DNA of 64,000 nucleotides from Streptomyces sp. BA2 (GTDB lineage Bacteria > Actinomycetota > Actinomycetes > Streptomycetales > Streptomycetaceae), in the NCBI RefSeq assembly GCF_009769735.1, contig NZ_WSRO01000002.1, positions 124,001 to 188,000 on the forward strand, in the 5' to 3' direction. Shown piece by piece: positions 1-64,000 of this stretch. Position numbers and translations under genes: made by a program. The notes under the pieces are model-generated. The model was not told the origin of the DNA, ran no database searches, and saw nothing but the letters and a program-made list of their open reading frames with translations. Positions within the stretch are counted from its first letter, which is position 1. Every line of letters begins with the position of its first letter.

Positions 1-70
1 CAGCGGATCGTCATGGCCAGGAACCTGCCGTAGCTGGATTCGTGTGGGCTGTGGGCCCGCTCATGCGAAA

Positions 71-98
71 CGCTCGGCCGGGGTTTCCCGGCCGAGCG
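71..98. terminator. Perfect 12-bp hairpin, probable terminator
   Basis: The arms CGCTCGGCCGGG (71-82) and CCCGGCCGAGCG (87-98) are exact reverse complements around a 4-nt loop. There is no long T tract, which is usual for Streptomyces terminators. It lies downstream of the minus-strand gene that ends at 240 and may also serve a gene left of the window. Confidence 0.6.
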
Positions 99-239
99 TC
101 GTGCGCGGGCGTGGGCCCGTTACCTGGCTGCCTGTGCGGGGTGTGCGCGCCGACGATTCGGCACGCTTCCCCATGGCATTGCACCCCTGGCGCATGAGTC
201 GGAGCATGTCTCACGCTCACAACTCATGCGCCCCGCGGA

Positions 240-581
240 TCAGCTGCCGGGAGGGTTCATCGGCCAGCCGATGTAGTACTCGTTGATCCAGCCCATCTTG
301 CCCTTGTGGGCCCCCTTGAGGACCTTCCCGTAGGCCCAGTCGCCGCGCTCGCAGTACTGGTAGAACTTGTTTTCCGCCTTGCCCACAAGGCCCTTGGACG
401 TGTAGCTCTTCCCGGGACCGGTGCGGAAGTGGACCGTCTCGGTGACCGCGACTTTGGTGTTCGGGGTGTTCTCGGTACAGGCCGAGGAACCCACGGCAGA
501 GGCGCTCGACGCGCCCGCCAGGACCCCCGTCACCACCATCGCGCCCACCGCGAGCGCGCTGGCGAACTTGGACTTCTTCAT
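240..581 (-). CDS. Small secreted protein with bacterial SH3-like domain
   Basis: This encodes a 113-residue precursor. The start at 581 (MKKSKF...) was preferred over an upstream ATG because a GGGGA ribosome site lies 7 nt before it and it begins a classical signal peptide: KK, a hydrophobic stretch, then a likely cut after Ala-Ser-Ala near residue 29. The mature part contains VHFRTGPGKSYTSKG, the RxGPxxxY core of bacterial SH3 (SH3b) domains, and two Cys that could form a disulfide outside the cell. SH3b domains often bind cell wall or protein partners; the ligand here is unknown. The gene stands alone and is divergent from the gene at 942. Confidence 0.8.
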   Translation of the reverse strand: MKKSKFASALAVGAMVVTGVLAGASSASAVGSSACTENTPNTKVAVTETVHFRTGPGKSYTSKGLVGKAENKFYQYCERGDWAYGKVLKGAHKGKMGWINEYYIGWPMNPPGS

Positions 582-941
582 ACGTCCCCGTTTCGGTTGA
601 ACTCTTACTCGTACTTTCAACGGCATTGAATGCACGGCTGGTTGGCGGCTTGCATCCCCCGTCGGCCACCGATTCTAGGTGCGGCATCGACCTGTACGCC
701 GACAAGATCCGCGCCGGTTCGGTGGACCATCGGTGAAGATGCGCTGCCCAGCCCCTGCGGCGGTGTTGAACCGGCACCTCCACCACCTGCGGCGATCGCG
801 GATTATGGCGGGGCGGGCGGGAATCGGGCGCCCGGGTGCGGTCGTCGGGAGCGGTGACGGCTCGTCTAGGCTGCCGAGCGATCATGTCGTTCCGGCCTTA
901 TGTGCACCATCCGCATGGTGAGTGCGATCACGGGGGTCCTG
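582..941. promoter_or_regulatory. Divergent intergenic region
   Basis: These 360 nt separate two divergent genes and must carry both promoters. I see no convincing -35/-10 pair, operator palindrome or credible coding frame. Confidence 0.35.
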
Positions 942-2141
942 TTGAGTTCTGAGCACGCCGATGTTCGGCCGACACCTGTGCAGGGCGACGCGCCGAGCAC
1001 GTCCGGCGCACCGAGCGCACCGAGTACAGGTGCGCCTCGCACCCCCTCACCATGGAAACGTTTCGGCAAGGTAGCGGCCTGGACGGTAGTTGCCGCGGTC
1101 GTGCTCGGCTTCGCCGTCGACACGGCCAAACCCCTGTGGCAGCACTGGTGGTTCGCGGCCAGGATGTGCGGCGGGACGCTCGCCTCGGCCGACCTCGCGG
1201 ACGTGCTGCCGGACGAGCGGCTCCAGAAGCACACCGACGAAGTCTCCCTCGAAGGGGGCGGCATGAAGTGCGTGATCAGTACGGAAGACGACAACCGCGC
1301 CCTCTCCGTCGATGTGATGTCGGGTGGCGCCGGGATCGGTCGCGAGCTCGACATGTCGTTCACCATTCCAGATGAGCCGAACTATGTGTTCCCCGACGGA
1401 ACCCCCGGCTTCGCGGACCAGTTCGGTGCCGTGATCCTGCAGGAGTGCCCCAAGCTCGGGCGTGACGAACTGGGCCGAAAGCAGCGGCTATTGACCAGGG
1501 CTATTGGTCCGAATACCAGCGACGAGCCCAGTCCCGCTCTGCTGCGGATCGCCGCTTCCGCAGCCAACGCGGCCTCGGAGAAGTCCGGTTGCGGGGCAAA
1601 GCGGCTGCCGTTGCCCGAGCGCGTGGCCGAGCTGGAGAGCCGCCCGTTGTCCCAGGCCGCGGGGACGAAGGAGTGCGGCTGGCTGGCCGATGTCCGGCTG
1701 CCGAAGAACCCGTCGGGCAGGCCCTGGGAGCTCGCGGAACGCTCGGCCGGTGACATGCCGATCACCAGCTGCGCCCTGGTCGACCCTGCGAAGGGCAAGG
1801 GCGGGGCGCCGGTGGTCGAGTTCTCCGGCTGGTTCGGCGACTGGACCGACGAGCCGTTCGAGACGCTGCTCGCCGCAAACGTCGACTACCCCTCCGACCG
1901 CAGTGCCCAGGGCCCGCTGATGGCCGAGGACCTGGGGCGCGCCACCGCCCTGTGCGACGGCGAGGCCGCCAACTTCCAGGCGTACAGCGACCCCCGGGCC
2001 ACCGACCCCTCGGACCGGTACGTGACGGGCGCCCAACTACGGCCCCTGCTCCTGAAGTTCGCCACCGAGCAGAGCCGCATCCACGGCTGCAGCGACCTGA
2101 AGCTGCCCGGCAAGACGGTTTATCCGATGTCGGAAGACTGA
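942..2141 (+). CDS. Membrane-anchored protein of unknown function
   Basis: The TTG at 942 is preferred because GGGGG lies 5 nt upstream; in-frame starts at 900 and 915 are possible. The protein is about 399 residues. It has a Pro/Ser/Thr-rich cytoplasmic N-terminus, one membrane segment (GKVAAWTVVAAVVLGFAV), then an extracytoplasmic part of about 320 residues with several conserved-looking Cys in contexts such as RMCGGTL, GGMKCVIS, KECGWL and ITSCALV. The layout suggests two related Cys-containing repeats, each beginning with a Cys-Gly or Cys-Gly-Trp motif. Proteins of this build are common in Streptomyces without known function. A hairpin follows the stop. Confidence 0.7.
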   Translation: MSSEHADVRPTPVQGDAPSTSGAPSAPSTGAPRTPSPWKRFGKVAAWTVVAAVVLGFAVDTAKPLWQHWWFAARMCGGTLASADLADVLPDERLQKHTDEVSLEGGGMKCVISTEDDNRALSVDVMSGGAGIGRELDMSFTIPDEPNYVFPDGTPGFADQFGAVILQECPKLGRDELGRKQRLLTRAIGPNTSDEPSPALLRIAASAANAASEKSGCGAKRLPLPERVAELESRPLSQAAGTKECGWLADVRLPKNPSGRPWELAERSAGDMPITSCALVDPAKGKGGAPVVEFSGWFGDWTDEPFETLLAANVDYPSDRSAQGPLMAEDLGRATALCDGEAANFQAYSDPRATDPSDRYVTGAQLRPLLLKFATEQSRIHGCSDLKLPGKTVYPMSED

Positions 2142-2158
2142 GCCACACGGGCGCAGCG

Positions 2159-2220
2159 ACGACGAGGACTGAGGCGGACCCGTGCGTGTGACACGCGCCC
2201 GGGCCCGCCTCCGTCGTCGT
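2159..2220 (+). terminator. Imperfect hairpin terminator
   Basis: The left arm (from ACGACGA at 2159, with GAGGCGG after a short bulge) pairs with GGGCCCGCCTCCGTCGTCGT ending at 2220. A small inner hairpin GCGTGTGACACGC sits at the tip. It lies 18 nt after the stop of the membrane-anchored protein gene. Confidence 0.5.
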
Positions 2221-2228
2221 ACGTACCC

Positions 2229-2640
2229 CTAGATCGTTTCTGATGGCTCTTTGACGGCGCCATGGAGCCAGATGACAATCGCGCCGTCAGTGAGGGTGCC
2301 GTTGAAGATGTAGTCGCGCTTGTCGTACCGATGGGCGGCCGCGCGGAACTGTTTCCACTTGCTCACGCACCGCTCGGCAGGACGCGGGGGCGGAGTTGAG
2401 AAGAGTCTCCGCCCCCCAGCAGTGCCGCCAGTAGCTATCTTCGTGGTCAGTCCGCCGCGGGAGCGGCCGATGGCGTGGTCGCCGGATTCGTTTGCCGGGG
2501 CCCTTCTTGCGGGCACCCGCCGCGTGCTGGTGGGCACGCACGGTCGTGGAGTCCGCCGCGACGGCCCAGTTGAGCTCCTCGTCCGCGTCGGCCTGGGCCA
2601 TCAGCACGGGGACCAACGGCCGGCTGGTCCAAACGAGACT
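2229..2640 (-). pseudogene. IS5-family transposase remnant
   Basis: Two reading frames together give pieces of an IS5 (IS427-like) DDE transposase. One frame has NWAVAADSTTVRAHQHAAG, including the first catalytic Asp. The next has GDHAIGRSRGGLTTKIA and then, after a deletion, the C-terminal block FRAAAHRYDKRDYIFNGTL. The N-terminal third and the central part with the second Asp are missing. It abuts the stop of the TetR gene. Same family as the better-preserved copy at 19861-20789. Confidence 0.75.
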
Positions 2641-2642
2641 GC

Positions 2643-3272
2643 CTAGCTGAGTTCGCTGCTCAAAACGGCGAGTACGTGCGCTCGTTGGATGCGGCGTATC
2701 GCGGAGGGCGTCTGTCCGGATGCCAGTAGTTCGTCGACAAGATCGATGTGCACGGCGGCCAGCAAGATGTGCGCCAAGTATTCGGCGTCCTTGGCTGTCA
2801 GGGTGGGGACGGCCTCCATCGCGGTCCGCGCCAGCAGGTCCCTCATCCACCGGTATTGCTCGCTTTGCAGCAGTCCTGACGTTGTGGCTTCACGAGCTCT
2901 CAGCAGGTTGCCGTTGTCGAGCTTGAATGTGAGCACCGCATCAAGGAAGGCGACGGCTCGGTCCCGCGCGGGCGCTCCGGGGCCAAGGGGTGGGGGGCCG
3001 CTGTCCACCTGTTCCCGTAGGTCTCGGGCTTTGGTGGCCCACAGCGCATCCAGCAGGCCGTCGCGACTGCCGAAGAGCCGGAAGATCGTCCCTTTCCTGA
3101 CCTGTGCCTCCGCTGCGATGTCATCGACGGAGACGCTGCTGACGTCAGCTCGCGCGAAGAGGGCGTCCGCGGCCGCGAGTACGACCTCAGGCGAGGTCGG
3201 AGGGCGACCTCGCCTCGGCCTCTTATTTTCGGACTGTCGGTCCGTAATGGTGTTAGGCCCTTCAGGACACAC
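2643..3272 (-). CDS. TetR/AcrR family transcriptional regulator
   Basis: This is a 209-residue one-component repressor type. The N-terminal helix-turn-helix is clear: VSVDDIAAEAQVRKGTIFRL followed by FGSRDGLLDAL, at residues 47-77. The C-terminal ligand domain is variable and gives no hint of the inducer. The start is a GTG at 3272; no other usual start lies before the DNA-binding domain. It is divergent from the NTF2-like gene at 3299, so it probably controls that gene and itself. A short inverted repeat CGGAC-N5-GTCCG lies at 3230-3244 inside its 5' coding end and could be an operator (inference). Confidence 0.85.
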   Translation of the reverse strand: MCPEGPNTITDRQSENKRPRRGRPPTSPEVVLAAADALFARADVSSVSVDDIAAEAQVRKGTIFRLFGSRDGLLDALWATKARDLREQVDSGPPPLGPGAPARDRAVAFLDAVLTFKLDNGNLLRAREATTSGLLQSEQYRWMRDLLARTAMEAVPTLTAKDAEYLAHILLAAVHIDLVDELLASGQTPSAIRRIQRAHVLAVLSSELS

Positions 3273-3298
3273 AGGTCGAACACCTCACTGGAGACGCA

Positions 3299-3694
3299 AT
3301 GGCCTCATCATCCACCCTGCCCCCGTGGTTCTCTCGGGCACTCGGCTCACTGTGGGCCGGTGACCTCGACGGCTTCACATCGATCTTCGCTCCGGACGCG
3401 CTCTACGAGATTCCCTTCACCCCCACCGGCCCGGTGCGGCTGACGAGCCGCGAGGAGATCGACACTTTCATGCGTGGCCTGCTCGACGGCGGCCGGCTTC
3501 GCTACGGCTCTCTTACGGAAGTCCGAGCCTACGAGACCGGCGACGATCTGATCGTCGAGGCAGTCGCCCGTCATCACCGCCCCGCAGACGGAGCACCGAT
3601 CGACCTGAGTTACATCTGGTTCGTCACGCGCCGGGACGGCTACGTAACCCGATTCCGCGACTACATGATTCCATTGGAGATTTCGGCGATTTGA
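3299..3694 (+). CDS. SnoaL/NTF2-like fold protein
   Basis: A 131-residue protein with the look of the ketosteroid isomerase/SnoaL superfamily: an N-terminal helix carrying WFSRALGSLWAGDLDGF, then IFAPDALYEIPF and a C-terminal strand YVTRFRDYM. Such small cone-shaped barrels act as isomerases, hydroxylases or binding proteins; the substrate cannot be told. The ATG follows GGAG at a 7-nt spacing. Divergent with only 26 nt from the TetR start, so the two probably form a regulator/target pair. Normal family length. Confidence 0.75.
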   Translation: MASSSTLPPWFSRALGSLWAGDLDGFTSIFAPDALYEIPFTPTGPVRLTSREEIDTFMRGLLDGGRLRYGSLTEVRAYETGDDLIVEAVARHHRPADGAPIDLSYIWFVTRRDGYVTRFRDYMIPLEISAI

Positions 3695-3876
3695 GCGACC
3701 CGCTGAAACCGCCCTGCGGGAGGAGACGTGAGATCCGGCGCAGGCCCGCACACCAGAACCTGCGACACCTCGGAGATCCGAACGAAAGGCCCTAGCCAGG
3801 TTGCAGTGCGAGCCGGGCCCTGGCGCGTGCCCCCGTCGAACACGGTTGGCACGCCTGCAGTCCTGCTGGGAAAATC

Positions 3877-4776
3877 TCAATGCAGGTCAGGCGCCTGTTG
3901 TCTGAGGGCTGCGACAGCCGCGTCGGCTTCCGCTGAGCGCTGTTCGTTGGTCACGGCGATGGTCGCGCGTCCCTGCCAGTGGCGGTCCTCGACCCGGACG
4001 ATTCTCACACCGGCTGGAGCGGAGGAGACCGCCATGCCCGGCAGCAGGCAGACCCCCAGGCCGGCAGCCACCATTCCCAGGCGCGTGGACCATTCGCGCG
4101 CCTGATGGGCGACCGTTGGCCGAACGAGGGTGGGCCAGGCACCGTAGTACGGGGTGTCACCGGCAGTGTTCTCGACGATCCAACTGTCGTGGCGCAGTTC
4201 GTCGGCCCGCACCAGGGGCCGGGTGGCCAATGGGTGATGCCGGGGCAGCGCGACACGTAGATCGTCTTCCAGGAGCGTTTCCTGGCGCAGCCCGTCGAGG
4301 TCATGCTCCTGCGGCCCGGCGCATACACCCACGACGGCAATGTCCAGACGGTTGGAACGTAGCTGCCGCAAAAGGCTGGGGGTTGAATCCTCCACGAAGC
4401 CGACGGTCACATGGGGGTGTTCGTCCGCCAGCTGCGCGAGAGCACGCGGAACCAGAGCTGCCGCCGCAGACGGGATCGCGCCGATCGTCACACAGCCCGT
4501 GATGTGTTGACGCAGCGCGCTGACCTCACGGACGGCGGCGTCGAGGCCCGACAGCACGTCGGCCGCGTGCCGTGCGAATGCCACGCCGGCCTCCGTGGGT
4601 GTTACCCCGCGTGCTCTCCTCTCGAAAAGGGCCGCGCCCACGGCGGACTCGACAACTTTCACCTGCCGGGATACAGCCGATTGCGTGTAGCCGAGGGAAG
4701 CTGCTGCCTCGCTGAAGGAGCCCGTCGCAGCGACTTCGCGCACCACGCGCAGTCCCACGAGAGTCACATCCGTCAT
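3877..4776 (-). CDS. LysR family transcriptional regulator
   Basis: A protein of about 299 residues starting MTDVTLVGLRVV; an in-frame ATG 20 codons upstream is less likely. The winged helix-turn-helix is typical: ATGSFSEAAASLGYTQSAVS followed by RQVKVVE and ALFERRARGVTPTEAG. The rest is a periplasmic-binding-like effector domain. It is divergent from the frameshifted SnoaL-like gene at 4913, and a T-N11-A palindrome lies between them (4797-4817). LysR proteins commonly repress themselves and activate the divergent gene; here the presumed target is broken. Confidence 0.88.
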   Translation of the reverse strand: MTDVTLVGLRVVREVAATGSFSEAAASLGYTQSAVSRQVKVVESAVGAALFERRARGVTPTEAGVAFARHAADVLSGLDAAVREVSALRQHITGCVTIGAIPSAAAALVPRALAQLADEHPHVTVGFVEDSTPSLLRQLRSNRLDIAVVGVCAGPQEHDLDGLRQETLLEDDLRVALPRHHPLATRPLVRADELRHDSWIVENTAGDTPYYGAWPTLVRPTVAHQAREWSTRLGMVAAGLGVCLLPGMAVSSAPAGVRIVRVEDRHWQGRATIAVTNEQRSAEADAAVAALRQQAPDLH

Positions 4777-4796
4777 GCCCTTCACTCTACAGCCGA

Positions 4797-4817
4797 GGTA
4801 TTCCTGGAATGCATACC
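4797..4817. promoter_or_regulatory. Probable LysR operator (T-N11-A palindrome)
   Basis: GGTAT (4797-4801) and ATACC (4813-4817) are exact inverted repeats separated by 11 nt, the standard LysR-type geometry. It lies 21 nt upstream of the LysR start and 96 nt upstream of the divergent gene. Binding is inferred. Confidence 0.6.
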
Positions 4818-4912
4818 TGGGGTTCTCAATCATCATTTGTGCGCGTACCTGCGGTCATGCACGCTGGGTCGCGCACACCGGCCACCAACCCACCAGAAAC
4901 CGGAGTTGCGTG

Positions 4913-5306
4913 ATGGACGACGCACAGAAGAGGGCAATCGTCGAACACTTCCTGAGCCTCTACGCCAAGGGGCGGTGGGGAGCGGCCGACAACACGGAAC
5001 CGCTGGAGGAGCTCCTGGTGGATGAGCGGGGCTCCGGGAGACGGTCACGTCACCAAGGACCAGTTCCGCGCCATGCTCAAGCCGCTCGACTCGATCACGG
5101 ACGGCCCGCTGGTCATCACACCCACCGCATGGACCATTCAAGGCCCCAGGGTCGCCGTGGAGGCGTACTCGACCATGAAACTGAAGAACACGCGAGACTA
5201 CCGCAACCACTATCACCTCCTCTTCGAGATCAGCGGCGGAAAGATCAGCAAATACCACGAACACCACGACACCGCGCACGTGAACAGCACCATGTGGGCG
5301 GGCTGA
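4913..5306 (+). pseudogene. SnoaL/NTF2-like protein gene, frameshifted
   Basis: The first frame reads MDDAQKRAIVEHFLSLYAKG and runs normally to about residue 38 (ELLVDE). It then turns into an Arg-rich nonsense frame, while the next frame continues the family from GDGHVTKDQFRAMLKPLDSI through YRNHYHLLFEISGGKISKY to NSTMWAG. Joined, the pieces make about 130 residues, the usual length of a SnoaL-like polyketide-cyclase-fold protein. The break lies near 5022-5045. It may be a true mutation or a sequencing error. Divergent from the LysR gene at 4776. Confidence 0.7.
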
Positions 5307-5342
5307 CGCTTCATTACCCGGTGTGGGAGGCGGTGCGTGAGC

Positions 5343-5700
5343 TCATGTTCGTTTCGCTCTTTCGGGAGGGGTAAGCAGGCTGGCCGCGAAGTCGCCGGGC
5401 GGCCATGGCCGCGGCTGGGTGAACAAGCCTTGCTCGGTCTCGGCCAGGCTCCCGCGGCCGGTCAGCCGTTTGAGCTGCAGACGGACGTTGTTGATGTTGT
5501 GGGGCGCGACCGTCAGGTCCATCACCTCGCAGACCTGCCGCGCCCGCAGCGGATGATCGGCCGCAGTGAACACCGCCGTGATCTGCTGGTAGGCCGGTGG
5601 TCTGGCAGCTTCGGTGCCCGCGGTTGCGGGGCGGGCAGCGTCAGCAGCGTCTTGCGGGTGATCCGAACTTCCTCGGCGGCCCGCCCACAGAGCGCGCCGC
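5343..5700 (-). pseudogene. Fragment of a hypothetical protein
   Basis: The C-terminal piece VFTAADHPLRARQVCEVMDL...NNVRLQLKRLTGRGSLAETE with a following GLFTQPRP resembles the tail of a family of Streptomyces proteins of unknown role that carry a small winged-helix-like region. The upstream piece RAAEEVRITRKTLLTLPAP is in another frame, so the gene is broken by a frameshift near 5575 and lacks its N-terminus. Confidence 0.45.
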
Positions 5701-5763
5701 GGTCGCCCGAACCAGGGCCAAGGCCGATCGGCTGGCCGCGGCGTAAGTCGCGGCCGTTCCTCG

Positions 5764-7449
5764 TCATTGGCGGCTGATCGTGCGGGTGACGCCGGCCGCG
5801 ATCGTCGTCGCGAGGACCCAGCCCATGATGATCAGGGCGTAGGCCAGCAACTGGAGTCCGGTGCTGGTCGGCGTATAGGCATGTTCCTGGCCGAAGTCGA
5901 TGATCGGCAGCAGAAGGTCGAGTGTGTAGAAGAGCGAGTTGAAGGTCGGGGCCTCGTCCGGTTTCAGGGCGCGGGGGCGCTCGGCCGTGTAGGCGAGTGT
6001 GCCGATCAGCAGGAGTGAGAACAGCCAGGAGGCCGCGCGGACGGGGCGGAAGCCGTAGCCGACCGTAGCGTCCTGGACGTAGCCCCACAGGCGGGCGTAA
6101 GGCGACAGAGTTGCGCGGTGTCGACGCTGTTTGGCGAGTTGGACCGTGCGGGCCGCGTCGTCGTCGCCGATGCGGCGGTAGGAGGCGGTGAGTTGTTCGT
6201 ACGAGAACGGGACGTGGCCGTCTCTGTCCCGCCGCAGCAGCGCCAGCCGGCGTTCGGCCGGCTCGTGCGGGGCGAGTGTGGTGTAGGTCAGGCCGTCGAG
6301 CCGGACCTCGTCGGGCCAGGTCTCCGGGGCGATGTGGAGCAGATCCAGTTGGGAGCGGCGCAGTGAGACCATGCCCTGGATGGGCCGGGCCTCGCGGAAC
6401 CAGAGTTCACCGGCGACCAGGCTGCTGGCTCTCAGAGCGACACCATCCGGGCGGGCGAGCGTTGCGTAGGAAAAATTGAGCTGGCCTGGTATGCGCGCGC
6501 CGCGCAGATTAATCCGGCCGTTCGAGACGAGCCGCATCGCGTTCAGATCCGCGCCGACGCTGAGCGTCGAGGCATGCAGGGCGGTGGCAGTGGGGTTGTC
6601 GAGCCGCGAGTCGCTGAGTGCGAGCGTGCCCGCGATCGTCGCTCCCTTGAGGCAGAGTTCGCCGTTCGCCGTCAGGTACCGGGCATTGAGGTCGGAGCCA
6701 ACCGCCAGGCCAGTGCCGCGCAGGGCCACGCCCGCGGGGCAGTTGAGCTGCGCTTCGTCGAGGTCGAGGGCGCCCGCGATGCTTGCGCCGTACAGACGGA
6801 GCGTGCCGTGCACGGTCAGGCCGCGTGCCGAGAGGTGGTCCTCGATCACGGCGCCGTTGAGCTGCAGGACGTCCTCGCGACGCCGGTTCGGGACAGGTGG
6901 CATGGGCGGGACGGAGGTGTCGTCGGGCAGCGGCGCGGGGGGCGCGTCGGCCCCCTGAGCCGGTTCGCCGATGCGGGCACGGTCCAGGAAGAGCGCCCCC
7001 GTGATCCGCGCCCCGGCCAGGCGTACGGGGCCGCGCACCCGGCACAGCGTCAAGCGCAGTGAGTCGTCGAGTCTGAGCGCCGTGGCATGCAGCGACGGCA
7101 GGACGGAGACGCCGAGGCTAAGGCGGCGTAACTGGGCGCCGTACAGGTCGACTTCTTCCTCGAAGTAGCAGGCCCACAGGTGGACGGGGCAGTCGACGGC
7201 CGCGTACTGGAGGTCGAGCCGGCCCGTGATCCGGGCTCCCGCCACCTTGAGCACGGCGGTCTCGCCCGCCGTGCGAGGCCCGTTGAGCAGCAAGGTGCGC
7301 AACACCGCTGCGCGCACGGTGCGTTCGGGCCCCCAGGTGTTCCCGGCCACGGCTTCCTCGTCGGGGGTCGTACGGAAGTTGACCTCGGTCCCGCGCGGAA
7401 ACGCCTGCCAGACTCGCAGCTCGGCCGGGGTCAGCTCATCGATCTCCAT
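5764..7449 (-). CDS. Membrane-anchored repeat protein (often annotated as membrane-associated oxidoreductase)
   Basis: About 561 residues from MEIDELTPAELRVW; an upstream in-frame ATG would add 29 unlikely residues. The first 350 residues are short repeats such as LNGAVIEDHLSARGLTVHGT and LKGATIAGTLALSDSRLDN, with a period of about 20, resembling pentapeptide/beta-helix repeats. The C-terminus has two membrane segments (RAASWLFSLLLIGTLAY and LLAYALIIMGWVLATTIAAG) separated by about 40 residues containing FNSLFYTLDLLLPIIDFGQE, which recalls a pore-loop arrangement. Close relatives are labelled membrane-associated oxidoreductase in Streptomyces, but I see no cofactor-binding motif, so function is unknown. 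Confidence 0.7.
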   Translation of the reverse strand: MEIDELTPAELRVWQAFPRGTEVNFRTTPDEEAVAGNTWGPERTVRAAVLRTLLLNGPRTAGETAVLKVAGARITGRLDLQYAAVDCPVHLWACYFEEEVDLYGAQLRRLSLGVSVLPSLHATALRLDDSLRLTLCRVRGPVRLAGARITGALFLDRARIGEPAQGADAPPAPLPDDTSVPPMPPVPNRRREDVLQLNGAVIEDHLSARGLTVHGTLRLYGASIAGALDLDEAQLNCPAGVALRGTGLAVGSDLNARYLTANGELCLKGATIAGTLALSDSRLDNPTATALHASTLSVGADLNAMRLVSNGRINLRGARIPGQLNFSYATLARPDGVALRASSLVAGELWFREARPIQGMVSLRRSQLDLLHIAPETWPDEVRLDGLTYTTLAPHEPAERRLALLRRDRDGHVPFSYEQLTASYRRIGDDDAARTVQLAKQRRHRATLSPYARLWGYVQDATVGYGFRPVRAASWLFSLLLIGTLAYTAERPRALKPDEAPTFNSLFYTLDLLLPIIDFGQEHAYTPTSTGLQLLAYALIIMGWVLATTIAAGVTRTISRQ

Positions 7450-8143
7450 CGCGCGACTGTGGCCACGCGGGTCGGTCTTTGTCAACGGGTCTACGGGGTC
7501 ACCACGATCAACAGAGCTGTCCCGTCCGTCCAGCACGATTCCACGAGAGCCATGTCAGTTGCGAACACTGAGACCCGGTGTTCTCAAGCAACGTGCCACC
7601 CCATCAGGTCAGCGGCTTGCCATCTGACAGATGCACTTCGACGGGACAGCGGCCGCGGCAGAGCAACTCCTCGTTCTCCTTGGCGGCCCGTTGAGAGAGG
7701 TATACATCCAGCGATAGGCCGGACAGCTCCATCACCACACCCACAGACCCCCGCACGTCGAGTTCACGGACGGGCTCTAGGGTCGGGGACTGGCGCGGTG
7801 GCTTCCGCTCCGTTTCCAGTCCCCGACCCCACTCAGTTCGGCGGCCGACAGCCACCCCCAGAGAACCAGAGGCGCTCAGCAGTCTCCTGACGGCCGATCA
7901 AGGATCTCCTCACCCGGAGGGGCGGTAGGAGGGGCCAGTACTGCTGGTGACGCCGACGCCGCTGGAACTGTCGTCTCTAGTGCCTCATCAGGCAACGTTC
8001 CCCCTGTTGTGACCGCTGGCATCGGGTGAGCGACGCACGGGCCGGTCGATGCGGGCCCTTCGTCACGCAGCCACCGCCGGTGAACCGCCGTCACAGGACG
8101 CCTAATCGGTGGCGCCATCCGGCGTGCCGTGGAGAATGCGTCC
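7450..8143. other. Intergenic region without a clear gene
   Basis: About 690 nt with no convincing full-length gene. One minus-strand frame ending at 7604 reads KENEELLCRGRCPVEVHLSD near its end and might be a very small protein or the tail of a lost one; no ribosome site supports it. A long inverted repeat (7780-7829) is listed separately. Confidence 0.3.
7780..7829. terminator. 14-bp perfect inverted repeat, possible bidirectional terminator
   Basis: GGGTCGGGGACTGG (7780-7793) and CCAGTCCCCGACCC (7816-7829) are exact reverse complements with a 22-nt spacer. It would form a stable stem in RNA from either strand. Confidence 0.45.
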
Positions 8144-8650
8144 ATGCACATCCGAGCCATGAGCCTGGACGAACTGCCCGTCCTCCAAGACATCGAGAGG
8201 GCCGCCGGGCAGTGTTTTCGAGATGTGGGCATGCCGGAGATCGCCGAGGATGAGCCGCTCACGCTCGGTGAGCTCGCCCGCTACCACCACACGGGGCTGG
8301 CCTGGGTCGTGGCCAACGACGCCGACGCCCCGGTCGCCTACCTGATCGCCGACCGCGTCGACGGCAACCTCCACGTCGAGCAGGTCTCGGTGCACCCGGA
8401 CAGCGCGCGTCGCGGTGTCGGCCGGTTGCTGCTGGACCATCTGGCAGCCCACGCCAGGAGCGAGGGGGCGCCCGCTCTGACCCTCACCACGTTCACTCGG
8501 GTCCCCTGGAACGCCCCCTACTACGCTCGCTGTGGTTTTCAACTCATGGACGACAACAGGCTCACTCCCGGTCTGCGGAAGATCCGCGAGCGCGAGGCGG
8601 CACACGGCCTGGACCGATGGCCGCGGGCCTGCATGCGCCGGGCGCTGTGA
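8144..8650 (+). CDS. GNAT family N-acetyltransferase
   Basis: A 168-residue protein. The start MHIRAMSLDEL is preferred over an ATG 15 nt upstream because GGAGAA lies at a suitable distance. The acetyl-CoA binding segment is visible: VSVHPDSARRGVGRLLLDHL (motif A, RRGVGR), followed by the motif B region APYYARCGF. Such enzymes move an acetyl group from acetyl-CoA to an amine; the substrate is not predictable. It stands alone, followed by the IS630 remnant. Confidence 0.85.
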   Translation: MHIRAMSLDELPVLQDIERAAGQCFRDVGMPEIAEDEPLTLGELARYHHTGLAWVVANDADAPVAYLIADRVDGNLHVEQVSVHPDSARRGVGRLLLDHLAAHARSEGAPALTLTTFTRVPWNAPYYARCGFQLMDDNRLTPGLRKIREREAAHGLDRWPRACMRRAL

Positions 8651-8739
8651 CACCACGGTGTCGTCGGTGCGGGAACATCCCCTGACAGAACGCTGTCCCC
8701 GGACGTGAGCGAAGCCGGGTTTTGTTTCCGGCCTGCGCG

Positions 8740-9790
8740 GCCATCGGGCTGTGCGGGTGGCAGAACGAGTCGCGTCCGCGAGATCGACGACGATGAGGGC
8801 ACACGGCTGCTGCGGATCATCCGCCGTGGCACCGGCTCGGTGGTGACCTGGAGGCGGGCCCAGACGGTGCTGCTGTCCGCGCAGGGCATGCCCGTGACGA
8901 AAGATCGCCCAGGTCACCTTCACCAGCGCGGACCGGATCCGCGACGTGATCCACAACTTCAACACCGACGGCTTCGAGGCGCTCTACCCGAAGTACAAGG
9001 GTGGCCGGCCGAAGACCTTCACGCTGCCCGAGCGCCGCGAGATCAAGATGATCGCCAAGCCCCGACCGGCCGAGCACGGCCTGCCGTATTCGACCTGGAG
9101 CCTGGCCGAACTGGCGGACTTCCTGGTCGCCGAGGGGATGGTCGACGACATCAGCCACGAGGGCCTGCGCATCCTGCTCCGCGAGGAAGGCGTCACCTTT
9201 CAATGATCAAAGACCTGGAAAGCCTCCCGTGGCCCCGACTACGCGGCCAAGAAGGCACGAGTGGAGCACCTGTACGCCATCGCCGACGGCGAGGTTATAC
9301 CCGAGGACGGCGAGCCTGACGTCGTGTACTGCCTGGACGAGTTTGGGCCGCTCAACCTCCAGCCCCACCCGGGCCGGCGGTGGGCCGAACGCGGCGGCAA
9401 GCACAAGGATCCCGAACGCGAACCCCGCCCCCGGCGGCGGGAAACCTACACCCGCCCGCACGGGGTCCGGCACCTGTTCGCCGCCTACGACCCGGCCCGG
9501 GACAAGCTCTACGGTCACATCAAGCCGAAGAAGAACCGCACGAGGTTCCTGGAGTTCTGCCGCTACCTGCGCAGCCTCCACCCGCCCGAGACCCGCATCG
9601 CGATCGTGCTCGACAACTTCTCCCCGCATCTGACCACGAAGAAGGACAGCCGGGTCGGCGACCGGGCCGCGGCGAACAACGTCGAGTTGAGTTCGCCTAC
9701 ACCCCGACCAACAGTTCCTGACTGAACCGCATCGAGGCCCAGTTCACCGCCCTGCGCTACTCCCTGGAACGCGCCTCGGCCTTGCCGTAG
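8740..9790 (+). pseudogene. IS630-family transposase, multiply broken
   Basis: Nearly a full-length DDE transposase can be rebuilt: N-terminal helix-turn-helix (EGTRLLRIIRRGTGSVVTWR), then RIRDVIHNFNTDGFEALYPK and WSLAELADFLVAEG. The catalytic Asp regions follow in VVYCLDEFGPLN and IAIVLDNFSPHL, and the Glu region in NRIEAQF. It carries an extra A near 8900 (frameshift), a TGA at 9204-9206 in an otherwise continuous frame, a frameshift near 9685 and a Trp-to-TGA stop near 9720. The end is truncated after ALRY. It cannot make an active enzyme. Confidence 0.85.
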
Positions 9791-9869
9791 CGAGCCGTGT
9801 CGTTCACCGTGACCACGGACGGCTCCGGGCAACGACTCGGGGCGGGCCAAGCTGAACTCCTTGCCGTGC

Positions 9870-10009
9870 CGGGGCGGCCGGCCGACCTCCGGCTCTGCGC
9901 GGCCATCGTCGATCGACTCACCTTCGGCGGCAACATCATCGAGACCGGCAGCAAGTCCTACCGCCTCGCCCACACCCAAGCCCGCCTGGACGAAGCCCCC
10001 GAAAACTGA
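9870..10009 (+). pseudogene. IstB-like (IS21 helper ATPase) C-terminal remnant
   Basis: The frame ends AAIVDRLTFGGNIIETGSKS followed by YRLAHTQARLDEAPEN. This is the conserved tail of IS21-family IstB transposition helper proteins. The AAA+ core and the IstA gene are absent. Its stop at 10009 is 5 nt from the convergent end of the SUKH gene. Confidence 0.65.
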
Positions 10010-10013
10010 GTGC

Positions 10014-10448
10014 TCAGCCCCGCCACCAATCCCCGGAGTCTTCCAGGGTTCGACGCAAGTAGTCGTCCAGCCCGTTCGCCGCCCATGAACGCCCGTCCGT
10101 CTCGTGATCCCAGACGAACACGTCGTCACGCAGCGGGACCCTGACAAAGCCGAACCGATCCCCGCCACCGTTGTCACCGAAGAACATCAGCGGCTCAAAG
10201 GGCATATAGAGCTTGGCGAAGTCCGCCGAGGCGCGGAAGGATGCGTTCTCCTTAGCGATCCGCTCGGCACTCCACACCACGTCAGTGCCGAAGTGTCCGC
10301 ACATTCCATTGCACTCACGGAGCAGGGACGCGAGATCCTCGGGCAGCGGCTGCCCCAGCACACGTTCGACCTCGGCCAATGCCTCGCTGGTCGCCGGCTC
10401 GGCAAGCTCCGCGTCTGCCATGACTTCCATGATCCGTTCACGCCACAT
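10014..10448 (-). CDS. SMI1/KNR4 (SUKH superfamily) protein
   Basis: A 144-residue protein with the SUKH-1 signature: ALAEVERVLGQPLPEDLASL in the N-terminal helix, then LLRECNGMCG, FEPLMFFGDNGGGDRFGFV and VFVWDHETDGRSWAANGLDD. In bacteria this superfamily is best known as immunity proteins of polymorphic contact toxins, though solitary copies with other roles exist. No toxin gene is adjacent. It lies between an IstB remnant and a pair of direct repeats resembling an IS21 end, so it may have been carried in by that element (inference). Confidence 0.85.
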   Translation of the reverse strand: MWRERIMEVMADAELAEPATSEALAEVERVLGQPLPEDLASLLRECNGMCGHFGTDVVWSAERIAKENASFRASADFAKLYMPFEPLMFFGDNGGGDRFGFVRVPLRDDVFVWDHETDGRSWAANGLDDYLRRTLEDSGDWWRG

Positions 10449-10522
10449 CCGGCGAGCATCGCAGGACCTCGACGATCACAACAAGCCGATCACGCCCTCA
10501 AACGCCCGTCACCCGCCCCGGA

Positions 10523-10589
10523 GTGACATCGAAACTCACCGACATCTCACCCCGCCAAGATCGGCAAGTGACATCCGAACTCATCGACA
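10523..10589. repeat. 21-bp direct repeat pair, possible IS21 end
   Basis: TGACATCGAAACTCACCGACA at 10523 and TGACATCCGAACTCATCGACA at 10569 match at 18 of 21 positions, 46 bp apart. Multiple short direct repeats of this type near a terminus are typical of IS21-family ends, and an IstB remnant lies just upstream. The element's boundary was not defined. Confidence 0.45.
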
Positions 10590-10599
10590 AACGCCACTC

Positions 10600-11232
10600 G
10601 GCGACACCGACATAGTCGCATGGCTGTAGAGGTCCGATCGGATGTCGTTTCGCGATGGCTTCGGATGCCGGTCGCTACCTCGAGACGATGATCAAAGTCG
10701 GCGACTTCGGATGCCGCTGCCAGCCTGTGTCTCTGTTCGCGAAGAGCGTGTTCCAAAGGCGCGGGCCTGGCATGGCGGGCTATTAGGATGCATCTTCCGT
10801 GGCGGTCACATCTCCGGCCGGGCTATTGGGCACGGCTGCCGGTGTCGGCGACCGCGCGCCGGCTACACGTAACACCGAGGTCGCAGGGCCCACGCACCGA
10901 ACAGCAGACCTGCATGACTGACATCGTTGGAGACGCTGCTTCGGGGGCTACTCAGCCCGGACAACCAGCAGTGGCTGAAGAGCCAGCCCCCCCCAGCAGA
11001 GGCAACAGGAACTGGCCACGGGCTTCCTGGGCAGCGAGGACAGTACGCCAACCACGCTCCAACAGGTCGATTCCTCGGGGATTGCTCGGGGATTGAAGGC
11101 ATGGCGGAGAGCCAGCGGGCCAATAACTGGATCTCTGGCGCGAGGGCCGACGACGAGATGGGTAGCCACTGAGCGCAAGGCCGTGCCGGGTCCTCACGCC
11201 GAGTTGCGGCAGGCGGCCAGCCAGCCGTTTGG
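10600..11232. other. Region without a recognisable gene
   Basis: About 630 nt. Frames on both strands are short, lack ribosome sites and show no family motif. Probably decayed DNA beside the IS21 remnant. Confidence 0.3.
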
Positions 11233-11637
11233 TCACCGCTGCGACCGTAGCAAAACCCCTCTGGAGACGCTCCACCTAGAGCTGCGCCTTCGTCGACGGC
11301 AAAGGCCCACAGCTACCGAGGAAAGAGGCGGAGCGGTGCCCGCTGGCCGCTGATGGCGGTGACTCCCAAACCCATCGCGGTCGTTGCTGTACGAACGGAA
11401 GTAACTCCCGCTGACATCGCAGAACGACTCCCGTTCAAACCTCCACAACCAGTCACTGACGGCGTGCCAGCGCGGGTGCAGGCGGCGTAAGGCGAAGCAA
11501 TCGGGGTCGGCGTTGGTGAAAGGGACATCGTGGGCGAGTTGGGTTCGGCACCAGTAACCCCTCGGCCAGTTGGCCTCAGCGAGGAAGTGACTGCGCAGGT
11601 CAGAGCCGAGCGAGGCGTCATCCTGGTGGTGTCGCAC
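11233..11637 (-). pseudogene. Fragment of an unidentified protein
   Basis: From a GTG at 11637 the frame reads natural-looking protein sequence: SLGSDLRSHFLAEANWPRGY, FTNADPDCFALRRLHPRWHA, then VSDWLWRFERESFCDVSGSY. After about residue 95 it degenerates into Arg/Ser-rich sequence, so the real 3' end is lost. I do not recognise the family. It faces away from the CoA-transferase start with only 9 nt between them, which suggests a recombination junction. Confidence 0.35.
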
Positions 11638-11646
11638 AATGAGCGG

Positions 11647-13014
11647 ATGACGTATACCGAGGATGCGGCCACCGCACACGCCTGGGCGGCCCTGGGGGGC
11701 CGGAGCCAACTGGTTCAGAGCGTGTCCTTCGAGGGGGCGGGCGCTGTCCTGCCGTCGCGTCTGCCGGTGAGGGAACTGGCGCGGGCCAGCGTCGGAGTGT
11801 CCTCGCTGGCGGCGGCGGAACTGCTGGCGCTGCGCAACCGCGTGCCGGTGCCCACAGTGCGGGTGAACGAGGCGGCGGTGGCCACCGCGTTCGTCAGTGA
11901 ACGTCACCTGCGAATCGACGGCCGGGCCCCGACGCCTTTCGCCCCGCTGTCCGGGTTCTGGCAGGCGGCCGACGGATGGGTTCGCACCCACGCCAACTAC
12001 CCTCACCACCGAGCCCGGCTGCTCAGCGCCCTGGGTATCGCGGACACGGGAGGGGACCAGGCGCTGGTGGGTGTGCTCTCGAAGGAGTTGGCATCGCGTC
12101 CGGCCCGGGAGGTCCAGGAGACCATCTACGCGGCGGGCGGCCTGGCCGTGGCCGTGGCTTCCGCACCCGCTGCGGCCGGGCCCGCCCTGGTCGAGACGCG
12201 GCACGTGGGTCAGAGCAGCCCTCGGTTGCTGGCGCCCGCATCCGTACCGGCCCAAGACGTGCGGGTCCTGGACCTGACCCGCGTCATCGCCGGCCCCGTC
12301 GCCACACGCACACTGGCGCTGCTGGGCGCCGACGTGCTGCGCGTGGACGCCCCCCAGCTCCCCGAGGACGCAGATGCTCACGCCGACACCGGCATGGGCA
12401 AACGCTCCACGTTGCTGGACCTCAGCAGCCCTGGCGATCAGCACGCCTTCGAGGACCTTCTCAGCCAGGCAGATGTCGTGGTGACCGGCTACCGCCCCGG
12501 CGCCCTGGACCGGCACGGACTGACCCCCGACGTGCTCCTGGACCGGTATCCCGACCTGATCGTGGCCCAACTGTGCGCCTGGGACTGGTCCGGCCCCTGG
12601 GCCGATCGTCGCGGCTTCGACAGCCTGGTCCAAGCCGGTACCGGTATCGCCGCGATCGAGACCACGGCCGACGGCCGCCCTGGTGTACTGCCCGCACAGG
12701 CGCTGGACCACGGAACCGGGTACCTGCTCGCCGCCGCCGTCCTCCGTGCGCTGAGCGACCGCCAGACCACCGGCGGTGGACGTCATCTTCGCCTCTCCCT
12801 GGCAGGCACAGCGTCCTGGCTGCTGCACGACATCCGCCCCGCCCCCGCACAGGGCGAAGCCGACACCTACGATTCCGGATCCTGGCTCACCGAGACCGAA
12901 TCGCCTTACGGACTGCTGCGTCATGCCCTGCCCCCAGTCCACTACAACGGCGCACCCGTGAACTGGGACCATGCACCGACCCAGTGGGGCACCGATCTGC
13001 CGAACTGGGCCTAA
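11647..13014 (+). CDS. CoA-transferase family III (CaiB/BaiF type)
   Basis: About 455 residues from MTYTEDAATAHAWAALGG, which has GAGCGG just upstream. The second half carries the family core: VLDLTRVIAGPVATRTLALL, GADVLRVDAP, GMGKRSTLLDLSSPGD, then DVVVTGYRPGALDRHGL and RGFDSLVQAGTGIAAIE, whose Asp lies in the region of the family's acyl-accepting Asp. Family members move CoA between organic acids; the substrate pair here is unknown. The first 200 residues look like a degenerate N-terminal half, as in relatives with duplicated CaiB domains. No catabolic neighbours remain. Confidence 0.8.
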   Translation: MTYTEDAATAHAWAALGGRSQLVQSVSFEGAGAVLPSRLPVRELARASVGVSSLAAAELLALRNRVPVPTVRVNEAAVATAFVSERHLRIDGRAPTPFAPLSGFWQAADGWVRTHANYPHHRARLLSALGIADTGGDQALVGVLSKELASRPAREVQETIYAAGGLAVAVASAPAAAGPALVETRHVGQSSPRLLAPASVPAQDVRVLDLTRVIAGPVATRTLALLGADVLRVDAPQLPEDADAHADTGMGKRSTLLDLSSPGDQHAFEDLLSQADVVVTGYRPGALDRHGLTPDVLLDRYPDLIVAQLCAWDWSGPWADRRGFDSLVQAGTGIAAIETTADGRPGVLPAQALDHGTGYLLAAAVLRALSDRQTTGGGRHLRLSLAGTASWLLHDIRPAPAQGEADTYDSGSWLTETESPYGLLRHALPPVHYNGAPVNWDHAPTQWGTDLPNWA

Positions 13015-13034
13015 AAACGCGACGGCCCTTGGGC

Positions 13035-13312
13035 CTTCAAATAACGATGGCGAACTCAAGCAGGAGGACGGCAAGGACATCTGGCTGTGCGGGGGCGGAG
13101 AGCTGGCCGGGGTGCTCTTCTCGGAGATCGACCAACTGGTCGTCAAGCTGGCGCCGATGGCGATCGGCTCGGGGACGCCACTGTTCGGGGAGAAGAGGCC
13201 GTTCGACCCGACGTTGTTCGCCCTGGCCGACAGCAAGATCATGGAGAGCGGCACCATCTTCCTCACGTACGCGAAGAAACGAGTACGGCAGCGGGACGAC
13301 GGGATCGAGTGA
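13035..13312 (+). pseudogene. Dihydrofolate reductase/RibD C-terminal domain fragment
   Basis: The frame contains GKDIWLCGGGELAGVLFSEI, then DQLVVKLAPMAIGSGTPLFG and IMESGTIFLTYAKK. This is the C-terminal half of an actinobacterial RibD-like reductase, including the GGG nucleotide-binding turn. The N-terminal half is missing and replaced by unrelated sequence just after the CoA-transferase stop. Confidence 0.7.
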
Positions 13313-13373
13313 CGACTCGGGATGGCCGAAACGCTGACGCTATTCGGGTGCGACGGGTGGGGTTCCAGGAGGG

Positions 13374-14376
13374 CTACGACAGGGCGTTGCGGTCGAGGGC
13401 TTCCTCGACCGACAGGCGCACCAGGGTGTCCTTGGCACGTCTCCGGTCGTACGGCCGCTCTCGTGGCCGCTTCCGCCTGCGGGCGACACCCCACAGAGCC
13501 CGCACGGCGTGATCTCTGAATTCAGGTCCCAGGGACAGAACAGCGACGACGGCTCGGTCGCGGTCATCGGCGCTCACGTCGCGCCTGGAGATGAAGTCGA
13601 CAAGGGCCTCGGCCGCCAACGGCCTGTACTCCTCGCCGCTGGACAGCATGAGGTCGATGAGTTCCTGTTGGTCGCTTTCGTACCACTGCCAATGCCGGGA
13701 AGGCGCCCTCGCGGTGTGTGCCGCCGTATCGCGGTATCGGTCTCCGAGGCGGACGGGCCTTGCCATCGACTCCACTCGGTCGTAACCGCCGACGCGGCGG
13801 CTGCACAGGGCGCCACGCAGGATCCGTACCGCGTAGGAGGGCACCGGACCCGGCGGTCGCCGTCAGCGCCTCGTCGCTCAGGCGGAGGGCGCTGTGGTGC
13901 AGCAGGGTGGACTTCCCCGCGCCGGGTTCCGCCTGGACGAGCAGGTGCGCGCCGGTGGAGCCGTCGCGCAGGACGTCCTCCAGGAGCCGCGGCGGGCCGG
14001 CGTGCTGGGCAGGGTGTGAGCTCGGCCCCGTACTGCCCTGGACGTTGGCGGGTCCAGGGCCTCGGCCCGTCCTGCGGTCGACGGGCGGCTCGAAGGTGTC
14101 CCCTCTGCCCGCGGTCGGCTCATCCTCCTCGCGGGTGTCCTCCTGACTCAGCTTCTGCCGGACGTACACCGCTGTCAGGGTCCGCGGCTGTCTGTCCTGC
14201 CGGAAGTGGTGAGGGAGTTCGTCGGCGTCCACCTTCTGGGCGGCCAGCGTGGAGCGCACCGACCGCGGCAGCCAGTGCGGTGACCCGGCGGCGGGCCGAC
14301 CGCCTTCGGGCCGTACGGGAAGCGGGGTCGCGTCGATTCCGTGCTCGGCAAGGACCCCGAGGAACTCCGGGTCCGC
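13374..14376 (-). pseudogene. P-loop (NACHT/STAND-like) NTPase remnant linked to trypsin-like protease
   Basis: Reading leftwards from the TGA of the protease gene, the same frame continues as ADPEFLGVLAEHGIDATPLP, a linker, and the segment GAHLLVQAEPGAGKSTLLHH. The GAGKST Walker A motif is followed by SALRLSDEAL. Near 13850 the sequence jumps into another frame, VRILRGALCSRRVGGYDRVE, which runs to a stop at 13374 with a helical tail (QQELIDLMLSSGEEYRPLAA). The Walker B and sensor regions are lost in this deletion. Trypsin-plus-NTPase fusions with trypco2 neighbours are known from predicted bacterial conflict systems. Confidence 0.65.
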
Positions 14377-15003
14377 TCAGCCGACCAGATCGGTGCCCGT
14401 GGTGTTCTTGCGGTCGCCGTCCGGACGATGGCTGGCGGCGATGGCGACCAGGAGCCCTTCGCGCTTGGTGAGGATCCCCGCGCCGGAGTAGCCGGCCCAA
14501 GGTGAACCGCCGATGTGTACCTGCGGAGGGTCGGTGCTGTGCACGGACAGTTGGAGCTGATGGCCCGTACGGTCCGAGCCGAGCTGGACGGTCCCGTCGA
14601 TCTGGTGAGCCCTGGGAAGCGAGTCCTCCACCGTGAAGCGGGGAAACCCGACCGCGTGGATCCTTGCCTGCCCGATGTCGTGGGGCAGCTCTCCGAACCG
14701 CAGGGACGGCAGTGCTGACCGCTCCGTGTCCAGGATCAGCAGAGCGAGATCACGTCCCGCGTGGGTCACCACACGCCGCACCACGACACGCGCAGGGAGC
14801 GAGGCAGGCCGAAGCGGCCGCACCTCGTACGTCGAGGCGTGGTCCCGCACCACGTGGGCGGCGGTGATCACCACGTCACCGACGAGCAGGAATCCGGAGG
14901 CCTGGAAGTAGGGCCGGCCGGCCGGAGCCCGGCGGACGACCTGCACGACGCGATCGAGGTGGCTCACCGCCCCGATCGCGTGGGCGCCCTGTGGGGGCCA
15001 CAC
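14377..15003 (-). CDS. Trypsin-like serine protease domain protein
   Basis: A 208-residue S1-like protease without a signal peptide, so probably cytoplasmic. The triad looks intact: His50 in VVITAAHVV, Asp85 in HAGRDLALLI and Ser173 in WAGYSGAGIL. The GTG start lies 2 nt after the stop of the trypco2 gene, implying coupled translation. It stops at a TGA (14377-14379), but the same frame continues beyond it into the NTPase remnant, so this was probably the N-terminal domain of a longer protease-NTPase protein. Target unknown. Confidence 0.7.
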   Translation of the reverse strand: MWPPQGAHAIGAVSHLDRVVQVVRRAPAGRPYFQASGFLLVGDVVITAAHVVRDHASTYEVRPLRPASLPARVVVRRVVTHAGRDLALLILDTERSALPSLRFGELPHDIGQARIHAVGFPRFTVEDSLPRAHQIDGTVQLGSDRTGHQLQLSVHSTDPPQVHIGGSPWAGYSGAGILTKREGLLVAIAASHRPDGDRKNTTGTDLVG

Positions 15004-15005
15004 GA

Positions 15006-15317
15006 CTAGTCGTCCGCGAGAGGAAGCTGCCCGCCGTCATCCGTCCCGGTGCGCACGCGTCCGCCCGTGGGCGTCTCGGCCTTCAGCTGGAGCGACACCG
15101 TATGGGTCACCGCGGTGTCCCTGGCGGCTTTTCCGTCCGCGGACAGGACCCAGAATCTGGCGCCGCCACCGGCTTCCCGGGAGTTGGTCACGGCCACTTG
15201 CAGGTCGAGGTTGATCGTCTCGACGTGCAGCCTGACGGGCTGTCCCGCTGCCTCCAACTCGGCCGCCGCCAACTCCTCCTGGAGGGCTCTCAACGCTTCC
15301 GCGAGTCCGATCTCCAC
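15006..15317 (-). CDS. Trypco2 (trypsin-co-occurring domain 2) family protein
   Basis: A 103-residue protein from a GTG with AGGTGG upstream. The sequence VEIGLAEALRALQEELAAAE, then PVRLHVETINLDLQVAVT, ARFWVLSADG and THTVSLQLKAE follows the trypco2 pattern: one helix and a small beta-sheet. This domain is known mainly by its genomic association with trypsin-like proteases in predicted bacterial conflict systems, as here, where the protease gene starts 2 nt downstream. Its biochemical role is unknown. Confidence 0.8.
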   Translation of the reverse strand: MEIGLAEALRALQEELAAAELEAAGQPVRLHVETINLDLQVAVTNSREAGGGARFWVLSADGKAARDTAVTHTVSLQLKAETPTGGRVRTGTDDGGQLPLADD

Positions 15318-15455
15318 CGCTGGCCACCTGTTGGGCACCCGCGTGGGGCGCCACGGCTGACAGCACGTCATCGTTCTGCCCAGCGTACGACGGTGTGCCG
15401 CGGCCGCCGGTGGTCTTGCGGAGTCCGGGGCCCAGATCGCCCGCCGAAGTGGTGG

Positions 15456-15603
15456 CTGTAGAGCGCTCCTGTTCACGCCCGGCCCGACAGCTGGTGCGGT
15501 GCTGCTGCAGTCCCGGCGAGGCGACCTCATCCAGGATCGGTTCCCGGACCTGGTGCGCGCGGCCGCCGATCTGCCGCCCGGCCTGGTCCTGGACGGTGTT
15601 ATG
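15456..15603 (+). pseudogene. ATP-dependent DNA ligase fragment
   Basis: The frame reads RALLFTPGPTAGAVLLQSRR followed by GDLIQDRFPDLVRAAADLPP and GLVLDG, then a stop. This matches the segment after the adenylated lysine (WDGYRAL...VVLRSRRG...LDGELV) of actinobacterial LigD-like ligases. The lysine motif itself is deleted. A second, longer ligase fragment is at 51311-51649. Confidence 0.55.
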
Positions 15604-15700
15604 TGACCTGTAGGGGTGTCTCCGCCCCAAGGTGTCTCAGGCGGCGCAGCCCCATAGACGAGACGTGACGGGTGTCGCGGCCACGTGCCGCAGCAGCCGC

Positions 15701-16039
15701 TCAGAGGTGGCCGTCCAGGAACTCCCGTACCTCGGCGATGGTCATTGTCCCCGTGCTGTGCGCCACCGCCTCTCCCTCCTTCAGCAGGACGTAGGACGGG
15801 GCTCCGGTGATCCCGTATCGCTCGGTTGCGGCCGGACAACGCGTGATGTCGGCGCGGACGGCCGTCAGGCGGCCCGTGTAGTCGTCGGCGATGCCGCCCA
15901 CGACGAGGTCCATCATCCGGCAGGGCTCGATTGCCTTGGGCCATGTCCCGGTGAAGTAGGCGAGGACCGGAACTCCGCTCATCCCGAGGATGAAATTGAA
16001 CTCCGCGTCCTCACGGGGTCGGTGAACCCGGTTCGCCAT
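15701..16039 (-). CDS. Thioredoxin-like protein with single-cysteine active site
   Basis: A 112-residue protein, MANRVHRPREDAEF onward, with AGGAG 8 nt before the start. The thioredoxin fold is evident from VPVLAYFTGTWPKAIEPCRM, LTAVRADITRCPAATERYGI and the cis-Pro region TGAPSYVLLKEGEAV. The usual WCxxC site is replaced by TWPKAIEPC: the first (nucleophilic) Cys is missing and only the second remains. It is therefore unlikely to reduce disulfides in the normal way and may act as a chaperone or on mixed disulfides. It stands alone. Confidence 0.8.
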   Translation of the reverse strand: MANRVHRPREDAEFNFILGMSGVPVLAYFTGTWPKAIEPCRMMDLVVGGIADDYTGRLTAVRADITRCPAATERYGITGAPSYVLLKEGEAVAHSTGTMTIAEVREFLDGHL

Positions 16040-16057
16040 GCAAGCTCCTGACCTCAC

Positions 16058-16424
16058 GTTCCGTCATTCCATCCCCATCATCCCTCGCGCGGTGTGCCAG
16101 GCCGGCCCGGCCGGTCGTCCGGTTCACCTGTCGGAAGGGAGGCACAGGGCCGTCGCAGAACCACGGTGGTCCCCGGCGCGAGCGGCCCGGCCCCCCGCCC
16201 CTGGCGACCCGGCCTGGCCGCCCCGCCGGTCGCCCAGCTGCAGCTCGCCGAGCGCCCGCGGGTCAGCTCGCGCCAGGACAGCGCCCTCCACGACAGCATG
16301 AAAGCCGGTCTCAGCTGGCTAATGCCGCTCTTCCCCGGGCCGCATGAGCCAGCTGATGGAACCGAGAACGAGGCACGATTCCTGGACCGCTCGCGGACGC
16401 GGTCGTGAGCTGTCGACGTACGCG
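16058..16424. other. Intergenic region without a recognisable gene
   Basis: About 370 nt between two minus-strand genes. Plus-strand frames here are Pro/Arg-rich and lack motifs or ribosome sites. Nothing supported. Confidence 0.3.
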
Positions 16425-17597
16425 TCAGCCGGCCCGAAGACCGACCGCCAGCGTCAGTTCAAGGACCCTGTGTGGCGATGCTAGATCCGGAAACAGCTCC
16501 CGCACCTGCGACATCCGGTACCGGACTGTCTGGGGATGGACGAACAGCGCCGCCGCCACCTCGTCCCGCCTGCCCTGGTGCAGCAGCCAGGCCCGCAGCG
16601 TCTCCTCCAGGCGCCGTGCGGTCGCGGCAGGCAAGGTCCGCAATGGTGCGAGGGCTCGGGCACGCAGGTCTGCGAACGCGTCCATGTCGGCGCTCAGCAC
16701 CAGCTCGGGCAGGTGGGCCTCGGTGTCGCGAATATCAGAGGAGAGGGAGCGCGCGCGTACGGCTCGTGCGTACGAGGTGGACGCACGAGTCCATGGCCGG
16801 GCCGGGCCGACCACGGCGGTGCGGTCGGTCAGCTGCCGCAAGAGATGTGATCGGTCGGCATCGGGGACGAGCAGCACACCGGTGGCATCCGGCATGGCAT
16901 CCGGCAGATCGTCGAGGACGAGGGTGCTCGGGTCGAGCGCGCGGTAGGCGGGCCGGGCCTGGGCCGCGGGCAGCAGGACCGCGGTCAGCGAAACCGGAGG
17001 CTGCCACCCGGCCCGTTGAACAGAGGCGAGGAGCACGTCCGGGCTCGCCCCGGCGAGGAGGTCGCGGGCCAGGTGTTCCAGGTGGCGCTCCTGGTCCCTG
17101 CCCCGGGCGGCCAGTTCGTCGGCGTGGCCCGCGGCGCTCGCGGCAGAGAGCTCGTCAATGTAGGCGAACGTCAGCTCGGCGAACTTGGCGACCTCGGCGG
17201 CGGGCAGACCCGCTGGTACGGCACCCGCTGCCAGGCATCGCCAGGCCACGCGGGCGCCGACGCGGTAGGCGCTGAGCAGGGCGTCCATCGAACGGCCGTC
17301 GCGCACCTCGCCGCGGCCCAGCTCATAGGCGGCGTCACCGGCGTCGCCGCCTGTGGCTTTCCCGCTCGCGAGGTCCAGGTAGTGCCCCAGGGCGGTGCGG
17401 ACGGCTCGGCGGATGGTGGCGCCCATGCTGCCCGAAAGGGCGTTGGCGTAGGAAGGGACCTCGTCGATGATCGCCTGGACGACCTCGTCGGCGGTGCTCT
17501 TCAGCGCGGCCCGAAGTGCGGTGACCGTCGTCTCATCCAGGGCCAGTTCGCTGGCCCTCCGGATTGCATGGCTCACGTTTTTGTTCCCTGCGAACAA
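16425..17597 (-). CDS. PucR/CdaR-type transcriptional regulator
   Basis: A 390-residue protein. The C-terminal helix-turn-helix of the PucR family is clear: LEETLRAWLLHQGRRDEVAA, ALFVHPQTVRYRMSQVRELF and a final helix. The middle contains a GGDEF-like region typical of CdaR-type regulators, and the N-terminus holds the helical RsbR-like part with DGRSMDALLSAYRVGARVAW. It is divergent from the reductase/desaturase pair, with 66 nt between starts, so it probably senses membrane or acyl-lipid status and controls that pair (inference from context). Confidence 0.85.
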   Translation of the reverse strand: MFAGNKNVSHAIRRASELALDETTVTALRAALKSTADEVVQAIIDEVPSYANALSGSMGATIRRAVRTALGHYLDLASGKATGGDAGDAAYELGRGEVRDGRSMDALLSAYRVGARVAWRCLAAGAVPAGLPAAEVAKFAELTFAYIDELSAASAAGHADELAARGRDQERHLEHLARDLLAGASPDVLLASVQRAGWQPPVSLTAVLLPAAQARPAYRALDPSTLVLDDLPDAMPDATGVLLVPDADRSHLLRQLTDRTAVVGPARPWTRASTSYARAVRARSLSSDIRDTEAHLPELVLSADMDAFADLRARALAPLRTLPAATARRLEETLRAWLLHQGRRDEVAAALFVHPQTVRYRMSQVRELFPDLASPHRVLELTLAVGLRAG

Positions 17598-17663
17598 TTC
17601 AGCCGACCAGATTTACGTCTTACGGTCAGGACTTTACTCCTTGAGGCGCAGCAAGCTGAAGTC

Positions 17664-18719
17664 ATGACGAGTGCAGCGCTTCGCAGCAGGGCGTGGAAAC
17701 TGCTGGAGATGGTCACGACGCCGCTGCTGCCGTCGGACTACCTCGACCTGGTCAGCCCGCTGCGTGCGGGCGCTGACCTGCGTGGGCGCATCGAGGCCGT
17801 GCATCCCGAGACGGGTGACGCCGCGACCATCGTGATCAGGCCGGGACAGGGCTGGCGCGGCCACACAGCCGGTCAGTATGTGCGGATCGGCATCGACGTC
17901 GACGGGGTGCGCCTGTGGCGTGCCTACTCCCTCACCTCGCCGACCAGCCGCCAGGACGGCCGCGTCACGATCACCGTGAAGGCGATCCCGGACGGCAAGG
18001 TCAGCAACCACCTGGTCCGCAGGGCGAAGCCGGGCACGCTGATCCAGCTCGACCAGGCGACCGGTGACTTCGTGCTGCCGCAGGCCAAGCCCGCCAAGGT
18101 GCTCTACCTGACGGCCGGCAGCGGCATCACGCCCGTGATGGGCATGCTGCGCGACACCGAGTTCGACGACGTCGTCATGGTCCACTGCGCGCCACAGCCG
18201 CAAGACGTGATCTTCCGCAACGAACTGCATGACCTGGTCGCGGACAAGAAGCTGCGGCTCACCGAGGTGCACACCGACACAGACGGCATGCTCGACATCG
18301 CCCGTCTCGACGAACTCGTGCCCGACTGGGCCGAGCGCGAGACCTGGGCCTGCGGGCCCGCGGGCCTGCTGGATGCCGCCGAAAAGCACTGGACCGAGCA
18401 CGGCATCCAGGAGCACCTGCACACCGAACGCTTCCGCCCCAGCATCGTCGTCGCCGGCGACGGCGGCGAGGTGACGTTCAGCGCCACCGGCAGGACCGTC
18501 GACGCGGACGGTGCCACGCCGTTGCTGGACATCGGCGAGGAGGCCGGCGTGCTCATGCCCTCCGGGTGCCGCATGGGCATCTGCTTCGGCTGCGTCACGC
18601 CGCTCAAGGCGGGCGCCGTCCGCGACCTGCGCACCGGCGAGATCACCGAGGCCGAGCCGGGCGTCCTCATCCAGACCTGCGTGTCCGCCGCGGCGGGCCC
18701 TTGCGACATCGAACGGTAG
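17664..18719 (+). CDS. Ferredoxin/flavodoxin reductase with C-terminal 2Fe-2S domain (electron donor for desaturase)
   Basis: A 351-residue protein. The FAD-binding region contains RLWRAYSLTSP, the NAD(P) region LYLTAGSGITPVMGML and WACGPAGLLD. The C-terminus carries a plant-type ferredoxin cluster motif CRMGICFGC, with a fourth Cys in LIQTCVSAA. It passes electrons from NAD(P)H through FAD and 2Fe-2S to an oxygenase-type partner. The desaturase gene follows after 7 nt, matching the DesA3-Rv3230c arrangement of mycobacteria, so it most likely feeds that enzyme. The start at 17664 is preferred because upstream codons overlap the regulator. Confidence 0.9.
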   Translation: MTSAALRSRAWKLLEMVTTPLLPSDYLDLVSPLRAGADLRGRIEAVHPETGDAATIVIRPGQGWRGHTAGQYVRIGIDVDGVRLWRAYSLTSPTSRQDGRVTITVKAIPDGKVSNHLVRRAKPGTLIQLDQATGDFVLPQAKPAKVLYLTAGSGITPVMGMLRDTEFDDVVMVHCAPQPQDVIFRNELHDLVADKKLRLTEVHTDTDGMLDIARLDELVPDWAERETWACGPAGLLDAAEKHWTEHGIQEHLHTERFRPSIVVAGDGGEVTFSATGRTVDADGATPLLDIGEEAGVLMPSGCRMGICFGCVTPLKAGAVRDLRTGEITEAEPGVLIQTCVSAAAGPCDIER

Positions 18720-18726
18720 GAGCACT

Positions 18727-19845
18727 TTGACCGCCATCGACCCCACCGCCCACCTGACCGCGGAGCAGATCGAAGAGCTGGGCCGCGAGCTGGACGCGAT
18801 CCGCGACGAAGTGATCGCCGACCGCGGCGAGAAGGACGCCGCCTACATCCGTAAGGTCATCTCGGCGCAGCGCAAGCTCGAACTGGCCAGCAGGGGCGTG
18901 CTGTTGTTCTCGATCTTCCCGCCCGCGTGGCTGCTCGGCACCGCCGGGCTGTCCGTGGCGAAGATCATGGACAACATGGAGATCGGCCACAACATCCTGC
19001 ACGGCCAGTGGGACTGGATGCGGGACCCGAAGATCCACTCCACCACCTGGGAGTGGGATCACGTCTCGCCGTCCGAGCAGTGGAAGCACTCGCACAACGA
19101 GCTGCACCACACGTACACCAACGTGATCGGCAAGGACAACGACCTCGGCTACGGCATCATGCGCGTCGACGAGGACCAGAAGTGGCACCCGTTCCACCTC
19201 GGCCAGCCGCTGTGGAACTTCCTCAACGCCTGCTTCTTCGAGTACGGCATCGCCGCCTACGACCTGGAGCTCGGCAAGAACCTGAGCAAGCGCCGCCGCA
19301 AGGACCCGGAGTTCCGCGCACGGGCCAAGGCCGTGGGCCGCAAGATCCGCAAGCAGGTGCTCAAGGACTACGTGATCCACCCGCTGCTTTCGGGCCCGTC
19401 GTTCCTCCCCACGCTCGCCGCCACGTTCACCGCGAACCTGGTCCGCAACATCTGGACCCACTCGGTGATCATGTGCGGGCACTTCCCCGAGGGCGTACAG
19501 GTCTTCGAGCGCCGGTCGATCAAGGGCGAGACGCGCGGCCAGTGGTACCTGCGCCAGATGATGGGCTCGGCGAACATCAGCGGCAGCAAGGCCATGCACT
19601 TCATGACCGGCAACCTGTCGCACCAGATCGAGCACCACCTGTTCCCGGACCTGCCGAGCAACCGGTACGCCGAGGTCGCGGTGAAGGTGCGCGCGCTGTT
19701 CGAAAAGTACGAGCTGGAGTACGTCACCGGGCCTCTGCCCAAGCAGGTGTTCTCCGCGTGGCACAAGGTCTTCCGGCTCTCACTGCCGAACAAGAAGCCC
19801 ACGGTCAAGACACCGGACCGCGAGCAGGAGCTCGTTGCCGCCTAG
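18727..19845 (+). CDS. Membrane fatty acid desaturase
   Basis: A 372-residue integral membrane di-iron desaturase. The TTG start follows AGGAG at 5 nt and lies 7 nt after the reductase stop. The three His boxes are present: GHNILHGQWDW, HSHNELHHTYTN and GNLSHQIEHHLFPDLP. Hydrophobic stretches include VLLFSIFPPAWLLGTAGLSV. The family inserts a cis double bond into acyl-CoA or acyl-lipid, using O2 and electrons from a reductase, to tune membrane fluidity. Likely co-transcribed with the reductase. An IS5 element lies 15 nt after the stop but does not interrupt the gene. Confidence 0.92.
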   Translation: MTAIDPTAHLTAEQIEELGRELDAIRDEVIADRGEKDAAYIRKVISAQRKLELASRGVLLFSIFPPAWLLGTAGLSVAKIMDNMEIGHNILHGQWDWMRDPKIHSTTWEWDHVSPSEQWKHSHNELHHTYTNVIGKDNDLGYGIMRVDEDQKWHPFHLGQPLWNFLNACFFEYGIAAYDLELGKNLSKRRRKDPEFRARAKAVGRKIRKQVLKDYVIHPLLSGPSFLPTLAATFTANLVRNIWTHSVIMCGHFPEGVQVFERRSIKGETRGQWYLRQMMGSANISGSKAMHFMTGNLSHQIEHHLFPDLPSNRYAEVAVKVRALFEKYELEYVTGPLPKQVFSAWHKVFRLSLPNKKPTVKTPDREQELVAA

Positions 19846-19860
19846 GACTGGTCCGGCCGA

Positions 19861-20789
19861 TCATGTGCGGAGCCAGATGGTGAGGGCTGCGGCGGTGGCG
19901 GTGCCGAGGTAGACGTAACGGCGATTGTCATAGCGGGTGGCCACAGCCCGGTGCTGCTTGAGCCGGTTGATGGCTCGCTCAACGGTGTTGCGTTTCCTGT
20001 ACCGCTCCTCGTCGAAGCCGGGTGGCCGCCCGCCGCGTGAGCGTTTTCGCAGGCGGGCGGCCCGGCTGTCGGCTTTCTCCGGAATCGTGTGCCAGATGCC
20101 CCGGCGCCGCAGGTATTCGCGACAGGGCCCGTTGCTGTAGGCCTTGTCGGCCGCGACGCTGTCAGGCTTCTTGCGAGGCCTACCCGATCCCGACTTCGGG
20201 ACTCGGATCTTCTCCAGCACCGGCTTGAACTGGGTGCAGTCCGCTCGCTGGCCTGGTGTGACGATCAAAGACAACGGGCGACAACGGCCGTCCGCGCTCA
20301 GGTCGAGTTTGGTGGTGAACCCGCCGCGCGAGCGGCCCAGGCCCTCACCTCCCGCACCACCTCCGCCAGGCGGGCGTGCAGACTCTGCCAGGGCGTTTCG
20401 TCCTGATGTTCTGACCCTTCGGCCCCCTTTGGCTGGCGCCGACGGCGGGCCGGTACGGGCACCCGCCGCATGCTGATGCGCCCGCACGATGGTGGAGTCG
20501 ACCGAGACATCCCGGTCGATCTCACCTGCGGCGAACGCCGCAGCCTGGACTTGCTGGAGCAGACGCTCCCACGTCCCGTCGGCCGACCACAGCCGGCGCC
20601 GTTCGTAGACCGTCTTCCACGGCCCGAACCGTGCGGGCAGGTCACGCCACTGCACCCCGGTCCGCACTCGGTGCAGAATCCCGTCGATCACCTGCCGGTG
20701 ATCCCTCCACCTGCCACAACGCCTGTTGCTGACCGGCAGGAACGGCCGTAGCCGTTCCACTCGGAATCACTCAGATCTCCCCGCCCCAT
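19861..20789 (-). mobile_element. IS5-family insertion sequence, transposase nearly intact
   Basis: From a GTG at 20760 the frame encodes 299 residues with a complete DDE core: VDSTIVRAHQHAAGARTG (first Asp), SVAADKAYSNGP (second Asp) and KRNTVERAINRLKQHR (Glu), ending YVYLGTATAAALTIWL. The family's N-terminus [11 protein letters not shown] lies just upstream from an ATG at 20789 but in another frame: one G seems to be missing near 20761. The transposase may therefore start late or be inactive. Terminal inverted repeats were not resolved. The element sits between the desaturase and NUDIX genes. Confidence 0.85.
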
Positions 20790-20844
20790 GCCCACCACAA
20801 CGAAACCGGCAAGGCGCGGAAACGCCCGTCCTACGCTGTCGGTC

Positions 20845-21348
20845 ATGAGCACTCACAACCCGTCGTTCACTGTCGACGACGACGTCGAGGTGCCTGATCC
20901 CGCCTCAGGCGAGGTCTGGACCGTCGGCGCCGTCATCCTCAATCAGGACGGCCAGGCTTTCGCCCAAAAGCGGAGCCCAAGCCGTCGCCTGTTTCCTGAT
21001 ACCTGGGACATCGTGGGCGGCCACGTCGAGGCTGGGGAAACGGTTTTGGAGGCTCTCGCACGCGAGGTCCAGGAGGAGACCGGTTGGTGCCTGACCCACG
21101 TGCGGCGGTTCCTTGGCACCGCGACCTGGACCGGGGACGACGGCGGTGGACTCCGTCACGAAGCCGACTATCTCGTCGAGGTCGATGGCGACTTGGATCA
21201 CCCCACGCTGGAATGGTCCAAGCACTCTGCCTACGACTGGTTCAGCCCCGACAACCTCGCCCGCCTCAAAGAGAACCGCAGGCCCGGGGAGTTCTTGATC
21301 CACGACGTCATCGCACGGGCCATCGAAGATCGCCCGGACAAGCCCTAG
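20845..21348 (+). CDS. NUDIX hydrolase
   Basis: A 167-residue protein. The NUDIX box reads [20 protein letters not shown] followed by ETGW, matching Gx5Ex7REUxEExGU with every metal-binding residue. It would hydrolyse a nucleoside diphosphate linked to another moiety; the substrate is unknown. The start [16 protein letters not shown] is chosen because the upstream frame overlaps the IS5 end. The stop codon lies inside the terminator stem at 21342-21372. Confidence 0.88.
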
Positions 21349-21372
21349 TTGGCCAGTCTGGCCAACTAGGGC
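21342..21372. terminator. Perfect 14-bp hairpin terminator overlapping a stop codon
   Basis: GCCCTAGTTGGCCA (21342-21355) and TGGCCAACTAGGGC (21359-21372) are exact reverse complements around a 3-nt loop. The TAG stop of the NUDIX gene (21346-21348) is within the left arm. The stem reads the same from both sides, so it could end transcripts from either direction. Confidence 0.8.
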
Positions 21373-21374
21373 GA

Positions 21375-21480
21375 TCAGGTTTCGGAAGGACGCCCAGAAG
21401 AGGGGTCGTACGTTTTCGGCTTGATGGTCCCTTGGCCCTGGGTCACGTCGAACTCGACGAGTTGGCCCTCCTCAGGCGCC
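21375..21480 (-). pseudogene. Possible cold-shock-domain C-terminal remnant
   Basis: The frame ends APEEGQLVEFDVTQGQGTIK then PKTYDPSSGR. The part EGQLVEFDVTQGQ resembles the end of CspA-type proteins. The RNA-binding RNP motifs are absent, so at best this is a scrap. Confidence 0.3.
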
Positions 21481-21788
21481 CAAGGTGGCTGCCTTTGAGC
21501 TCTGGCCGTGAGGTGCGTACGGGTGGATGATCTGCTGCATGAGGGCTGGCCGCCGGTCGGCGTGCCACGATCAAGCCACTTCGAGCACGCCTGGTAATCG
21601 ACCTTGTGCACTGTGTGGTCGGGCCGGAGGATCGGACCAGCCAGCTGCGGTGCTCGCCGGGGCGTGGTCTTCGAGCCCTGGGGGTGCCCCGCGGACGCAA
21701 GTGCATTCGGCACAGCGAAGTTCACCCAGGCTGGACTCGACTCGGATCTCCACATTGCCGTCCAGCACAGGTGATCCCAATCCATCAA

Positions 21789-21818
21789 CCTCCCCGGGGC
21801 GTTCCAGCCCCGGGGAGG
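21789..21818 (+). terminator. 12-bp hairpin just upstream of a ribosome site (possible attenuator)
   Basis: CCTCCCCGGGGC (21789-21800) and GCCCCGGGGAGG (21807-21818) are exact reverse complements around a 6-nt loop. The AAGGAG of the next gene begins a few nt later (about 21826), so the hairpin would lie in its leader RNA. Confidence 0.5.
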
Positions 21819-21838
21819 GCAGCCGAAGGAGAAGCACC

Positions 21839-22144
21839 ATGCCTCAGGTCGTCGCTCCATACGCCCAAGCTGCCGCCGTCGTGAAGAAGGACGGAACGAT
21901 CGAGCGGTCCAAGGGCGTGACGGATGTGAAGCGGACGGACAAGGGCCGCTACACGATCACCCTCAGCGAGGACATCGACGTCCGCATGTGTGTCCCCGTG
22001 GCCACGCTCAACCGGTCTGCGGACTGGCACGGCGAGATCTACGTCAGCGTCCCGGCCAGCGCCGATACTGACCACACCATCCAGGTCCTGACCGGCGTGA
22101 ACGGCACAGCCACCGACGAGCCCTTCCACGTCGTCGTCCCCTGA
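21839..22144 (+). CDS. Small hypothetical protein
   Basis: A 101-residue protein with AAGGAG 7 nt before its ATG. It begins MPQVVAPYAQAAAVVKKDGT and continues with a strand-rich pattern (GRYTITLSEDIDVRMCVPVA, GEIYVSVPASADTDHTIQVL), which suggests a small beta-sandwich. No signal peptide, membrane segment or known motif is visible. The family is not recognised. A strong hairpin precedes its ribosome site and IS110 remains follow. Confidence 0.65.
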   Translation: MPQVVAPYAQAAAVVKKDGTIERSKGVTDVKRTDKGRYTITLSEDIDVRMCVPVATLNRSADWHGEIYVSVPASADTDHTIQVLTGVNGTATDEPFHVVVP

Positions 22145-22184
22145 CCCGACCAGGCGGCGCTACCGCACTGCCCACCCGGTACCC

Positions 22185-23170
22185 GACGTCCACCAGGCTG
22201 CCGTCATCGACACCATCGGCCGGCACCTGGCCACCGACGCATTCCACACCACACCTGAAGGCTATCGGCGCCTACTGGCGTGGCTGCGCTCGCACGGCCA
22301 GGTGCTGATGGTGGGCATGGAGGGCACCGGATCCTTCGGTGCCGAACTGGCCCGGTACCTGCGTGCCAACGAGATGACTCTGGTCGAAGTGGATCGACCC
22401 GATCGTCGAGCTCGTCGCGCCGCAGGCAAATCCGACCCCATCGACGCCTACGCCGCCGCTACCGCAGTGCTCTCGGCCGTGCCAGCAGCACCCCGAAGGA
22501 CCGCGACGGCGCGGTCGAGGCAATCCGCACACTGCGCGTGGTACGCGCCAGCGCCATCAAGGCCCGCACCCAGACCATCAACCAGCTCAAATCACTGATC
22601 ATCACCGCGCCCGCTGCGACACGCGAAGCACTGCGCTCGCTGACCACCACCGAGCTGATACGCCGTCTGGCCGCCAGCCGACCCGGCTCCGACCTGACCA
22701 CCCCGGCCGCCGCCGTCAAACTCGCACTCAAACGCCTGGCCAAGCGATAGCACCTGAGCGAAGAGATCGCGGACGCGGACGCCGAGTTGGGCGCCCTGAT
22801 CACCCACACCGCAACCCGGCCTGCTCGCGCTACCGGGCGTCGGGACCGAAACCGCCGGGCAGTTGCTGGTCACCGCTGGGGACAACCCCGCCAGGCTCAC
22901 CTCGGAGGCGTCCTTCGCCCATCTATGTGCGGCTGCACCCGTGCCGGCATCCTCGGGCCGCACGGATCGCCATCGACTCAACCGCGGCGGCGACCGCCAG
23001 GCCAACCGCGCGCTGCATACCATCGTCCTGGTTCGCATGCGTCACGACCCACGCACCCGCGACTACGTCGCACGATGCACCCTCGAAGGGCTCAAGACGA
23101 AAGACATCTTCAGGTGCCTCAAGCGCTTCGTCGCGCGAGAGGTCTACCACCACCTCACCAGCGCACCATC
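22185..23170 (+). pseudogene. IS110-family transposase, frameshifted
   Basis: The pieces occur in several frames. First DVHQAAVIDTIGRHLATDAF and LMVGMEGTGSFGAELARYLR with AAGKSDPIDAYAAA (DEDD-type N-terminal domain). Then VRASAIKARTQTINQLKSLI in another frame. Last the C-terminal transposase_20 block ASFAHLCAAAPVPASSGRTD, HRLNRGGDRQANRALHTIVL and REVYHHL. At least three frameshifts and the loss of the first residues make it non-functional. It lies directly upstream of the polyketide synthase. Confidence 0.8.
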
Positions 23171-23376
23171 AACATCTCCAGCCACTTGACGATCCATAGG
23201 AGCTTCAGAGTCGAGGTAGCCAACTCACCGCTCCCGTAGAGGACTTCAATCCGTGACCACGCAGTACGGCAGCTCCGCTCCGTCGCGGCTCGCGTCCGGC
23301 GGCGCTCCCCCTGTTCGGCGCAGGTCGACTATCGTGATCACAGCAACTCCCGTATCCAGAGGAAGCGTTCATCCTG

Positions 23377-26300
23377 GTGACAGCGCACATGACCGCCCTC
23401 CGCCCCTTGCCTGATCTACTACGGGAGCATGCCCGGCGTTTCGGTTCCAAGACCGCCTTCCAGGACGCCCTTTCCCAGGTGACCTACGGGGAGCTGGAAC
23501 TGCGAACCGGCCGGCTGGCGGGACACCTCGTCGGCCTCGGTCTGCGGCACGGGGAACGAGCGGCGATCCTTCTGGGCAGCCGGGTGGAGGCCGTCGAGAG
23601 CGTCCTCGCCGTCACCAGGGCGGGCGCGGTCGGGGTACCGATGGACCCGCGGAGCACCACCGCCGAGTTGGCACACCTGCTGGACGACAGCGGGGCCCTG
23701 GTCCTCTTCACCGACCGCAACTCCCTGGAGCAGTTGCAGCCGCTGCTGCGCGAGCGCCCCCTGCTTGGCGTGGTGCTCGTCGAGGATGCCGGGGCACGAG
23801 ACGGATCACCGGCAGCGGAAACGGCAGCGGCAGCAGAGACGAGTGGCGGTTCGGCCCGCGTAGCGGGCATCCTCCGCTACGCCGCCCTGGCCGTCACCGA
23901 GCCGCCTGTGCCGGCTCCGGATGATCTCGGGCTCGACGAGGTGGCCTGGCTCCTCTACACCTCCGGGTCGACCGGCCTGCCCAAGGGGGTGCTGTCCACC
24001 CAGCGCCACCGGCTGTCGTCGGTGGCGTCCGGTTTCGTCGACGTCCTCGGCCTGTCGGCGGACGACCGCCTGCTCTGGCCCCTCCCCCTCCACCACGCCA
24101 TGGGGCAGCTCCTGTGCGTCCTCGGGGTGACCGCCACGGGCGCGTCCGCCAAGCTCCTTCCGCGGTTCTCCGTGACGGACGTGCTGGCTGAACTCCGCCG
24201 GACCGAGGACCCTTTCACGCTGCTGGCCGGTGTGCCGGCGGCGTACCGCAAGCTCGTTGACGCCGTAGGGGACGGAGGCCTTGGGGCGCCCGCCCTGCGT
24301 GGCTGCGTCAGCGGGGGTGCGACCGCTCCTCCCGCTTTCCAGCGGGCTTTCGAGGAAGTCTGCCGGGTTCCGTTCCTCGATCATTACGGAAGCACTGAGG
24401 CGGGGCCCGTCACCATGACGGCGCCGGGCGCCGCCAGGACGGCCGGCTCCTGCGGCCGTGTGCTGCCAGGTATGCGGGCGCGTATCGGCGACGGCTGCGA
24501 CTCCGAAGCCCCGGGAGAGGGCGGGGAAGAGGGCGAGAAAGAGGGCGAGTTGTGGGTCTCCGGGCCCGGTGTCATGGCCGGTTACCACCAGCGGCCCGAC
24601 GACACCGCCGAGGTCCTGCGCGACGGGTGGTACCGCACCGGTGACCTGGCCCGGATCGGCACCGACGGTGAAATCACCCTCACGGGCCGGGTCAGCGAGC
24701 TGATCATCAGGGCCGGGGAGAACATCCATCCCTCCGAGGTGGAGGCGGTGCTGCTGGCGCTGCCGGGAATACAGGACGCCGCCGTGGCCGGCCTCTCGGA
24801 CGACGTACACGGTGAGGTCCCGGCTGCTTACCTGGTTCCGGCGCACGCCGGTGCCCTCGACAGGAGAGAGATTCTCGCCGCCTGCCGGGAACACCTCTCA
24901 CCGTTCAAGGTGCCCGCCGCCTTCTACGAGGTGGAGGCGATCCCTCGTACCGCCTCGGGCAAGGTGAAGCGGTACACCCTCGCAGACGTGTCCGCGCGCC
25001 CTCTGCCGCCCCAAGCCCTCACGCCGCAAGAGGTGGAGACGACGGACCTGACGGCTCTGGTGCGGGCCGAGGTCGCCGCCGTGCTCGGCTGCGCCGTGGA
25101 CGAGGTGGAGCAGAGCACCGCGTTCCGTGACCTGGGCCTTGACTCATTGACGTCGACGGCGCTGCGCGACCGCTTGGCGACGGCGACCGGGCTCTCCCTG
25201 TCCGAGGCCGCGCCCTTCGACTTCCCCACCGCTGCCGAGCTCGCCGCACATCTGCGGGCGCGGCTCGCCGGTGGGACGGTGACTGCCACGCCCAGCCGTC
25301 CGGCAGAGACAGCTGGTTCGGACGAGGACCCCGTGGTCATCGTCGGCATGGCGTGCCGTTTCCCCGGCGGCGTACAGAATCCCGAGGATCTGTGGCGGCT
25401 GGTCGAGGACGGGATCGACGCCATCACCCCCTTCCCCACCGACCGGGGGTGGGACGTGGACGGGCTGTACGACCCGGATCCCGGGCAGCCAGGACGTACG
25501 TACGTACGCGAGGGAGGCTTCCTGTCCGGCGTCGACCGCTTCGACCCCGCCTTCTTCGGGATCTCGCCCCGCGAGGCCCTGGCCATGGATCCGCAGCACC
25601 GATTGCTGCTCGAAGTCGCCTGGGAAGCCTTCGAACACGCGGGGATCGATCCCGGCACGGTGCGCGCCACCCCCACTGGTGTGTACGCCGGACTCATGTA
25701 CAGCGACTACGCCAGTCGTCTCGCCCGCACGCCGGAACGGGTGGAGGGCTACCTCGGTATCGGCAACGCGGGCAGCGTCGCCTCCGGCCGTATCGCCTAC
25801 ACCCTGGGCCTGGAGGGTCCTGCGGTCACCGTGGACACGGCGTGCTCGTCGTCCCTGGTGGCCCTGCACCTGGCAGCCCAGGCCCTGCGCAGGGGCGAGT
25901 GCTCGATGGCGCTCGCCGGAGGCGCCACCGTGATGTCGGCACCCCACTCCTTCGTCGAGTTCAGCAGGCAGCGCGCACTCGCCCCCGACGGCCGCTGCAA
26001 GGCGTTCGGGGCGGCGGCGGACGGCACCGGATGGGCCGAAGGCGCAGGAATGCTGCTCATGACCCGGCTCTCGGAGGCCCGGCGCGCCGGCCATCGGGTC
26101 CTGGCCGTGGTGCGCGGTTCCGCGGTGAACCAGGACGGCGCGAGCAACGGCCTGACCGCGCCGCACGGACCGGCCCAGCAACGGGTGATCCGCCAGGCTC
26201 TGGCGGACGCCGGCCTCGCGCCCGCGGACATCGACGCGGTGGAGGCCCATGGCACAGGCACCCGGCTCGGCGACGTGATCGAGGCGAAGGCCTTCCTGGA

Positions 26301-29300
26301 GGCGTACGGACCGGAGGCGGGCGGGCAGGAGGCGGGCGGGCAGGCCGGAACACGCGAACATCCGTTGTGGCTGGGCTCGGCGAAGTCCAACATCGGGCAT
26401 ACGCAGGCGGCGGCGGGCATGGCCGCCGTGATGAAGATGGTCCAGGCGATGGAGCACGGCGTACTGCCGCGTACGCTCCACGCCGAGCAGCCCAATCCCG
26501 GCGTGGACTGGTCCTCGGGCGCGGTCTCGCTGCTCACCCGTTCGAGGCCCTGGCCCCGGACCGGGCGGCCCCGGCGGGCGGGTGTGTCGTCCTTCGGGAT
26601 CAGCGGGACCAACGCGCATGTGGTGATCGAGCAGCCGCCCGTGGAGAGGTCGGGTGCCGGTGCCCCGGGCCGGTCGGACAGCGGTACTACGGCCACTCAG
26701 GTGCCCGCTCGGTCGGTACCGGGGGCGGCCGTGTCGTTTCCGGTGTCGGCAAGGAGCGCCCCGGCGCTGCGGGCGCAGGCTCAGCGACTGCACGCCTACG
26801 TGGCCGAACGTCCCGGAACAGACCTGCTGGACCTCGGTTTCTCCCTGGCCACGACCCGCTCCCATTTCGAGCATCGCGCGGTGCCGGTCGCCCGTGACCG
26901 CGAAGAACTGCTCGCCTCGCTCGAAGCGTTGGCGGAGGGCCGCTACCGGCCGGGCCTGGCCACGAGCGGCCCCCGCCCGGCGGGCCCTGTCGTCTTCATG
27001 TTCACCGGGCAGGGCAGCCAGCGGACCGGCATGGGCCGGGAACTGTACGAGGCGCACCCCGTCTACGCCCGTTCCTTCGACGAGATATGCGCCCTGCTGG
27101 ACCCGCTTCTGCCGGAGCCGCTGCGGGACGTGGTGTTCGCCGCCGAAACCGCCGAATCCGCCGATACCGCCGAGAACATCGAAGGTGACGGCACGGGAAG
27201 TGCCGAGTGTGTCGGCGGCTCGCGAGCGGGCGTGCTCGGCGGGCTCGGCGCGCTCCTGCACACAACGCGCTTCGCGCAGCCCGCACTCTTCGCTCTGGAG
27301 GTCTCCCTGTTCCGGCTGCTGGAGTCCTGGGGCGTACGCCCCGACATGGTGGCAGGGCACTCGGTCGGCGAACTGGCGGCGGCTCATGTCGCCGGGGTGC
27401 TGTCCCTCGCGGACGCCTGCACCTTGGTCGCGGCGCGGGGTCGGCTGATGGACGCCCTGCCAACCGGTGGGGCGATGGCGTCGGTTCAGGCCAACGAAAG
27501 CGAGGTCACCTCGTACCTGGCAGGCGGAGCGGACCGCACCCGAGGCGTGGACAGTGCCCCAAGGGTGGACATCTCAGCCGTGAACGGTCGCTCCGTCGTT
27601 GTCTCCGGGGACGAATCCGCAGTGCTGGAGGCCATCGCGTACTGGCGCGAACAAGGCCGCGAGACCACCCGGCTGCGGGTGAGCCACGCCTTCCACTCGG
27701 CGCACATGGAACCCATGATCGATGCCTTCGGCCTAGTCGCGCAGGGGATCACCTACTCCCCTCCGCAACTGCCCTTCGTCACCGCGGTGGTGGACCGGCC
27801 CGCGACCACCGAGGAGATCTGCTCGCCGCGGTACTGGGTGGACCACGTACGCCGACCGGTCCGATTCGCCGACTCGGTGCGGTACCTACGGGAGCGGGGG
27901 GCCACGCACTTCGTGGAGCTCGGCCCGAACAGCGTCCTCGCGGGTCTGGCGCGCGACTGTCTCTCCGGCCGCCGCCCGACGGCCACGGCGGACGAGGCCA
28001 CGGCGAACGCGGCCACCGCCGACCCGGCGGCGGTGGCATCCGGCGACGGTACGGACGGCCCCGAACCGCTGGTCGTCCCGACGCTGCGCGGCCCGCGGCC
28101 GGAGGCAGCGGCACTGCTCGCCACCGTGGCCGCACTCCACGCCCACGGTGTGGACGTGGACTGGCGCGCGGTCTTCGCCGGACGCGGCGCACGGCACACG
28201 GCGCTGCCCACCTACGCGTTCCAGCGCGAGCGATACTGGCTCGAGGCCGACTCGGCCGGATCCGCTACGGCGGCCGACTCGTCGACATCCGCGGCTGAGC
28301 CCGGCCCCGAGCCCCACCCCTTCCTCCGGGCGGTGACGTCGACGGCGGACGACGACGGCCTGCTGCTGAGCGGCCGGCTGTCCCTGGGTGATCAGCCCTG
28401 GCTCGCCGACCACGCGGTGCTGGACACGGTGCTCCTGCCGGCGACGGCCTTCGTCGACATGGCGATCCACGCCGGGGACCGGACGGGTGCCTCCACACTG
28501 GAGGAACTGACGCTGACGGCGCCGCTCGTACTCTCCCCCGACGAGCCGGTCGAGCTCCAGGTGAAGGTGGCGCGAGCCGACGCGGAGGGGCGCCGGGCGG
28601 TGGTCTTCCACGCACGGACGCACGCTCCCGGTTACGACGACCGTCCCTGGACCCGCCACGCCTCCGGAGTCCTGACCCCTGCGGACTTCAGCCTTCCGGA
28701 ACAGCGGGCTTCCACGGACTCACCCTCTCCATGGCCTCCGGCGGGCGCCGTACCGCTGCCGCTCGGCACCGAGGCGGGTATCGGCCTCTACGAGGGACTT
28801 GCGCACGGCGGGCTCCGTTACGGGCCGGCCTTCCAGGGCCTGCGGGCCGCTTGGCGCCTGGGGGACGACCTCCTCGCCGAGGTCGAACTCCCGGAGGGTG
28901 AACACGTAAACGCCGGCCTGTTCACTCTGCATCCGGCGCTGCTGGACTCGGCACTGCACACCCTGACGCTGGATCAGTATCAGTCCGTCCCGGAGGGCGA
29001 CCGCGGCAGCGGAACCGGGGCGGGTTTGTCGCTCCCGTTCGCCTGGAGCGGTGTGCGGCTGCACGCGTCCGGCGCCCGCGCCCTGCGGGTGCGGGTGTCC
29101 CGGGCGAAGAGGGAAACGGAGGGGAAAGCGAAGGGAAAGAGTGTCCGGCTGGAACTGACCGACGAGGCCGGAGCCCCCGTGGCCACGGTGCACTCGCTCA
29201 CCCTGCGGCCGCTCGCCCCCGAGCAGTTGAGCGGCGTACGCGCGCACAGCGACAGTCTGTTCCGCCTTGAGTGGACACCTCTGCCGGATTCCGCCGCCCC

Positions 29301-31962
29301 GGTGCCGACGCGGCCGGCGGGGCCGCCTCTGTACGGACTCCTCGGCGAACCGTCCCCAGAACTGAGCGGCGCACTCGCGCAATTGGGCATCCGGCCGACG
29401 GTCTACACGGACCCTGCTTCGGCGGCACCCGACGCACCGGCCGTCGTGATCGCCTGCCCACCGCTCACGAGGGTGGACGAACCTGACCGTGCGTCGGCCG
29501 CACACCGCGCAACCGGCTGGGCGCTGCGGCTCGTACAGAACTGGCTCGCCGAAGACCGACTCGCCAACTCACGTCTCGCCGTGCTCACTTCGGGCGCCGT
29601 CACCTCCGGCCTCGTTACCTCGGGCGTCATCACCCCCGGAGCCGATCCGGACGCGAGCATCACCAACGACGATGCCGCACTAGTCCATGCACCTGTGTGG
29701 GGGCTGCTCCGCTCGGCGCAGACCGAGAACCCGGGCCGCTTCTCGCTGATCGACATCGACGACCACCCCGAGTCCGCGGGCGCCTTGGCCCGAGCCCTGA
29801 TGAGTACCGAGCCGCAGACGGCCATACGCCACGGTGTCGCGTACGTACCGAGACTGGTCCGCGCAACCCAGGCGGCAACGGCAACGCCGGTGACGGCGAC
29901 CGCTGCGGCGGCCGATGGCGCACCGCGGCGGCTGCACCCGGATGGCACCGTCCTGGTGACCGGGGGCACCGGCTCCCTGGGCATGCTGTTCGCCCGTCAC
30001 CTCGTGGTCGCACACGGCGTACGTCACCTGTTGCTCGTGGGACGGCGCGGAGCGGACGCGCCCGGTGCCGCCGAACTCGGCGCGGACCTCACCGGACTGG
30101 GCGCAGAGGTCACCTTCGCGGCCTGCGACGTCGCCGACCGCACGGCGCTCGCCGCCCTGCTCGCGAGCGTTCCGGAGGCACACCCACTGACCGGAGTGGT
30201 GCACACCGCGGGGGTCCTGGACGACGGAGTGGTGCCCGCGCTCACCCAGGAGCGGCTGGACCGCGTACTGCGGCCGAAGGTGGACGCGGGCCTGGCCCTG
30301 CACGAGTTGACCCGGAGCTGCGACCTGGCGGTGTTCGCCCTGTTCTCGTCGGTGGCCGGGGTGTTCGGCTCCGGTGGGCAGGGCAACTACGCGGCGGCGA
30401 ACTCGTTCCTGGACGCGCTGGCACAGCACCGCAGGGTGCTCGGGCTGCCCGGCACCTCTCTCGCCTGGGGGCCATGGCAGCAGAGCGGCGGGATGACGGC
30501 CGGGCTCCGGGGCGCGGACCTGCGCAGGATGGCCCGTTCCGGTTTCCTCCCGCTGCGGACCGAGGAGGGCCTTTCGCTCTTCGACGCCGCCATCGAAGGA
30601 CAGGAGGCGGCCCTGGTGGCCGCGCGTCTCGACCCGGCGGCAGCGGCGGCATCCGCGGACCCCGGGGCACCGCTCTCACGTGTACCGGGCCGAGGGCCCG
30701 TACGGAGGGCCTCCGCATCGCTGGCAGGGCCCGGCACCGGAGGTGAGGACTCCCTGCGCCGACGGCTGGCCGCCATGCCCGCGGTCGAACGCGGTGCGCT
30801 GCTCCTCTCGCAGGTCCGAGCGGAAGCCGCCCTGGCGCTCGGCCATGGCTCGGGGGATTGTGCGGTCGAGGCGGACCGCGCGCTGGCCGAGCTGGGCCTC
30901 GACTCACTGGCCGCGGTCGAGCTGCGCAACCGGCTCGCCGCGCTGACGGGCCTCGCCTTGCCTGCCACGCTCCTGTTCGACTACCCGACGCCGCGCGCCG
31001 TTGCCGCCCACTTGGATGAGCTCTGGTCCTTGAACACCCCTGAATCATCGGGCGCGTTGGCCGCACCACAGCGGCAGGAGGGTGCGTCGCTGAGTACTTC
31101 GGCTCCGAAGGCCACGAACGCCGCCGACTCCTTGTCCGCGCTCTTCCGTACGGCGTGCGCCCGTGGCAAGGCGTGGGACGGGATGGCCCTCCTGACGATA
31201 GCCGCACGTCTCCGTGAGGTGTTCGAAGACGCCGCGGTCCTTGGCTCGCCGCCCGCGGCCGTCACCCTTGCGACGGGGGGCTCCGGGACCCGCCTGATCT
31301 GTTTCCCCGCCCTCAGCGCACTGTCTGGGCCGCACGAATACACCCGATTGGGGTCGGCCCTCCAGGACCGGCGCCCGGTTTCGGTACTGCCGAACCCGGG
31401 CTTCCTGCCGGAGGAACTGTTGCCCGCCACACTCGATGCCTTCGTGGCGGCACAGGCCTCCGCCGTGCACGCGTGCGTCGGAGACGAGCCGTTCGTCCTG
31501 CTGGGGCGGTCGGCCGGCGGATGGGTGGCACACGCGGTCGCCGAGAAGCTTGAGAGCATGGGCCTGATTCCCTCCGCTGTCGTCCTGATCGACACCTATC
31601 CCGGCGCGGAAAGCAGTTCAGGAGGCCCCGGCGGCGACGGACCCGCGCTCTCGGCGATGACCGCAGGCATGCTGGAGAACGCCTCGCAGTTCGCCTCGGT
31701 CGAGACCGACCGGCTCACTGCGATGGCCGGCTACCTGGAGCTCTACGCCGGCTGGAAGCCGGCCTCCCTGTCGGCCCCCACCCTCTTCGTCCGGGCCGGA
31801 GACCGCCTGCCGGGCATCGAAGCAGCCGAACCATGGAACCTGCCGCACTTCGAGATCACCGTGCCCGGCGACCACTTCACCGTTCTTGAGGATCATTCCC
31901 GCACGACAGCGCTGGCCATCCACACCTGGCTCTCGGAGCACCTCCGAGTGGACGCCTCCTGA
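23377..31962 (+). CDS. Single-protein type I polyketide synthase with AMP-ligase loading domain
   Basis: 2861 residues from a GTG with AGAGGAAG upstream. In order: acyl/aryl adenylate ligase 10-540 ([37 protein letters not shown]); ACP1, phosphopantetheine Ser590 (LGLDSL); KS 649-1085 with Cys823, His958, His1008; AT 1209-1500 with GHSVGE Ser1329 and HAFH 1437-1440, predicting malonyl-CoA; DH 1665-1900 with His1679 and Asp1857; KR 2190-2400 with GGTGSLG, LDD 2281-2283 (B-type), Ser2325, Tyr2338; ACP2 Ser2510; TE with GRSAGG Ser2712, Asp2739, His2833. The build predicts activation of a free acid starter, one or more extensions with malonate, ketoreduction, possible dehydration, and release by the TE. 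Starter, number of cycles and product are unknown. No docking domains, transporter or regulator flank it. Confidence 0.93.
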
Positions 31963-32511
31963 GACGCGGGCCTCAGGGCCACGACGGGGAAGCCGGACGG
32001 CAGCCGATTGGCCAGCGCGCCGCACGGCATCCGCGTGCCCTCCGCCTGGACGGTGGCTTCACTTCGAAGGCCTCGCCCCCCTCCGACCGCCCCAATGGTC
32101 GCGGCGTCAGCGCCGCCCCGAAAGCGGGCCGCCCGGGAGGGGCGCCGCAGCCTGGAGTCCGTACCGCGCGGCCGCGTTGCCCTCGGCCGGACGCAATGAA
32201 CTCCTCAGCGAGGTCACGCACTTGGTGCGGTCCCTGGGACGCCCGGCGAGGGTCGACGAGCAGCATCGCGGTGGCGGCACCCGTTGCCGGGGACGGCTGA
32301 GGAACTCATGCCGCGTGCTCCTTCGGCTGCGGGGCGGCGCTTGACAGCAGGAGATAACGCGGAGCCTCCTTGAGAAGTAGGGAGATGCGCTACATCTGGC
32401 CGTGCCGATTAGGGGCCTGACAGGCGCCTTTGGTCGTGCCGCAGCTGTGGCGGCCCTGACCCTGGCTGTCGTCGTTGCTGATCAGACCAGTCACGTCAGC
32501 GGCACCCTCAG
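31963..32511. other. Region without a recognisable gene downstream of the PKS
   Basis: About 550 nt between the PKS stop and the IS30 remnant. No frame on either strand shows a family motif together with a ribosome site, and no clear terminator hairpin was found. Confidence 0.3.
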
Positions 32512-33190
32512 GTGATCAACGCACCACCCACGGATGATCATGTGATCGTGGAGGCACAGGTGCGTGACTACGGGTTTTCGCCGGCTCAGCAGGATGAGAT
32601 CTGGAGACGCTGGCGCGAGGGGCAATCGTTCAGCTTGATCGGGCGGGCGCTTGGGGCACCGATGCAGAACGCCCGTCGGTTCCTGCACCAGAGCGGCGGC
32701 GACGCCTCACCCCGCAGCAGCGATCAGAGCGGCATTTGAACGGCAGCGAGCGCGAAGAGATATCCCGCGGCATCGCCGCCAGGGAATCTGGCCGGCAGTT
32801 GGCCAGGCGGCTGGGCCGATCGCCCTCGACCGTCCCCCGCGAGATCACCCGAAACGGAGGCCGGGACCGCTACGGTGCCGCATCCGCCGATGAGGCCGCC
32901 TACGCGCGCGGGCGCCGGCCCAAGCAGCGTCCAAGCTCGCCCAACGACCGGCTCTGCGTGCCCTGGTGGAGGCGAAGCTGGCTCTCGCACGAAGCGATCT
33001 ACCTCTCGCTCCACGACCCTCGTCGCCGCCACGCAATCGACCGCAGCCTCACTCAGCGCCTGCGGTCAGCCCGGCCATGCGCCGCCCGAAGATGGCCCAT
33101 CGACCTACCGGGCGGCGCATCATCCGCGGCCTGGTGTCCATCACCGCCCGCCCTGTCGAGGTCGAGGTCGAGGACCGGGGAGCAGGCGGT
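32512..33190 (+). pseudogene. IS30-family transposase remnant
   Basis: N-terminal pieces are clear: VRDYGFSPAQQDEIWRRWRE with GQSFSLIGRALGAP in one frame, then GSEREEISRGIAARESGRQL and ARRLGRSPSTVPREITRNGG in another, the IS30 helix-turn-helix region. Later scraps (SHEAIYLSLHDPRRRHAIDR) follow after deletions. The DDE catalytic part is missing. The dioxygenase gene begins about 60 nt after the last recognisable piece. Confidence 0.8.
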
Positions 33191-33248
33191 ATGCCCGGTA
33201 GCCAACCAGCGTACGAGCGGATGCGAACAGTCAGTCCCTGGGCCAAGC

Positions 33249-33998
33249 ATGGAGGGAATGGAAGAGGAAGCCTGCGGTACGACGGCGCGCGACGCGATGA
33301 CGCAGCTCGCGTACCGTTCTCTGTCCTCGACGGGTGTGTACCTGGTGGCGGCGGACGACCTGCTGGGATGTCTGGAGGTGGATACCGGGGCCTGGAAGCG
33401 CTTCGCCAGCCACTGGGAGGACCTTGGACCTGACGCCTATGCGGCTCGCGAAGGTACCCTTCGCCTGCGCCGCTACGGCCGCTTCTCCCTCACACGGGAC
33501 GGCCACGTCACACCAATGCCCCACGTCCCCTTCCGCCAGGGCGAACAGTCCAACCCCCTCTACATTGACAAGGACCGTCACCTCGCCCCCCTCACCGAGG
33601 CATTCTGCGCGGAGCCCGTCCTGACCGCACTGCTGTCCATGCTGGGCCGAGTGGCTGCCGGGATCGTACACGCGGCCGAGTGGAGCGTGAACGTCCACCT
33701 CTTCCGCGTGACGGCCCTACCGGGTAATACCGGAGAGCCGACGCCGGAGGGCAGGCACCGGGACGGGGTGACTCTTGTGTCCTCGCTGCTGGTAGCACGA
33801 ACCAACGCGGCCGGTGGACAAAGCTCCGTCTTCACGCCGCGCGGCAGACACCTCCTGACCACCACACTCAGGGATCCAGGGGCCTTGCTCCTGGGAGACG
33901 ACCGCAGCACTTTCCACGAAGTGACCCCGATCCACCCGCTGGACGCCGCCTCCCCAGCCCAGCGTGACGTACTGGTCACCACACTGACGGCCCGATGA
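33249..33998 (+). CDS. 2-oxoglutarate/Fe(II) dioxygenase (2OG-Fe_Oxy_2, amino-acid hydroxylase-like)
   Basis: A 249-residue protein from MEGMEEEACG; ATGs at 33258 and 33297 are also possible. The iron triad is visible: His170 and Asp172 in EGRHRDGVTLVSSLLV, and His223 in FHEVTPIHPLD, with Arg in AQRDVLVTTL as the likely 2-oxoglutarate ligand. This matches the family of bacterial L-isoleucine and related free amino-acid hydroxylases. It couples substrate hydroxylation to decarboxylation of 2-oxoglutarate; the substrate is not predictable. It lies 1.3 kb from the PKS in the same orientation, separated by IS30 scraps, so a joint pathway is possible but unproven. Confidence 0.8.
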   Translation: MEGMEEEACGTTARDAMTQLAYRSLSSTGVYLVAADDLLGCLEVDTGAWKRFASHWEDLGPDAYAAREGTLRLRRYGRFSLTRDGHVTPMPHVPFRQGEQSNPLYIDKDRHLAPLTEAFCAEPVLTALLSMLGRVAAGIVHAAEWSVNVHLFRVTALPGNTGEPTPEGRHRDGVTLVSSLLVARTNAAGGQSSVFTPRGRHLLTTTLRDPGALLLGDDRSTFHEVTPIHPLDAASPAQRDVLVTTLTAR

Positions 33999-34288
33999 CC
34001 CGTAGGGCTGTGGAATCGGGGCGCCCGGTTGTCCAAGACCGCCCCGATACGCCAGCACCCGCATCATGTGCGGAAGCGGGAGAGCCAGGTGCCGTCGGCC
34101 TTCTGCCCGGGCACGGCCTGGTCGTGCTCCTGATGATCAGGCTGAGTGTGCTCGGTTTGGCGTTCGGCGGCGGGTCTCCCGTGGGGCGCCCCACCGGGCG
34201 GGCTCGAGCGCCTACCACCGTTCGTCGGTGAACTTCGTGCCGCAGCTGGCGCGCCGCGTCGGCTGCGTGAGCGGTACAACCTTCGAGC

Positions 34289-34921
34289 ATGGATTCGCTC
34301 CCGCCGACATGCCCCAGCCGCCGTGAAGTGACGGACCATTTTGTTACGGCGGTCGTCCAGGCCAGCGCGCCCCTCGGTCTAACCGGCGGGGGGCTGGTGG
34401 CCCTCGACGGACGCGCTGGCGCCGGCAAGACCACCCTCGCGGCAGACATCGCCGCACACCTCGGCGGCCCCCGCGGGGCAGCGATCGTCCACGGGGACGA
34501 CTTCCTGCGGCCGATGAGCTGGCAGGCGCGCCTCACGCTCGGCGCCCAGGAGGGATACCAGTCGCTCTTCGACGTAGACCGTCTCCAAAGACAGGTCCTG
34601 TCGCCCCTGCGGGGCGGACGGCCGGCCCGCTACCGGCGTTACGACCCCGATACCAACTCGACTCCCGAACACAGCACGGTAGAAATCGAACCTGGCCGAC
34701 TCGTGATCGTCGAAGGAGTCTTCGTCGCCCGTCCGGAACTTGCCGCCCTCTACGAGTTGACCGTCTTCCTCGACACGCCACCCGACCTCTGCCGGACCCG
34801 GCTGCACGCCCGCGGCCAGTCTCCAGAGCGACTGGCGTGGCTCGCCTGCTGGCAAGCCATCGAAGAGCACTACGTCACCACCACTCTCCCCCACAATCGC
34901 GTCGACCTCGTCCTGCGCTGA
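34289..34921 (+). CDS. Uridine kinase-like P-loop protein
   Basis: A 210-residue P-loop kinase. The Walker A motif is DGRAGAGKTTLA at residues 40-51. It is followed by AIVHGDDFLRPMSW (the DD that positions the acceptor) and RLVIVEGVFVARPEL, the uridine-kinase-like VxEGVF motif, and FLDTPPDLCRTRLHARGQSP (lid Arg). Such proteins phosphorylate nucleosides or other small hydroxyl compounds; several actinobacterial members have no known substrate. A short hairpin follows the stop. Isolated in context. Confidence 0.8.
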   Translation: MDSLPPTCPSRREVTDHFVTAVVQASAPLGLTGGGLVALDGRAGAGKTTLAADIAAHLGGPRGAAIVHGDDFLRPMSWQARLTLGAQEGYQSLFDVDRLQRQVLSPLRGGRPARYRRYDPDTNSTPEHSTVEIEPGRLVIVEGVFVARPELAALYELTVFLDTPPDLCRTRLHARGQSPERLAWLACWQAIEEHYVTTTLPHNRVDLVLR

Positions 34922-34937
34922 CCAGCTGGCGCTGGTC
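34920..34937 (+). terminator. 7-bp hairpin after the kinase gene
   Basis: GACCAGC (34920-34926) and GCTGGTC (34931-34937) pair exactly around a 4-nt loop, directly at the stop codon. Short, so only a weak terminator candidate. Confidence 0.35.
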
Positions 34938-34939
34938 GA

Positions 34940-35500
34940 CCACAGCCGGGGGGGGCGCCCGCGCTGTGGCTGGGCTGCCACCGATGTGACGGGCGCCGGG
35001 TCCGCCCGCTATCGCGGTGCGAGACCGACGCAGTCGGCGAAGGCACTCCGTCTCCCCTGCGGGGCCGCGCGTTGCTCAGTACGAGCCCTGCAGTGGCGTG
35101 ACGTGCACCTTTCACCGTGGACTCAGTCGGCTGAGACGACGACACGACCGCCAAGTCCATCACGCGTCGATGGTCTCGATGCCGCCCAGCCGAAGCGGCG
35201 GGTGCGGCGCTCGCCGTACGGGGTGTACAGCAGGGACTGCCCGACGTCCGCTTGCAGACATGTTCGCGATGCGATCTGGCAGCAGAAGTTGGACGGTTCT
35301 CCCGACATTTGCCAGGTGCCCCACTCGGTTGGCCAAGCAGGGGCCGCCACGCCTGCACAGGTAATGCCCCGCGGCCTGAAGGATGGGATCTTGCGTTGCT
35401 GCCCGCCGCGCGATGAACCGTTACGGACTGTCCGGGGGACCAGGCTTGTCCGTTGTCGGGCTATCGCCCATACCCGGTGCTTGCTCATGCCGGTGCTTGC
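34940..35500. other. Region without a recognisable gene
   Basis: About 560 nt between convergent genes. Short frames on both strands show no family motif. Two GGTGCTTGCTCATGCC direct repeats (about 35475-35510) lie at the 3' end of the next gene. Confidence 0.3.
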
Positions 35501-36862
35501 TCATGCCCGGTACCGCGTGAGGGCTGACTCGGACAGCGCGAGGAAGGGCGCGTCGACCGCCGCCCCATCGGGTGCGACGGGCCGGTTCTCGACGTACACC
35601 ACCTCGACATCGCGCTCGGTCGCGCACTGGGTGACCACGTCCACGGCTGCCGCCTTCAACTCCACAGCCAGCACCTCCGCGCCGCGGGCGGCCTGCGTGT
35701 CCAGGTCGACGCGTAGTCGGTCGCGATCCGCGAGCGCGTGGCTGAGGCCGGTCACCTCTGCCCCGTGGGCGTCTTCGAGATGCTGCCGCAGGACAGGCCC
35801 GTACCGCGGGTCGGCGGTGGTGGCGAACCACACACGCTTGCCTGCCACGCCGTCGAGCGGGCGTGGGCGGAAGACGGTCCTGATGACCTCGGGTGGGGAG
35901 GGCGTTTCCCGGACGATGGTTTCCAGCGCGGCGAGGTGCTGCCTGTCAGCATCGTGCTCGCACTTGGTGAGCACGATCAGGTCGGCCAGCAGCGTGCGGT
36001 ACAGACCGAAATAACCGAACAGGTCCGCGGGGCTTGTCTCGGCTCCGACGACCAGTAGCCCGGCATCGGTGCGGGCGGGCGGTACCGCACAGCCGCTGGA
36101 TTCCAGGACGAGCAGCCCCGGGGCCAACTCCAGGGCACGCTCAAGAGCCCGCCGGTAGTCATCGAAGCACGTCGCCCCCGCAAGACCACCGCCCGCGCGC
36201 CAGGTTCCCACCGTCGGCACGCCCGCGAACAGCGCGCCCTCGACGTAGTCGCTGGCTGCGTGCCGGCCCCGTGCCACCCAGTCCAGCAGGACGCGTGGCG
36301 TCAACTCCGACCCCCGCCCCAGGACTTGAGGTTCACTCGGCCCTCCGCGCCCCATCGCGACCACTACCGGAGACAGACCGCTGTCACGCCATACGCGGGC
36401 CGCGTGGCCAGTCAGTGCAGTCTTGCCCATCCGTTTGCCCATGCCCAGGACTGCCACGGACGGCACCCCTCCGACCGGCGGGCGAGGTGGCGGAGTGAAC
36501 GTGAAGTCCGCTCCACGGTATGTGGCTCTTTGCCACAGGGCGATGGAGGCCATGCGGCAACGGCGGGCGTTGCTCAGGACCGGGGCGTCGGACAGGTCGA
36601 AGACGGTACCGGCGCCGGTTCGAGAGAGCGCCTCGGCGAGCCCGGCCTCGGCGTCTTCCGGCGTCTCGACCGGTACTCCGACCTCCAGCCGACGCTGACC
36701 GAGCTTCTCGCGGCCACCGGCCAGCAGGGCAAGGACGGGATGCTCTCCCGCCTCGCGAAGGGAAAAGGCCGATGGCGCAGCCCGTGCCCGGAGCTTCGGC
36801 GGTCCATCGCCCGCCTGCGGAGCGGATCGGCTCTGGGATACGTCAGCAGCCAGTCTCACCAC
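35501..36862 (-). CDS. Cyclic 2,3-diphosphoglycerate synthetase homologue
   Basis: A protein of up to 453 residues. The central P-loop GMGKRMGKTALTGHAAR, then ASDYVEGALFAGVPTVGTWR, LLVLESSGCAVPPARTDAGL and LADLIVLTKCEHD match the archaeal cDPGS family, which uses ATP to cyclise 2,3-bisphosphoglycerate. The C-terminal part (VYVENRPVAPDGAAVDA) also fits. The first 50 residues are Ala/Arg-rich and do not look like the family's N-terminus, so the start may be displaced or the 5' end lost. Its role in Streptomyces is unknown; annotation rests on homology only. Confidence 0.65.
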   Translation of the reverse strand: MVRLAADVSQSRSAPQAGDGPPKLRARAAPSAFSLREAGEHPVLALLAGGREKLGQRRLEVGVPVETPEDAEAGLAEALSRTGAGTVFDLSDAPVLSNARRCRMASIALWQRATYRGADFTFTPPPRPPVGGVPSVAVLGMGKRMGKTALTGHAARVWRDSGLSPVVVAMGRGGPSEPQVLGRGSELTPRVLLDWVARGRHAASDYVEGALFAGVPTVGTWRAGGGLAGATCFDDYRRALERALELAPGLLVLESSGCAVPPARTDAGLLVVGAETSPADLFGYFGLYRTLLADLIVLTKCEHDADRQHLAALETIVRETPSPPEVIRTVFRPRPLDGVAGKRVWFATTADPRYGPVLRQHLEDAHGAEVTGLSHALADRDRLRVDLDTQAARGAEVLAVELKAAAVDVVTQCATERDVEVVYVENRPVAPDGAAVDAPFLALSESALTRYRA

Positions 36863-36895
36863 GGTCCTTGCAGCCCTTGCAAGCGGACCGGGTGG

Positions 36896-37090
36896 TCACC
36901 GTGGCGGGCCGGTGACGAACGAGTCCGGGAGGGCGGCCGTCGGGGAAGGGTGCTGCTGGTCGACCCGAGCGCGGCGGTCGGACTCCTCGTCACGGTGGAA
37001 CCAGATGCTCACCACGCCACTGGCCAGGACGATCAGCACGATCGACAGCGCTGTCAGCAGGGCCGTGCGGGTGCGGTTACGGCTGCTCAC
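36896..37090 (-). CDS. Small single-pass membrane protein
   Basis: A 64-residue protein from a GTG with GGGGGG just upstream. One membrane segment, ALLTALSIVLIVLASGVVSI, is preceded by an Arg-rich cytoplasmic start (SSRNRTRT), followed by a polar, presumably outside tail. The GTG overlaps the stop of the upstream remnant (GTGA), so the two were translationally coupled. Function unknown. Confidence 0.6.
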   Translation of the reverse strand: MSSRNRTRTALLTALSIVLIVLASGVVSIWFHRDEESDRRARVDQQHPSPTAALPDSFVTGPPR

Positions 37091-37355
37091 AGTCCCCCCA
37101 GCACTGTTGCCGACGTGGCCACGGCGACCTCGCGAGCGCGCTCGGGGGTGCTCGGCTGGGCAACGTATTCGACGCTGAGGACGTCCTTGCCGAGAAGGAC
37201 GGCAGCTCGGCCTTGGCGCGGCGTCCGGGTCGGCCGCTGGAGGCGGACTCGGAGCGGGCCTCGGCGTATGCCTTCTCGCCAACGCCGGGAACGTCGCGTG
37301 GTGTTGAGCCGTCACCTTGGCGGGTGTCGCCGGCCCGTTCCCGGCGCGTCGCCAT
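37087..37355 (-). pseudogene. Frameshifted C-terminal remnant, DUF3558-like
   Basis: One frame reads DVPGVGEKAYAEARSESASS, then the next frame continues VLLGKDVLSVEYVAQPSTPE and RAREVAVATSATVLGGL to a stop overlapping the next gene. The break is near 37195. The pattern (DVPGVG, then VLSVEY, then a final helix) resembles the tail of DUF3558-type actinobacterial lipoproteins. The N-terminus with signal peptide is missing. Confidence 0.45.
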
Positions 37356-37534
37356 CGCCCCTCCCCCGCTTTCCGCCACAGCAGTGTGCGTGCGGTGAAG
37401 ATCATCGTGAGTCTGGTCGGGCTGGGGGCAATCCTTGACGGCGTGGCCGCGATCCCCCGGCGGCTCGGCACGTCCGTCCCGGACGCGGGAGCGACGCGAG
37501 GCCGCGTACGTCCGCATCGTGGTTGCCGTGGGTC

Positions 37535-37545
37535 AGCGCTTCGAC
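37535..37545. promoter_or_regulatory. Possible regulator site upstream of the ROK gene
   Basis: AGCGCTTCGAC here is identical to 11 nt of the palindrome upstream of xylA (44782-44793 and flank). It is 78 nt before the ROK start, a plausible place for autoregulation. The left half of the palindrome is degenerate. Confidence 0.35.
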
Positions 37546-37612
37546 CCGAGGCACCAGGCTCAGCCACGGCAGTGCAGGTCGTCACGGCCCTTCGCATAGG
37601 GTCGGACCCACG

Positions 37613-38857
37613 ATGAACAGCAACGATCCGTCCGCCGCGCCGTCCAAGGCCGACAAGGCGACCGTACGGCGGCACAACCTGAGCCTGGTGCTGCGCACGG
37701 TCCATGACGCCGGTGAGACGACGCGCGCCGGGGTGGCCGCGCGGGTGGGGCTGACCCGGGCCGCGGTGTCCTCGCTCGTGGATCAGCTCCTCACCGAGGG
37801 GTTCCTCACCGAGTGGGGCAAGACGTTCAGCGGGCAGGCGGGGCGGCCGGGCACGGCGTTGCAGGTGGCGCGGACCGGGCCCGCCGGACTCGGGGTCGAG
37901 ATCAACATCGACTACGTGACGGTGTGCGTCATCGACCTCGCAGGCACCGACCGCGTACGCCTGGTGGAGCGCACCGACAACCGGGGCGCCCCGCCCGCCA
38001 CGGTCCTGGCCCGGGCGGCGCGGCTCGCGTCACGGGCCATCGAGTCCGCCACGGAGCAGAAGCTTCGCCCCGTCGGTGCCGAACTGGCCCTGCCCGCCCT
38101 GGTCTCCGGTGGTTCGGTGCGGCAGGCGCCGAACCTGGGCTGGAACCGGGTGGCCGTGGAGGGACTGTTCGCACAGGCGTTGACGGCGCTGCATCCCACC
38201 CACCGCGCACTGCCGGTCAGCGCCGACAACGAGGCGAACCTGGCGGCCATGGCCGAGCTGTGGTTCGGCGACAGCGACGACCGCGTGACCAGCTTCATCT
38301 ACCTGACCGGCGAGATCGGTATCGGCGGCGCCCTGGTGCTGAACGGTCAACTCCTGCGCGGTGCCCACGGGTTCGCCGGTGAGATCGGGCATGTTGTGGT
38401 GGAGCCGGACGGTCCCGAGTGCCGCTGCGGTGCGCGGGGCTGTCTGGAGCAGTACGCGGGACAGGCGGCGCTGTTGAGGGCGGCGGGTCTCGACGAGAGC
38501 GCGGGCCTGACCGGGCTCGCGGAGCTGGAGCGCCTGGCGCGCGAGGGCGAGCCGCAAGCCCGGAACGCGATCGAGGAGGCCGGGCGCAGGCTTGGCCGGG
38601 TGCTCTCGGGGGCGGTGAATCTCATCGACCCGGACGCGGTGATTCTGGGCGGTGTCTTCCGCGACCTCATGCCGTGGCTCGCCCCCGCCGCCGATGGGGA
38701 GTTGACCGCCCGTGTGGTGTCGGGTCTGTGGACGCCGGGTGGCAAGCGGCTGCGGGCCTCGTCCTCGTCCGGTGACGCGGCGCGGGGCGCGGCAGCGCGC
38801 GTGGTGCGCGAGGTCCTGGCGGACCCGGCTGCGTACGTGGAGCGCGTGGCGGACTGA
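37613..38857 (+). CDS. ROK family transcriptional regulator (XylR/NagC type)
   Basis: A 414-residue protein. The N-terminal winged helix (RAGVAARVGLTRAAVSSLVD, then QLLTEGFLTEWG) is followed by a sugar-kinase-like ROK domain with YLTGEIGIGGALVLNG and the zinc motif CRCGARGCLEQYAG. The ATP-site DxGxT motif of true kinases is not evident (VEINIDYVTVCVIDL), so it is a regulator rather than a glucokinase. The context of xylose isomerase, alpha-xylosidase and a sugar ABC importer suggests xylose or an oligosaccharide as effector. Confidence 0.88.
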   Translation: MNSNDPSAAPSKADKATVRRHNLSLVLRTVHDAGETTRAGVAARVGLTRAAVSSLVDQLLTEGFLTEWGKTFSGQAGRPGTALQVARTGPAGLGVEINIDYVTVCVIDLAGTDRVRLVERTDNRGAPPATVLARAARLASRAIESATEQKLRPVGAELALPALVSGGSVRQAPNLGWNRVAVEGLFAQALTALHPTHRALPVSADNEANLAAMAELWFGDSDDRVTSFIYLTGEIGIGGALVLNGQLLRGAHGFAGEIGHVVVEPDGPECRCGARGCLEQYAGQAALLRAAGLDESAGLTGLAELERLAREGEPQARNAIEEAGRRLGRVLSGAVNLIDPDAVILGGVFRDLMPWLAPAADGELTARVVSGLWTPGGKRLRASSSSGDAARGAAARVVREVLADPAAYVERVAD

Positions 38858-38888
38858 CACCTCGGCCCGGGGAGGGCCTGGCGGTGTC
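38856..38888. terminator. Hairpin between convergent genes
   Basis: GACACC (38856-38861) pairs with GGTGTC (38883-38888), and an inner stem GGCCC/GGGCC adds stability. It lies between the convergent ROK and beta-glucosidase genes and may end both transcripts. Confidence 0.45.
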
Positions 38889-38914
38889 GGTGCGCCGCGC
38901 GCTCCGGGACGATG

Positions 38915-40294
38915 TCAGCCGCGGTGTGCCGCGATCAGCTTCCGGTACCAGTGGTAGCTGTCCTTCGGAGTGCGCTGCTGGGTGTCGTAGTCGACGCGTA
39001 CGATCCCGAACCGCTTGGCATAGCCAAGCGCCCACTCGAAGTTGTCGAGCAGCGACCAGACGTAGTAGCCGCGTACGTCGACGCCCGCGTCCATGGCGGC
39101 GCGCAGAGCCGTCAGGTGGCTGTGCAGATAGTCGACGCGGTCCGCGTCGTGGACGCCGCCGTCGGAGTCCACCACATCGTGTTCGGCCGAGCCGTTCTCG
39201 GTGATGTGGATCGGCGGCAGGGCCTCGCCGTAGGTGTCCTTCAGCGCGGTCAGCAGGTCGGTGAAGGACTCGGGCACCACAGGCCAGTTCATGGCCGTAC
39301 GCCGCACCTCCGGGTAGGCCATCTCCTGGTAGCGGTTGTCCGTGGCGACGCGGTGGGCGGGGTCAGGCTCGCGGTAGGGGGCGTCGACGACCACGATCGG
39401 CCGGTAGTAGTTGATGCCGAGGAAGTCCAGCGGCTGGGCGATCAGATCGAGGTCCCCGTCGCGGCGGAAGTCCTGGCGGGCGATCAGCTCGCCCCAGGTG
39501 TCCTGCTCGCTCGCCGGATAGCGGCCCGCGAGGATCGGCTCCGTCCACACCAGGTTGTGCTGGGTGTCGGCGCGTACGACGGCCGCGCGGTCGGCGGGCG
39601 TGTCGTTCGCGGGCACGTTGCGGTCGAGGTTGAGGGTGATGCCCGCCTCCCGGACACCGGCCGCGCGCAGCGCCTTCATCGCCAGGCCGTGGCCGACGAG
39701 CAGGTGGTGTGCGGCGGCCAGGGCGCCGGTGCCCTCCTGGGCGCCGGGGGCGTGGCGGCCGACGGAGTAGCCGAGGAACGCGCTGCACCATGGCTCGTTG
39801 AGGGTGATCCAGCGGGGTACGCGGTCGGCGAGGTGCTCGGCGACGATCTGCGCGTACTCGCCGAAGCGTTCGGCGGTCTCGCGCACCCGCCAGCCGCCTT
39901 GGTCTTCCAGGGCCTGCGGCAGATCCCAGTGGTAGAGGGTGGCGGCCGGTTCGATGCCGGCCTCGAGGAGTTCGTCCACGAGCCGCGAGTAGAAGTCCAG
40001 GCCCTTGGCGTTGGCGGGACCGGATCCGGGGGGCTGGATGCGGGGCCAGGCGATGGAGAAGCGGTAGGAGTCGACCCCCAGGCCGCGCAGCAGGGCTACG
40101 TCCTCGGGGTAGCGGTGGTAGTGGTCGCAGGCCACGTCGCCGGTGTCGCCGCCGTCGACGCGGCCCGGGGTGTGGCAGTAGGTGTCCCAGATGGAGGGGC
40201 CGCGGCCGTCCTCCTGCGCGGCGCCCTCGATCTGGTAGGAGGCGGTGGCCGCGCCGAAGACGAAGCCGGAGGGAAAGACGGGCAAGTCACTCAT
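38915..40294 (-). CDS. GH1 beta-glucosidase
   Basis: A 459-residue glycoside hydrolase family 1 enzyme without a signal peptide, so cytoplasmic. The start MSDLPVFPSGFVFGAATA has AAGG 8 nt upstream. The acid/base Glu lies in WITLNEPWC and the nucleophile Glu in IHITENGSAEHD. It removes beta-linked glucose from the non-reducing end of imported oligosaccharides. It lies just downstream of the two permease genes and is probably the last gene of that operon; an 18-bp tandem repeat separates it from the permease stop. Confidence 0.93.
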   Translation of the reverse strand: MSDLPVFPSGFVFGAATASYQIEGAAQEDGRGPSIWDTYCHTPGRVDGGDTGDVACDHYHRYPEDVALLRGLGVDSYRFSIAWPRIQPPGSGPANAKGLDFYSRLVDELLEAGIEPAATLYHWDLPQALEDQGGWRVRETAERFGEYAQIVAEHLADRVPRWITLNEPWCSAFLGYSVGRHAPGAQEGTGALAAAHHLLVGHGLAMKALRAAGVREAGITLNLDRNVPANDTPADRAAVVRADTQHNLVWTEPILAGRYPASEQDTWGELIARQDFRRDGDLDLIAQPLDFLGINYYRPIVVVDAPYREPDPAHRVATDNRYQEMAYPEVRRTAMNWPVVPESFTDLLTALKDTYGEALPPIHITENGSAEHDVVDSDGGVHDADRVDYLHSHLTALRAAMDAGVDVRGYYVWSLLDNFEWALGYAKRFGIVRVDYDTQQRTPKDSYHWYRKLIAAHRG

Positions 40295-40300
40295 GGATGG

Positions 40301-40350
40301 CCTTACTTGGCGTACGTGGCTTACTTGGCGTGCGTGGCTTACTTGACGGA
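40301..40350. repeat. 18-bp tandem repeat (about 2.7 copies)
   Basis: Units CCTTACTTGGCGTACGTG (40301-40318) and GCTTACTTGGCGTGCGTG (40319-40336) are followed by a partial third GCTTACTTGACGG. On the minus strand the repeat includes the permease stop codon and the ribosome site of the beta-glucosidase gene. Confidence 0.8.
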
Positions 40351-41196
40351 TCCGCCGGTGATGCCGGCGGCGATGTACTTCTGGGCGAGGACGAGCAGCA
40401 CCGCTGCCGGGATCGCTGACAGGACGGATGCGGCCATGACGGAGCCCCAGTCGCCGACGTGCGCGCCGATGTACTGGTAGATGCCGAGGGTGACCGGCTT
40501 GACGTCGTCGGTGGTGTTGAGCGTGAGCGCGAACATGAAGTCGCTCCACGCGTACAGGAAGGAGAACAGGCCCGCGGTGATCAGGGAGTTGCGGCTCATC
40601 GGGAGCACCACCTGCACGAAGGTGCGCAGCCGGCCCGCGCCGTCGACCTCGGCCGCCTCGATGACCTCCTTGGGGATGGCCACCATGAAGGAGCGCATCA
40701 GGACGATGGCGAAGGGGATGCCGAGCGAGGCGTCGGCGAGCATGAGGCCGAAGTAGGAGTTGACCAGGCCGAGATCGACGTACGCGCTGTAGAGCGCGTT
40801 GGCGATGACGATGCCCGGCACCATCTGGGTGATGAGCGTGCCGAAGACGATGGTGCGGGTGCCGCGGAGGCGGAACTGGGCGAGCCCGTAGGCGGCGGGG
40901 GCGGCGATCGCGAGGCAGATGGTGACGGCGCCGAAGGCGACGGCGAGCGAGGTAAGCAGGTGGCCGCCCTGCTCACGGATCGCGGAGGTGAACCCGGACA
41001 GGTCCACCCCGTGCGGGATGGGCGAGACCTCCAGGAGGCCCGCTTCGGGCTGCAGGGCCGTGTTGAGCATCCAGTAGAGCGGGAAGAGCATCACGCCCAG
41101 GATCAGTACGCCGCCGACGGTGGCGCCCCAGCGGCGCTTCGCCCTGGTGACAGGCGCGTGGGCGGCGGGTGTCTCGGTGACGGTGGTGGTCGCCAT
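40339..41196 (-). CDS. Carbohydrate ABC transporter permease (MalG type)
   Basis: A 285-residue inner-membrane protein with about six membrane segments, starting with GGVLILGVMLFPLYWMLNTA. The EAA loop that contacts the ATPase is EVIEAAEVDGAGRLRTFVQV followed by VLPMSR. It forms the channel with the second permease (41202-42161). No ATPase gene is present, as in most Streptomyces sugar importers, which share the MsiK ATPase encoded elsewhere. Confidence 0.92.
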   Translation of the reverse strand: MATTTVTETPAAHAPVTRAKRRWGATVGGVLILGVMLFPLYWMLNTALQPEAGLLEVSPIPHGVDLSGFTSAIREQGGHLLTSLAVAFGAVTICLAIAAPAAYGLAQFRLRGTRTIVFGTLITQMVPGIVIANALYSAYVDLGLVNSYFGLMLADASLGIPFAIVLMRSFMVAIPKEVIEAAEVDGAGRLRTFVQVVLPMSRNSLITAGLFSFLYAWSDFMFALTLNTTDDVKPVTLGIYQYIGAHVGDWGSVMAASVLSAIPAAVLLVLAQKYIAAGITGGSVK

Positions 41197-41201
41197 GCCG
41201 G

Positions 41202-42161
41202 TCACTTCCCCTCGGAGCGGTTGGCCCGCAGGTAGAACACCGCGAAGACGGCGGAGATCAGGATCAGGACGTTGCCGACGACGGCGCCCGCGCCGAAGTC
41301 CAGCTGCACGAAGGAGTTCTGGTAAGTGAGGGTGCCCAGGGTCTGGGTGGAGTCGGCGGGGCCGCCGTCGGTCAGGGCGAGGATCAGATCGAGGATCTTG
41401 ACCGTCGACATGAAGCCGAGAACCAGCACCACGGTGATGACCGGCTTCAGCAGCGGCAGCGTGATCGAGCGGAACGTGCGCCAGGCGGACGCGCCGTCCA
41501 GGGACGCGGCCTCGTACAGCTCCTTGGGGACCTCCTGTAGGCCGCCGTACAGGATCACCATGTTGAAGGGGATGCCGATCCAGATGTTCACCAGGATGAC
41601 GGAGAACAGGGCCATGCCGGGGCTGGTCAGCCAGGGTGTGGCGCCGCCCAGCCCGAGGGTGTCGAGGAAGGAGTTGAGGACGCCGGTGTCCTGGTCCAGG
41701 ATGCGGCGCCACACGATGCCGGAGACGACCATCGGGACGAGCCAGGGCAGCAGGATCAGGGAGCGCAGCACGCCGTTGAGCGGGAATCTCTTGGTGAAGA
41801 ACACGGCGAGCGCGAGGCCGATGCCGAACTGCCCGATCAGGGAACCGATGGTGAAGACGACGGTGTGCCACAGCGCCTTGCCGAAGAGGTCGTCCTGGAA
41901 GACCTTGCTCCAGTTGTCGGTGCCGTTGAACGGGGCCTTGCCGTCGAAGAAGGTGGAGGGCGAGTAGTCCTGAAAGCTCATCAGGACGTTGCGTACGAGC
42001 GGGTAGCCGAAGAAGAGCACCATGAAGATGACCGCGGGCGCGATGAAGCCCCACTGGGAGAGCCTGCGGCGGCGCCGGGCGCGTGCCGGGTCGGGCTTCT
42101 TGACGGTGGTCGCCGGGTGATCGGCGGCGGGTGCGGTCGCGGAGGCTGTGGTGGTCGACAT
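41202..42161 (-). CDS. Carbohydrate ABC transporter permease (MalF type)
   Basis: A 319-residue protein with six predicted membrane segments: first WGFIAPAVIFMVLFFGYPLV, last VVGNVLILISAVFAVFYL. The EAA loop is ELYEAASLDGASAWRTFRSI followed by TLPLLKP. It ends 5 nt before the MalG-type start and begins 10 nt after the binding-protein stop, so the three genes form one operon. Confidence 0.92.
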   Translation of the reverse strand: MSTTTASATAPAADHPATTVKKPDPARARRRRRLSQWGFIAPAVIFMVLFFGYPLVRNVLMSFQDYSPSTFFDGKAPFNGTDNWSKVFQDDLFGKALWHTVVFTIGSLIGQFGIGLALAVFFTKRFPLNGVLRSLILLPWLVPMVVSGIVWRRILDQDTGVLNSFLDTLGLGGATPWLTSPGMALFSVILVNIWIGIPFNMVILYGGLQEVPKELYEAASLDGASAWRTFRSITLPLLKPVITVVLVLGFMSTVKILDLILALTDGGPADSTQTLGTLTYQNSFVQLDFGAGAVVGNVLILISAVFAVFYLRANRSEGK

Positions 42162-42171
42162 GTTCGTCACG

Positions 42172-43437
42172 TCACTTCCCGCTCGTGGCACGCTGCTGGG
42201 CTCGCTTGAGCGCGGCCTCGCTGGACTGCCCGGTGAGGGCGGACTGGAAGGCGCTCTGCAGGGCGAGCGACACCGACGACCAGCGCGCGCCGACCTTGGC
42301 GGTGCGTGAGCGTGCGGTGGCCACCTGGTCGGCGAGGGCGTCGAGTTCGGGCACTTCCTTGCGCCAGACGGCGGCGGCCTTCTCGTTGGCGGGGACCATC
42401 CAGCTGTTGCGCGCGTAGGTGATCTGCTCCTTCTCGCCGGCCATGCAGTCGATGATCTTCGCGGCGGTCTTCTCGCGCGCGGTGTCACCGGTCTTGGGCA
42501 CGGTCAGCACGGCGCCGCCGAGCGGGCCGACGGAGTCATCCCCCGCCTTCGGCACGGGGATCCGGGCGATGCCCCAGTCCAGGTTCTTCTTGGTGTTGAG
42601 GGTCTCGACCTGCCACGGACCATTGATCATCATCGCGGCGTTGCCCGCCATGAACTGGTCGTTGACGTCGGCCTGGGTCCAGTTGACGGTCGACTTGGAC
42701 AGCGAGCCGTCCTTGATGAGGCTCTTCCAGTAGTCGAGCGCCTGGGCGACCTGCTTGCTCGCGAGGTGCGACTCGTCCCCGCCGTTGGACCACATGAACG
42801 GAGTGAACTGGAAGACGCCGTCCTCCGCGCCGCCCGCGCTCAGGGCGATGCCGTACTGCTTGCCCTTGGTGAGCTTCTTGGCGGTCTGTCGCATCTCGTC
42901 CCAGGTGGTGGGGACTTCGAGGCCCGCCTTCTTCAAGGTGTCCTTGTTGTAGAACAGGGCGAGGGTGTTCACCGTGCGCGCAGCCCCGTAGTACGTGCCC
43001 TTGTAGGAGCCGAAGTCGACGATGCCCCGCGGGATGTCCCGGGTGGACAGGCCCAGCGTGCGCAGGTCGATCAGGCCGCCGGCCTCGGCGAACGTCGGCA
43101 TCTCGGAGGCGTCGAACTGGATGACGTCCGGCAGTGACTTCGACGACGCCATCCGCAGGGACTTCGTCATGACCTGTGCGGCCGGAACGCTCTGCTGCTC
43201 GATGGTGATGCCGAGCCGCTTGCTGCAGCGGGACAGGGTGGCGGCGTCCCAGCCGTGATACGAGTCGTCGGTCGACGAGTTGAGGACGGTGTAGACATCG
43301 TCGTCGCGTTGCTGGCCGCAGCCGGCGAGCGCCGCGGTGGCCACGAGCGCGGAGACAACGGTGAGCGGGACCGTCACCCGCCGACCGTCGCGGCGACGCC
43401 TGCCACGCGCGCGCTGCGGTATGTGTGCTGCTGTCAC
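42172..43437 (-). CDS. Sugar-binding lipoprotein of ABC transporter
   Basis: A 421-residue extracellular solute-binding protein of family 1. The GTG start leads an Arg-rich n-region, a hydrophobic stretch and the lipobox LAGC, after which Cys would be lipidated. The mature part has family features such as IEQQSVPAAQVMTKSLRMAS, TLALFYNKDTLKKAGLEVPT and FMAGNAAMMINGPW. It captures the oligosaccharide outside the cell and delivers it to the permeases. A hairpin (43470-43497) separates it from xylA upstream. The substrate is inferred from the neighbours, not from sequence. Confidence 0.92.
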   Translation of the reverse strand: MTAAHIPQRARGRRRRDGRRVTVPLTVVSALVATAALAGCGQQRDDDVYTVLNSSTDDSYHGWDAATLSRCSKRLGITIEQQSVPAAQVMTKSLRMASSKSLPDVIQFDASEMPTFAEAGGLIDLRTLGLSTRDIPRGIVDFGSYKGTYYGAARTVNTLALFYNKDTLKKAGLEVPTTWDEMRQTAKKLTKGKQYGIALSAGGAEDGVFQFTPFMWSNGGDESHLASKQVAQALDYWKSLIKDGSLSKSTVNWTQADVNDQFMAGNAAMMINGPWQVETLNTKKNLDWGIARIPVPKAGDDSVGPLGGAVLTVPKTGDTAREKTAAKIIDCMAGEKEQITYARNSWMVPANEKAAAVWRKEVPELDALADQVATARSRTAKVGARWSSVSLALQSAFQSALTGQSSEAALKRAQQRATSGK

Positions 43438-43469
43438 GGTGGTTGCCCTTGCCTGGGAGGGGTGGCCGG

Positions 43470-43497
43470 CCCGGCGGGACGCCCGTGTCCCGCCGGG
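43470..43497. terminator. 11-bp hairpin between xylA and the transporter operon
   Basis: CCCGGCGGGAC (43470-43480) and GTCCCGCCGGG (43487-43497) pair exactly around a 6-nt loop. It lies downstream of xylA and only 33 nt before the binding-protein start. It may end the xylA transcript or limit read-through. A second imperfect stem lies at about 43511-43541. Confidence 0.65.
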
Positions 43498-43562
43498 GGT
43501 GTTCGCAGATCCCGGTACGGCTCCGGCCGCGGCCGTACGGGCTCGATCGCGGAGTGCGGGGA

Positions 43563-44732
43563 TCAGCGCGCGCCGAGCAGGTGCTCCATGGCGAGCTGGT
43601 CGAGGTGCTCGAAGGCCATGGAGCGCTGGGCGGCGGCGTTCACGTCGAAGTCCTCGTACGCGCCATTGTCGGCCAGGAGCTCGGCCAGGCCCTCGGCGGC
43701 GGTGGGCTGTGCGAGCTGGTCGAGGCGGGAGTCGCGCAGCGCCTGCCGCACCTCGGGGTCGGACCGGAACGCGGCCGAACGCTCCTTGAGGATCAGGTAG
43801 TTGCGCATGCAGTTCTTCGCGGACTCCCACACGCCGTCGACACCGTCTGTGCGCGCCGGCTTGAAGTCGAAGTGGCGCGGCCCCTGGTAGCCGGCGCTCT
43901 CGAGCAGGTCGACGAGCCAGAACGCCTGGCGCACGTCACCGGCGCCGAAGCGCAGGTCCTGGTCGTACTTGATGCCGGTCTGGCCGTTGAGGTCGATGTG
44001 GAAGAGCTTGCCCGCCCACAGAGCCTGGGCGATGCCGTGCGGGAAGTTCAGGCCCGCCATCTGCTCGTGGCCGACCTCCGGGTTGACGCCCACGAGTTCG
44101 GGGCGCTCCAGGCGCTCGATGAACGCCAGGGCGTGGCCGATGGTCGGCAGGAGGATGTCGCCGCGCGGTTCGTTCGGCTTGGGCTCGATCGCGAACCGGA
44201 GGTCGTAGCCCTGCTCGACGACGTACTCGCCGAGCAGATCGAAGGCCTCCTTCATCCGGTCGAGCGCGACGCTCACGTCCTTGGCGCCGCCGGACTCCGC
44301 GCCCTCACGACCGCCCCAGGCGACGTACGTCGTGGCGCCGAGCTCCACCGCGAGGTCGATGTTGCGGATGGTCTTGCGCAGCGCGAAACGGCGTACGTCC
44401 CGGTCGTTGGCGGTGAAGCCGCCGTCCTTGAAGACGGGGTGGGTGAACAGGTTCGTGGTGGCCATCGGCACCGCGAGCCCGGTCTCGTCGAGGGCGGCAC
44501 GGAACCGCTTGACGATGGCCTCGCGCTCGGCGTCGGAGGAACCGAAGGGGATCAGGTCGTCGTCGTGGAACGTCACGCCGTACGCACCGAGTTCGGCGAG
44601 CCGGCGTACGGAGTCGACGGGGTCGAGGGCGGGGCGGGTGGTATCGCCGAAGGGGTCGTTGCCCCGCCAACCGACGGTCCACAAACCGAACGTGAACGTG
44701 TCTTCGGGGGTGGGGGTGAAGCGGTCGGACAT
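43563..44732 (-). CDS. xylA: Xylose isomerase
   Basis: 389 residues, the normal length of the Streptomyces class I enzyme, from [20 protein letters not shown] with AAAGGG upstream. The active-site His is in YGVTFHDDD (His56). The metal-binding residues lie in [24 protein letters not shown] and [20 protein letters not shown]. It interconverts D-xylose and D-xylulose in the cytoplasm with two Mg or Mn ions. It is divergent from the GH31 alpha-xylosidase, which would supply its substrate. No xylulose kinase gene is nearby. Confidence 0.96.
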
Positions 44733-44781
44733 GGTGCGGCCCTTTGCTGCGAGTTTGTTTTCTGACATGACTAATACGCGA

Positions 44782-44793
44782 CGAAGCGCTTCG
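44782..44793. promoter_or_regulatory. Operator palindrome 1 (CGAAGCGCTTCG)
   Basis: A perfect 12-bp palindrome 50 nt upstream of the xylA start, in the divergent xylA/GH31 promoter region. Its core matches the second site 76 bp away. A LacI- or ROK-type regulator is the likely ligand (inference). Confidence 0.6.
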
Positions 44794-44858
44794 ACGCTAG
44801 ACCCTGACGCCAACTTCACGCCCTGCAAAAGCATCGCTACCTGGCGCTATCAGGAATC

Positions 44859-44868
44859 GAAGCGCTTC
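44859..44868. promoter_or_regulatory. Operator palindrome 2 (GAAGCGCTTC)
   Basis: A perfect 10-bp palindrome identical to the core of site 1; centres are 76 bp apart, about seven helical turns. It is closer to the GH31 side. Paired sites of this kind permit looping and joint control of both genes. Confidence 0.6.
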
Positions 44869-45078
44869 CGTACTCACGCCGAAGAAGGGCCCTTGCTGTT
44901 TTGTTTTCTGTACGATCAAATGGCCCGCGCAGCTACTTCTCCTTCGAGATCGCAAGCCAGTTGAGGGGCTCCACGCCACCGGCCGGCGTCACGCCACCGA
45001 CCAGCGCCGTCATCGGCAGGGCAAGTCCGACGGCTCCCGCGACCCGAACTGCCACCCCGCACCACCCTGAGGAAGATC

Positions 45079-47316
45079 ATGAAGTTCACCGACGGCTTCT
45101 GGCTCATGCGCGACGGGGTCGAGGCCTCGTACGCGACCGAGGTCCGCAGTGTCCGAGCCGACGCCGACCGCTTCACCGCCCACGCCGCGATCAAGCGCGT
45201 CGAGCGCCGCGGCGACACCCTCAACTCCCCTCTGCTGACCGTCGACTGCTTCTCCCCCGCCGAGGGCGTCATCGGCGTCCGCACCACGCACCTGGCGGGC
45301 AAGCTCCACCCCGGCCCGGACTTCGGCCTGCCGGGCGCCGACACCGGGGTCGGTCAGGTGCGCCGCGACGGCGACATGATCGAGCTGACCAGTGGCCCTC
45401 TCACCGCACGCCTTGACCAAGCCGCGCCCTGGGCGCTGTCGTTCCGTGACGCGGACGGCAGGGAGGTGACATCGGCGGGCCGCAAGGGCACGGCCTTCTT
45501 CACCACCGGCGACGGCGCGCACCACATGGCCGGGCGGTTGGCGCTCGGCGTCGGCGAACAGGTCTACGGCCTGGGCGAACGCTTCACTCCGTTCGTCAAG
45601 AACGGCCAGGTCGTGGACATGTGGCAGGCCGACGGCGGCACGAGCAGCGAACAGGCTTACAAGAACGTCCCGTTCAGCCTGCACGTCTCCCCCGCCGGCG
45701 CATACGGCGTGTTCGTCAACCACCCGGGCAAGGTGAGCTACGAGATCGGCTCGGAGGCGGTCGGCCAGATGCAGTTCAGCGTCGAGGACCAGACGCTGGA
45801 GTACTACGTCGTCGCGGGCCCGACGCCCAAAGACATCCTGCGCCGCTACACCGCCCTCACCGGCCGCCCGGCGCTGCCGCCCGCCTGGTCGTTCGGACTG
45901 TGGCTCACCACGTCTTTCACCACGCAGTACGACGAGGAGACGGTGACGTCGTTCGTCGACGGCATGGCCGAGCGGGACATTCCGCTGAGCGTCTTCCACT
46001 TCGACTGCTTCTGGATGCGCGAGTACCAGTGGTCGGACTTCGAGTGGGATCCGGATGTCTTCCCCGACCCCGAAGGCATGCTGGCCCGGCTCAAGGGACG
46101 GGGGCTGAAGCTCTCCGTGTGGATCAACCCGTACATCGCGCAGAAGTCCGCCCTGTTCGACGAGGCCGCCGCCGCGGGACACCTGGTGAAGCGGGCGAAC
46201 GGCGACATCTGGCAGTGGGACCTGTGGCAGGCGGGCATGGCGCTCGTCGACTTCACCAACCCCGAGGCCTGCGCGTGGTTCCAGGCGAAGCTGAAGGTGC
46301 TGCTCAACCAGGGCGTCGACTGCTTCAAGACCGACTTCGGGGAGCGCATCCCCACCGACGTGGTGTGGCACGACGGCTCCGACCCGGAGCGCATGCACAA
46401 CTACTACACGCACCTGTACAACCGCACCGTCTTCGAACTCCTGGAAAAGGAACGCGGCACGGGCGAGGCCGTCCTGTTCGCGCGCTCGGCGACGGCGGGC
46501 GGCCAGCAGTACCCGGTGCACTGGGGCGGCGACTGCTGGTCGTCGTTCGGTGCCATGGCAGAGTCGTTGCGCGGTGGTCTGTCACTGTCATTGTCGGGCT
46601 TCGGCTTCTGGTCGCACGACATCGGCGGCTTCGAGGGCACACCGGACCCGGCGGTCTTCAAGCGCTGGCTCGCCTTCGGCCTGCTCTCCTCCCACAGCCG
46701 CCTGCACGGCTCCAGCTCCTACCGGGTGCCGTGGGAGTTCGGTGACGAAGCCGTCGACGTGACACGGCGGTTCACGCGGCTCAAGCACCGGCTCATGCCC
46801 TATCTGTACGGCGCCGCGGCCGAAGCACACCACACCGGCGTGCCCCTGATGCGGCCCATGCTCCTCGAGTTCCCCGATGACCCCGCCGCCCGCGGCCTGG
46901 ACCGGCAGTACATGCTCGGCCCCGACCTGCTCGTCGCCCCTGTCTTCTCCGCCGACGGCGTCGTCGAGTACTACCTGCCCGAGGGCACCTGGACCCACCT
47001 CCTGACCGGCGAACATGTCCGGGGCCCGGCCTGGCGCCGCGAGAGGCACGGCTTCGACAGCCTGCCCCTGTACGTCCGCCCAGGAGCGGTCCTCCCGCTC
47101 GGCTCCGACACACAGCGACCCGACGGGGACTGGCTCGACGACCTCACCCTGCTCGTCACCCCCGACGCACACCAGGTCACGGTCACTGTCCCCGACCACG
47201 CCGGCCGCCCTGCCGCCGCTTACCAGGTGACGCGCGAGGCGACGGGCATGACGGTGACCGTGACGCCGCCGGAAGGACACAGCGCGCCGCGCACGGTGGT
47301 GTCGGCCGACCTGTGA
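45079..47316 (+). CDS. GH31 alpha-xylosidase (YicI-like)
   Basis: A 745-residue cytoplasmic enzyme with AGGAAG before the ATG. The N-terminus MKFTDGFWLMRDGVEASYAT and overall length match E. coli YicI. The nucleophile Asp419 is in CFKTDFGERIPTDV and the acid/base Asp485 in VHWGGDCWSSFG, both three residues later than YicI Asp416 and Asp482. The YicI family removes alpha-1,6-xylose from isoprimeverose-type units. With GH1 beta-glucosidase and xylose isomerase beside it, this points to xyloglucan oligosaccharide use. Two palindromes lie upstream and a 19-bp hairpin follows. Confidence 0.93.
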   Translation: MKFTDGFWLMRDGVEASYATEVRSVRADADRFTAHAAIKRVERRGDTLNSPLLTVDCFSPAEGVIGVRTTHLAGKLHPGPDFGLPGADTGVGQVRRDGDMIELTSGPLTARLDQAAPWALSFRDADGREVTSAGRKGTAFFTTGDGAHHMAGRLALGVGEQVYGLGERFTPFVKNGQVVDMWQADGGTSSEQAYKNVPFSLHVSPAGAYGVFVNHPGKVSYEIGSEAVGQMQFSVEDQTLEYYVVAGPTPKDILRRYTALTGRPALPPAWSFGLWLTTSFTTQYDEETVTSFVDGMAERDIPLSVFHFDCFWMREYQWSDFEWDPDVFPDPEGMLARLKGRGLKLSVWINPYIAQKSALFDEAAAAGHLVKRANGDIWQWDLWQAGMALVDFTNPEACAWFQAKLKVLLNQGVDCFKTDFGERIPTDVVWHDGSDPERMHNYYTHLYNRTVFELLEKERGTGEAVLFARSATAGGQQYPVHWGGDCWSSFGAMAESLRGGLSLSLSGFGFWSHDIGGFEGTPDPAVFKRWLAFGLLSSHSRLHGSSSYRVPWEFGDEAVDVTRRFTRLKHRLMPYLYGAAAEAHHTGVPLMRPMLLEFPDDPAARGLDRQYMLGPDLLVAPVFSADGVVEYYLPEGTWTHLLTGEHVRGPAWRRERHGFDSLPLYVRPGAVLPLGSDTQRPDGDWLDDLTLLVTPDAHQVTVTVPDHAGRPAAAYQVTREATGMTVTVTPPEGHSAPRTVVSADL

Positions 47317-47326
47317 AGTCCGGGTC

Positions 47327-47365
47327 CCGGCAGATGCCCCCGTCACTGACGGGGGCATCTGCCGG
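47327..47365 (+). terminator. Strong hairpin terminator (19-bp arms)
   Basis: Positions 47327-47345 and 47347-47365 are exact reverse complements (CCGGCAGATGCCCCCGTCA and its complement), giving about 17 paired bases with a small loop. It lies 11 nt after the GH31 stop. Confidence 0.85.
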
Positions 47366-47504
47366 TTGAGCCGGTCCCGGTGGCACACGTGGAGTGCGGC
47401 TACGGGCAAAGGCGGCCTGACTCCCCGCCCGTTCGGCGGCTGCCCGCAGCAGGCCACATCTCTCAGCGTGGCACTCCGTAGCGGGTGGGATCTCGGCGGC
47501 GCGG

Positions 47505-47735
47505 CTGCGGGTACACGAACTCCGCAGCCACGGATGGCTCCGCTCGGGCACCACCACCCTCTTCGCGGCACTGGGTGCGGCCAGCGGCAGGGTGATCGGC
47601 TCGCTCCACCGCCGGCACCGCACCGCGGAGTTCAAGAAGTTCCTCGCCGAACTGGACCGGAGGTCCTGGTCGGCCTAGCAGATCCTCGACAACGTCGCGT
47701 GTTACTGCCGACGCATCAACGTAGGTCACTAGGTC
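47505..47735 (+). pseudogene. IS630-family transposase fragment
   Basis: The frame reads LRSHGWLRSGTTTLFAALGA, ASGRVIGSLHRRHRTAEFKK and FLAELDRR, then a TAG, and continues QILDN. This is the centre of an IS630 DDE transposase, up to the LDN catalytic Asp. Both ends are missing. Distinct from the copy at 8740-9790. Confidence 0.7.
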
Positions 47736-47799
47736 GCGCTGGATTCGCCTTCGAGGCCGACCGCTACCGCACTATCCCGGGCTGCGCGGGGGTAGTCGC

Positions 47800-48011
47800 T
47801 GTGTGATCCCGGTCGAACAAGTCCGTCAGCGGCTCACCGACGTCCTGACCAGCTCGTAGAACCGAAGGTCGTTGCTCCGCAAGGAGATCAGCACCCAGAT
47901 GCCCCACCTGCTGGTCACGTGGTCGACCACGTCCCGCGCGGGGCAGTCGGTGTGAAACAGGTCATACCGGCTGCCCGCCTCGGCCTGCTTCAGCTGCGAG
48001 CCTTCCGTCAT
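47800..48011 (-). pseudogene. HxlR family regulator with internal deletion
   Basis: The N-terminus is well preserved: YDLFHTDCPARDVVDHVTSR then WGIWVLISLRSNDLRFYEL, including the conserved Cys. After LRFYELV the recognition helix and wing are gone; another frame resumes as DVGEPLTDLFDR, the family's C-terminus. A deletion of roughly 40-50 residues with a frameshift has removed the DNA-reading helix. It is divergent from the NmrA-type gene at 48104, whose repressor it would have been. Confidence 0.75.
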
Positions 48012-48016
48012 GTCCG

Positions 48017-48055
48017 GGGCTTACCTCTAGGTATGTCCTTACGGAATGTAAGCCC
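48017..48055. promoter_or_regulatory. Inverted repeat in the HxlR/NmrA intergenic region
   Basis: GGGCTTAC (48017-48024) and GTAAGCCC (48048-48055) are exact inverted repeats with a 23-nt spacer, between the divergent starts. It is a likely operator of the now broken HxlR regulator. Confidence 0.5.
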
Positions 48056-48103
48056 GGCTCCTAACGTCAATTGCCGCAGTACACAACGGACTAGGAGCTG
48101 AAC

Positions 48104-48943
48104 ATGATTGTGGTGACCGGGGCTACCGGGAATGTGGGCCGGCCTTTGACGCAGGCCCTGGCCGAGGCGGGCGAGCAGGTGACGGCGGTGTCGCGGCACG
48201 CGGTGACGGTGCCGGACGGAGTGCGGCATGTGGCGGCCGACTTGACCGACCCAGCTGGTCTCATGCCCGCGTTGGACGGGGCGAAGGCGCTGTTCCTCCT
48301 GCTGTCCGGCGACCTGCACGCCCCCGAAGCCAGGCCGGCCGACATCATCGGCCTGGCCGCGGCCAGTGGGGTCCGCCGGGTCGTCCTGCTGTCTTCGCAG
48401 GGCGTGGCGACCAGGCCCCTCGGCCCGTCGCGGGTCGCGATGCGCGCGGTGGAGGACGCGTTGCGGGAGTCCGGCCTGGACTGGGCCGTCCTGCGACCGG
48501 GCGGCTTCGCCTCCAACGCCCTGGCGTGGGCGGAGTCCGTCCGCACGCAAGGGACGGTCGCCGCACCCTTCGGCGACGTAGGGGTGCCGGTCATCGACCC
48601 GGCGGACATCGCCCAGGTCGCGGCGGCTTGCCTGCTGGACGACCGGCACACCGGCGGGGTGTACGAGCTGACCGGGCCGGAGGTGATCACGCCGCGTCAG
48701 CAGGCGGAAGCGATCGCCGCCGCGCTCGGCTCGCCTGTACGGTTCCACGAACTCACCCGCGAGGAGGCCAAGGCCACGATGGCCCAGTTCGTGCCGGCGG
48801 AACTCGCCGACGACACCCTGGACATCATCTCCGCTCCGTACCCGGCCGAACTGCGGATCAGCCCGGACGTGGAACGAGTCCTCGGCCGCACCCCGCGCCC
48901 CTTCAGCGACTGGGTCGCCCGCAACATCGCCGTTTTCCGCTGA
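48104..48943 (+). CDS. NmrA/QorB-type NAD(P)-binding protein
   Basis: A 279-residue atypical short-chain dehydrogenase. AGGAG lies 7 nt before the ATG. The Rossmann motif is MIVVTGATGNVGRPLTQAL, followed by VVLLSSQGVATRP and the family segment WAVLRPGGFASNAL. The conserved catalytic Tyr-x-x-x-Lys is not evident, as in NmrA-like proteins that bind NAD(P) as a sensor or reduce quinones. Divergent HxlR/NmrA pairs usually respond to electrophiles or quinones; here the regulator is broken. Confidence 0.85.
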   Translation: MIVVTGATGNVGRPLTQALAEAGEQVTAVSRHAVTVPDGVRHVAADLTDPAGLMPALDGAKALFLLLSGDLHAPEARPADIIGLAAASGVRRVVLLSSQGVATRPLGPSRVAMRAVEDALRESGLDWAVLRPGGFASNALAWAESVRTQGTVAAPFGDVGVPVIDPADIAQVAAACLLDDRHTGGVYELTGPEVITPRQQAEAIAAALGSPVRFHELTREEAKATMAQFVPAELADDTLDIISAPYPAELRISPDVERVLGRTPRPFSDWVARNIAVFR

Positions 48944-49149
48944 GGCACAACTCAACTGAAGCTCGCACGGCTGCGCCTGCCAACCACGGCTGCTGTCCGC
49001 CGACTTCGGCCCACCCGGATGCGGCACCGTGGCCGAGCCGTTCCCGCTGAGCGCAGTCGTGACGGCGATCCATCACCCGTGGTGGGCTCACGAACCGCAT
49101 CCGGACTCGACTGAATGTGCCCTGGGGCATTCATTCCAGATGACTGGCG

Positions 49150-49320
49150 AGCGTGGCATGTGCGTTGCGCCCCCACGCCAACCGCAAGCGCCGCGGCAGC
49201 GCGGGCGGCCGACCCGCCGGCTTCGCCAAGACGATCTACAAACGCCGCAACGAAGTTGAGCGAACGATCAACGCCCTCAAGGGCTTCCGCGCTGTGGGCG
49301 GCGGCGGGGGCGGCTCCCCC
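49150..49320 (+). pseudogene. IS5-family transposase C-terminal fragment
   Basis: The frame reads RKRRGSAGGRPAGFAKTIYK, RRNEVERTINALKGFRAV, the conserved block with the catalytic Glu of IS5 transposases. It then degenerates into Gly-rich sequence. The N-terminal two-thirds are absent. Confidence 0.7.
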
Positions 49321-49557
49321 AAGGCTTCGTTGGGACTCAGACGATGGACGCAGAAAGCAGTTCCGTCGCCTCACGGCGCTCCGGAGAAGGACGCGCCCTG
49401 CTGGCGATTTTCCTCCGGGAAGAGGCGTTGCCCCGGGGTCAGCTCTCTCATGGTGTTACGGGCTGCCGCGTTCTCAGCCTTTCCATCGCGCCTGATCAGG
49501 AGCAAGGTGGGATCCAACTGGCCGTGTTGCTGCCGCAAGCAAGGAGGTGAGGGAAGC

Positions 49558-49870
49558 ATGGCCACAGCCACAACCAGGATGGCGTTGGCGGCGGCAGCCA
49601 TGGTCACGCTGGCCCGGTCGCGGAGCCTGCACCGCACTGGCCCAACAGATCCACCAGGCCGCGCTCGCGCTGACCCCGGCCGACGAGGTACCTGACGAAA
49701 CCACGCGGGAGCTCGTCACCGGCGTGGCCGACAGCTTTCAGGCACGCGAAGTCCTGCCCTCGGTCGTGGAAACGGTGCGCGCAGACGCGGCGCAACTCCC
49801 CAGTGGATGCGCGGCCTGCACCCGGAGACCTCCTCCTTGCCTCAGCGACTTACGGCACCGTTGGCATGGG
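49558..49870 (+). pseudogene. Possible frameshifted small gene
   Basis: A very strong ribosome site (AAGGAGGTGAGG) precedes the ATG at 49558. The first 20 codons (MATATTRMALAAAAMVTLAR) could be a leader or signal-like sequence. The frame then becomes Pro/Arg-rich, while another frame continues TALAQQIHQAALALTPADEV and TRELVTGVADSFQAREVLPS. A frameshift near 49620 would explain this. Family unknown. Confidence 0.3.
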
Positions 49871-49879
49871 GGACCTCTT

Positions 49880-50650
49880 ATGCACATCTTTCGCTTGAGA
49901 GCCCGGGTGAGCGACACATGGGACGCCATCGCCTCTGTCGTCTTGGTGGTGGCCGGTATTCTCGCCGGCCTGACGCCGTTGGTCGGCTGGAACGAATGGG
50001 CCTCATGGGCCGCCCTGCTCATCACGGTTCTTTCAGGGGCCCGAATACTGCGGGCCGAACTGGTTGTGCCGGCGCGGAAGAAGACTCTCGACCGAGCCAC
50101 CCGCCTGTGCTACGGGCTCGAGGGCGAAGCCTGGAGAGGCGGCACAGCGGTGCAGGTCTCAGCAGGGGTGTGGATCACCGCGGCCACGGTGGCAACAGAG
50201 CAGGGAACGGAAGTCCGCTTGTTCGACCGCGGAAACGTGCCGGCCCGGACCGCGTACAGCAGCCAGGAAGCCAACATCGCGATTCTGCACACACCCTCTG
50301 TCTGGTCGCCGCATGTGAAGGCCACTTGGCGAGAACCGGAAGCGGGAGAGGCAGTCGTCGCGGTGGGGTGGACACTCACTCAAGCATTGACGCCGCGTCA
50401 GCTCACCCTCGAATACGTAGTAGAAGAGATCCGTCTACCTCTCGGAATTCCCCTCGCAGGACCGCTACCGCCGCCCGGCTTCATCGGCGCGCCTGTCTTC
50501 GACCCGCGTCGCGGCCGCGTCATCGGCCTGCTCACCGACGGAGCCGCCAGCGAGGATGAACGCCTCACCGGGGCGCTGCTCACTCCTCTCTCCTCCTTGC
50601 CCGCGCACGCGCGCCGGGCGTGCAGCGGCTCTGAACCGGTCGAGCAGTGA
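49880..50650 (+). CDS. Membrane protein with degenerate trypsin-like domain
   Basis: A 256-residue protein; the ATG has GGGGGA 7 nt upstream. Two membrane segments near the N-terminus (IASVVLVVAGILAGLTPLVG, then WASWAALLITVLSGARIL) are followed by a domain with the strand pattern of S1 proteases: GGTAVQVSAGVWITAATVAT, ANIAILHTPSVWSPHVKA, EAVVAVGW and GFIGAPVFDPRRGRVIGLLT. In active enzymes these positions read TAAH, DIALL and GxSGxP. Here His, Asp and Ser all appear replaced, so it is probably a pseudoprotease used for binding. Function unknown. Confidence 0.6.
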   Translation: MHIFRLRARVSDTWDAIASVVLVVAGILAGLTPLVGWNEWASWAALLITVLSGARILRAELVVPARKKTLDRATRLCYGLEGEAWRGGTAVQVSAGVWITAATVATEQGTEVRLFDRGNVPARTAYSSQEANIAILHTPSVWSPHVKATWREPEAGEAVVAVGWTLTQALTPRQLTLEYVVEEIRLPLGIPLAGPLPPPGFIGAPVFDPRRGRVIGLLTDGAASEDERLTGALLTPLSSLPAHARRACSGSEPVEQ

Positions 50651-50689
50651 TCGTCCGCGGGTCTGCGTGTGAACCTGCTGCTCGGCCCT

Positions 50690-51058
50690 GCGTGCGGAGA
50701 GACATGAAAAGATCGTCGATTTCCATGACTTCGTCATCGTGTGTCGAGCGGGCCAGCCGGCGCCGGAAGTACGCCAGCAGCGACGCGTCGAACCCCCGGT
50801 CGTTCAGACCCAGCCCGCACGCGGCCTTCCACAGAAGGTCACACCGCAAGTACTGGACGGCATCGCACTGGCCAGGTCACCAGGAGGCACCGACAGACGC
50901 CCGTCCGCCGACGGGTACATGTCCCCGAACATCGCCTCCGGAATCAGCGCCTCGTGGTGCTCGGCCAGGAACGCGACCACGCTCCCGGCAGGAATCAACT
51001 CCTGGCACATGAGCCACACATCAGGCCCGACCGGCTGCTCGGGCGGCCGCACCGTCAT
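50690..51058 (-). pseudogene. IS1182-like transposase N-terminal fragment
   Basis: From MTVRPPEQPVGPDVWLMCQE the frame continues SVVAFLAEHHEALIPEAMFG and DMYPSADGRLSVPP. After a deletion another frame gives CDLLWKAACGLGLNDRGFDA with SLLAYFRRRLARST. These are consecutive N-terminal blocks of IS1182-type transposases. The DDE part is absent. Confidence 0.7.
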
Positions 51059-51087
51059 GCCTACCAGCCTGGCCCCGAACCCAATGA

Positions 51088-51288
51088 TCAAGGGACAGAA
51101 CAGCCCAACATCGCCTGAAGCATGTCGTCACGGCTGATCAGCCCATCGGCATCCTGCTCGAGGCGGCCGAAGACCTCGCGGGCGTCCGGTTCCGGCAGCC
51201 CCATCAGGGCACCGGACCAGCGAACCTGCTCAGCTCGGGACAAGTGCTGCCACAGGCCATCGCTCAGCTCCCATCGGCTGGCGGACAT
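51088..51288 (-). CDS. EF-hand-containing small protein or fragment
   Basis: The 66-codon frame reads [20 protein letters not shown], then [20 protein letters not shown]. The segment [11 protein letters not shown] has Asp at EF-hand positions 1 and 3, Gly at 6 and Ile at 8, so it could bind calcium; position 1 depends on register. Bacterial EF-hand proteins usually have two or more loops, so this may be the tail of a larger gene. No good ribosome site. It overlaps no other gene but lies between the IS1182 and ligase remnants. Confidence 0.4.
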
Positions 51289-51310
51289 GGCGGGTGGAAG
51301 GGTTTGGCAG

Positions 51311-51649
51311 GTGACATGGACGCTGCCGGATCCGGTGCTGACGACCCCCGTGCCCGTGCCCGATCTGCGGCCTGGCTGTGCTGCGGAGCCGAAGTGGGAC
51401 GGATTTCGGGCTCTCGTCTCCGTCGAAGCGGGCCAGGTGGTGCTGCGCTCCAGGCGCGGCACCGAGATGGGGCCGGCGTTTCCGGAGGTCGTGGCCGGTG
51501 CTGTGCAGCTGCCGGACGCGACCGCGCTGGACGGCGAGCTGGTCGTACGGGATGCCGCGGGCCACCTCGCGTTCAAGCGGCTGCAGAACCGGCTTGCCCG
51601 GCGTGGTGCCAGGGCGGCCCGGGCGGCACAGGAGTGGCCAGCCCATTTC
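51311..51649 (+). pseudogene. ATP-dependent DNA ligase, truncated
   Basis: From a GTG the frame reads [20 protein letters not shown] and [20 protein letters not shown], containing the nucleotidyl-accepting Lys in [10 protein letters not shown] (motif I). It continues [32 protein letters not shown] and [11 protein letters not shown], and ends after EWPAHF. Roughly the first 110 of over 300 residues of a LigD-like ligase remain. The sequence then joins a quinone reductase tail. Confidence 0.75.
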
Positions 51650-51752
51650 AAACTCCGTCGTCGACAAGACCTTCGACCTGACCGACATCACCACGGCCCA
51701 CCGCTACATGGAGGCCAACGGCCAAATCGGCAAGATCGTTGTCAACGGTTGA
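51650..51752 (+). pseudogene. Zinc-type alcohol dehydrogenase/quinone reductase C-terminal scrap
   Basis: In the frame ending at 51752 the sequence is [20 protein letters not shown] followed by NGQIGKIVVNG. This is the C-terminal end of medium-chain NADPH:quinone reductases. It is attached directly to the truncated ligase, so a deletion or recombination event joined the two. Confidence 0.65.
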
Positions 51753-51911
51753 CCACGACGGTGAGGATGGATCGGCGTCGCAAAAGTCGATTGATCAGGA
51801 GCCGCTGGAAGGCGCGCACTCGGGCGCTGGCTCAATGGGCGGCACAGGCGAAGTTTCGTGCTGCTTGAGCGACGCTCTTGGGACCCAGCGGTCTTGGGCG
51901 AGGATGGCGGG

Positions 51912-52799
51912 ATGGACATCCGGCAACTGGAGTACTTTCTCGCGATCGTGGATCACGGTGGCTTCAATCGTGCGGCGTCAGCTCTTTACCTCTCTCAGCC
52001 GTCGCTGTCCCAGTCCGTCCAAGGTCTGGAGCGGGACCTGGGCGCCAGCTTGTTCCATCGGATCGGTCGCCGCGTGGTACTCACCGAGGCGGGATCTGCG
52101 TTGATCGAACCGGCTCGGGCCGCTGTACGCAGTCTGGAGACCGCCCGCGCAAGTGTCGCAGCGGTACATGAACTGCGCGAAGGGCGGCTGGACATCGCGG
52201 CCATGCCATCTCAGGCGGTGGAGCCGTTGACCACGATGATTCGCACCTTCAGCAGCCGTTACCCCGGCGTTTCGGTGAACATCAGAGCAGCTTTCACCTC
52301 TCGGGATGTGGTGGACATGGTGCGCACCGGGGCCGCTGAGCTGGGGCTTCTTGCTACATCAGTGGCGCTGCCGGACAAAGAAGTGGTCTCGCATGCCGTC
52401 GGAGAGCAGCGCTTCGTGTTGCTCACTCCTCCTTGTGGCCCCTTTCCGGCGGGCCGACCGGTGAACAGTGGGGAGCTGGCAGGCCACCGGTTGATCGTGG
52501 GGCAGCGGGGCACCGGGATGCGCGCGTACGTCGATGGGCTACGGGAGGAGGGTGTCGACTTCCACATCGCCGCGGAGACCGAGCACCGGGTGGCGATTCT
52601 GCCGCTCGTCCTTGCGGGCGTTGGCCTTGCCGTGGTCACGGAGTCCTGGCGCACGACAGCGGAGCAGGCGGGGGCCATCGTCTTGGACATCGAGCCGAAG
52701 ATGACTCTGCGGGTTGCGCTCGTCGCCCGCCGCGCCCAGCAGTCTCCTGCCGCTCAGACCTTTCTGAGCTGCGCGCTTGGGGCCGCACAGGCCAGCTGA
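51912..52799 (+). CDS. LysR family regulator of the dehydrogenase/DctA module
   Basis: A 295-residue protein from MDIRQLEYFLAIVDHGGFNR, preceded by GAGGATGGCGGG. The helix-turn-helix continues AASALYLSQPSLSQSVQGLE and FHRIGRRVVLTEAG. The effector domain follows (GRLDIAAMPSQAVEPLTTMI; VGLAVVTESW). It lies 72 nt upstream of the tartrate/malate dehydrogenase gene in the same direction, recalling the E. coli dmlR-dmlA pair. The effector is probably the dicarboxylate itself (inference). Confidence 0.85.
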   Translation: MDIRQLEYFLAIVDHGGFNRAASALYLSQPSLSQSVQGLERDLGASLFHRIGRRVVLTEAGSALIEPARAAVRSLETARASVAAVHELREGRLDIAAMPSQAVEPLTTMIRTFSSRYPGVSVNIRAAFTSRDVVDMVRTGAAELGLLATSVALPDKEVVSHAVGEQRFVLLTPPCGPFPAGRPVNSGELAGHRLIVGQRGTGMRAYVDGLREEGVDFHIAAETEHRVAILPLVLAGVGLAVVTESWRTTAEQAGAIVLDIEPKMTLRVALVARRAQQSPAAQTFLSCALGAAQAS

Positions 52800-52871
52800 T
52801 AGGGCATTCTTATAAGGCAGATCGGCAGAGCGTCTTGGACGCGCGCATTGCCTGATTGCTGCAATCGGGCC

Positions 52872-53924
52872 ATGACTTACTCCATCGCACTGATCCCCGG
52901 AGACGGTATCGGCACCGAGGTCCTGCCTCCCGCTCAGCAGGTCTTGGACGTCGTCGGCGCCCGGCATGGGTTTGACTTCGCCTACACCTCGTACGACTGG
53001 TCCTGCGAGCGCTATGCCCGTGAAGGCGCGATGATGCCCGAGGATGGCCTCGCCAAGCTGAGGGACAAGAATGCGATCCTGCTCGGCGCGGTCGGCTACC
53101 CGGGTGTGCCTGACCATGTCTCCCTATGGGGACTTCTGATTCCGATTCGCCGCAGCTTCCGCCAGTACATCAACCTGCGGCCGATCCGCGTCTTCGAAGG
53201 GGTCGACAGCCCCCTGCGCGCCGCATCTGTGGGCGCAGTGGACTTCGTCGTCGTGCGGGAGAACGTCGAGGGTGAGTACAGCGAGATCGGGGGCCGGCTC
53301 AACCGAGGTTTCCCCGAAGAGATGGCGGTGCAGGAGGCCGTATTCACCCGGGCAGGGGTGACCCGCGTTCTGGACTACGCCTTCGACCTGGCCGCCCGGC
53401 GCGGCGGGACACTCACCTCGGCCACGAAGTCCAACGGCATCGTGCACACCATGCCGTTCTGGGACGAGCTTGTCGCCGAGCGCGGCGCCGCGCACGCGCA
53501 GGTCTGCTGGGACCAGGAGCATATCGACGCTCTCGCGGCCAAGTTCGTCCTGGACCCGGCGCGCTTCGACGTGGTCGTGGCCTCCAACCTGTTCGGCGAC
53601 ATCCTCAGCGACCTCGCCGCCGCCGTAGCAGGGTCCATCGGCATCGCCCCCGCGGCCAACCTCAACCCGGAGCGGGAATTCCCATCGATGTTCGAGCCGG
53701 TCCACGGTTCCGCGCCCGACATCGCAGGCCGGGGCATCGCCAACCCACTGGGGGCGATCTGGTCGGCCGCAATGATGCTCGACCACCTCGGCCACCCAGA
53801 AGCGGCCACCGACATCACCGATGCCATGGCCGCAGTACTCGCCAAGACCGACGTGCGCACCCCCGACCTCGGAGGCCGGGCCACGACCGCGGAGTTCACC
53901 GAAAAGCTTCTCGAACTGCTCTGA
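52872..53924 (+). CDS. Tartrate dehydrogenase / D-malate dehydrogenase (decarboxylating)
   Basis: A 350-residue member of the isocitrate/isopropylmalate dehydrogenase family. The start MTYSIALIPGDGIGTEVLPP gives the family N-terminus. The segment GVPDHVSLWGLLIPIRRSFR is typical of TtuC/DmlA enzymes rather than LeuB. NAD and metal sites follow in DFVVVRENVEGEYSEIGGR, NLFGDILSDLAAAVAGSIGI and FEPVHGSAPDIAGRGIANPL. It oxidises D-malate or tartrate with NAD, releasing CO2. The next gene encodes a dicarboxylate symporter, supporting a catabolic role. Confidence 0.9.
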   Translation: MTYSIALIPGDGIGTEVLPPAQQVLDVVGARHGFDFAYTSYDWSCERYAREGAMMPEDGLAKLRDKNAILLGAVGYPGVPDHVSLWGLLIPIRRSFRQYINLRPIRVFEGVDSPLRAASVGAVDFVVVRENVEGEYSEIGGRLNRGFPEEMAVQEAVFTRAGVTRVLDYAFDLAARRGGTLTSATKSNGIVHTMPFWDELVAERGAAHAQVCWDQEHIDALAAKFVLDPARFDVVVASNLFGDILSDLAAAVAGSIGIAPAANLNPEREFPSMFEPVHGSAPDIAGRGIANPLGAIWSAAMMLDHLGHPEAATDITDAMAAVLAKTDVRTPDLGGRATTAEFTEKLLELL

Positions 53925-54122
53925 CCTCCCTTGCGGGCTGTGAGCAGCGCGGACGACGCCGCCCACAGCCCGCACACCGCCGACCGAAGGCCCCGCCGCT
54001 TCGCGCGCTGGGATCTTTCCGCACCTGTCCCCCACCGAGCCGCGCAATCCCCACGGTCTCCCCCTATGCGAGGCCACACCGCGTCCCGGCTGCATCCACG
54101 TTCCTCGACGAGGAGAAACGCC

Positions 54123-55490
54123 ATGGCAGCACCCGCGTCTCCCACCACCACAACGCCGCGCAAACCCTGGTACAAGCAGCTCTACTTCTGGGTACTGACA
54201 GCGATCGTCGCCGGCATCCTCACCGGATGGCTCTGGCCCTCTGTCGGTGTCGCTCTGGAACCGGTCGGCACCACTTTCGTGTCCGCCATCAAGATGCTGA
54301 TCACTCCGATCGTCTTCCTGACGATCGTCGCCGGCATCGGCGGTGTCGACAGTCTGCGCCGCGTCGGCAGGGTCGGCCTCAAATCTCTCGTCTACTTCCA
54401 GGCCGGAACCCTGGTCGCTCTCGCCGTCGGACTGATAGCGGTCAACCTCTTCCAGCCCGGTGCTGGAGTGCACGCCCACCCTGGTGACCTTCAACTGTCC
54501 GGTGACGCCGCACAGTACGTCAAGGACGGCGAGAACCAGAGCTGGTGGCACTTCCTCACGGACATCGTCCCCTCCAGCGCGGTCGGAGCGTTCGCCGAAG
54601 GCAACATCCTTCAGGTCATCTTCTTCGCCGTCCTGTTCGGCATCGCCCTGAAAGCCGTTGGGCCCGTCGGAGTCCCCCTCGTCGACGGCATCAACCGTCT
54701 GAGTACCGTCGTCTTCAAGATCCTCCACTACATCATGCTCGCCGCGCCCGTCGGCGCATTCGGAGCGATGGCCTACACCATCGGCGAGTACGGCATCTCG
54801 ACCCTCACCAGCCTCGGCCAGCTCATCGGCCTGTTCTACGCCACCTCACTCTTCTTCGTCGTCGTCATCCTCGGTGGCGTCCTCGCCCTGCTGAAGATCA
54901 GCATCTTCCGGCTGCTGCGCTACCTGCGCGAAGAGTTCCTCATCGTGCTGGGCACCTCCTCCTCCGAGAGCGTGCTGCCCCGGGTCATGGCCAAACTCGA
55001 AGGACTCGGCCTCCGCCGCGACATCGTCGGCCTGACGGTACCGACCGGCTACTCCTTCAACCTCGACGGCAGTTCCATCTACCTCTCCCTCGCTGCCGTC
55101 TACATCGCCCAGGCCACCGACACACCCCTCAGCCTCAGTCAGCAACTCGGCCTGCTCGCAGTCATGATCCTGACCTCCAAAGGCTCCGGCGGCATTACCG
55201 GCGCCGGCTTCATCGCCCTGGCCGCAACCCTCTCCACCGTCGGCACCGTCCCCGCCGCCGGCATCATGCTCATCTTCGGTATCGACAAATTCATGTCCGA
55301 ATGCCGTGCTCTGACCAATCTCGCCGGCAACAGCGTGGCCACCCTCGTCGTCGCCCGCTGGGAACGCGTCCTTGACACCGACCGTGTCAACCGGGTCCTG
55401 CGCACCGGCACTCCCGAACCTGAGCCGGAATCCACCAGTCCCACCCTCGAGAAGGACACCGGCCCCATTTCGGCATTGGCAAAGACCTGA
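54123..55490 (+). CDS. DctA-type dicarboxylate:cation symporter
   Basis: A 455-residue member of the DAACS family, with GAGGAGAAACGCC before the ATG. The first membrane segment is YFWVLTAIVAGILTGWLWPS. Conserved family motifs are present: the Ser-rich hairpin VLGTSSSESVLPRVMAKLEG, YSFNLDGSSIYLSLAAVYIA and TSKGSGGITGAGFIALAATL, then FMSECRALTNLAGNSVATLV. It imports C4 dicarboxylates such as malate or succinate with protons or sodium. It lies 198 nt after the dehydrogenase gene, same strand, so it probably supplies that enzyme's substrate. Confidence 0.92.
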   Translation: MAAPASPTTTTPRKPWYKQLYFWVLTAIVAGILTGWLWPSVGVALEPVGTTFVSAIKMLITPIVFLTIVAGIGGVDSLRRVGRVGLKSLVYFQAGTLVALAVGLIAVNLFQPGAGVHAHPGDLQLSGDAAQYVKDGENQSWWHFLTDIVPSSAVGAFAEGNILQVIFFAVLFGIALKAVGPVGVPLVDGINRLSTVVFKILHYIMLAAPVGAFGAMAYTIGEYGISTLTSLGQLIGLFYATSLFFVVVILGGVLALLKISIFRLLRYLREEFLIVLGTSSSESVLPRVMAKLEGLGLRRDIVGLTVPTGYSFNLDGSSIYLSLAAVYIAQATDTPLSLSQQLGLLAVMILTSKGSGGITGAGFIALAATLSTVGTVPAAGIMLIFGIDKFMSECRALTNLAGNSVATLVVARWERVLDTDRVNRVLRTGTPEPEPESTSPTLEKDTGPISALAKT

Positions 55491-55752
55491 CCACCAAAAC
55501 GCCCCGCCCGTCCCGGGTCGGGTCGGGTGATGCACACCAAGCCACCCGCCGCGGCCCCGAAGTACCCCAGGGCGGGCGTCAACCTGTTCCGCGATCAGGG
55601 GCCGGGCTCAATCCGGATGTACCGAGGGCTCGTTCGGCGGTCCCTCATCGGGACCTCTGCCCGAAGGTAGCCGCTGAGCGACCGACAGGACTACGGTGGG
55701 AGGACTGGCCCCGGCCCCCGGCTCCGCGAGAAATGACCGAGCAAGGGGTGTC

Positions 55753-56112
55753 ATGCAGCGCACGTTGAGGACGTACGAGGAGCGCTGGTCTCGAGAAGTG
55801 TCGCTCGTCTGGGATGAGAGCCGCCCTGCCGGCGAGATCGAGGATCTTCTCGCGGAGAACGTGGAACTGCGCCGACGGCTGCGCAGGCGTGCGGTCGCCA
55901 TGCGGGCTCAGGGCATAGTCATGGCGCTCGGGCCTTGTTCCAGCGAACACGCCAAGGACTTTCTCGCTGATCTGGCCGACCACTGCGGCCTCACGGTGCG
56001 GGACGTCGCCCGGGCCCTCGTCGGCACGTTCGAGGGCCGTCCGCTCACGGCGAGAATGCAACGCGAGCTCAGCAGCGCAGTGGTGCGCCTCAAGGACGGC
56101 GCTCCGGCCTGA
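55753..56112 (+). CDS. ANTAR domain protein (first of two paralogues)
   Basis: A 119-residue protein; AAGGGG lies 5 nt before the ATG. After a helix (MQRTLRTYEERWSREVSLVW) comes the ANTAR-type core: ENVELRRRLRRRAVAMRAQG, IVMALGPCSSEHAKDFLADL and ADHCGLTVRDVARALVGTFE. ANTAR domains bind tandem hairpins in RNA and prevent termination. No receiver or GAF domain is fused, so its signal is unknown. Strongly related in pattern to the protein at 59164-59526. Confidence 0.75.
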   Translation: MQRTLRTYEERWSREVSLVWDESRPAGEIEDLLAENVELRRRLRRRAVAMRAQGIVMALGPCSSEHAKDFLADLADHCGLTVRDVARALVGTFEGRPLTARMQRELSSAVVRLKDGAPA

Positions 56113-56272
56113 GCGGGCCGCCGCTCCTCCTTCAGACCGCGCGCTCCTGCTCCGTCGGCCGACGACGCACGACACGGATCAGACACGACGACCCTGCGTC
56201 GGACGGGCACTCGCCGCCACGCAGAGGCCACACCCGCCGTTGCAGCGGGGATTTGGACCACGGGAGGTTCAC

Positions 56273-56842
56273 ATGTTTGAAGATCAGATCCGTCCGCTGA
56301 AGATCGACCGGGCGTTCCGCGTTTCGGACGGTAAACCGGTGGAGTTCGAGGGCAAGACGGTGCACCTCGCCTTCGGCATTTCCATGAAGTGGGCGACGGC
56401 CAGGCTGGCGATCGCCTTCACCTCATCCGTAAGCAAACCGCCGCAGGGCGTTTGCCTGGAACTGTCGGAAGGCGATCTGCTCGTCAACGGCTCCCGGACG
56501 CCGGGCGTCTGCCTGTGGGCCGACTCGGCACCGCCGGTGGTTTACCTGGAGCCGCTGATCAAGCCCACCTCCACCTCGACGCTGCAGGTCTGGAACTGCT
56601 GGCGAGGCGGCGACGGGGAGGCCCAGATGTGGAGGGGCAACGCCGGCCTGCTCGTCGACCTCAACCCCGGCGCCTCCTACCGCTTCAGCTGCAGCGACGG
56701 CACGGGACAAGCCGACTTCACCGATCTCATCTTCGGCCTGGAGATCCAGGAGAAGACCGGCGACCCGTGGCTGGAGCCGCTGCCGCCCCGGACATTCACC
56801 CTGGGCGCGGACTCCACCCACCCCCGCAGCGCCGACGCGTGA
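56273..56842 (+). CDS. Hypothetical protein
   Basis: A 189-residue protein with GGAGG 6 nt before the ATG. It begins MFEDQIRPLKIDRAFRVSDG and is rich in strand-like segments and Trp (VWNCWRGGDGEAQMWRGNAG, LEIQEKTGDPWLEPLPPRTF). No signal peptide or membrane segment. A beta-sandwich is likely; no family recognised. Confidence 0.7.
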   Translation: MFEDQIRPLKIDRAFRVSDGKPVEFEGKTVHLAFGISMKWATARLAIAFTSSVSKPPQGVCLELSEGDLLVNGSRTPGVCLWADSAPPVVYLEPLIKPTSTSTLQVWNCWRGGDGEAQMWRGNAGLLVDLNPGASYRFSCSDGTGQADFTDLIFGLEIQEKTGDPWLEPLPPRTFTLGADSTHPRSADA

Positions 56843-57103
56843 ACGCCGGCGCCCGGCGCCTCAGTTCGCAACGTCGCCGTAGTCCTCACGCATGGGCCAC
56901 TGCACGTAGCGCACCCCAACGGTCACCGACGGCTGATGCTCTGGCGGACTCTCGCACGGCCTGACGGGACACCCTCTGTTCAGGGCAGCGCGCATGCTCC
57001 GAGCCTTGCCCGGACGATGGCGCGAAGTGGCTCGGGCTGAACACGAGCCGGCTCCTGATGCTGCTGAACACGGGGGCCGGCGTCCTGGCCCTGTGGAGTC
57101 ACC

Positions 57104-57343
57104 GTGCCGGCGATCACGGAGCGTCTGATCGCTTCGGGCGAGCTGGACGTGTACCACGCGGCAAGGCTGACCCGCTGCGGGTACCGCGGGGCCAGGACGT
57201 CGATCCGGTACCGCGAGCTTGTCGCCGCCGAGGGCCGACGCGCGGCGATGCCTCCGGAGCACCCGCTGACTCTGAAGGCGCGACAGTTCACTCGCGAAGA
57301 GCATCTTCGGCACTCCCGGCGCCGGATCCCCAAGCGGCGCTGA
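57104..57343 (+). CDS. Small basic hypothetical protein
   Basis: A 79-residue frame from a GTG with GGAG about 6 nt upstream. It begins MPAITERLIASGELDVYHAA and continues GYRGARTSIRYRELVAAEGR, then KARQFTREEHLRHSRRRIPK. The mix of helical, charged segments looks protein-like and could bind nucleic acid. No family recognised. The opposite strand is also open here, so the call is uncertain. Confidence 0.4.
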   Translation: MPAITERLIASGELDVYHAARLTRCGYRGARTSIRYRELVAAEGRRAAMPPEHPLTLKARQFTREEHLRHSRRRIPKRR

Positions 57344-57857
57344 GCAGGTCGTGACCATGCTCGCACTGACGCTCGGCACCACCTCCCCCGCGTTCCTCCT
57401 GGTGATCCTGCACGTGCAAATCTGGCGGGCCTGGCAGGACCGCTGGCTCAACAATTGCGCGCGCACTGCCAGACCCTGGTCCGACGGGAAGCCCACGGCT
57501 AGGTCGGCCGTTCCGTCAGAACCCGAATCCGGATCCGGGGGGGGCAGCGACGGAGAGGCGGGCCATCCCCTCGAAGCGGGTGGCCCGCAGGCTGCCAAAT
57601 GCAGGGCGACGTGCGCGGGCTCACCCGGAAGCTGGCTGATGCGGTAGGCGCCATCGGCATGTGGATCTACCGGTTCGCCGTCGATGGCGACGGAGGCCGT
57701 ATGACCTTGGGCGGTGATCCACACACTGAGCAGGTTATCGTCGTTGTGATCCGTTCAGCCGACGCCAGAAGGGCTGTCGACCGGCCTCCATCGGCTCAGT
57801 CCCTGTCTATTGGGGACCACGGCCAACAACGTAATCGTTGCGGGTTCCAGTCATCGT
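57344..57857. other. Region of uncertain coding content
   Basis: About 510 nt. A plus-strand frame from a GTG at 57351 starts with a membrane-like stretch (LGTTSPAFLLVILHVQIW) but decays into Gly/Ser-rich sequence. On the minus strand a frame from 57724 reads WITAQGHTASVAIDGEPVDP and ADGAYRISQLPGEPAHVALH, which looks natural for about 50 residues. They overlap; I cannot decide between them, and neither shows a known family. Confidence 0.3.
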
Positions 57858-58694
57858 TCACAGTCGGCGCCAGCGTGCCGAGGCGAAGGAGAAGACGCCG
57901 AAGAGGATCAGCCCGATGGCGACGGCGACCAGCAGCCACGGCCCCATCGGGGTGTCGGTGAAGCTGCGGAGTGTGCCGTCCACGCCCTTGGCCTCGTCGG
58001 CATCGAATTGGATGGCCGCTGTCAGGACGAAGATCCCGGCCGCGGCGAACACCATGCCACGTGCCACGCCACCGCTGACGCCGAGGCCGGTGACGATCTG
58101 TTTCGTGCGGGGGTTCATGGCGGCGGTGTCCAGCTGTCGCAGGAACTTGCGCATGGCCGCCCGGATCGCGAGCACCGTGCCGATCCCGATCAGGAGGCAT
58201 CCTCCAGCGGCCACGAGGAGCTGCCCGTAGGGCAGTTTCAGTACGGATGCCGTCCAGTCCTTGGACTGCGCGTTGCCGCTGGATCCCTGGCCGCCGCCGG
58301 CGGCGTACGTGGCGGTGGCCCAGCAGATGAAGCCGTAGAACAGCGCCCGGCCGCCGTCCAGCAGTCGGGAGGGAGTCTTACGGTCAGGGCCGCGGGTCAG
58401 CACCGCTCGGGAGGCGCGCCACAGGGCCATGCAGCCGAAACCCACGGCCAGCACCCACAGCATGATCTTCCCGAAGGGCTGTTCCGCGATCTTCGCCAGC
58501 GCGCCCTGCCGGTCGGCTGACTTCCCGCCGCTGCCGAGCGCCAGCTGGATGGCCAGGGCGCCGATGAGGACGTACACGACTCCCCGCGCGGAAAAGCCCG
58601 CCCGACCCGCAGTGGACAGCGTATGGTTCTCCGCCGAGCGCCGGGTCGCGGCACCGCCGGTTCGCTTCCGACCAGATACCTGGGACGACGTCAC
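57858..58694 (-). CDS. DUF1206 membrane protein
   Basis: A 278-residue protein from a GTG with GGAGAG upstream. Six membrane segments occur in three pairs; the first is FSARGVVYVLIGALAIQLAL and the last WLLVAVAIGLILFGVFSF. The repeat GxxARGxVYxxIG/GVARGMVFAAAG is the DUF1206 signature. Function is unknown. It is the last of four close minus-strand genes (59845 to 57858). Confidence 0.88.
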   Translation of the reverse strand: MTSSQVSGRKRTGGAATRRSAENHTLSTAGRAGFSARGVVYVLIGALAIQLALGSGGKSADRQGALAKIAEQPFGKIMLWVLAVGFGCMALWRASRAVLTRGPDRKTPSRLLDGGRALFYGFICWATATYAAGGGQGSSGNAQSKDWTASVLKLPYGQLLVAAGGCLLIGIGTVLAIRAAMRKFLRQLDTAAMNPRTKQIVTGLGVSGGVARGMVFAAAGIFVLTAAIQFDADEAKGVDGTLRSFTDTPMGPWLLVAVAIGLILFGVFSFASARWRRL

Positions 58695-58760
58695 GATGTC
58701 TCTCCTTACAGCATGGCCGGCGGTGAGCGTCTGGGCCCGCCGAGTGGCCGCTTGGTGTGA

Positions 58761-59117
58761 TCAGCGGCGGGCGAGTTGTCGCTCGCCGCGGGCGCCCGGC
58801 TCGTAGGTCAGGCCGTAATGCTGGAAGACCGCCGCCTCCTGCGTGGCCGGCAGCACGTCGTCCGTACCGATCGAAGGGGCCTTGCGCACCAGCGACTTGG
58901 CGTAACGGATCTTGAGGTAGCCCGGTCCGGCGATCGCCTCGTCCAGAGGGACGAAGAGCAGCCGGTGGCGGGTCGGCAGCCCGGTGCGCACCGTGGCCAT
59001 GAACGGCTCGTCGGTGGTGGTGTCGACGTATACCGCTTCGAGGATGCCGATCTTGTGGCCTTCGATGTCGAGGACGTCCCGGTCGCGCCACTCGCGGACA
59101 TCTGCTGACTGGATCAT
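58761..59117 (-). CDS. PRC-barrel domain protein
   Basis: A 118-residue protein starting MIQSADVREWRDRDVLDIEG. The barrel core continues IGILEAVYVDTTTDEPFMAT, RHRLLFVPLDEAIAGPGYLK and IRYAKSLVRKAPSI, ending with a tail (FQHYGLTYEPGARGERQLAR). PRC barrels bind partner proteins or RNA; in actinobacteria such small ones accompany stress genes. It lies 66 nt upstream of the DUF1206 start, same strand. Confidence 0.85.
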   Translation of the reverse strand: MIQSADVREWRDRDVLDIEGHKIGILEAVYVDTTTDEPFMATVRTGLPTRHRLLFVPLDEAIAGPGYLKIRYAKSLVRKAPSIGTDDVLPATQEAAVFQHYGLTYEPGARGERQLARR

Positions 59118-59163
59118 GGGCTTGCCCTCTCTGGGCGGTTGCCTTGGTGGCTGGTGGGGGATG

Positions 59164-59526
59164 TCACCGCCGGTTCTCCGCATGAAGTCGTCGCAGTGCA
59201 CGGCGCAACTCGTTGCGCAGTGGCTCGGGGAGCGCTTCGCCGTCGGCGGTGGCGACCAAAGCTGTGGCCACCTCGCGGAGTTTGACATTGCTGTGCTGCG
59301 ACACGTCTACCAGCAGACTTCTGGCCGTCCCGTTCGCACACGGAGCCAGGACCATCACCATGCCGATCGCCTGGTCGATCACTGCCCGGCTGGCCAGCGC
59401 CCGCTGTAACTGATCGTTGGCGGCCCGCAGTTCGACGACGGCGAGTTCCAAGGACGCGTCGTCACTCCAGGCCACCTCTTCTGCCAGCATCCTCTCGTCT
59501 TCCTGGGTCCTGACTGTCTGGCCCAT
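59164..59526 (-). CDS. ANTAR domain protein (second paralogue)
   Basis: A 120-residue protein starting MGQTVRTQEDERMLAEEVAW. The core ELRAANDQLQRALASRAVID, QAIGMVMVLAPCANGTARSL and LVDVSQHSNVKLREVATALV is ANTAR-like, with a coiled helix before it as in other antiterminators. It aligns in pattern with the protein at 55753, including the PC motif and the ALV helix. It probably binds RNA; the target is unknown. 46 nt upstream of the PRC-barrel gene. Confidence 0.78.
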   Translation of the reverse strand: MGQTVRTQEDERMLAEEVAWSDDASLELAVVELRAANDQLQRALASRAVIDQAIGMVMVLAPCANGTARSLLVDVSQHSNVKLREVATALVATADGEALPEPLRNELRRALRRLHAENRR

Positions 59527-59575
59527 GAAACCTGCCTCACCCCGAAACGCTCGGGTATCGGATGCCGGAAAACTG

Positions 59576-59845
59576 TCACCGGTGATGTTGTTCGTCCCGC
59601 CGGTCCTGGCGGTTCCAACGCCCCTGGCGCTGGCGTCGGTAGCGGCGGTCCCAGCGGTTCTGGCGGTCCCGGTAGTCCCGATAGCCGCGGTACTCGGAAT
59701 TGCCGAACTGATCCCGGCTGCCCCTGCCACCCCGGCCGTAGTGGAAAGCCCCGAAGATCAGCACGGCTGCGGCCACCCACCACATGGGATTCAGAAATCC
59801 GAAGCCGAGCAGAGCCACGACAAGGATGGCGAATAAGACGATCAC
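59576..59845 (-). CDS. Small membrane protein with Arg/Tyr-rich tail; contains a TTA codon
   Basis: An 89-residue protein from a GTG with GGGAGG 6 nt upstream. Two membrane stretches (VIVLFAILVVALLGFGFLNP and WWVAAAVLIFGAFHYG) are followed by a tail of repeated Arg/Tyr/Asp (GYRDYRDRQNRWDRRYRRQR). Codon 4 is TTA, the rare Leu codon read only by the bldA tRNA in Streptomyces, so translation may be tied to development. First gene of the four-gene minus-strand group. Confidence 0.65.
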   Translation of the reverse strand: MIVLFAILVVALLGFGFLNPMWWVAAAVLIFGAFHYGRGGRGSRDQFGNSEYRGYRDYRDRQNRWDRRYRRQRQGRWNRQDRRDEQHHR

Positions 59846-60225
59846 GGCAGGCCTCCCGGGGCGGAACAGATCATCGCTGCCGGGGACTGGGGCCTCACTT
59901 CGCAGCTTAGCCCTGTCAAGGGGTCGCGGATACGTTTCGACGCCGCCGCATATCACCGTACACACATGGCTACTTGACAGCTTGTCAGGAAATGAGGCGG
60001 CGATTAGCGTCTGCGGTGCCGCCCCGGCCCCCGGCAGCATCGACTGGTTGCCGCGCCCCTCACAGGCGCCACTCGCGCACCGCAGACGGCACCGCCGCAT
60101 CACGCATGTTGCCGCCTTCGCCCTTGCCTCCCCCACAGCGACCACGGCAGCGGCTCGATGCGCTCCACGCGGGCATCTCCACCACTGCCCGCCTCGCCGC
60201 ACATGCCCCCAAGCAGGCGGTATTC
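59846..60225. promoter_or_regulatory. Divergent intergenic region with small palindrome
   Basis: About 380 nt between the divergent starts at 59845 and 60226. It holds TGACA-GCT-TGTCA (59975-59987), a small palindrome overlapping a TTGACA-like hexamer. No -10 at proper spacing was found. Otherwise nothing clear. Confidence 0.3.
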
Positions 60226-60381
60226 ATGTACGCGCTGGTCGCTCTCGTCCCCTTCATCCTGCTCGCCACCCTCATGAGCCTGTCCTGGTGGGAGGACCGC
60301 ATCCTGCCGACGCCGGCCGACCCGACCGACGCTTCCCGCACGGCTCCGACAACCCCCGGCGGGCCCACACGCCACTCCTGA
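60226..60381 (+). CDS. Very small membrane protein
   Basis: A 51-residue frame starting MYALVALVPFILLATLMSLS, one membrane segment, then WWEDRILPTPADPTDASRTA. A GGCGG lies upstream. Hydrophobic N-terminus and short polar tail resemble many small Streptomyces membrane proteins. Function unknown. Confidence 0.45.
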   Translation: MYALVALVPFILLATLMSLSWWEDRILPTPADPTDASRTAPTTPGGPTRHS

Positions 60382-60666
60382 CCCCACACCGCTCAACGGC
60401 CGTTGACAGGAGCCATGGGCAGGCGTTGACTGACGGCACGGTGTAGGGCTGTGCCACTCCGGACCCTTGAGGTGCGGCATTTCACCTTCCCGCTTCGCCC
60501 GGACCCCGCGGATGTCAAGACCTCTCCGCGCGCTCTGGTGGCCCGGCCACGCTCGTATGGATTCCTCAGCGGCGGTAGCCGGAGCCGCGGCGGTGGTCGA
60601 GGCCGGTTAAGCCGCAGCCGCGGATAGCCCGGCGCCCCACCCACCAAGGTCAAACAGAGGACAGCC

Positions 60667-60840
60667 GTGACTACTGGAAACACGTTCCGGAACAAAGTGC
60701 AGGCGCTCAAGGGCCGGATCACTCAGCGCGTCGGTCGAGGCACCGGCAACAGGCGACTTGAGCGCGAAGGCAGGACCGACCGGGTGTCGGGAAACCTGAA
60801 GCAGTCCGGCGACAAGGCCAAGAGCGCCTTCCGACGCTGA
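60667..60840 (+). CDS. CsbD-like stress protein
   Basis: A 57-residue protein from a GTG with AGAGGAC 5 nt upstream. The sequence contains NKVQALKGRITQRVGRGTGN then REGRTDRVSGNLKQSGDKAK, the GxxxxxxGNxKQxGxKxK pattern of the CsbD family of small helical general-stress proteins. Function is unknown beyond stress induction in other bacteria. A hairpin follows. Confidence 0.75.
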   Translation: MTTGNTFRNKVQALKGRITQRVGRGTGNRRLEREGRTDRVSGNLKQSGDKAKSAFRR

Positions 60841-60851
60841 CCACGAACGCC

Positions 60852-60886
60852 CCGGGTGGCACTCACGCCACGTGGCCGCCACCCGG
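60852..60886 (+). terminator. 9-bp hairpin after the CsbD-like gene
   Basis: CCGGGTGGC (60852-60860) and GCCACCCGG (60878-60886) pair exactly; the 17-nt spacer contains a further GCCACGTGGC palindrome. It lies 11 nt after the stop. Confidence 0.6.
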
Positions 60887-60970
60887 CCGGCATCAACAGA
60901 GAACAACTCAATAGAGGTTGATGGAAATGAAGCAGAGCACCGAACAGAGCATGAGGCGGAGAAGGCAGCC

Positions 60971-61597
60971 ATGTTCATCATCGTGATCATCGCCGTGGTC
61001 GTCATCGCAGCGACCGCCCTCTTCTTCCTCAAACGGACGCGGACTCCGGGCGGCGGCAAGCGCGGCCTGCAGAGCCGCTTCGGACCCGAGTACCAGCGCG
61101 CGATCACTGACCACGACGGTGACGTCAAAGCGGCCGAACGGGAACTCGGCGAGCGGGTGAAGCGGCACGGTTCGCTCCGGGAACAGCCGCTGTCACCCGA
61201 GGAGCGCGAGTACTACGTGGCTCAATGGGCCGACGTTCAGGAACAGTTCGTCACATCGCCGCAGAAGGCGGTCGCCGAGGCCGACATGCTGTTGGCGCGG
61301 CTGGCCAGCGACCGGGGATACCCCGTCGGGGAGCAGTTCGAGGAGCGGATCGCCGCGCTCTCCGTCCACCACGCCCACTACGTGCAGGGCTATCGCAGCA
61401 TGCACACCGCGGCTCGTGGTCAGAGTGGGACCGAGGAGATGCGAGAGGCCATGGTCGAGGCTCGCGGCCTCTTCGAAGCACTGGTCACCGCACAACCCAC
61501 CCACAACGACCGGCACCATACGCAGACCCCCGAAGACCACGGCCACCCGTCGCGGACACCCGGGAGGCGGCACGCCAAGGGAAGTGGTACCTCATGA
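60971..61597 (+). CDS. Membrane-anchored hypothetical protein with helical domain
   Basis: A 208-residue protein; GGAGAAGG lies upstream of the ATG. The first 20 residues form one membrane segment (MFIIVIIAVVVIAATALFFL). The rest is helical and charged: GPEYQRAITDHDGDVKAAER, WADVQEQFVTSPQKAVAEAD, EMREAMVEARGLFEALV. The part from WADVQEQF onward resembles the downstream gene product. Its stop overlaps that gene's start (ATGA). Function unknown. Confidence 0.75.
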   Translation: MFIIVIIAVVVIAATALFFLKRTRTPGGGKRGLQSRFGPEYQRAITDHDGDVKAAERELGERVKRHGSLREQPLSPEEREYYVAQWADVQEQFVTSPQKAVAEADMLLARLASDRGYPVGEQFEERIAALSVHHAHYVQGYRSMHTAARGQSGTEEMREAMVEARGLFEALVTAQPTHNDRHHTQTPEDHGHPSRTPGRRHAKGSGTS

Positions 61598-62013
61598 GGT
61601 ACGACCAAGAGCGCGCCCAGCAGCCTGGAACCATGAGCCCGGAATCCGCGAAGCAGCGCGCCCCACAGGCGCCTCCGGCCGAACCGGCCCACGCACCACA
61701 CCAGTCCGGCATCAGCGCCGTCAATTCTGGTCAGACCCCGACGGAGATGCTGATCACGCAGGGCGACCGGGACAAGATGACCATGCGCCTCCAGCAGGCC
61801 CTGAGCACTTTCGTCGAGAACCCGCACCAGGCGGTCCAAGAGGCCGACAGCGTCTTCGAGGAAGCCGCCGCCCACCTCACCAACGTCCTCACCGAACGAC
61901 GCCACACCCTGCGCGCAAGCTGGCAGGACCCGGACACCGAAACACAGACCGAAGAACTACGCCTCGCACTGCGCCAGTACCAAGAGACCACCGAGCGGCT
62001 GCTGCGCATCTGA
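61594..62013 (+). CDS. Hypothetical protein sharing a domain with the gene upstream
   Basis: A 139-residue soluble protein whose ATG overlaps the preceding TGA, so translation is coupled. The C-terminal 80 residues (LQQALSTFVENPHQAVQEAD, SVFEEAAAHLTNVLTERRHT, ELRLALRQYQETTERLL) match the pattern of the upstream protein (FVTSPQKAVAEAD...ARGLFEAL). The N-terminus is Pro/Ala-rich and probably unstructured. The two may bind each other at the membrane (inference). Confidence 0.75.
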   Translation: MRYDQERAQQPGTMSPESAKQRAPQAPPAEPAHAPHQSGISAVNSGQTPTEMLITQGDRDKMTMRLQQALSTFVENPHQAVQEADSVFEEAAAHLTNVLTERRHTLRASWQDPDTETQTEELRLALRQYQETTERLLRI

Positions 62014-62041
62014 TCCAGGACGGGCCACTGGCACATCCTTT

Positions 62042-62458
62042 TCATGCAGGCCCAGCGCGGGCTGCGCGTGTCACGGTCCTTCGTCCACCGGCCGCACGGT
62101 CCAGCAAGCAGGTACCGCAAGAGGTCCCTGCTCGACCGGCGGCCGCGATGAGGAACTGCGGAGGGTTCGTCAACGGATCCTCCGCCTCGATCCAAAGATC
62201 GTGGCCCGCCAGCTGCAGCGTGACGCCATCCCCGTTCGGCACAGCGGTCCAGGTCGTATGCCCCATACCGCTCGACAGCGTCGTCCACGGTCCACCGCTC
62301 ACGAGGGCGCAGGGTGGGCCATGCGGGTCGTCGTCGGCACCGGTGCGGTACTTCCACGCTACGGCCTCGATCACCGTGCGGTGGCTGTGCAACCGGCCGC
62401 CCCGTGCAGGCTGGCGTGGGAGCAGATCCTTGATCCGCTCCCACGCCGTGTCGGTCAC
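62042..62458 (-). pseudogene. Transposase N-terminal fragment (IS5-like) joined to unknown sequence
   Basis: The first 40 residues, MTDTAWERIKDLLPRQPARG then SHRTVIEAVAWKYRTGA, are the N-terminus of an IS5-type transposase. After about residue 41 the sequence (HTTWTAVPNGDGVTLQLAGH, DLWIEAEDPLTNPPQFLIAA) no longer fits a transposase and may come from another gene. No catalytic residues remain. Confidence 0.55.
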
Positions 62459-62553
62459 TGCGCACGCGTGATCAGGGCTGAGTGGGGCACTCGTCTGTCG
62501 GCGTAGCCACCGGAATCGCCTGTGGTTCGCCGCTCATCGGCAGGAGAAGACAG

Positions 62554-62736
62554 ATGCTGGCATTCGTGGCGGCCGTGCTCTTCGTCATCGCCTTCGTCAT
62601 CCACGCAACCGAGACGTCGACCGAGGCAGTCTTCAGCCCGACGAGTCTCATGCTCGTCGGGCTCGCCCTCCTCGCCCTGCACTCGGGCGGCCTGGGGTCC
62701 GGATGGTCCCCCCGCAGCCGCGGTCGCCGGCGCTGA
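62554..62736 (+). CDS. Small two-segment membrane protein
   Basis: A 60-residue protein, AGGAGAAG upstream of the ATG. Two membrane segments (MLAFVAAVLFVIAFVIHATE and SPTSLMLVGLALLALHSG) are joined by a short polar loop, with a basic tail. Similar small proteins are common in Streptomyces; function unknown. Confidence 0.65.
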   Translation: MLAFVAAVLFVIAFVIHATETSTEAVFSPTSLMLVGLALLALHSGGLGSGWSPRSRGRRR

Positions 62737-62851
62737 GTGTTCTCGGTCTCCGACTGGACTGTCGAGCGCGTGGCATGCCCGTCGTCGTCCGGCACACGCG
62801 CGGCGCGCCCGGTGATTCCGGGCGGCCGCGCGCGTCGCCTTGAGCGTAGTG

Positions 62852-63244
62852 TCACTGCACCCGGCCCTCGCCAGTCTCTGACGTGTTGTCTTCGGGCAGG
62901 CGCACGTCGTTGACGGAGATGTTCACTTCGACGACTTCGAGACCAGTCATTCGTTCCACCGCCCCGATCACGTTCTCGCGTACCTCCGCGGCGACCTCGG
63001 TGATGCGCACTCCGTACTCCACGACCACTTCCAGATCGATGGCGGTCTGCTTCTCGCCGACCTCGACCTTGACGCCGCGGCCCGCGCTGGAGCGTCCGCC
63101 AGGCACACGATCGCGCATCGCACCCACGGTGCGGCTGAATCCGCCTCCAAGTGCGTGGATTCCAGGCACTTCGCGTGCGGCGATCCCGGCACCTCCTCGG
63201 GGGTCCACGGGCTTCCGTACGCCGGCAACCATCGGTCGCCGCAT
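62852..63244 (-). CDS. Asp23/Gls24 family envelope stress protein
   Basis: A 130-residue protein with GGAGG upstream of the ATG. The family core is clear: AGIAAREVPGIHALGGGFSR, GRGVKVEVGEKQTAIDLEVV, VEYGVRITEVAAEVRENVIG and MTGLEVVEVNISVNDVRLPE. The usual stretch before AGIAAREVPG is replaced by VAGVRKPVDPRGG, so the first helix may be altered. Asp23 proteins form membrane-linked assemblies that protect the envelope. Divergent from the STAS gene. Confidence 0.85.
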   Translation of the reverse strand: MRRPMVAGVRKPVDPRGGAGIAAREVPGIHALGGGFSRTVGAMRDRVPGGRSSAGRGVKVEVGEKQTAIDLEVVVEYGVRITEVAAEVRENVIGAVERMTGLEVVEVNISVNDVRLPEDNTSETGEGRVQ

Positions 63245-63637
63245 TTCGCACCAGCCTCCAAGTACCTTGTGGCACAACGGATATGCACACCAGGTACCGC
63301 TGAACCTGGCCGATGACCAGCCCTTGAGAATGGGCAGCTTCCGGACACCTACTCGAGCGGGATGGGGACTATCCTGAAGTACGGACGTCCCGGACCCCGG
63401 CGGACCTGTTGCTGCTCGACACAGATGGCTGCGAGGAGCGGACCACGTCGTCCGGTCCCCCGGTGCATCCCTTGGAGGGACTGAGCGGTTCCCTTGTCCT
63501 GGTGGACAGATTGTGTTGGACCGCCTGTTCACCTGCCTCCGCCGAATCTCTGCCTCTGCCGGGCCCGTCCCAAGAGGAACCGGGAGCCCGATTCCCCTGC
63601 GTGACTCTGTCCGGCGGATCTCTGGAACTGAGGCGTC
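63245..63637. promoter_or_regulatory. Divergent intergenic region
   Basis: About 390 nt between the Asp23 and STAS genes. It must hold both promoters. I found no sigma-B-type GTTT/GGGTA pair, operator palindrome or credible gene. Confidence 0.3.
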
Positions 63638-64000
63638 ATGCCTTTACCGCACTTGAACATCTACCGGCACGACAGAAGGACCAGGACGCTGATCACCCTG
63701 GCCGGTGAGATCGATCTGGAGACGGTGCCGCTGATGCGCGCGACGTTTGAGCGGTGCCTCCGGGACGGCGTGCGCATCATCGACGTCGATCTCACCCCTG
63801 TCACCTTCTGCGACTGCAGCGGCCTCAACACCATCATCGAGGCGTACCTGCACTCCACCGCGGCTGGGGGCACGCTACGGCTGCATTACCCGCCTCCCAT
63901 GCTGGCGCGGATGATCGACCTGAGCGGTTGCGGCTTCATGCTCATGGGCCTGCCTGCTGTTCCAGGACCAACCCCCCTCCAGAGCCCCCTCTCCGCTGCC
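63638..64000 (+). CDS. STAS domain anti-sigma factor antagonist, cut by window end
   Basis: 121 codons are visible and no stop is reached. The sequence MPLPHLNIYRHDRRTRTLIT then LAGEIDLETVPLMRATFERC is the STAS fold start; VDLTPVTFCDCSGLNTIIEA holds the phospho-acceptor Ser in the DxSG motif. Such proteins bind anti-sigma kinases and are switched by phosphorylation of that Ser, thereby freeing a stress sigma factor. The C-terminal part after PAVPGPTPLQ is lost at the window edge. Confidence 0.88.
   Translation, partial: MPLPHLNIYRHDRRTRTLITLAGEIDLETVPLMRATFERCLRDGVRIIDVDLTPVTFCDCSGLNTIIEAYLHSTAAGGTLRLHYPPPMLARMIDLSGCGFMLMGLPAVPGPTPLQSPLSAA

Follow-up and report, generated by a model that had tools for sequence, protein, structure and literature searches.

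The window analysed here is the whole 64,000-nucleotide stretch of the Streptomyces sp. BA2 genome (C2:124001-188000; 10.04 Mb in two contigs), and within it lies an uninterrupted open reading frame of 2861 amino acids which runs on the forward strand from a GTG at 23377 to a stop at 31962. The protein that it encodes is a type I polyketide synthase (PKS) in which the following parts were recognised:

23377..31962, +, the single-protein type I PKS, AL-ACP-KS-AT-DH-KR-ACP-TE (GTG start, 2861 aa, Pfam and motifs)
23419..24963, +, AL, the acid-activating adenylation (ANL) domain (Pfam AMP-binding, residues 15-404, and its C-terminal domain, 454-529)
25057..25254, +, ACP1, the loading carrier domain (PF00550; LGLDS at residue 586; Ser in 115/115 rows)
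25327..26484, +, KS (PF00109, 2.3e-97, and PF02801; Cys, His and His each 115/115)
26992..27969, +, AT, presumably malonyl type from GHSVG and HAFH (PF00698; active Ser 115/115; HAFH 113/115)
28315..29229, +, DH, with His1679 and Asp1857 (PF21089 and PF14765; each residue 115/115)
29359..29853, +, structural (SpnB-type Rossmann) subdomain of the KR (PF22953, 1.5e-14)
29944..30480, +, KR, presumably B type from LDD (PF08659, 4.2e-59; LDD and the K, S, Y and N residues 115/115)
30892..30915, +, attachment motif LGLDSLAA of ACP2 (Ser 115/115)
31291..31929, +, TE, with GRSAGG, LIDTYP and GDHFT (PF00975, 6.2e-20; S, D and H each 115/115)

In protein coordinates the remaining Pfam matches cover two PP-binding stretches (the better at 561-626), ketoacyl-synt at 651-901 with its C-terminal domain at 909-1036, Acyl_transf_1 at 1206-1531, PKS_DH at 1647-1951, SpnB_Rossmann at 1995-2159, KR at 2190-2368 and Thioesterase at 2639-2851. 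The KS carries DTACSSS, HGTGT and NIGH, the KR carries LDD and YAAAN, and LGLDS occurs twice. The assignment of GHSVG and HAFH to a malonyl-type AT, and of LDD to a B-type KR, follows rules which we take to hold here. The presence of KS, AT and ACP together with reductive domains in one chain places the protein among cis-AT type I PKSs, as does its score against the NF045894 model (1809.6 bits; cut-off 1740). The original prediction of a single polypeptide holding AMP-ligase, ACP, KS, malonyl-type AT, DH, KR, ACP and TE, and hence a complete path from free acid to released product, is therefore borne out by the intact frame, the domain set and the motifs.

The row counts given above refer to an alignment that started from residues 1-640 of the protein as query; 3140 candidates were scored, of which 933 proteins reached E <= 1e-100. 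The best 120 of these 933 include 115 that are longer than 2550 amino acids (the window's own copy among them) and five that are shorter or partial; the own copy and the five were dropped, and the 114 others together with the window make up the 115 rows. Twenty of the 22 catalytic or motif positions that were checked are conserved in at least 114 of the 115 rows, and the Lys residues of the loader are conserved in all of them. The DH motif reads HxxxDxxxxP in place of HxxxGxxxxP, with D at that position in 25 rows and G in 88.

The gene contains no TTA codons, and its GTG start lines up in the alignment with a GTG in the eight nearest loci. The region ahead of the start is conserved as well:

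23330..23365, +, conserved leader with TATCGT (-10-like by eye), CAACTCCC and AGAGGAAG (resembling a ribosome-binding site), putative roles from the alignment of the window with the eight nearest loci

Boxes resembling TATCGT, CAACTCC and AGAGGA are common to these nine loci and exact in most of them, while more distant loci have a different leader which is common among themselves. Pairwise identity in the leader is modest, at 0.76 over the last 35 bases and 0.63-0.65 beyond 70 bases, with start positions set by finding GGTGA. Because the start and the leader boxes are shared by nine loci, the boxes, as read by eye, suggest that the gene may have its own promoter. A scan for sigma-70 promoters and terminators which covered 31900-34100 alone found none. 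The carrier domains could be armed by any of the six proteins in the genome that match PF01648, the phosphopantetheinyl-transferase family.

The following features surround the gene:

17016-19845, upstream, FAD/2Fe-2S reductase and desaturase
19861-20760, -, upstream, IS4/5-type transposase
20788-21348, upstream, NUDIX gene
22101-23189, upstream, IS110 remnant in two broken frames (PF01548, 5.8e-13; PF02371, 5.3e-18)
downstream of the PKS, IS30-type HTH_38 remnant (2.4e-12)
33231-33998, downstream, 2OG-Fe dioxygenase, intact-looking (PF10014, 8.1e-54)
37523-47316, downstream, sugar locus with a ROK regulator, GH1, transport proteins, a TIM-barrel protein and GH31

The IS110 and IS30 remains that had been described on the two sides of the gene are real, as the matches to PF01548, PF02371 and HTH_38 attest. 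It had also been stated that no other PKS, transporter or regulator lies nearby, which holds for PKSs, while for transporters and regulators it holds for the first few kilobases only, given the ROK regulator and sugar transport genes at 37523-43830. The dioxygenase beside the PKS had been overlooked. Among the 44 KS matches in the genome, the only one within the window belongs to the PKS itself, and the next are found at C2:88039 (a frame of 538 amino acids) and C2:834088, which supports the earlier description of the gene as an orphan.

Whether this isolation is peculiar to the strain can be judged from the neighbourhoods of related genes. Clustering of 384 neighbouring open reading frames, taken from 38 loci (the window and 37 relatives), gave a commonest family that was present in four loci, with seven families in at least three and 34 in at least two. 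This set omits L051, L058, L061, L067, L069 and L072, which are copies or too short; it reaches about 3 kb downstream for most loci from named genomes, and its loci L029 and L071, both from S. atratus, nearly duplicate each other. Since no neighbour family occurs in more than four of the 38 loci, the gene is, as far as these loci were compared, solitary by rule and by nature, not the remnant of a cluster, and across these loci it has no constant companion among tailoring genes, transporters or dedicated regulators. The relatives are equally solitary, so the insertion-sequence remnants beside the window gene are probably local accidents. The original prediction was correct as to the isolation of the gene but missed that the genus has a whole family of such lone genes, to which this one belongs.

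Three families of window neighbours do recur within the 38 loci: one of the size of an ABC permease, in three loci, the reductase and the desaturase. A tblastn search of 22 loci (13 of the same clade and nine of a second clade) found no relatives of the window dioxygenase or desaturase, nor was a dioxygenase relative found in the 118 loci of a larger set, and a single locus of the 22 (L039) contained a match to the reductase (30%). In L078 both the reductase (91% identical) and the desaturase (97%) adjoin the PKS. A partnership of these two genes with the PKS was considered and rejected, because a desaturase of at least 95% identity is equally common in genomes without the PKS (6 of 18 such genomes, against 5 of 18 clade genomes with the own genome included), and because in the four other clade genomes that have it the desaturase and the PKS are on separate contigs or 4.5 Mb apart; the arrangement in L078 is taken as a coincidence, though one which counts against the absence of partners.

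Close relatives, defined by a loader identity of at least 61%, were counted in two sets of genomes, the own genome being included each time: 11 of the 295 from the genus contain one, and so do 8 of the 293 from the order when matches at E <= 1e-150 are considered. A loader match at E <= 1e-60 is found in 98 of the 295. Nine of the 11 genus relatives lie in open frames of 2765-3116 amino acids, and the other two (G119 and G130) are broken across frames on draft contigs. Every match in the search of the order fell within a single one of the nine genera, and the relatives are located on linear plasmids as well as on contigs of chromosome size. The gene is under purifying selection, with dN/dS values of 0.25-0.31 between the window and four relatives (for one of these, L076, from just 338 codons).

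In the KS tree 33 members of the clade lie on one side of a branch with an SH-aLRT of 100, apart from PKSs with other layouts and from seven KSs that come from the large PKS locus of the strain, and in the AL tree 34 rows form one clade, also with an SH-aLRT of 100. These are quick trees without bootstrap, from which copies (17 loci for KS and 22 for AL, among them L071, which is nearly a copy, and L028, which is not one) and rows below about 380 residues (KS) or 480 (AL) were left out. The original prediction had named, as an outcome that would overturn it, a KS lying inside the cis-AT modules of a larger split cluster; the KS was found in a clade of its own, with no KS match nearby. A split cluster or a decayed remnant is accordingly rejected on the lack of a nearby KS match, the lack of recurring neighbours and the dN/dS values.

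The AL domain is 50-56% identical to loaders of large PKSs that lie near AHBA-synthase genes, and its next kin serve as loaders either in large PKSs or in other single-protein PKSs. Genes of PF01041, the family of AHBA synthase, were sought in 15 genomes with loader kin, and ten that lie on the loader's contig at a distance of 2-60 kb were evaluated. One proved to match 1b9h, the structure of an AHBA synthase (633 bits), a further eight share 72-93% identity with that gene and the remaining one 41%; at 1e-60 NCBIfam named none of the ten AHBA synthase. As nine of these genes fit AHBA synthase, at least nine of the loader kin look, on sequence, like AHBA loaders. These nine reside in open frames of about 4.6-6.0 thousand amino acids, 2-60 kb from the synthase gene, in PKSs which we take to be of the ansamycin type, such as those for rifamycin and geldanamycin. 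In G055 and G096 a further PF01041 gene, outside the ten, lies about 63 kb from the loader.

The window PKS has this loader homology in common with AHBA-primed ansamycin PKSs but shares neither their pocket nor an AHBA synthase in its cluster. The pocket signature of the clade, which is fixed, is HHAM[SG]Q / S312 / H336, as against FHSL[SA]H / V / A in the nine AHBA-near loaders, and AHBA is rejected as an unlikely starter on account of this difference. No PF01041 match was found in the window; the genome has 13, the nearest of them on the contig at C2:1352210. An amino acid substrate is spoken against by Ala241, which, according to our own mapping, appears to occupy the place of the NRPS Asp235. 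In a search by fold the nearest structures were benzoate-, feruloyl- and anthranilate-CoA ligases, with MatB also close, and the search did not separate aryl from malonyl ligases. The predicted substrate is a carboxylic acid that lacks an alpha-amino group, most likely an aromatic one. An iterative synthase whose starter is aliphatic, heteroaromatic or dicarboxylic, and for which the kinship with AHBA loaders would reflect ancestry only, is unlikely; it is favoured by the pocket that departs from those of the nine AHBA-near loaders and by the proximity of MatB in fold, and it is disfavoured by the AL tree, in which the sisters include AHBA-near loaders besides others of unassigned starter.

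No characterised pathway with precisely this layout had been recognised in the original prediction. The fungal naringenin synthase FnsA (P. fici PFICI_04360) has it, as a one-protein A-T-KS-AT-DH-KR-ACP-TE which is described as an independently functional gene that alone forms naringenin from aryl acids, using p-coumarate and three malonyl units or p-hydroxybenzoate and four (PMC9606254). The comparison covers the layout within one protein and the loading of a free acid, which for the window PKS are read from sequence; FnsA is fungal and its product is established, whereas the window PKS is bacterial and both its starter and its product are only predicted. No paper on the present clade was found among the matches listed in the open-access literature, outside whose scope most subscription journals fall; the layout itself is already known from FnsA.

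On balance the gene probably encodes a self-contained iterative type I PKS that forms a short polyenoic acid, probably from an aryl starter, a reading which draws on the domains and motifs, the conserved residues, the solitary loci, the two clades, the dN/dS values, the kinship with AHBA loaders, Ala241, the fold matches and the layout of FnsA. By established PKS chemistry, AL would adenylate the acid and load it onto ACP1, from which the KS would take it over; AT would charge ACP2 with malonyl units; the B-type KR and the DH would convert the product of every condensation into an E-enoyl thioester; the chain would pass back to the one KS for a small number of rounds; and TE would release a short, conjugated (aryl-)polyenoic acid.

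Two departures from this scheme concern what happens after loading. The synthase might complete a single cycle, adding one malonyl unit and releasing an enoic acid (for example cinnamate from benzoate), as would suit a chain with a TE, a single KS and a single extending ACP, a TE which resembles those of modular PKSs (its nearest solved structures are 9cel, a type I PKS module 7, and DEBS), and a KS whose 64-71% identity to KSs from an ansamycin-type PKS and from the large PKS locus of the strain points to ancestry in cis-AT assembly lines. This outcome is nonetheless quite unlikely, since lone PKS modules of Streptomyces reportedly often iterate. A further point against it is that FnsA, with the same layout, adds three to four units (PMC9606254). 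Alternatively, the KR and DH might be skipped in some or all cycles to give a pyrone or a ring-closed phenol, for which there is a precedent in that FnsA, despite its DH and KR, forms naringenin chalcone from p-coumarate (PMC9606254). Such skipping is very unlikely in the window PKS, because the catalytic residues of both domains are conserved in all 115 rows, which suggests that they are used.

A broader and more speculative reading, which we hold only tentatively, is that the Streptomyces family as a whole consists of lone genes whose enzymes turn a free aromatic acid and malonyl-CoA into an aryl-polyenoic acid. These enzymes would be the reducing equivalent of FnsA in bacteria, with a loader of ansamycin-type ancestry, one fixed starter and no cluster, and their product would perhaps be a small pigment or signal. 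With an entire biosynthetic pathway in one 8.6-kb gene, more than 100 close homologues and no recurring partners, the family is unusually easy to test, and what is at stake is whether a lone bacterial module iterates, which substrate the HHAM/H336 pocket accepts, and a metabolite that a few per cent of sampled Streptomyces could make.

Several other known systems can be set beside the window PKS. Olefin synthases (OLS) have a sulfotransferase domain ahead of the TE, and that domain is absent from the 17 Pfam families of the window PKS; against the NCBIfam model of mycobacterial Pks13 the protein scores 697.2 bits, below the cut-off of 2100. The monomodular type I PKSs known from Streptomyces, which reportedly iterate, are comparable to it in being single-module proteins. 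Allenomycins and citreodiols are named in connection with such enzymes (PMC7896053). Closer at hand are the other single-protein AL-PKSs of Streptomyces (L031, L032, L046, L048 and others), which are about 46% identical over the full length, have the same size and, by tblastn coverage, the same layout, but belong to different KS and AL clades; four of them are accompanied by FAD monooxygenases and an ACP S-malonyltransferase.

Four of the loci compared with the window (L031, L032, L046 and L048) belong to a second clade of single-protein polyketide synthases with an acid-activating loader domain (AL-PKSs), about 46% identical to the window's PKS. Unlike the window's PKS, these synthases have neighbours in common: all four loci encode an ACP S-malonyltransferase as well as two FAD monooxygenases, an alpha/beta hydrolase occurs in three of the four, and an "arylcarboxylate reductase" is annotated at L031 and L032. 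The second-clade loci have the look of a small aryl-polyketide cluster. A further AL-PKS frame, of 2872 aa (L104 / L018, on contig 652 of genome G114), has a loader that groups in the tree of loader domains with those of the large ansamycin-type PKSs near AHBA-synthase genes, and it possibly represents either an independent origin of the single-protein form or an ansamycin PKS fragment carried by a short contig.

The close relatives of the window's PKS fall into two subclades, each with its own conserved leader upstream, of the CAACTCCCG type in one and the GGCAACC...TCCTCAACGACGGGT type in the other; both leader types are possible operator sites for some regulator.

The window also contains the following features:

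15006-15944, minus strand: Trypco2-domain protein (PF19631, 3.4e-22)
17016-19845, plus strand: FAD/2Fe-2S reductase, then fatty acid desaturase (desaturase PF00487, 4.1e-23)
33231-33998, plus strand: intact-looking 2OG-Fe dioxygenase (PF10014, 8.1e-54)
37523-47316: sugar utilisation locus (ROK regulator, GH1, transport permease, solute-binding protein, TIM-barrel isomerase-like protein, GH31)

The desaturase is strongly conserved but patchily distributed, being present at 95-98% identity in 10 other genomes and not found at that level in the remainder of the 36 searched. At L078, a relative of the window's PKS, the reductase-desaturase pair comes after the PKS. The dioxygenase, which lies downstream of the window's PKS and had gone unnoticed in the original prediction, belongs to a family of amino-acid hydroxylases; upstream of it, in the same frame, lies an IS30-type remnant.
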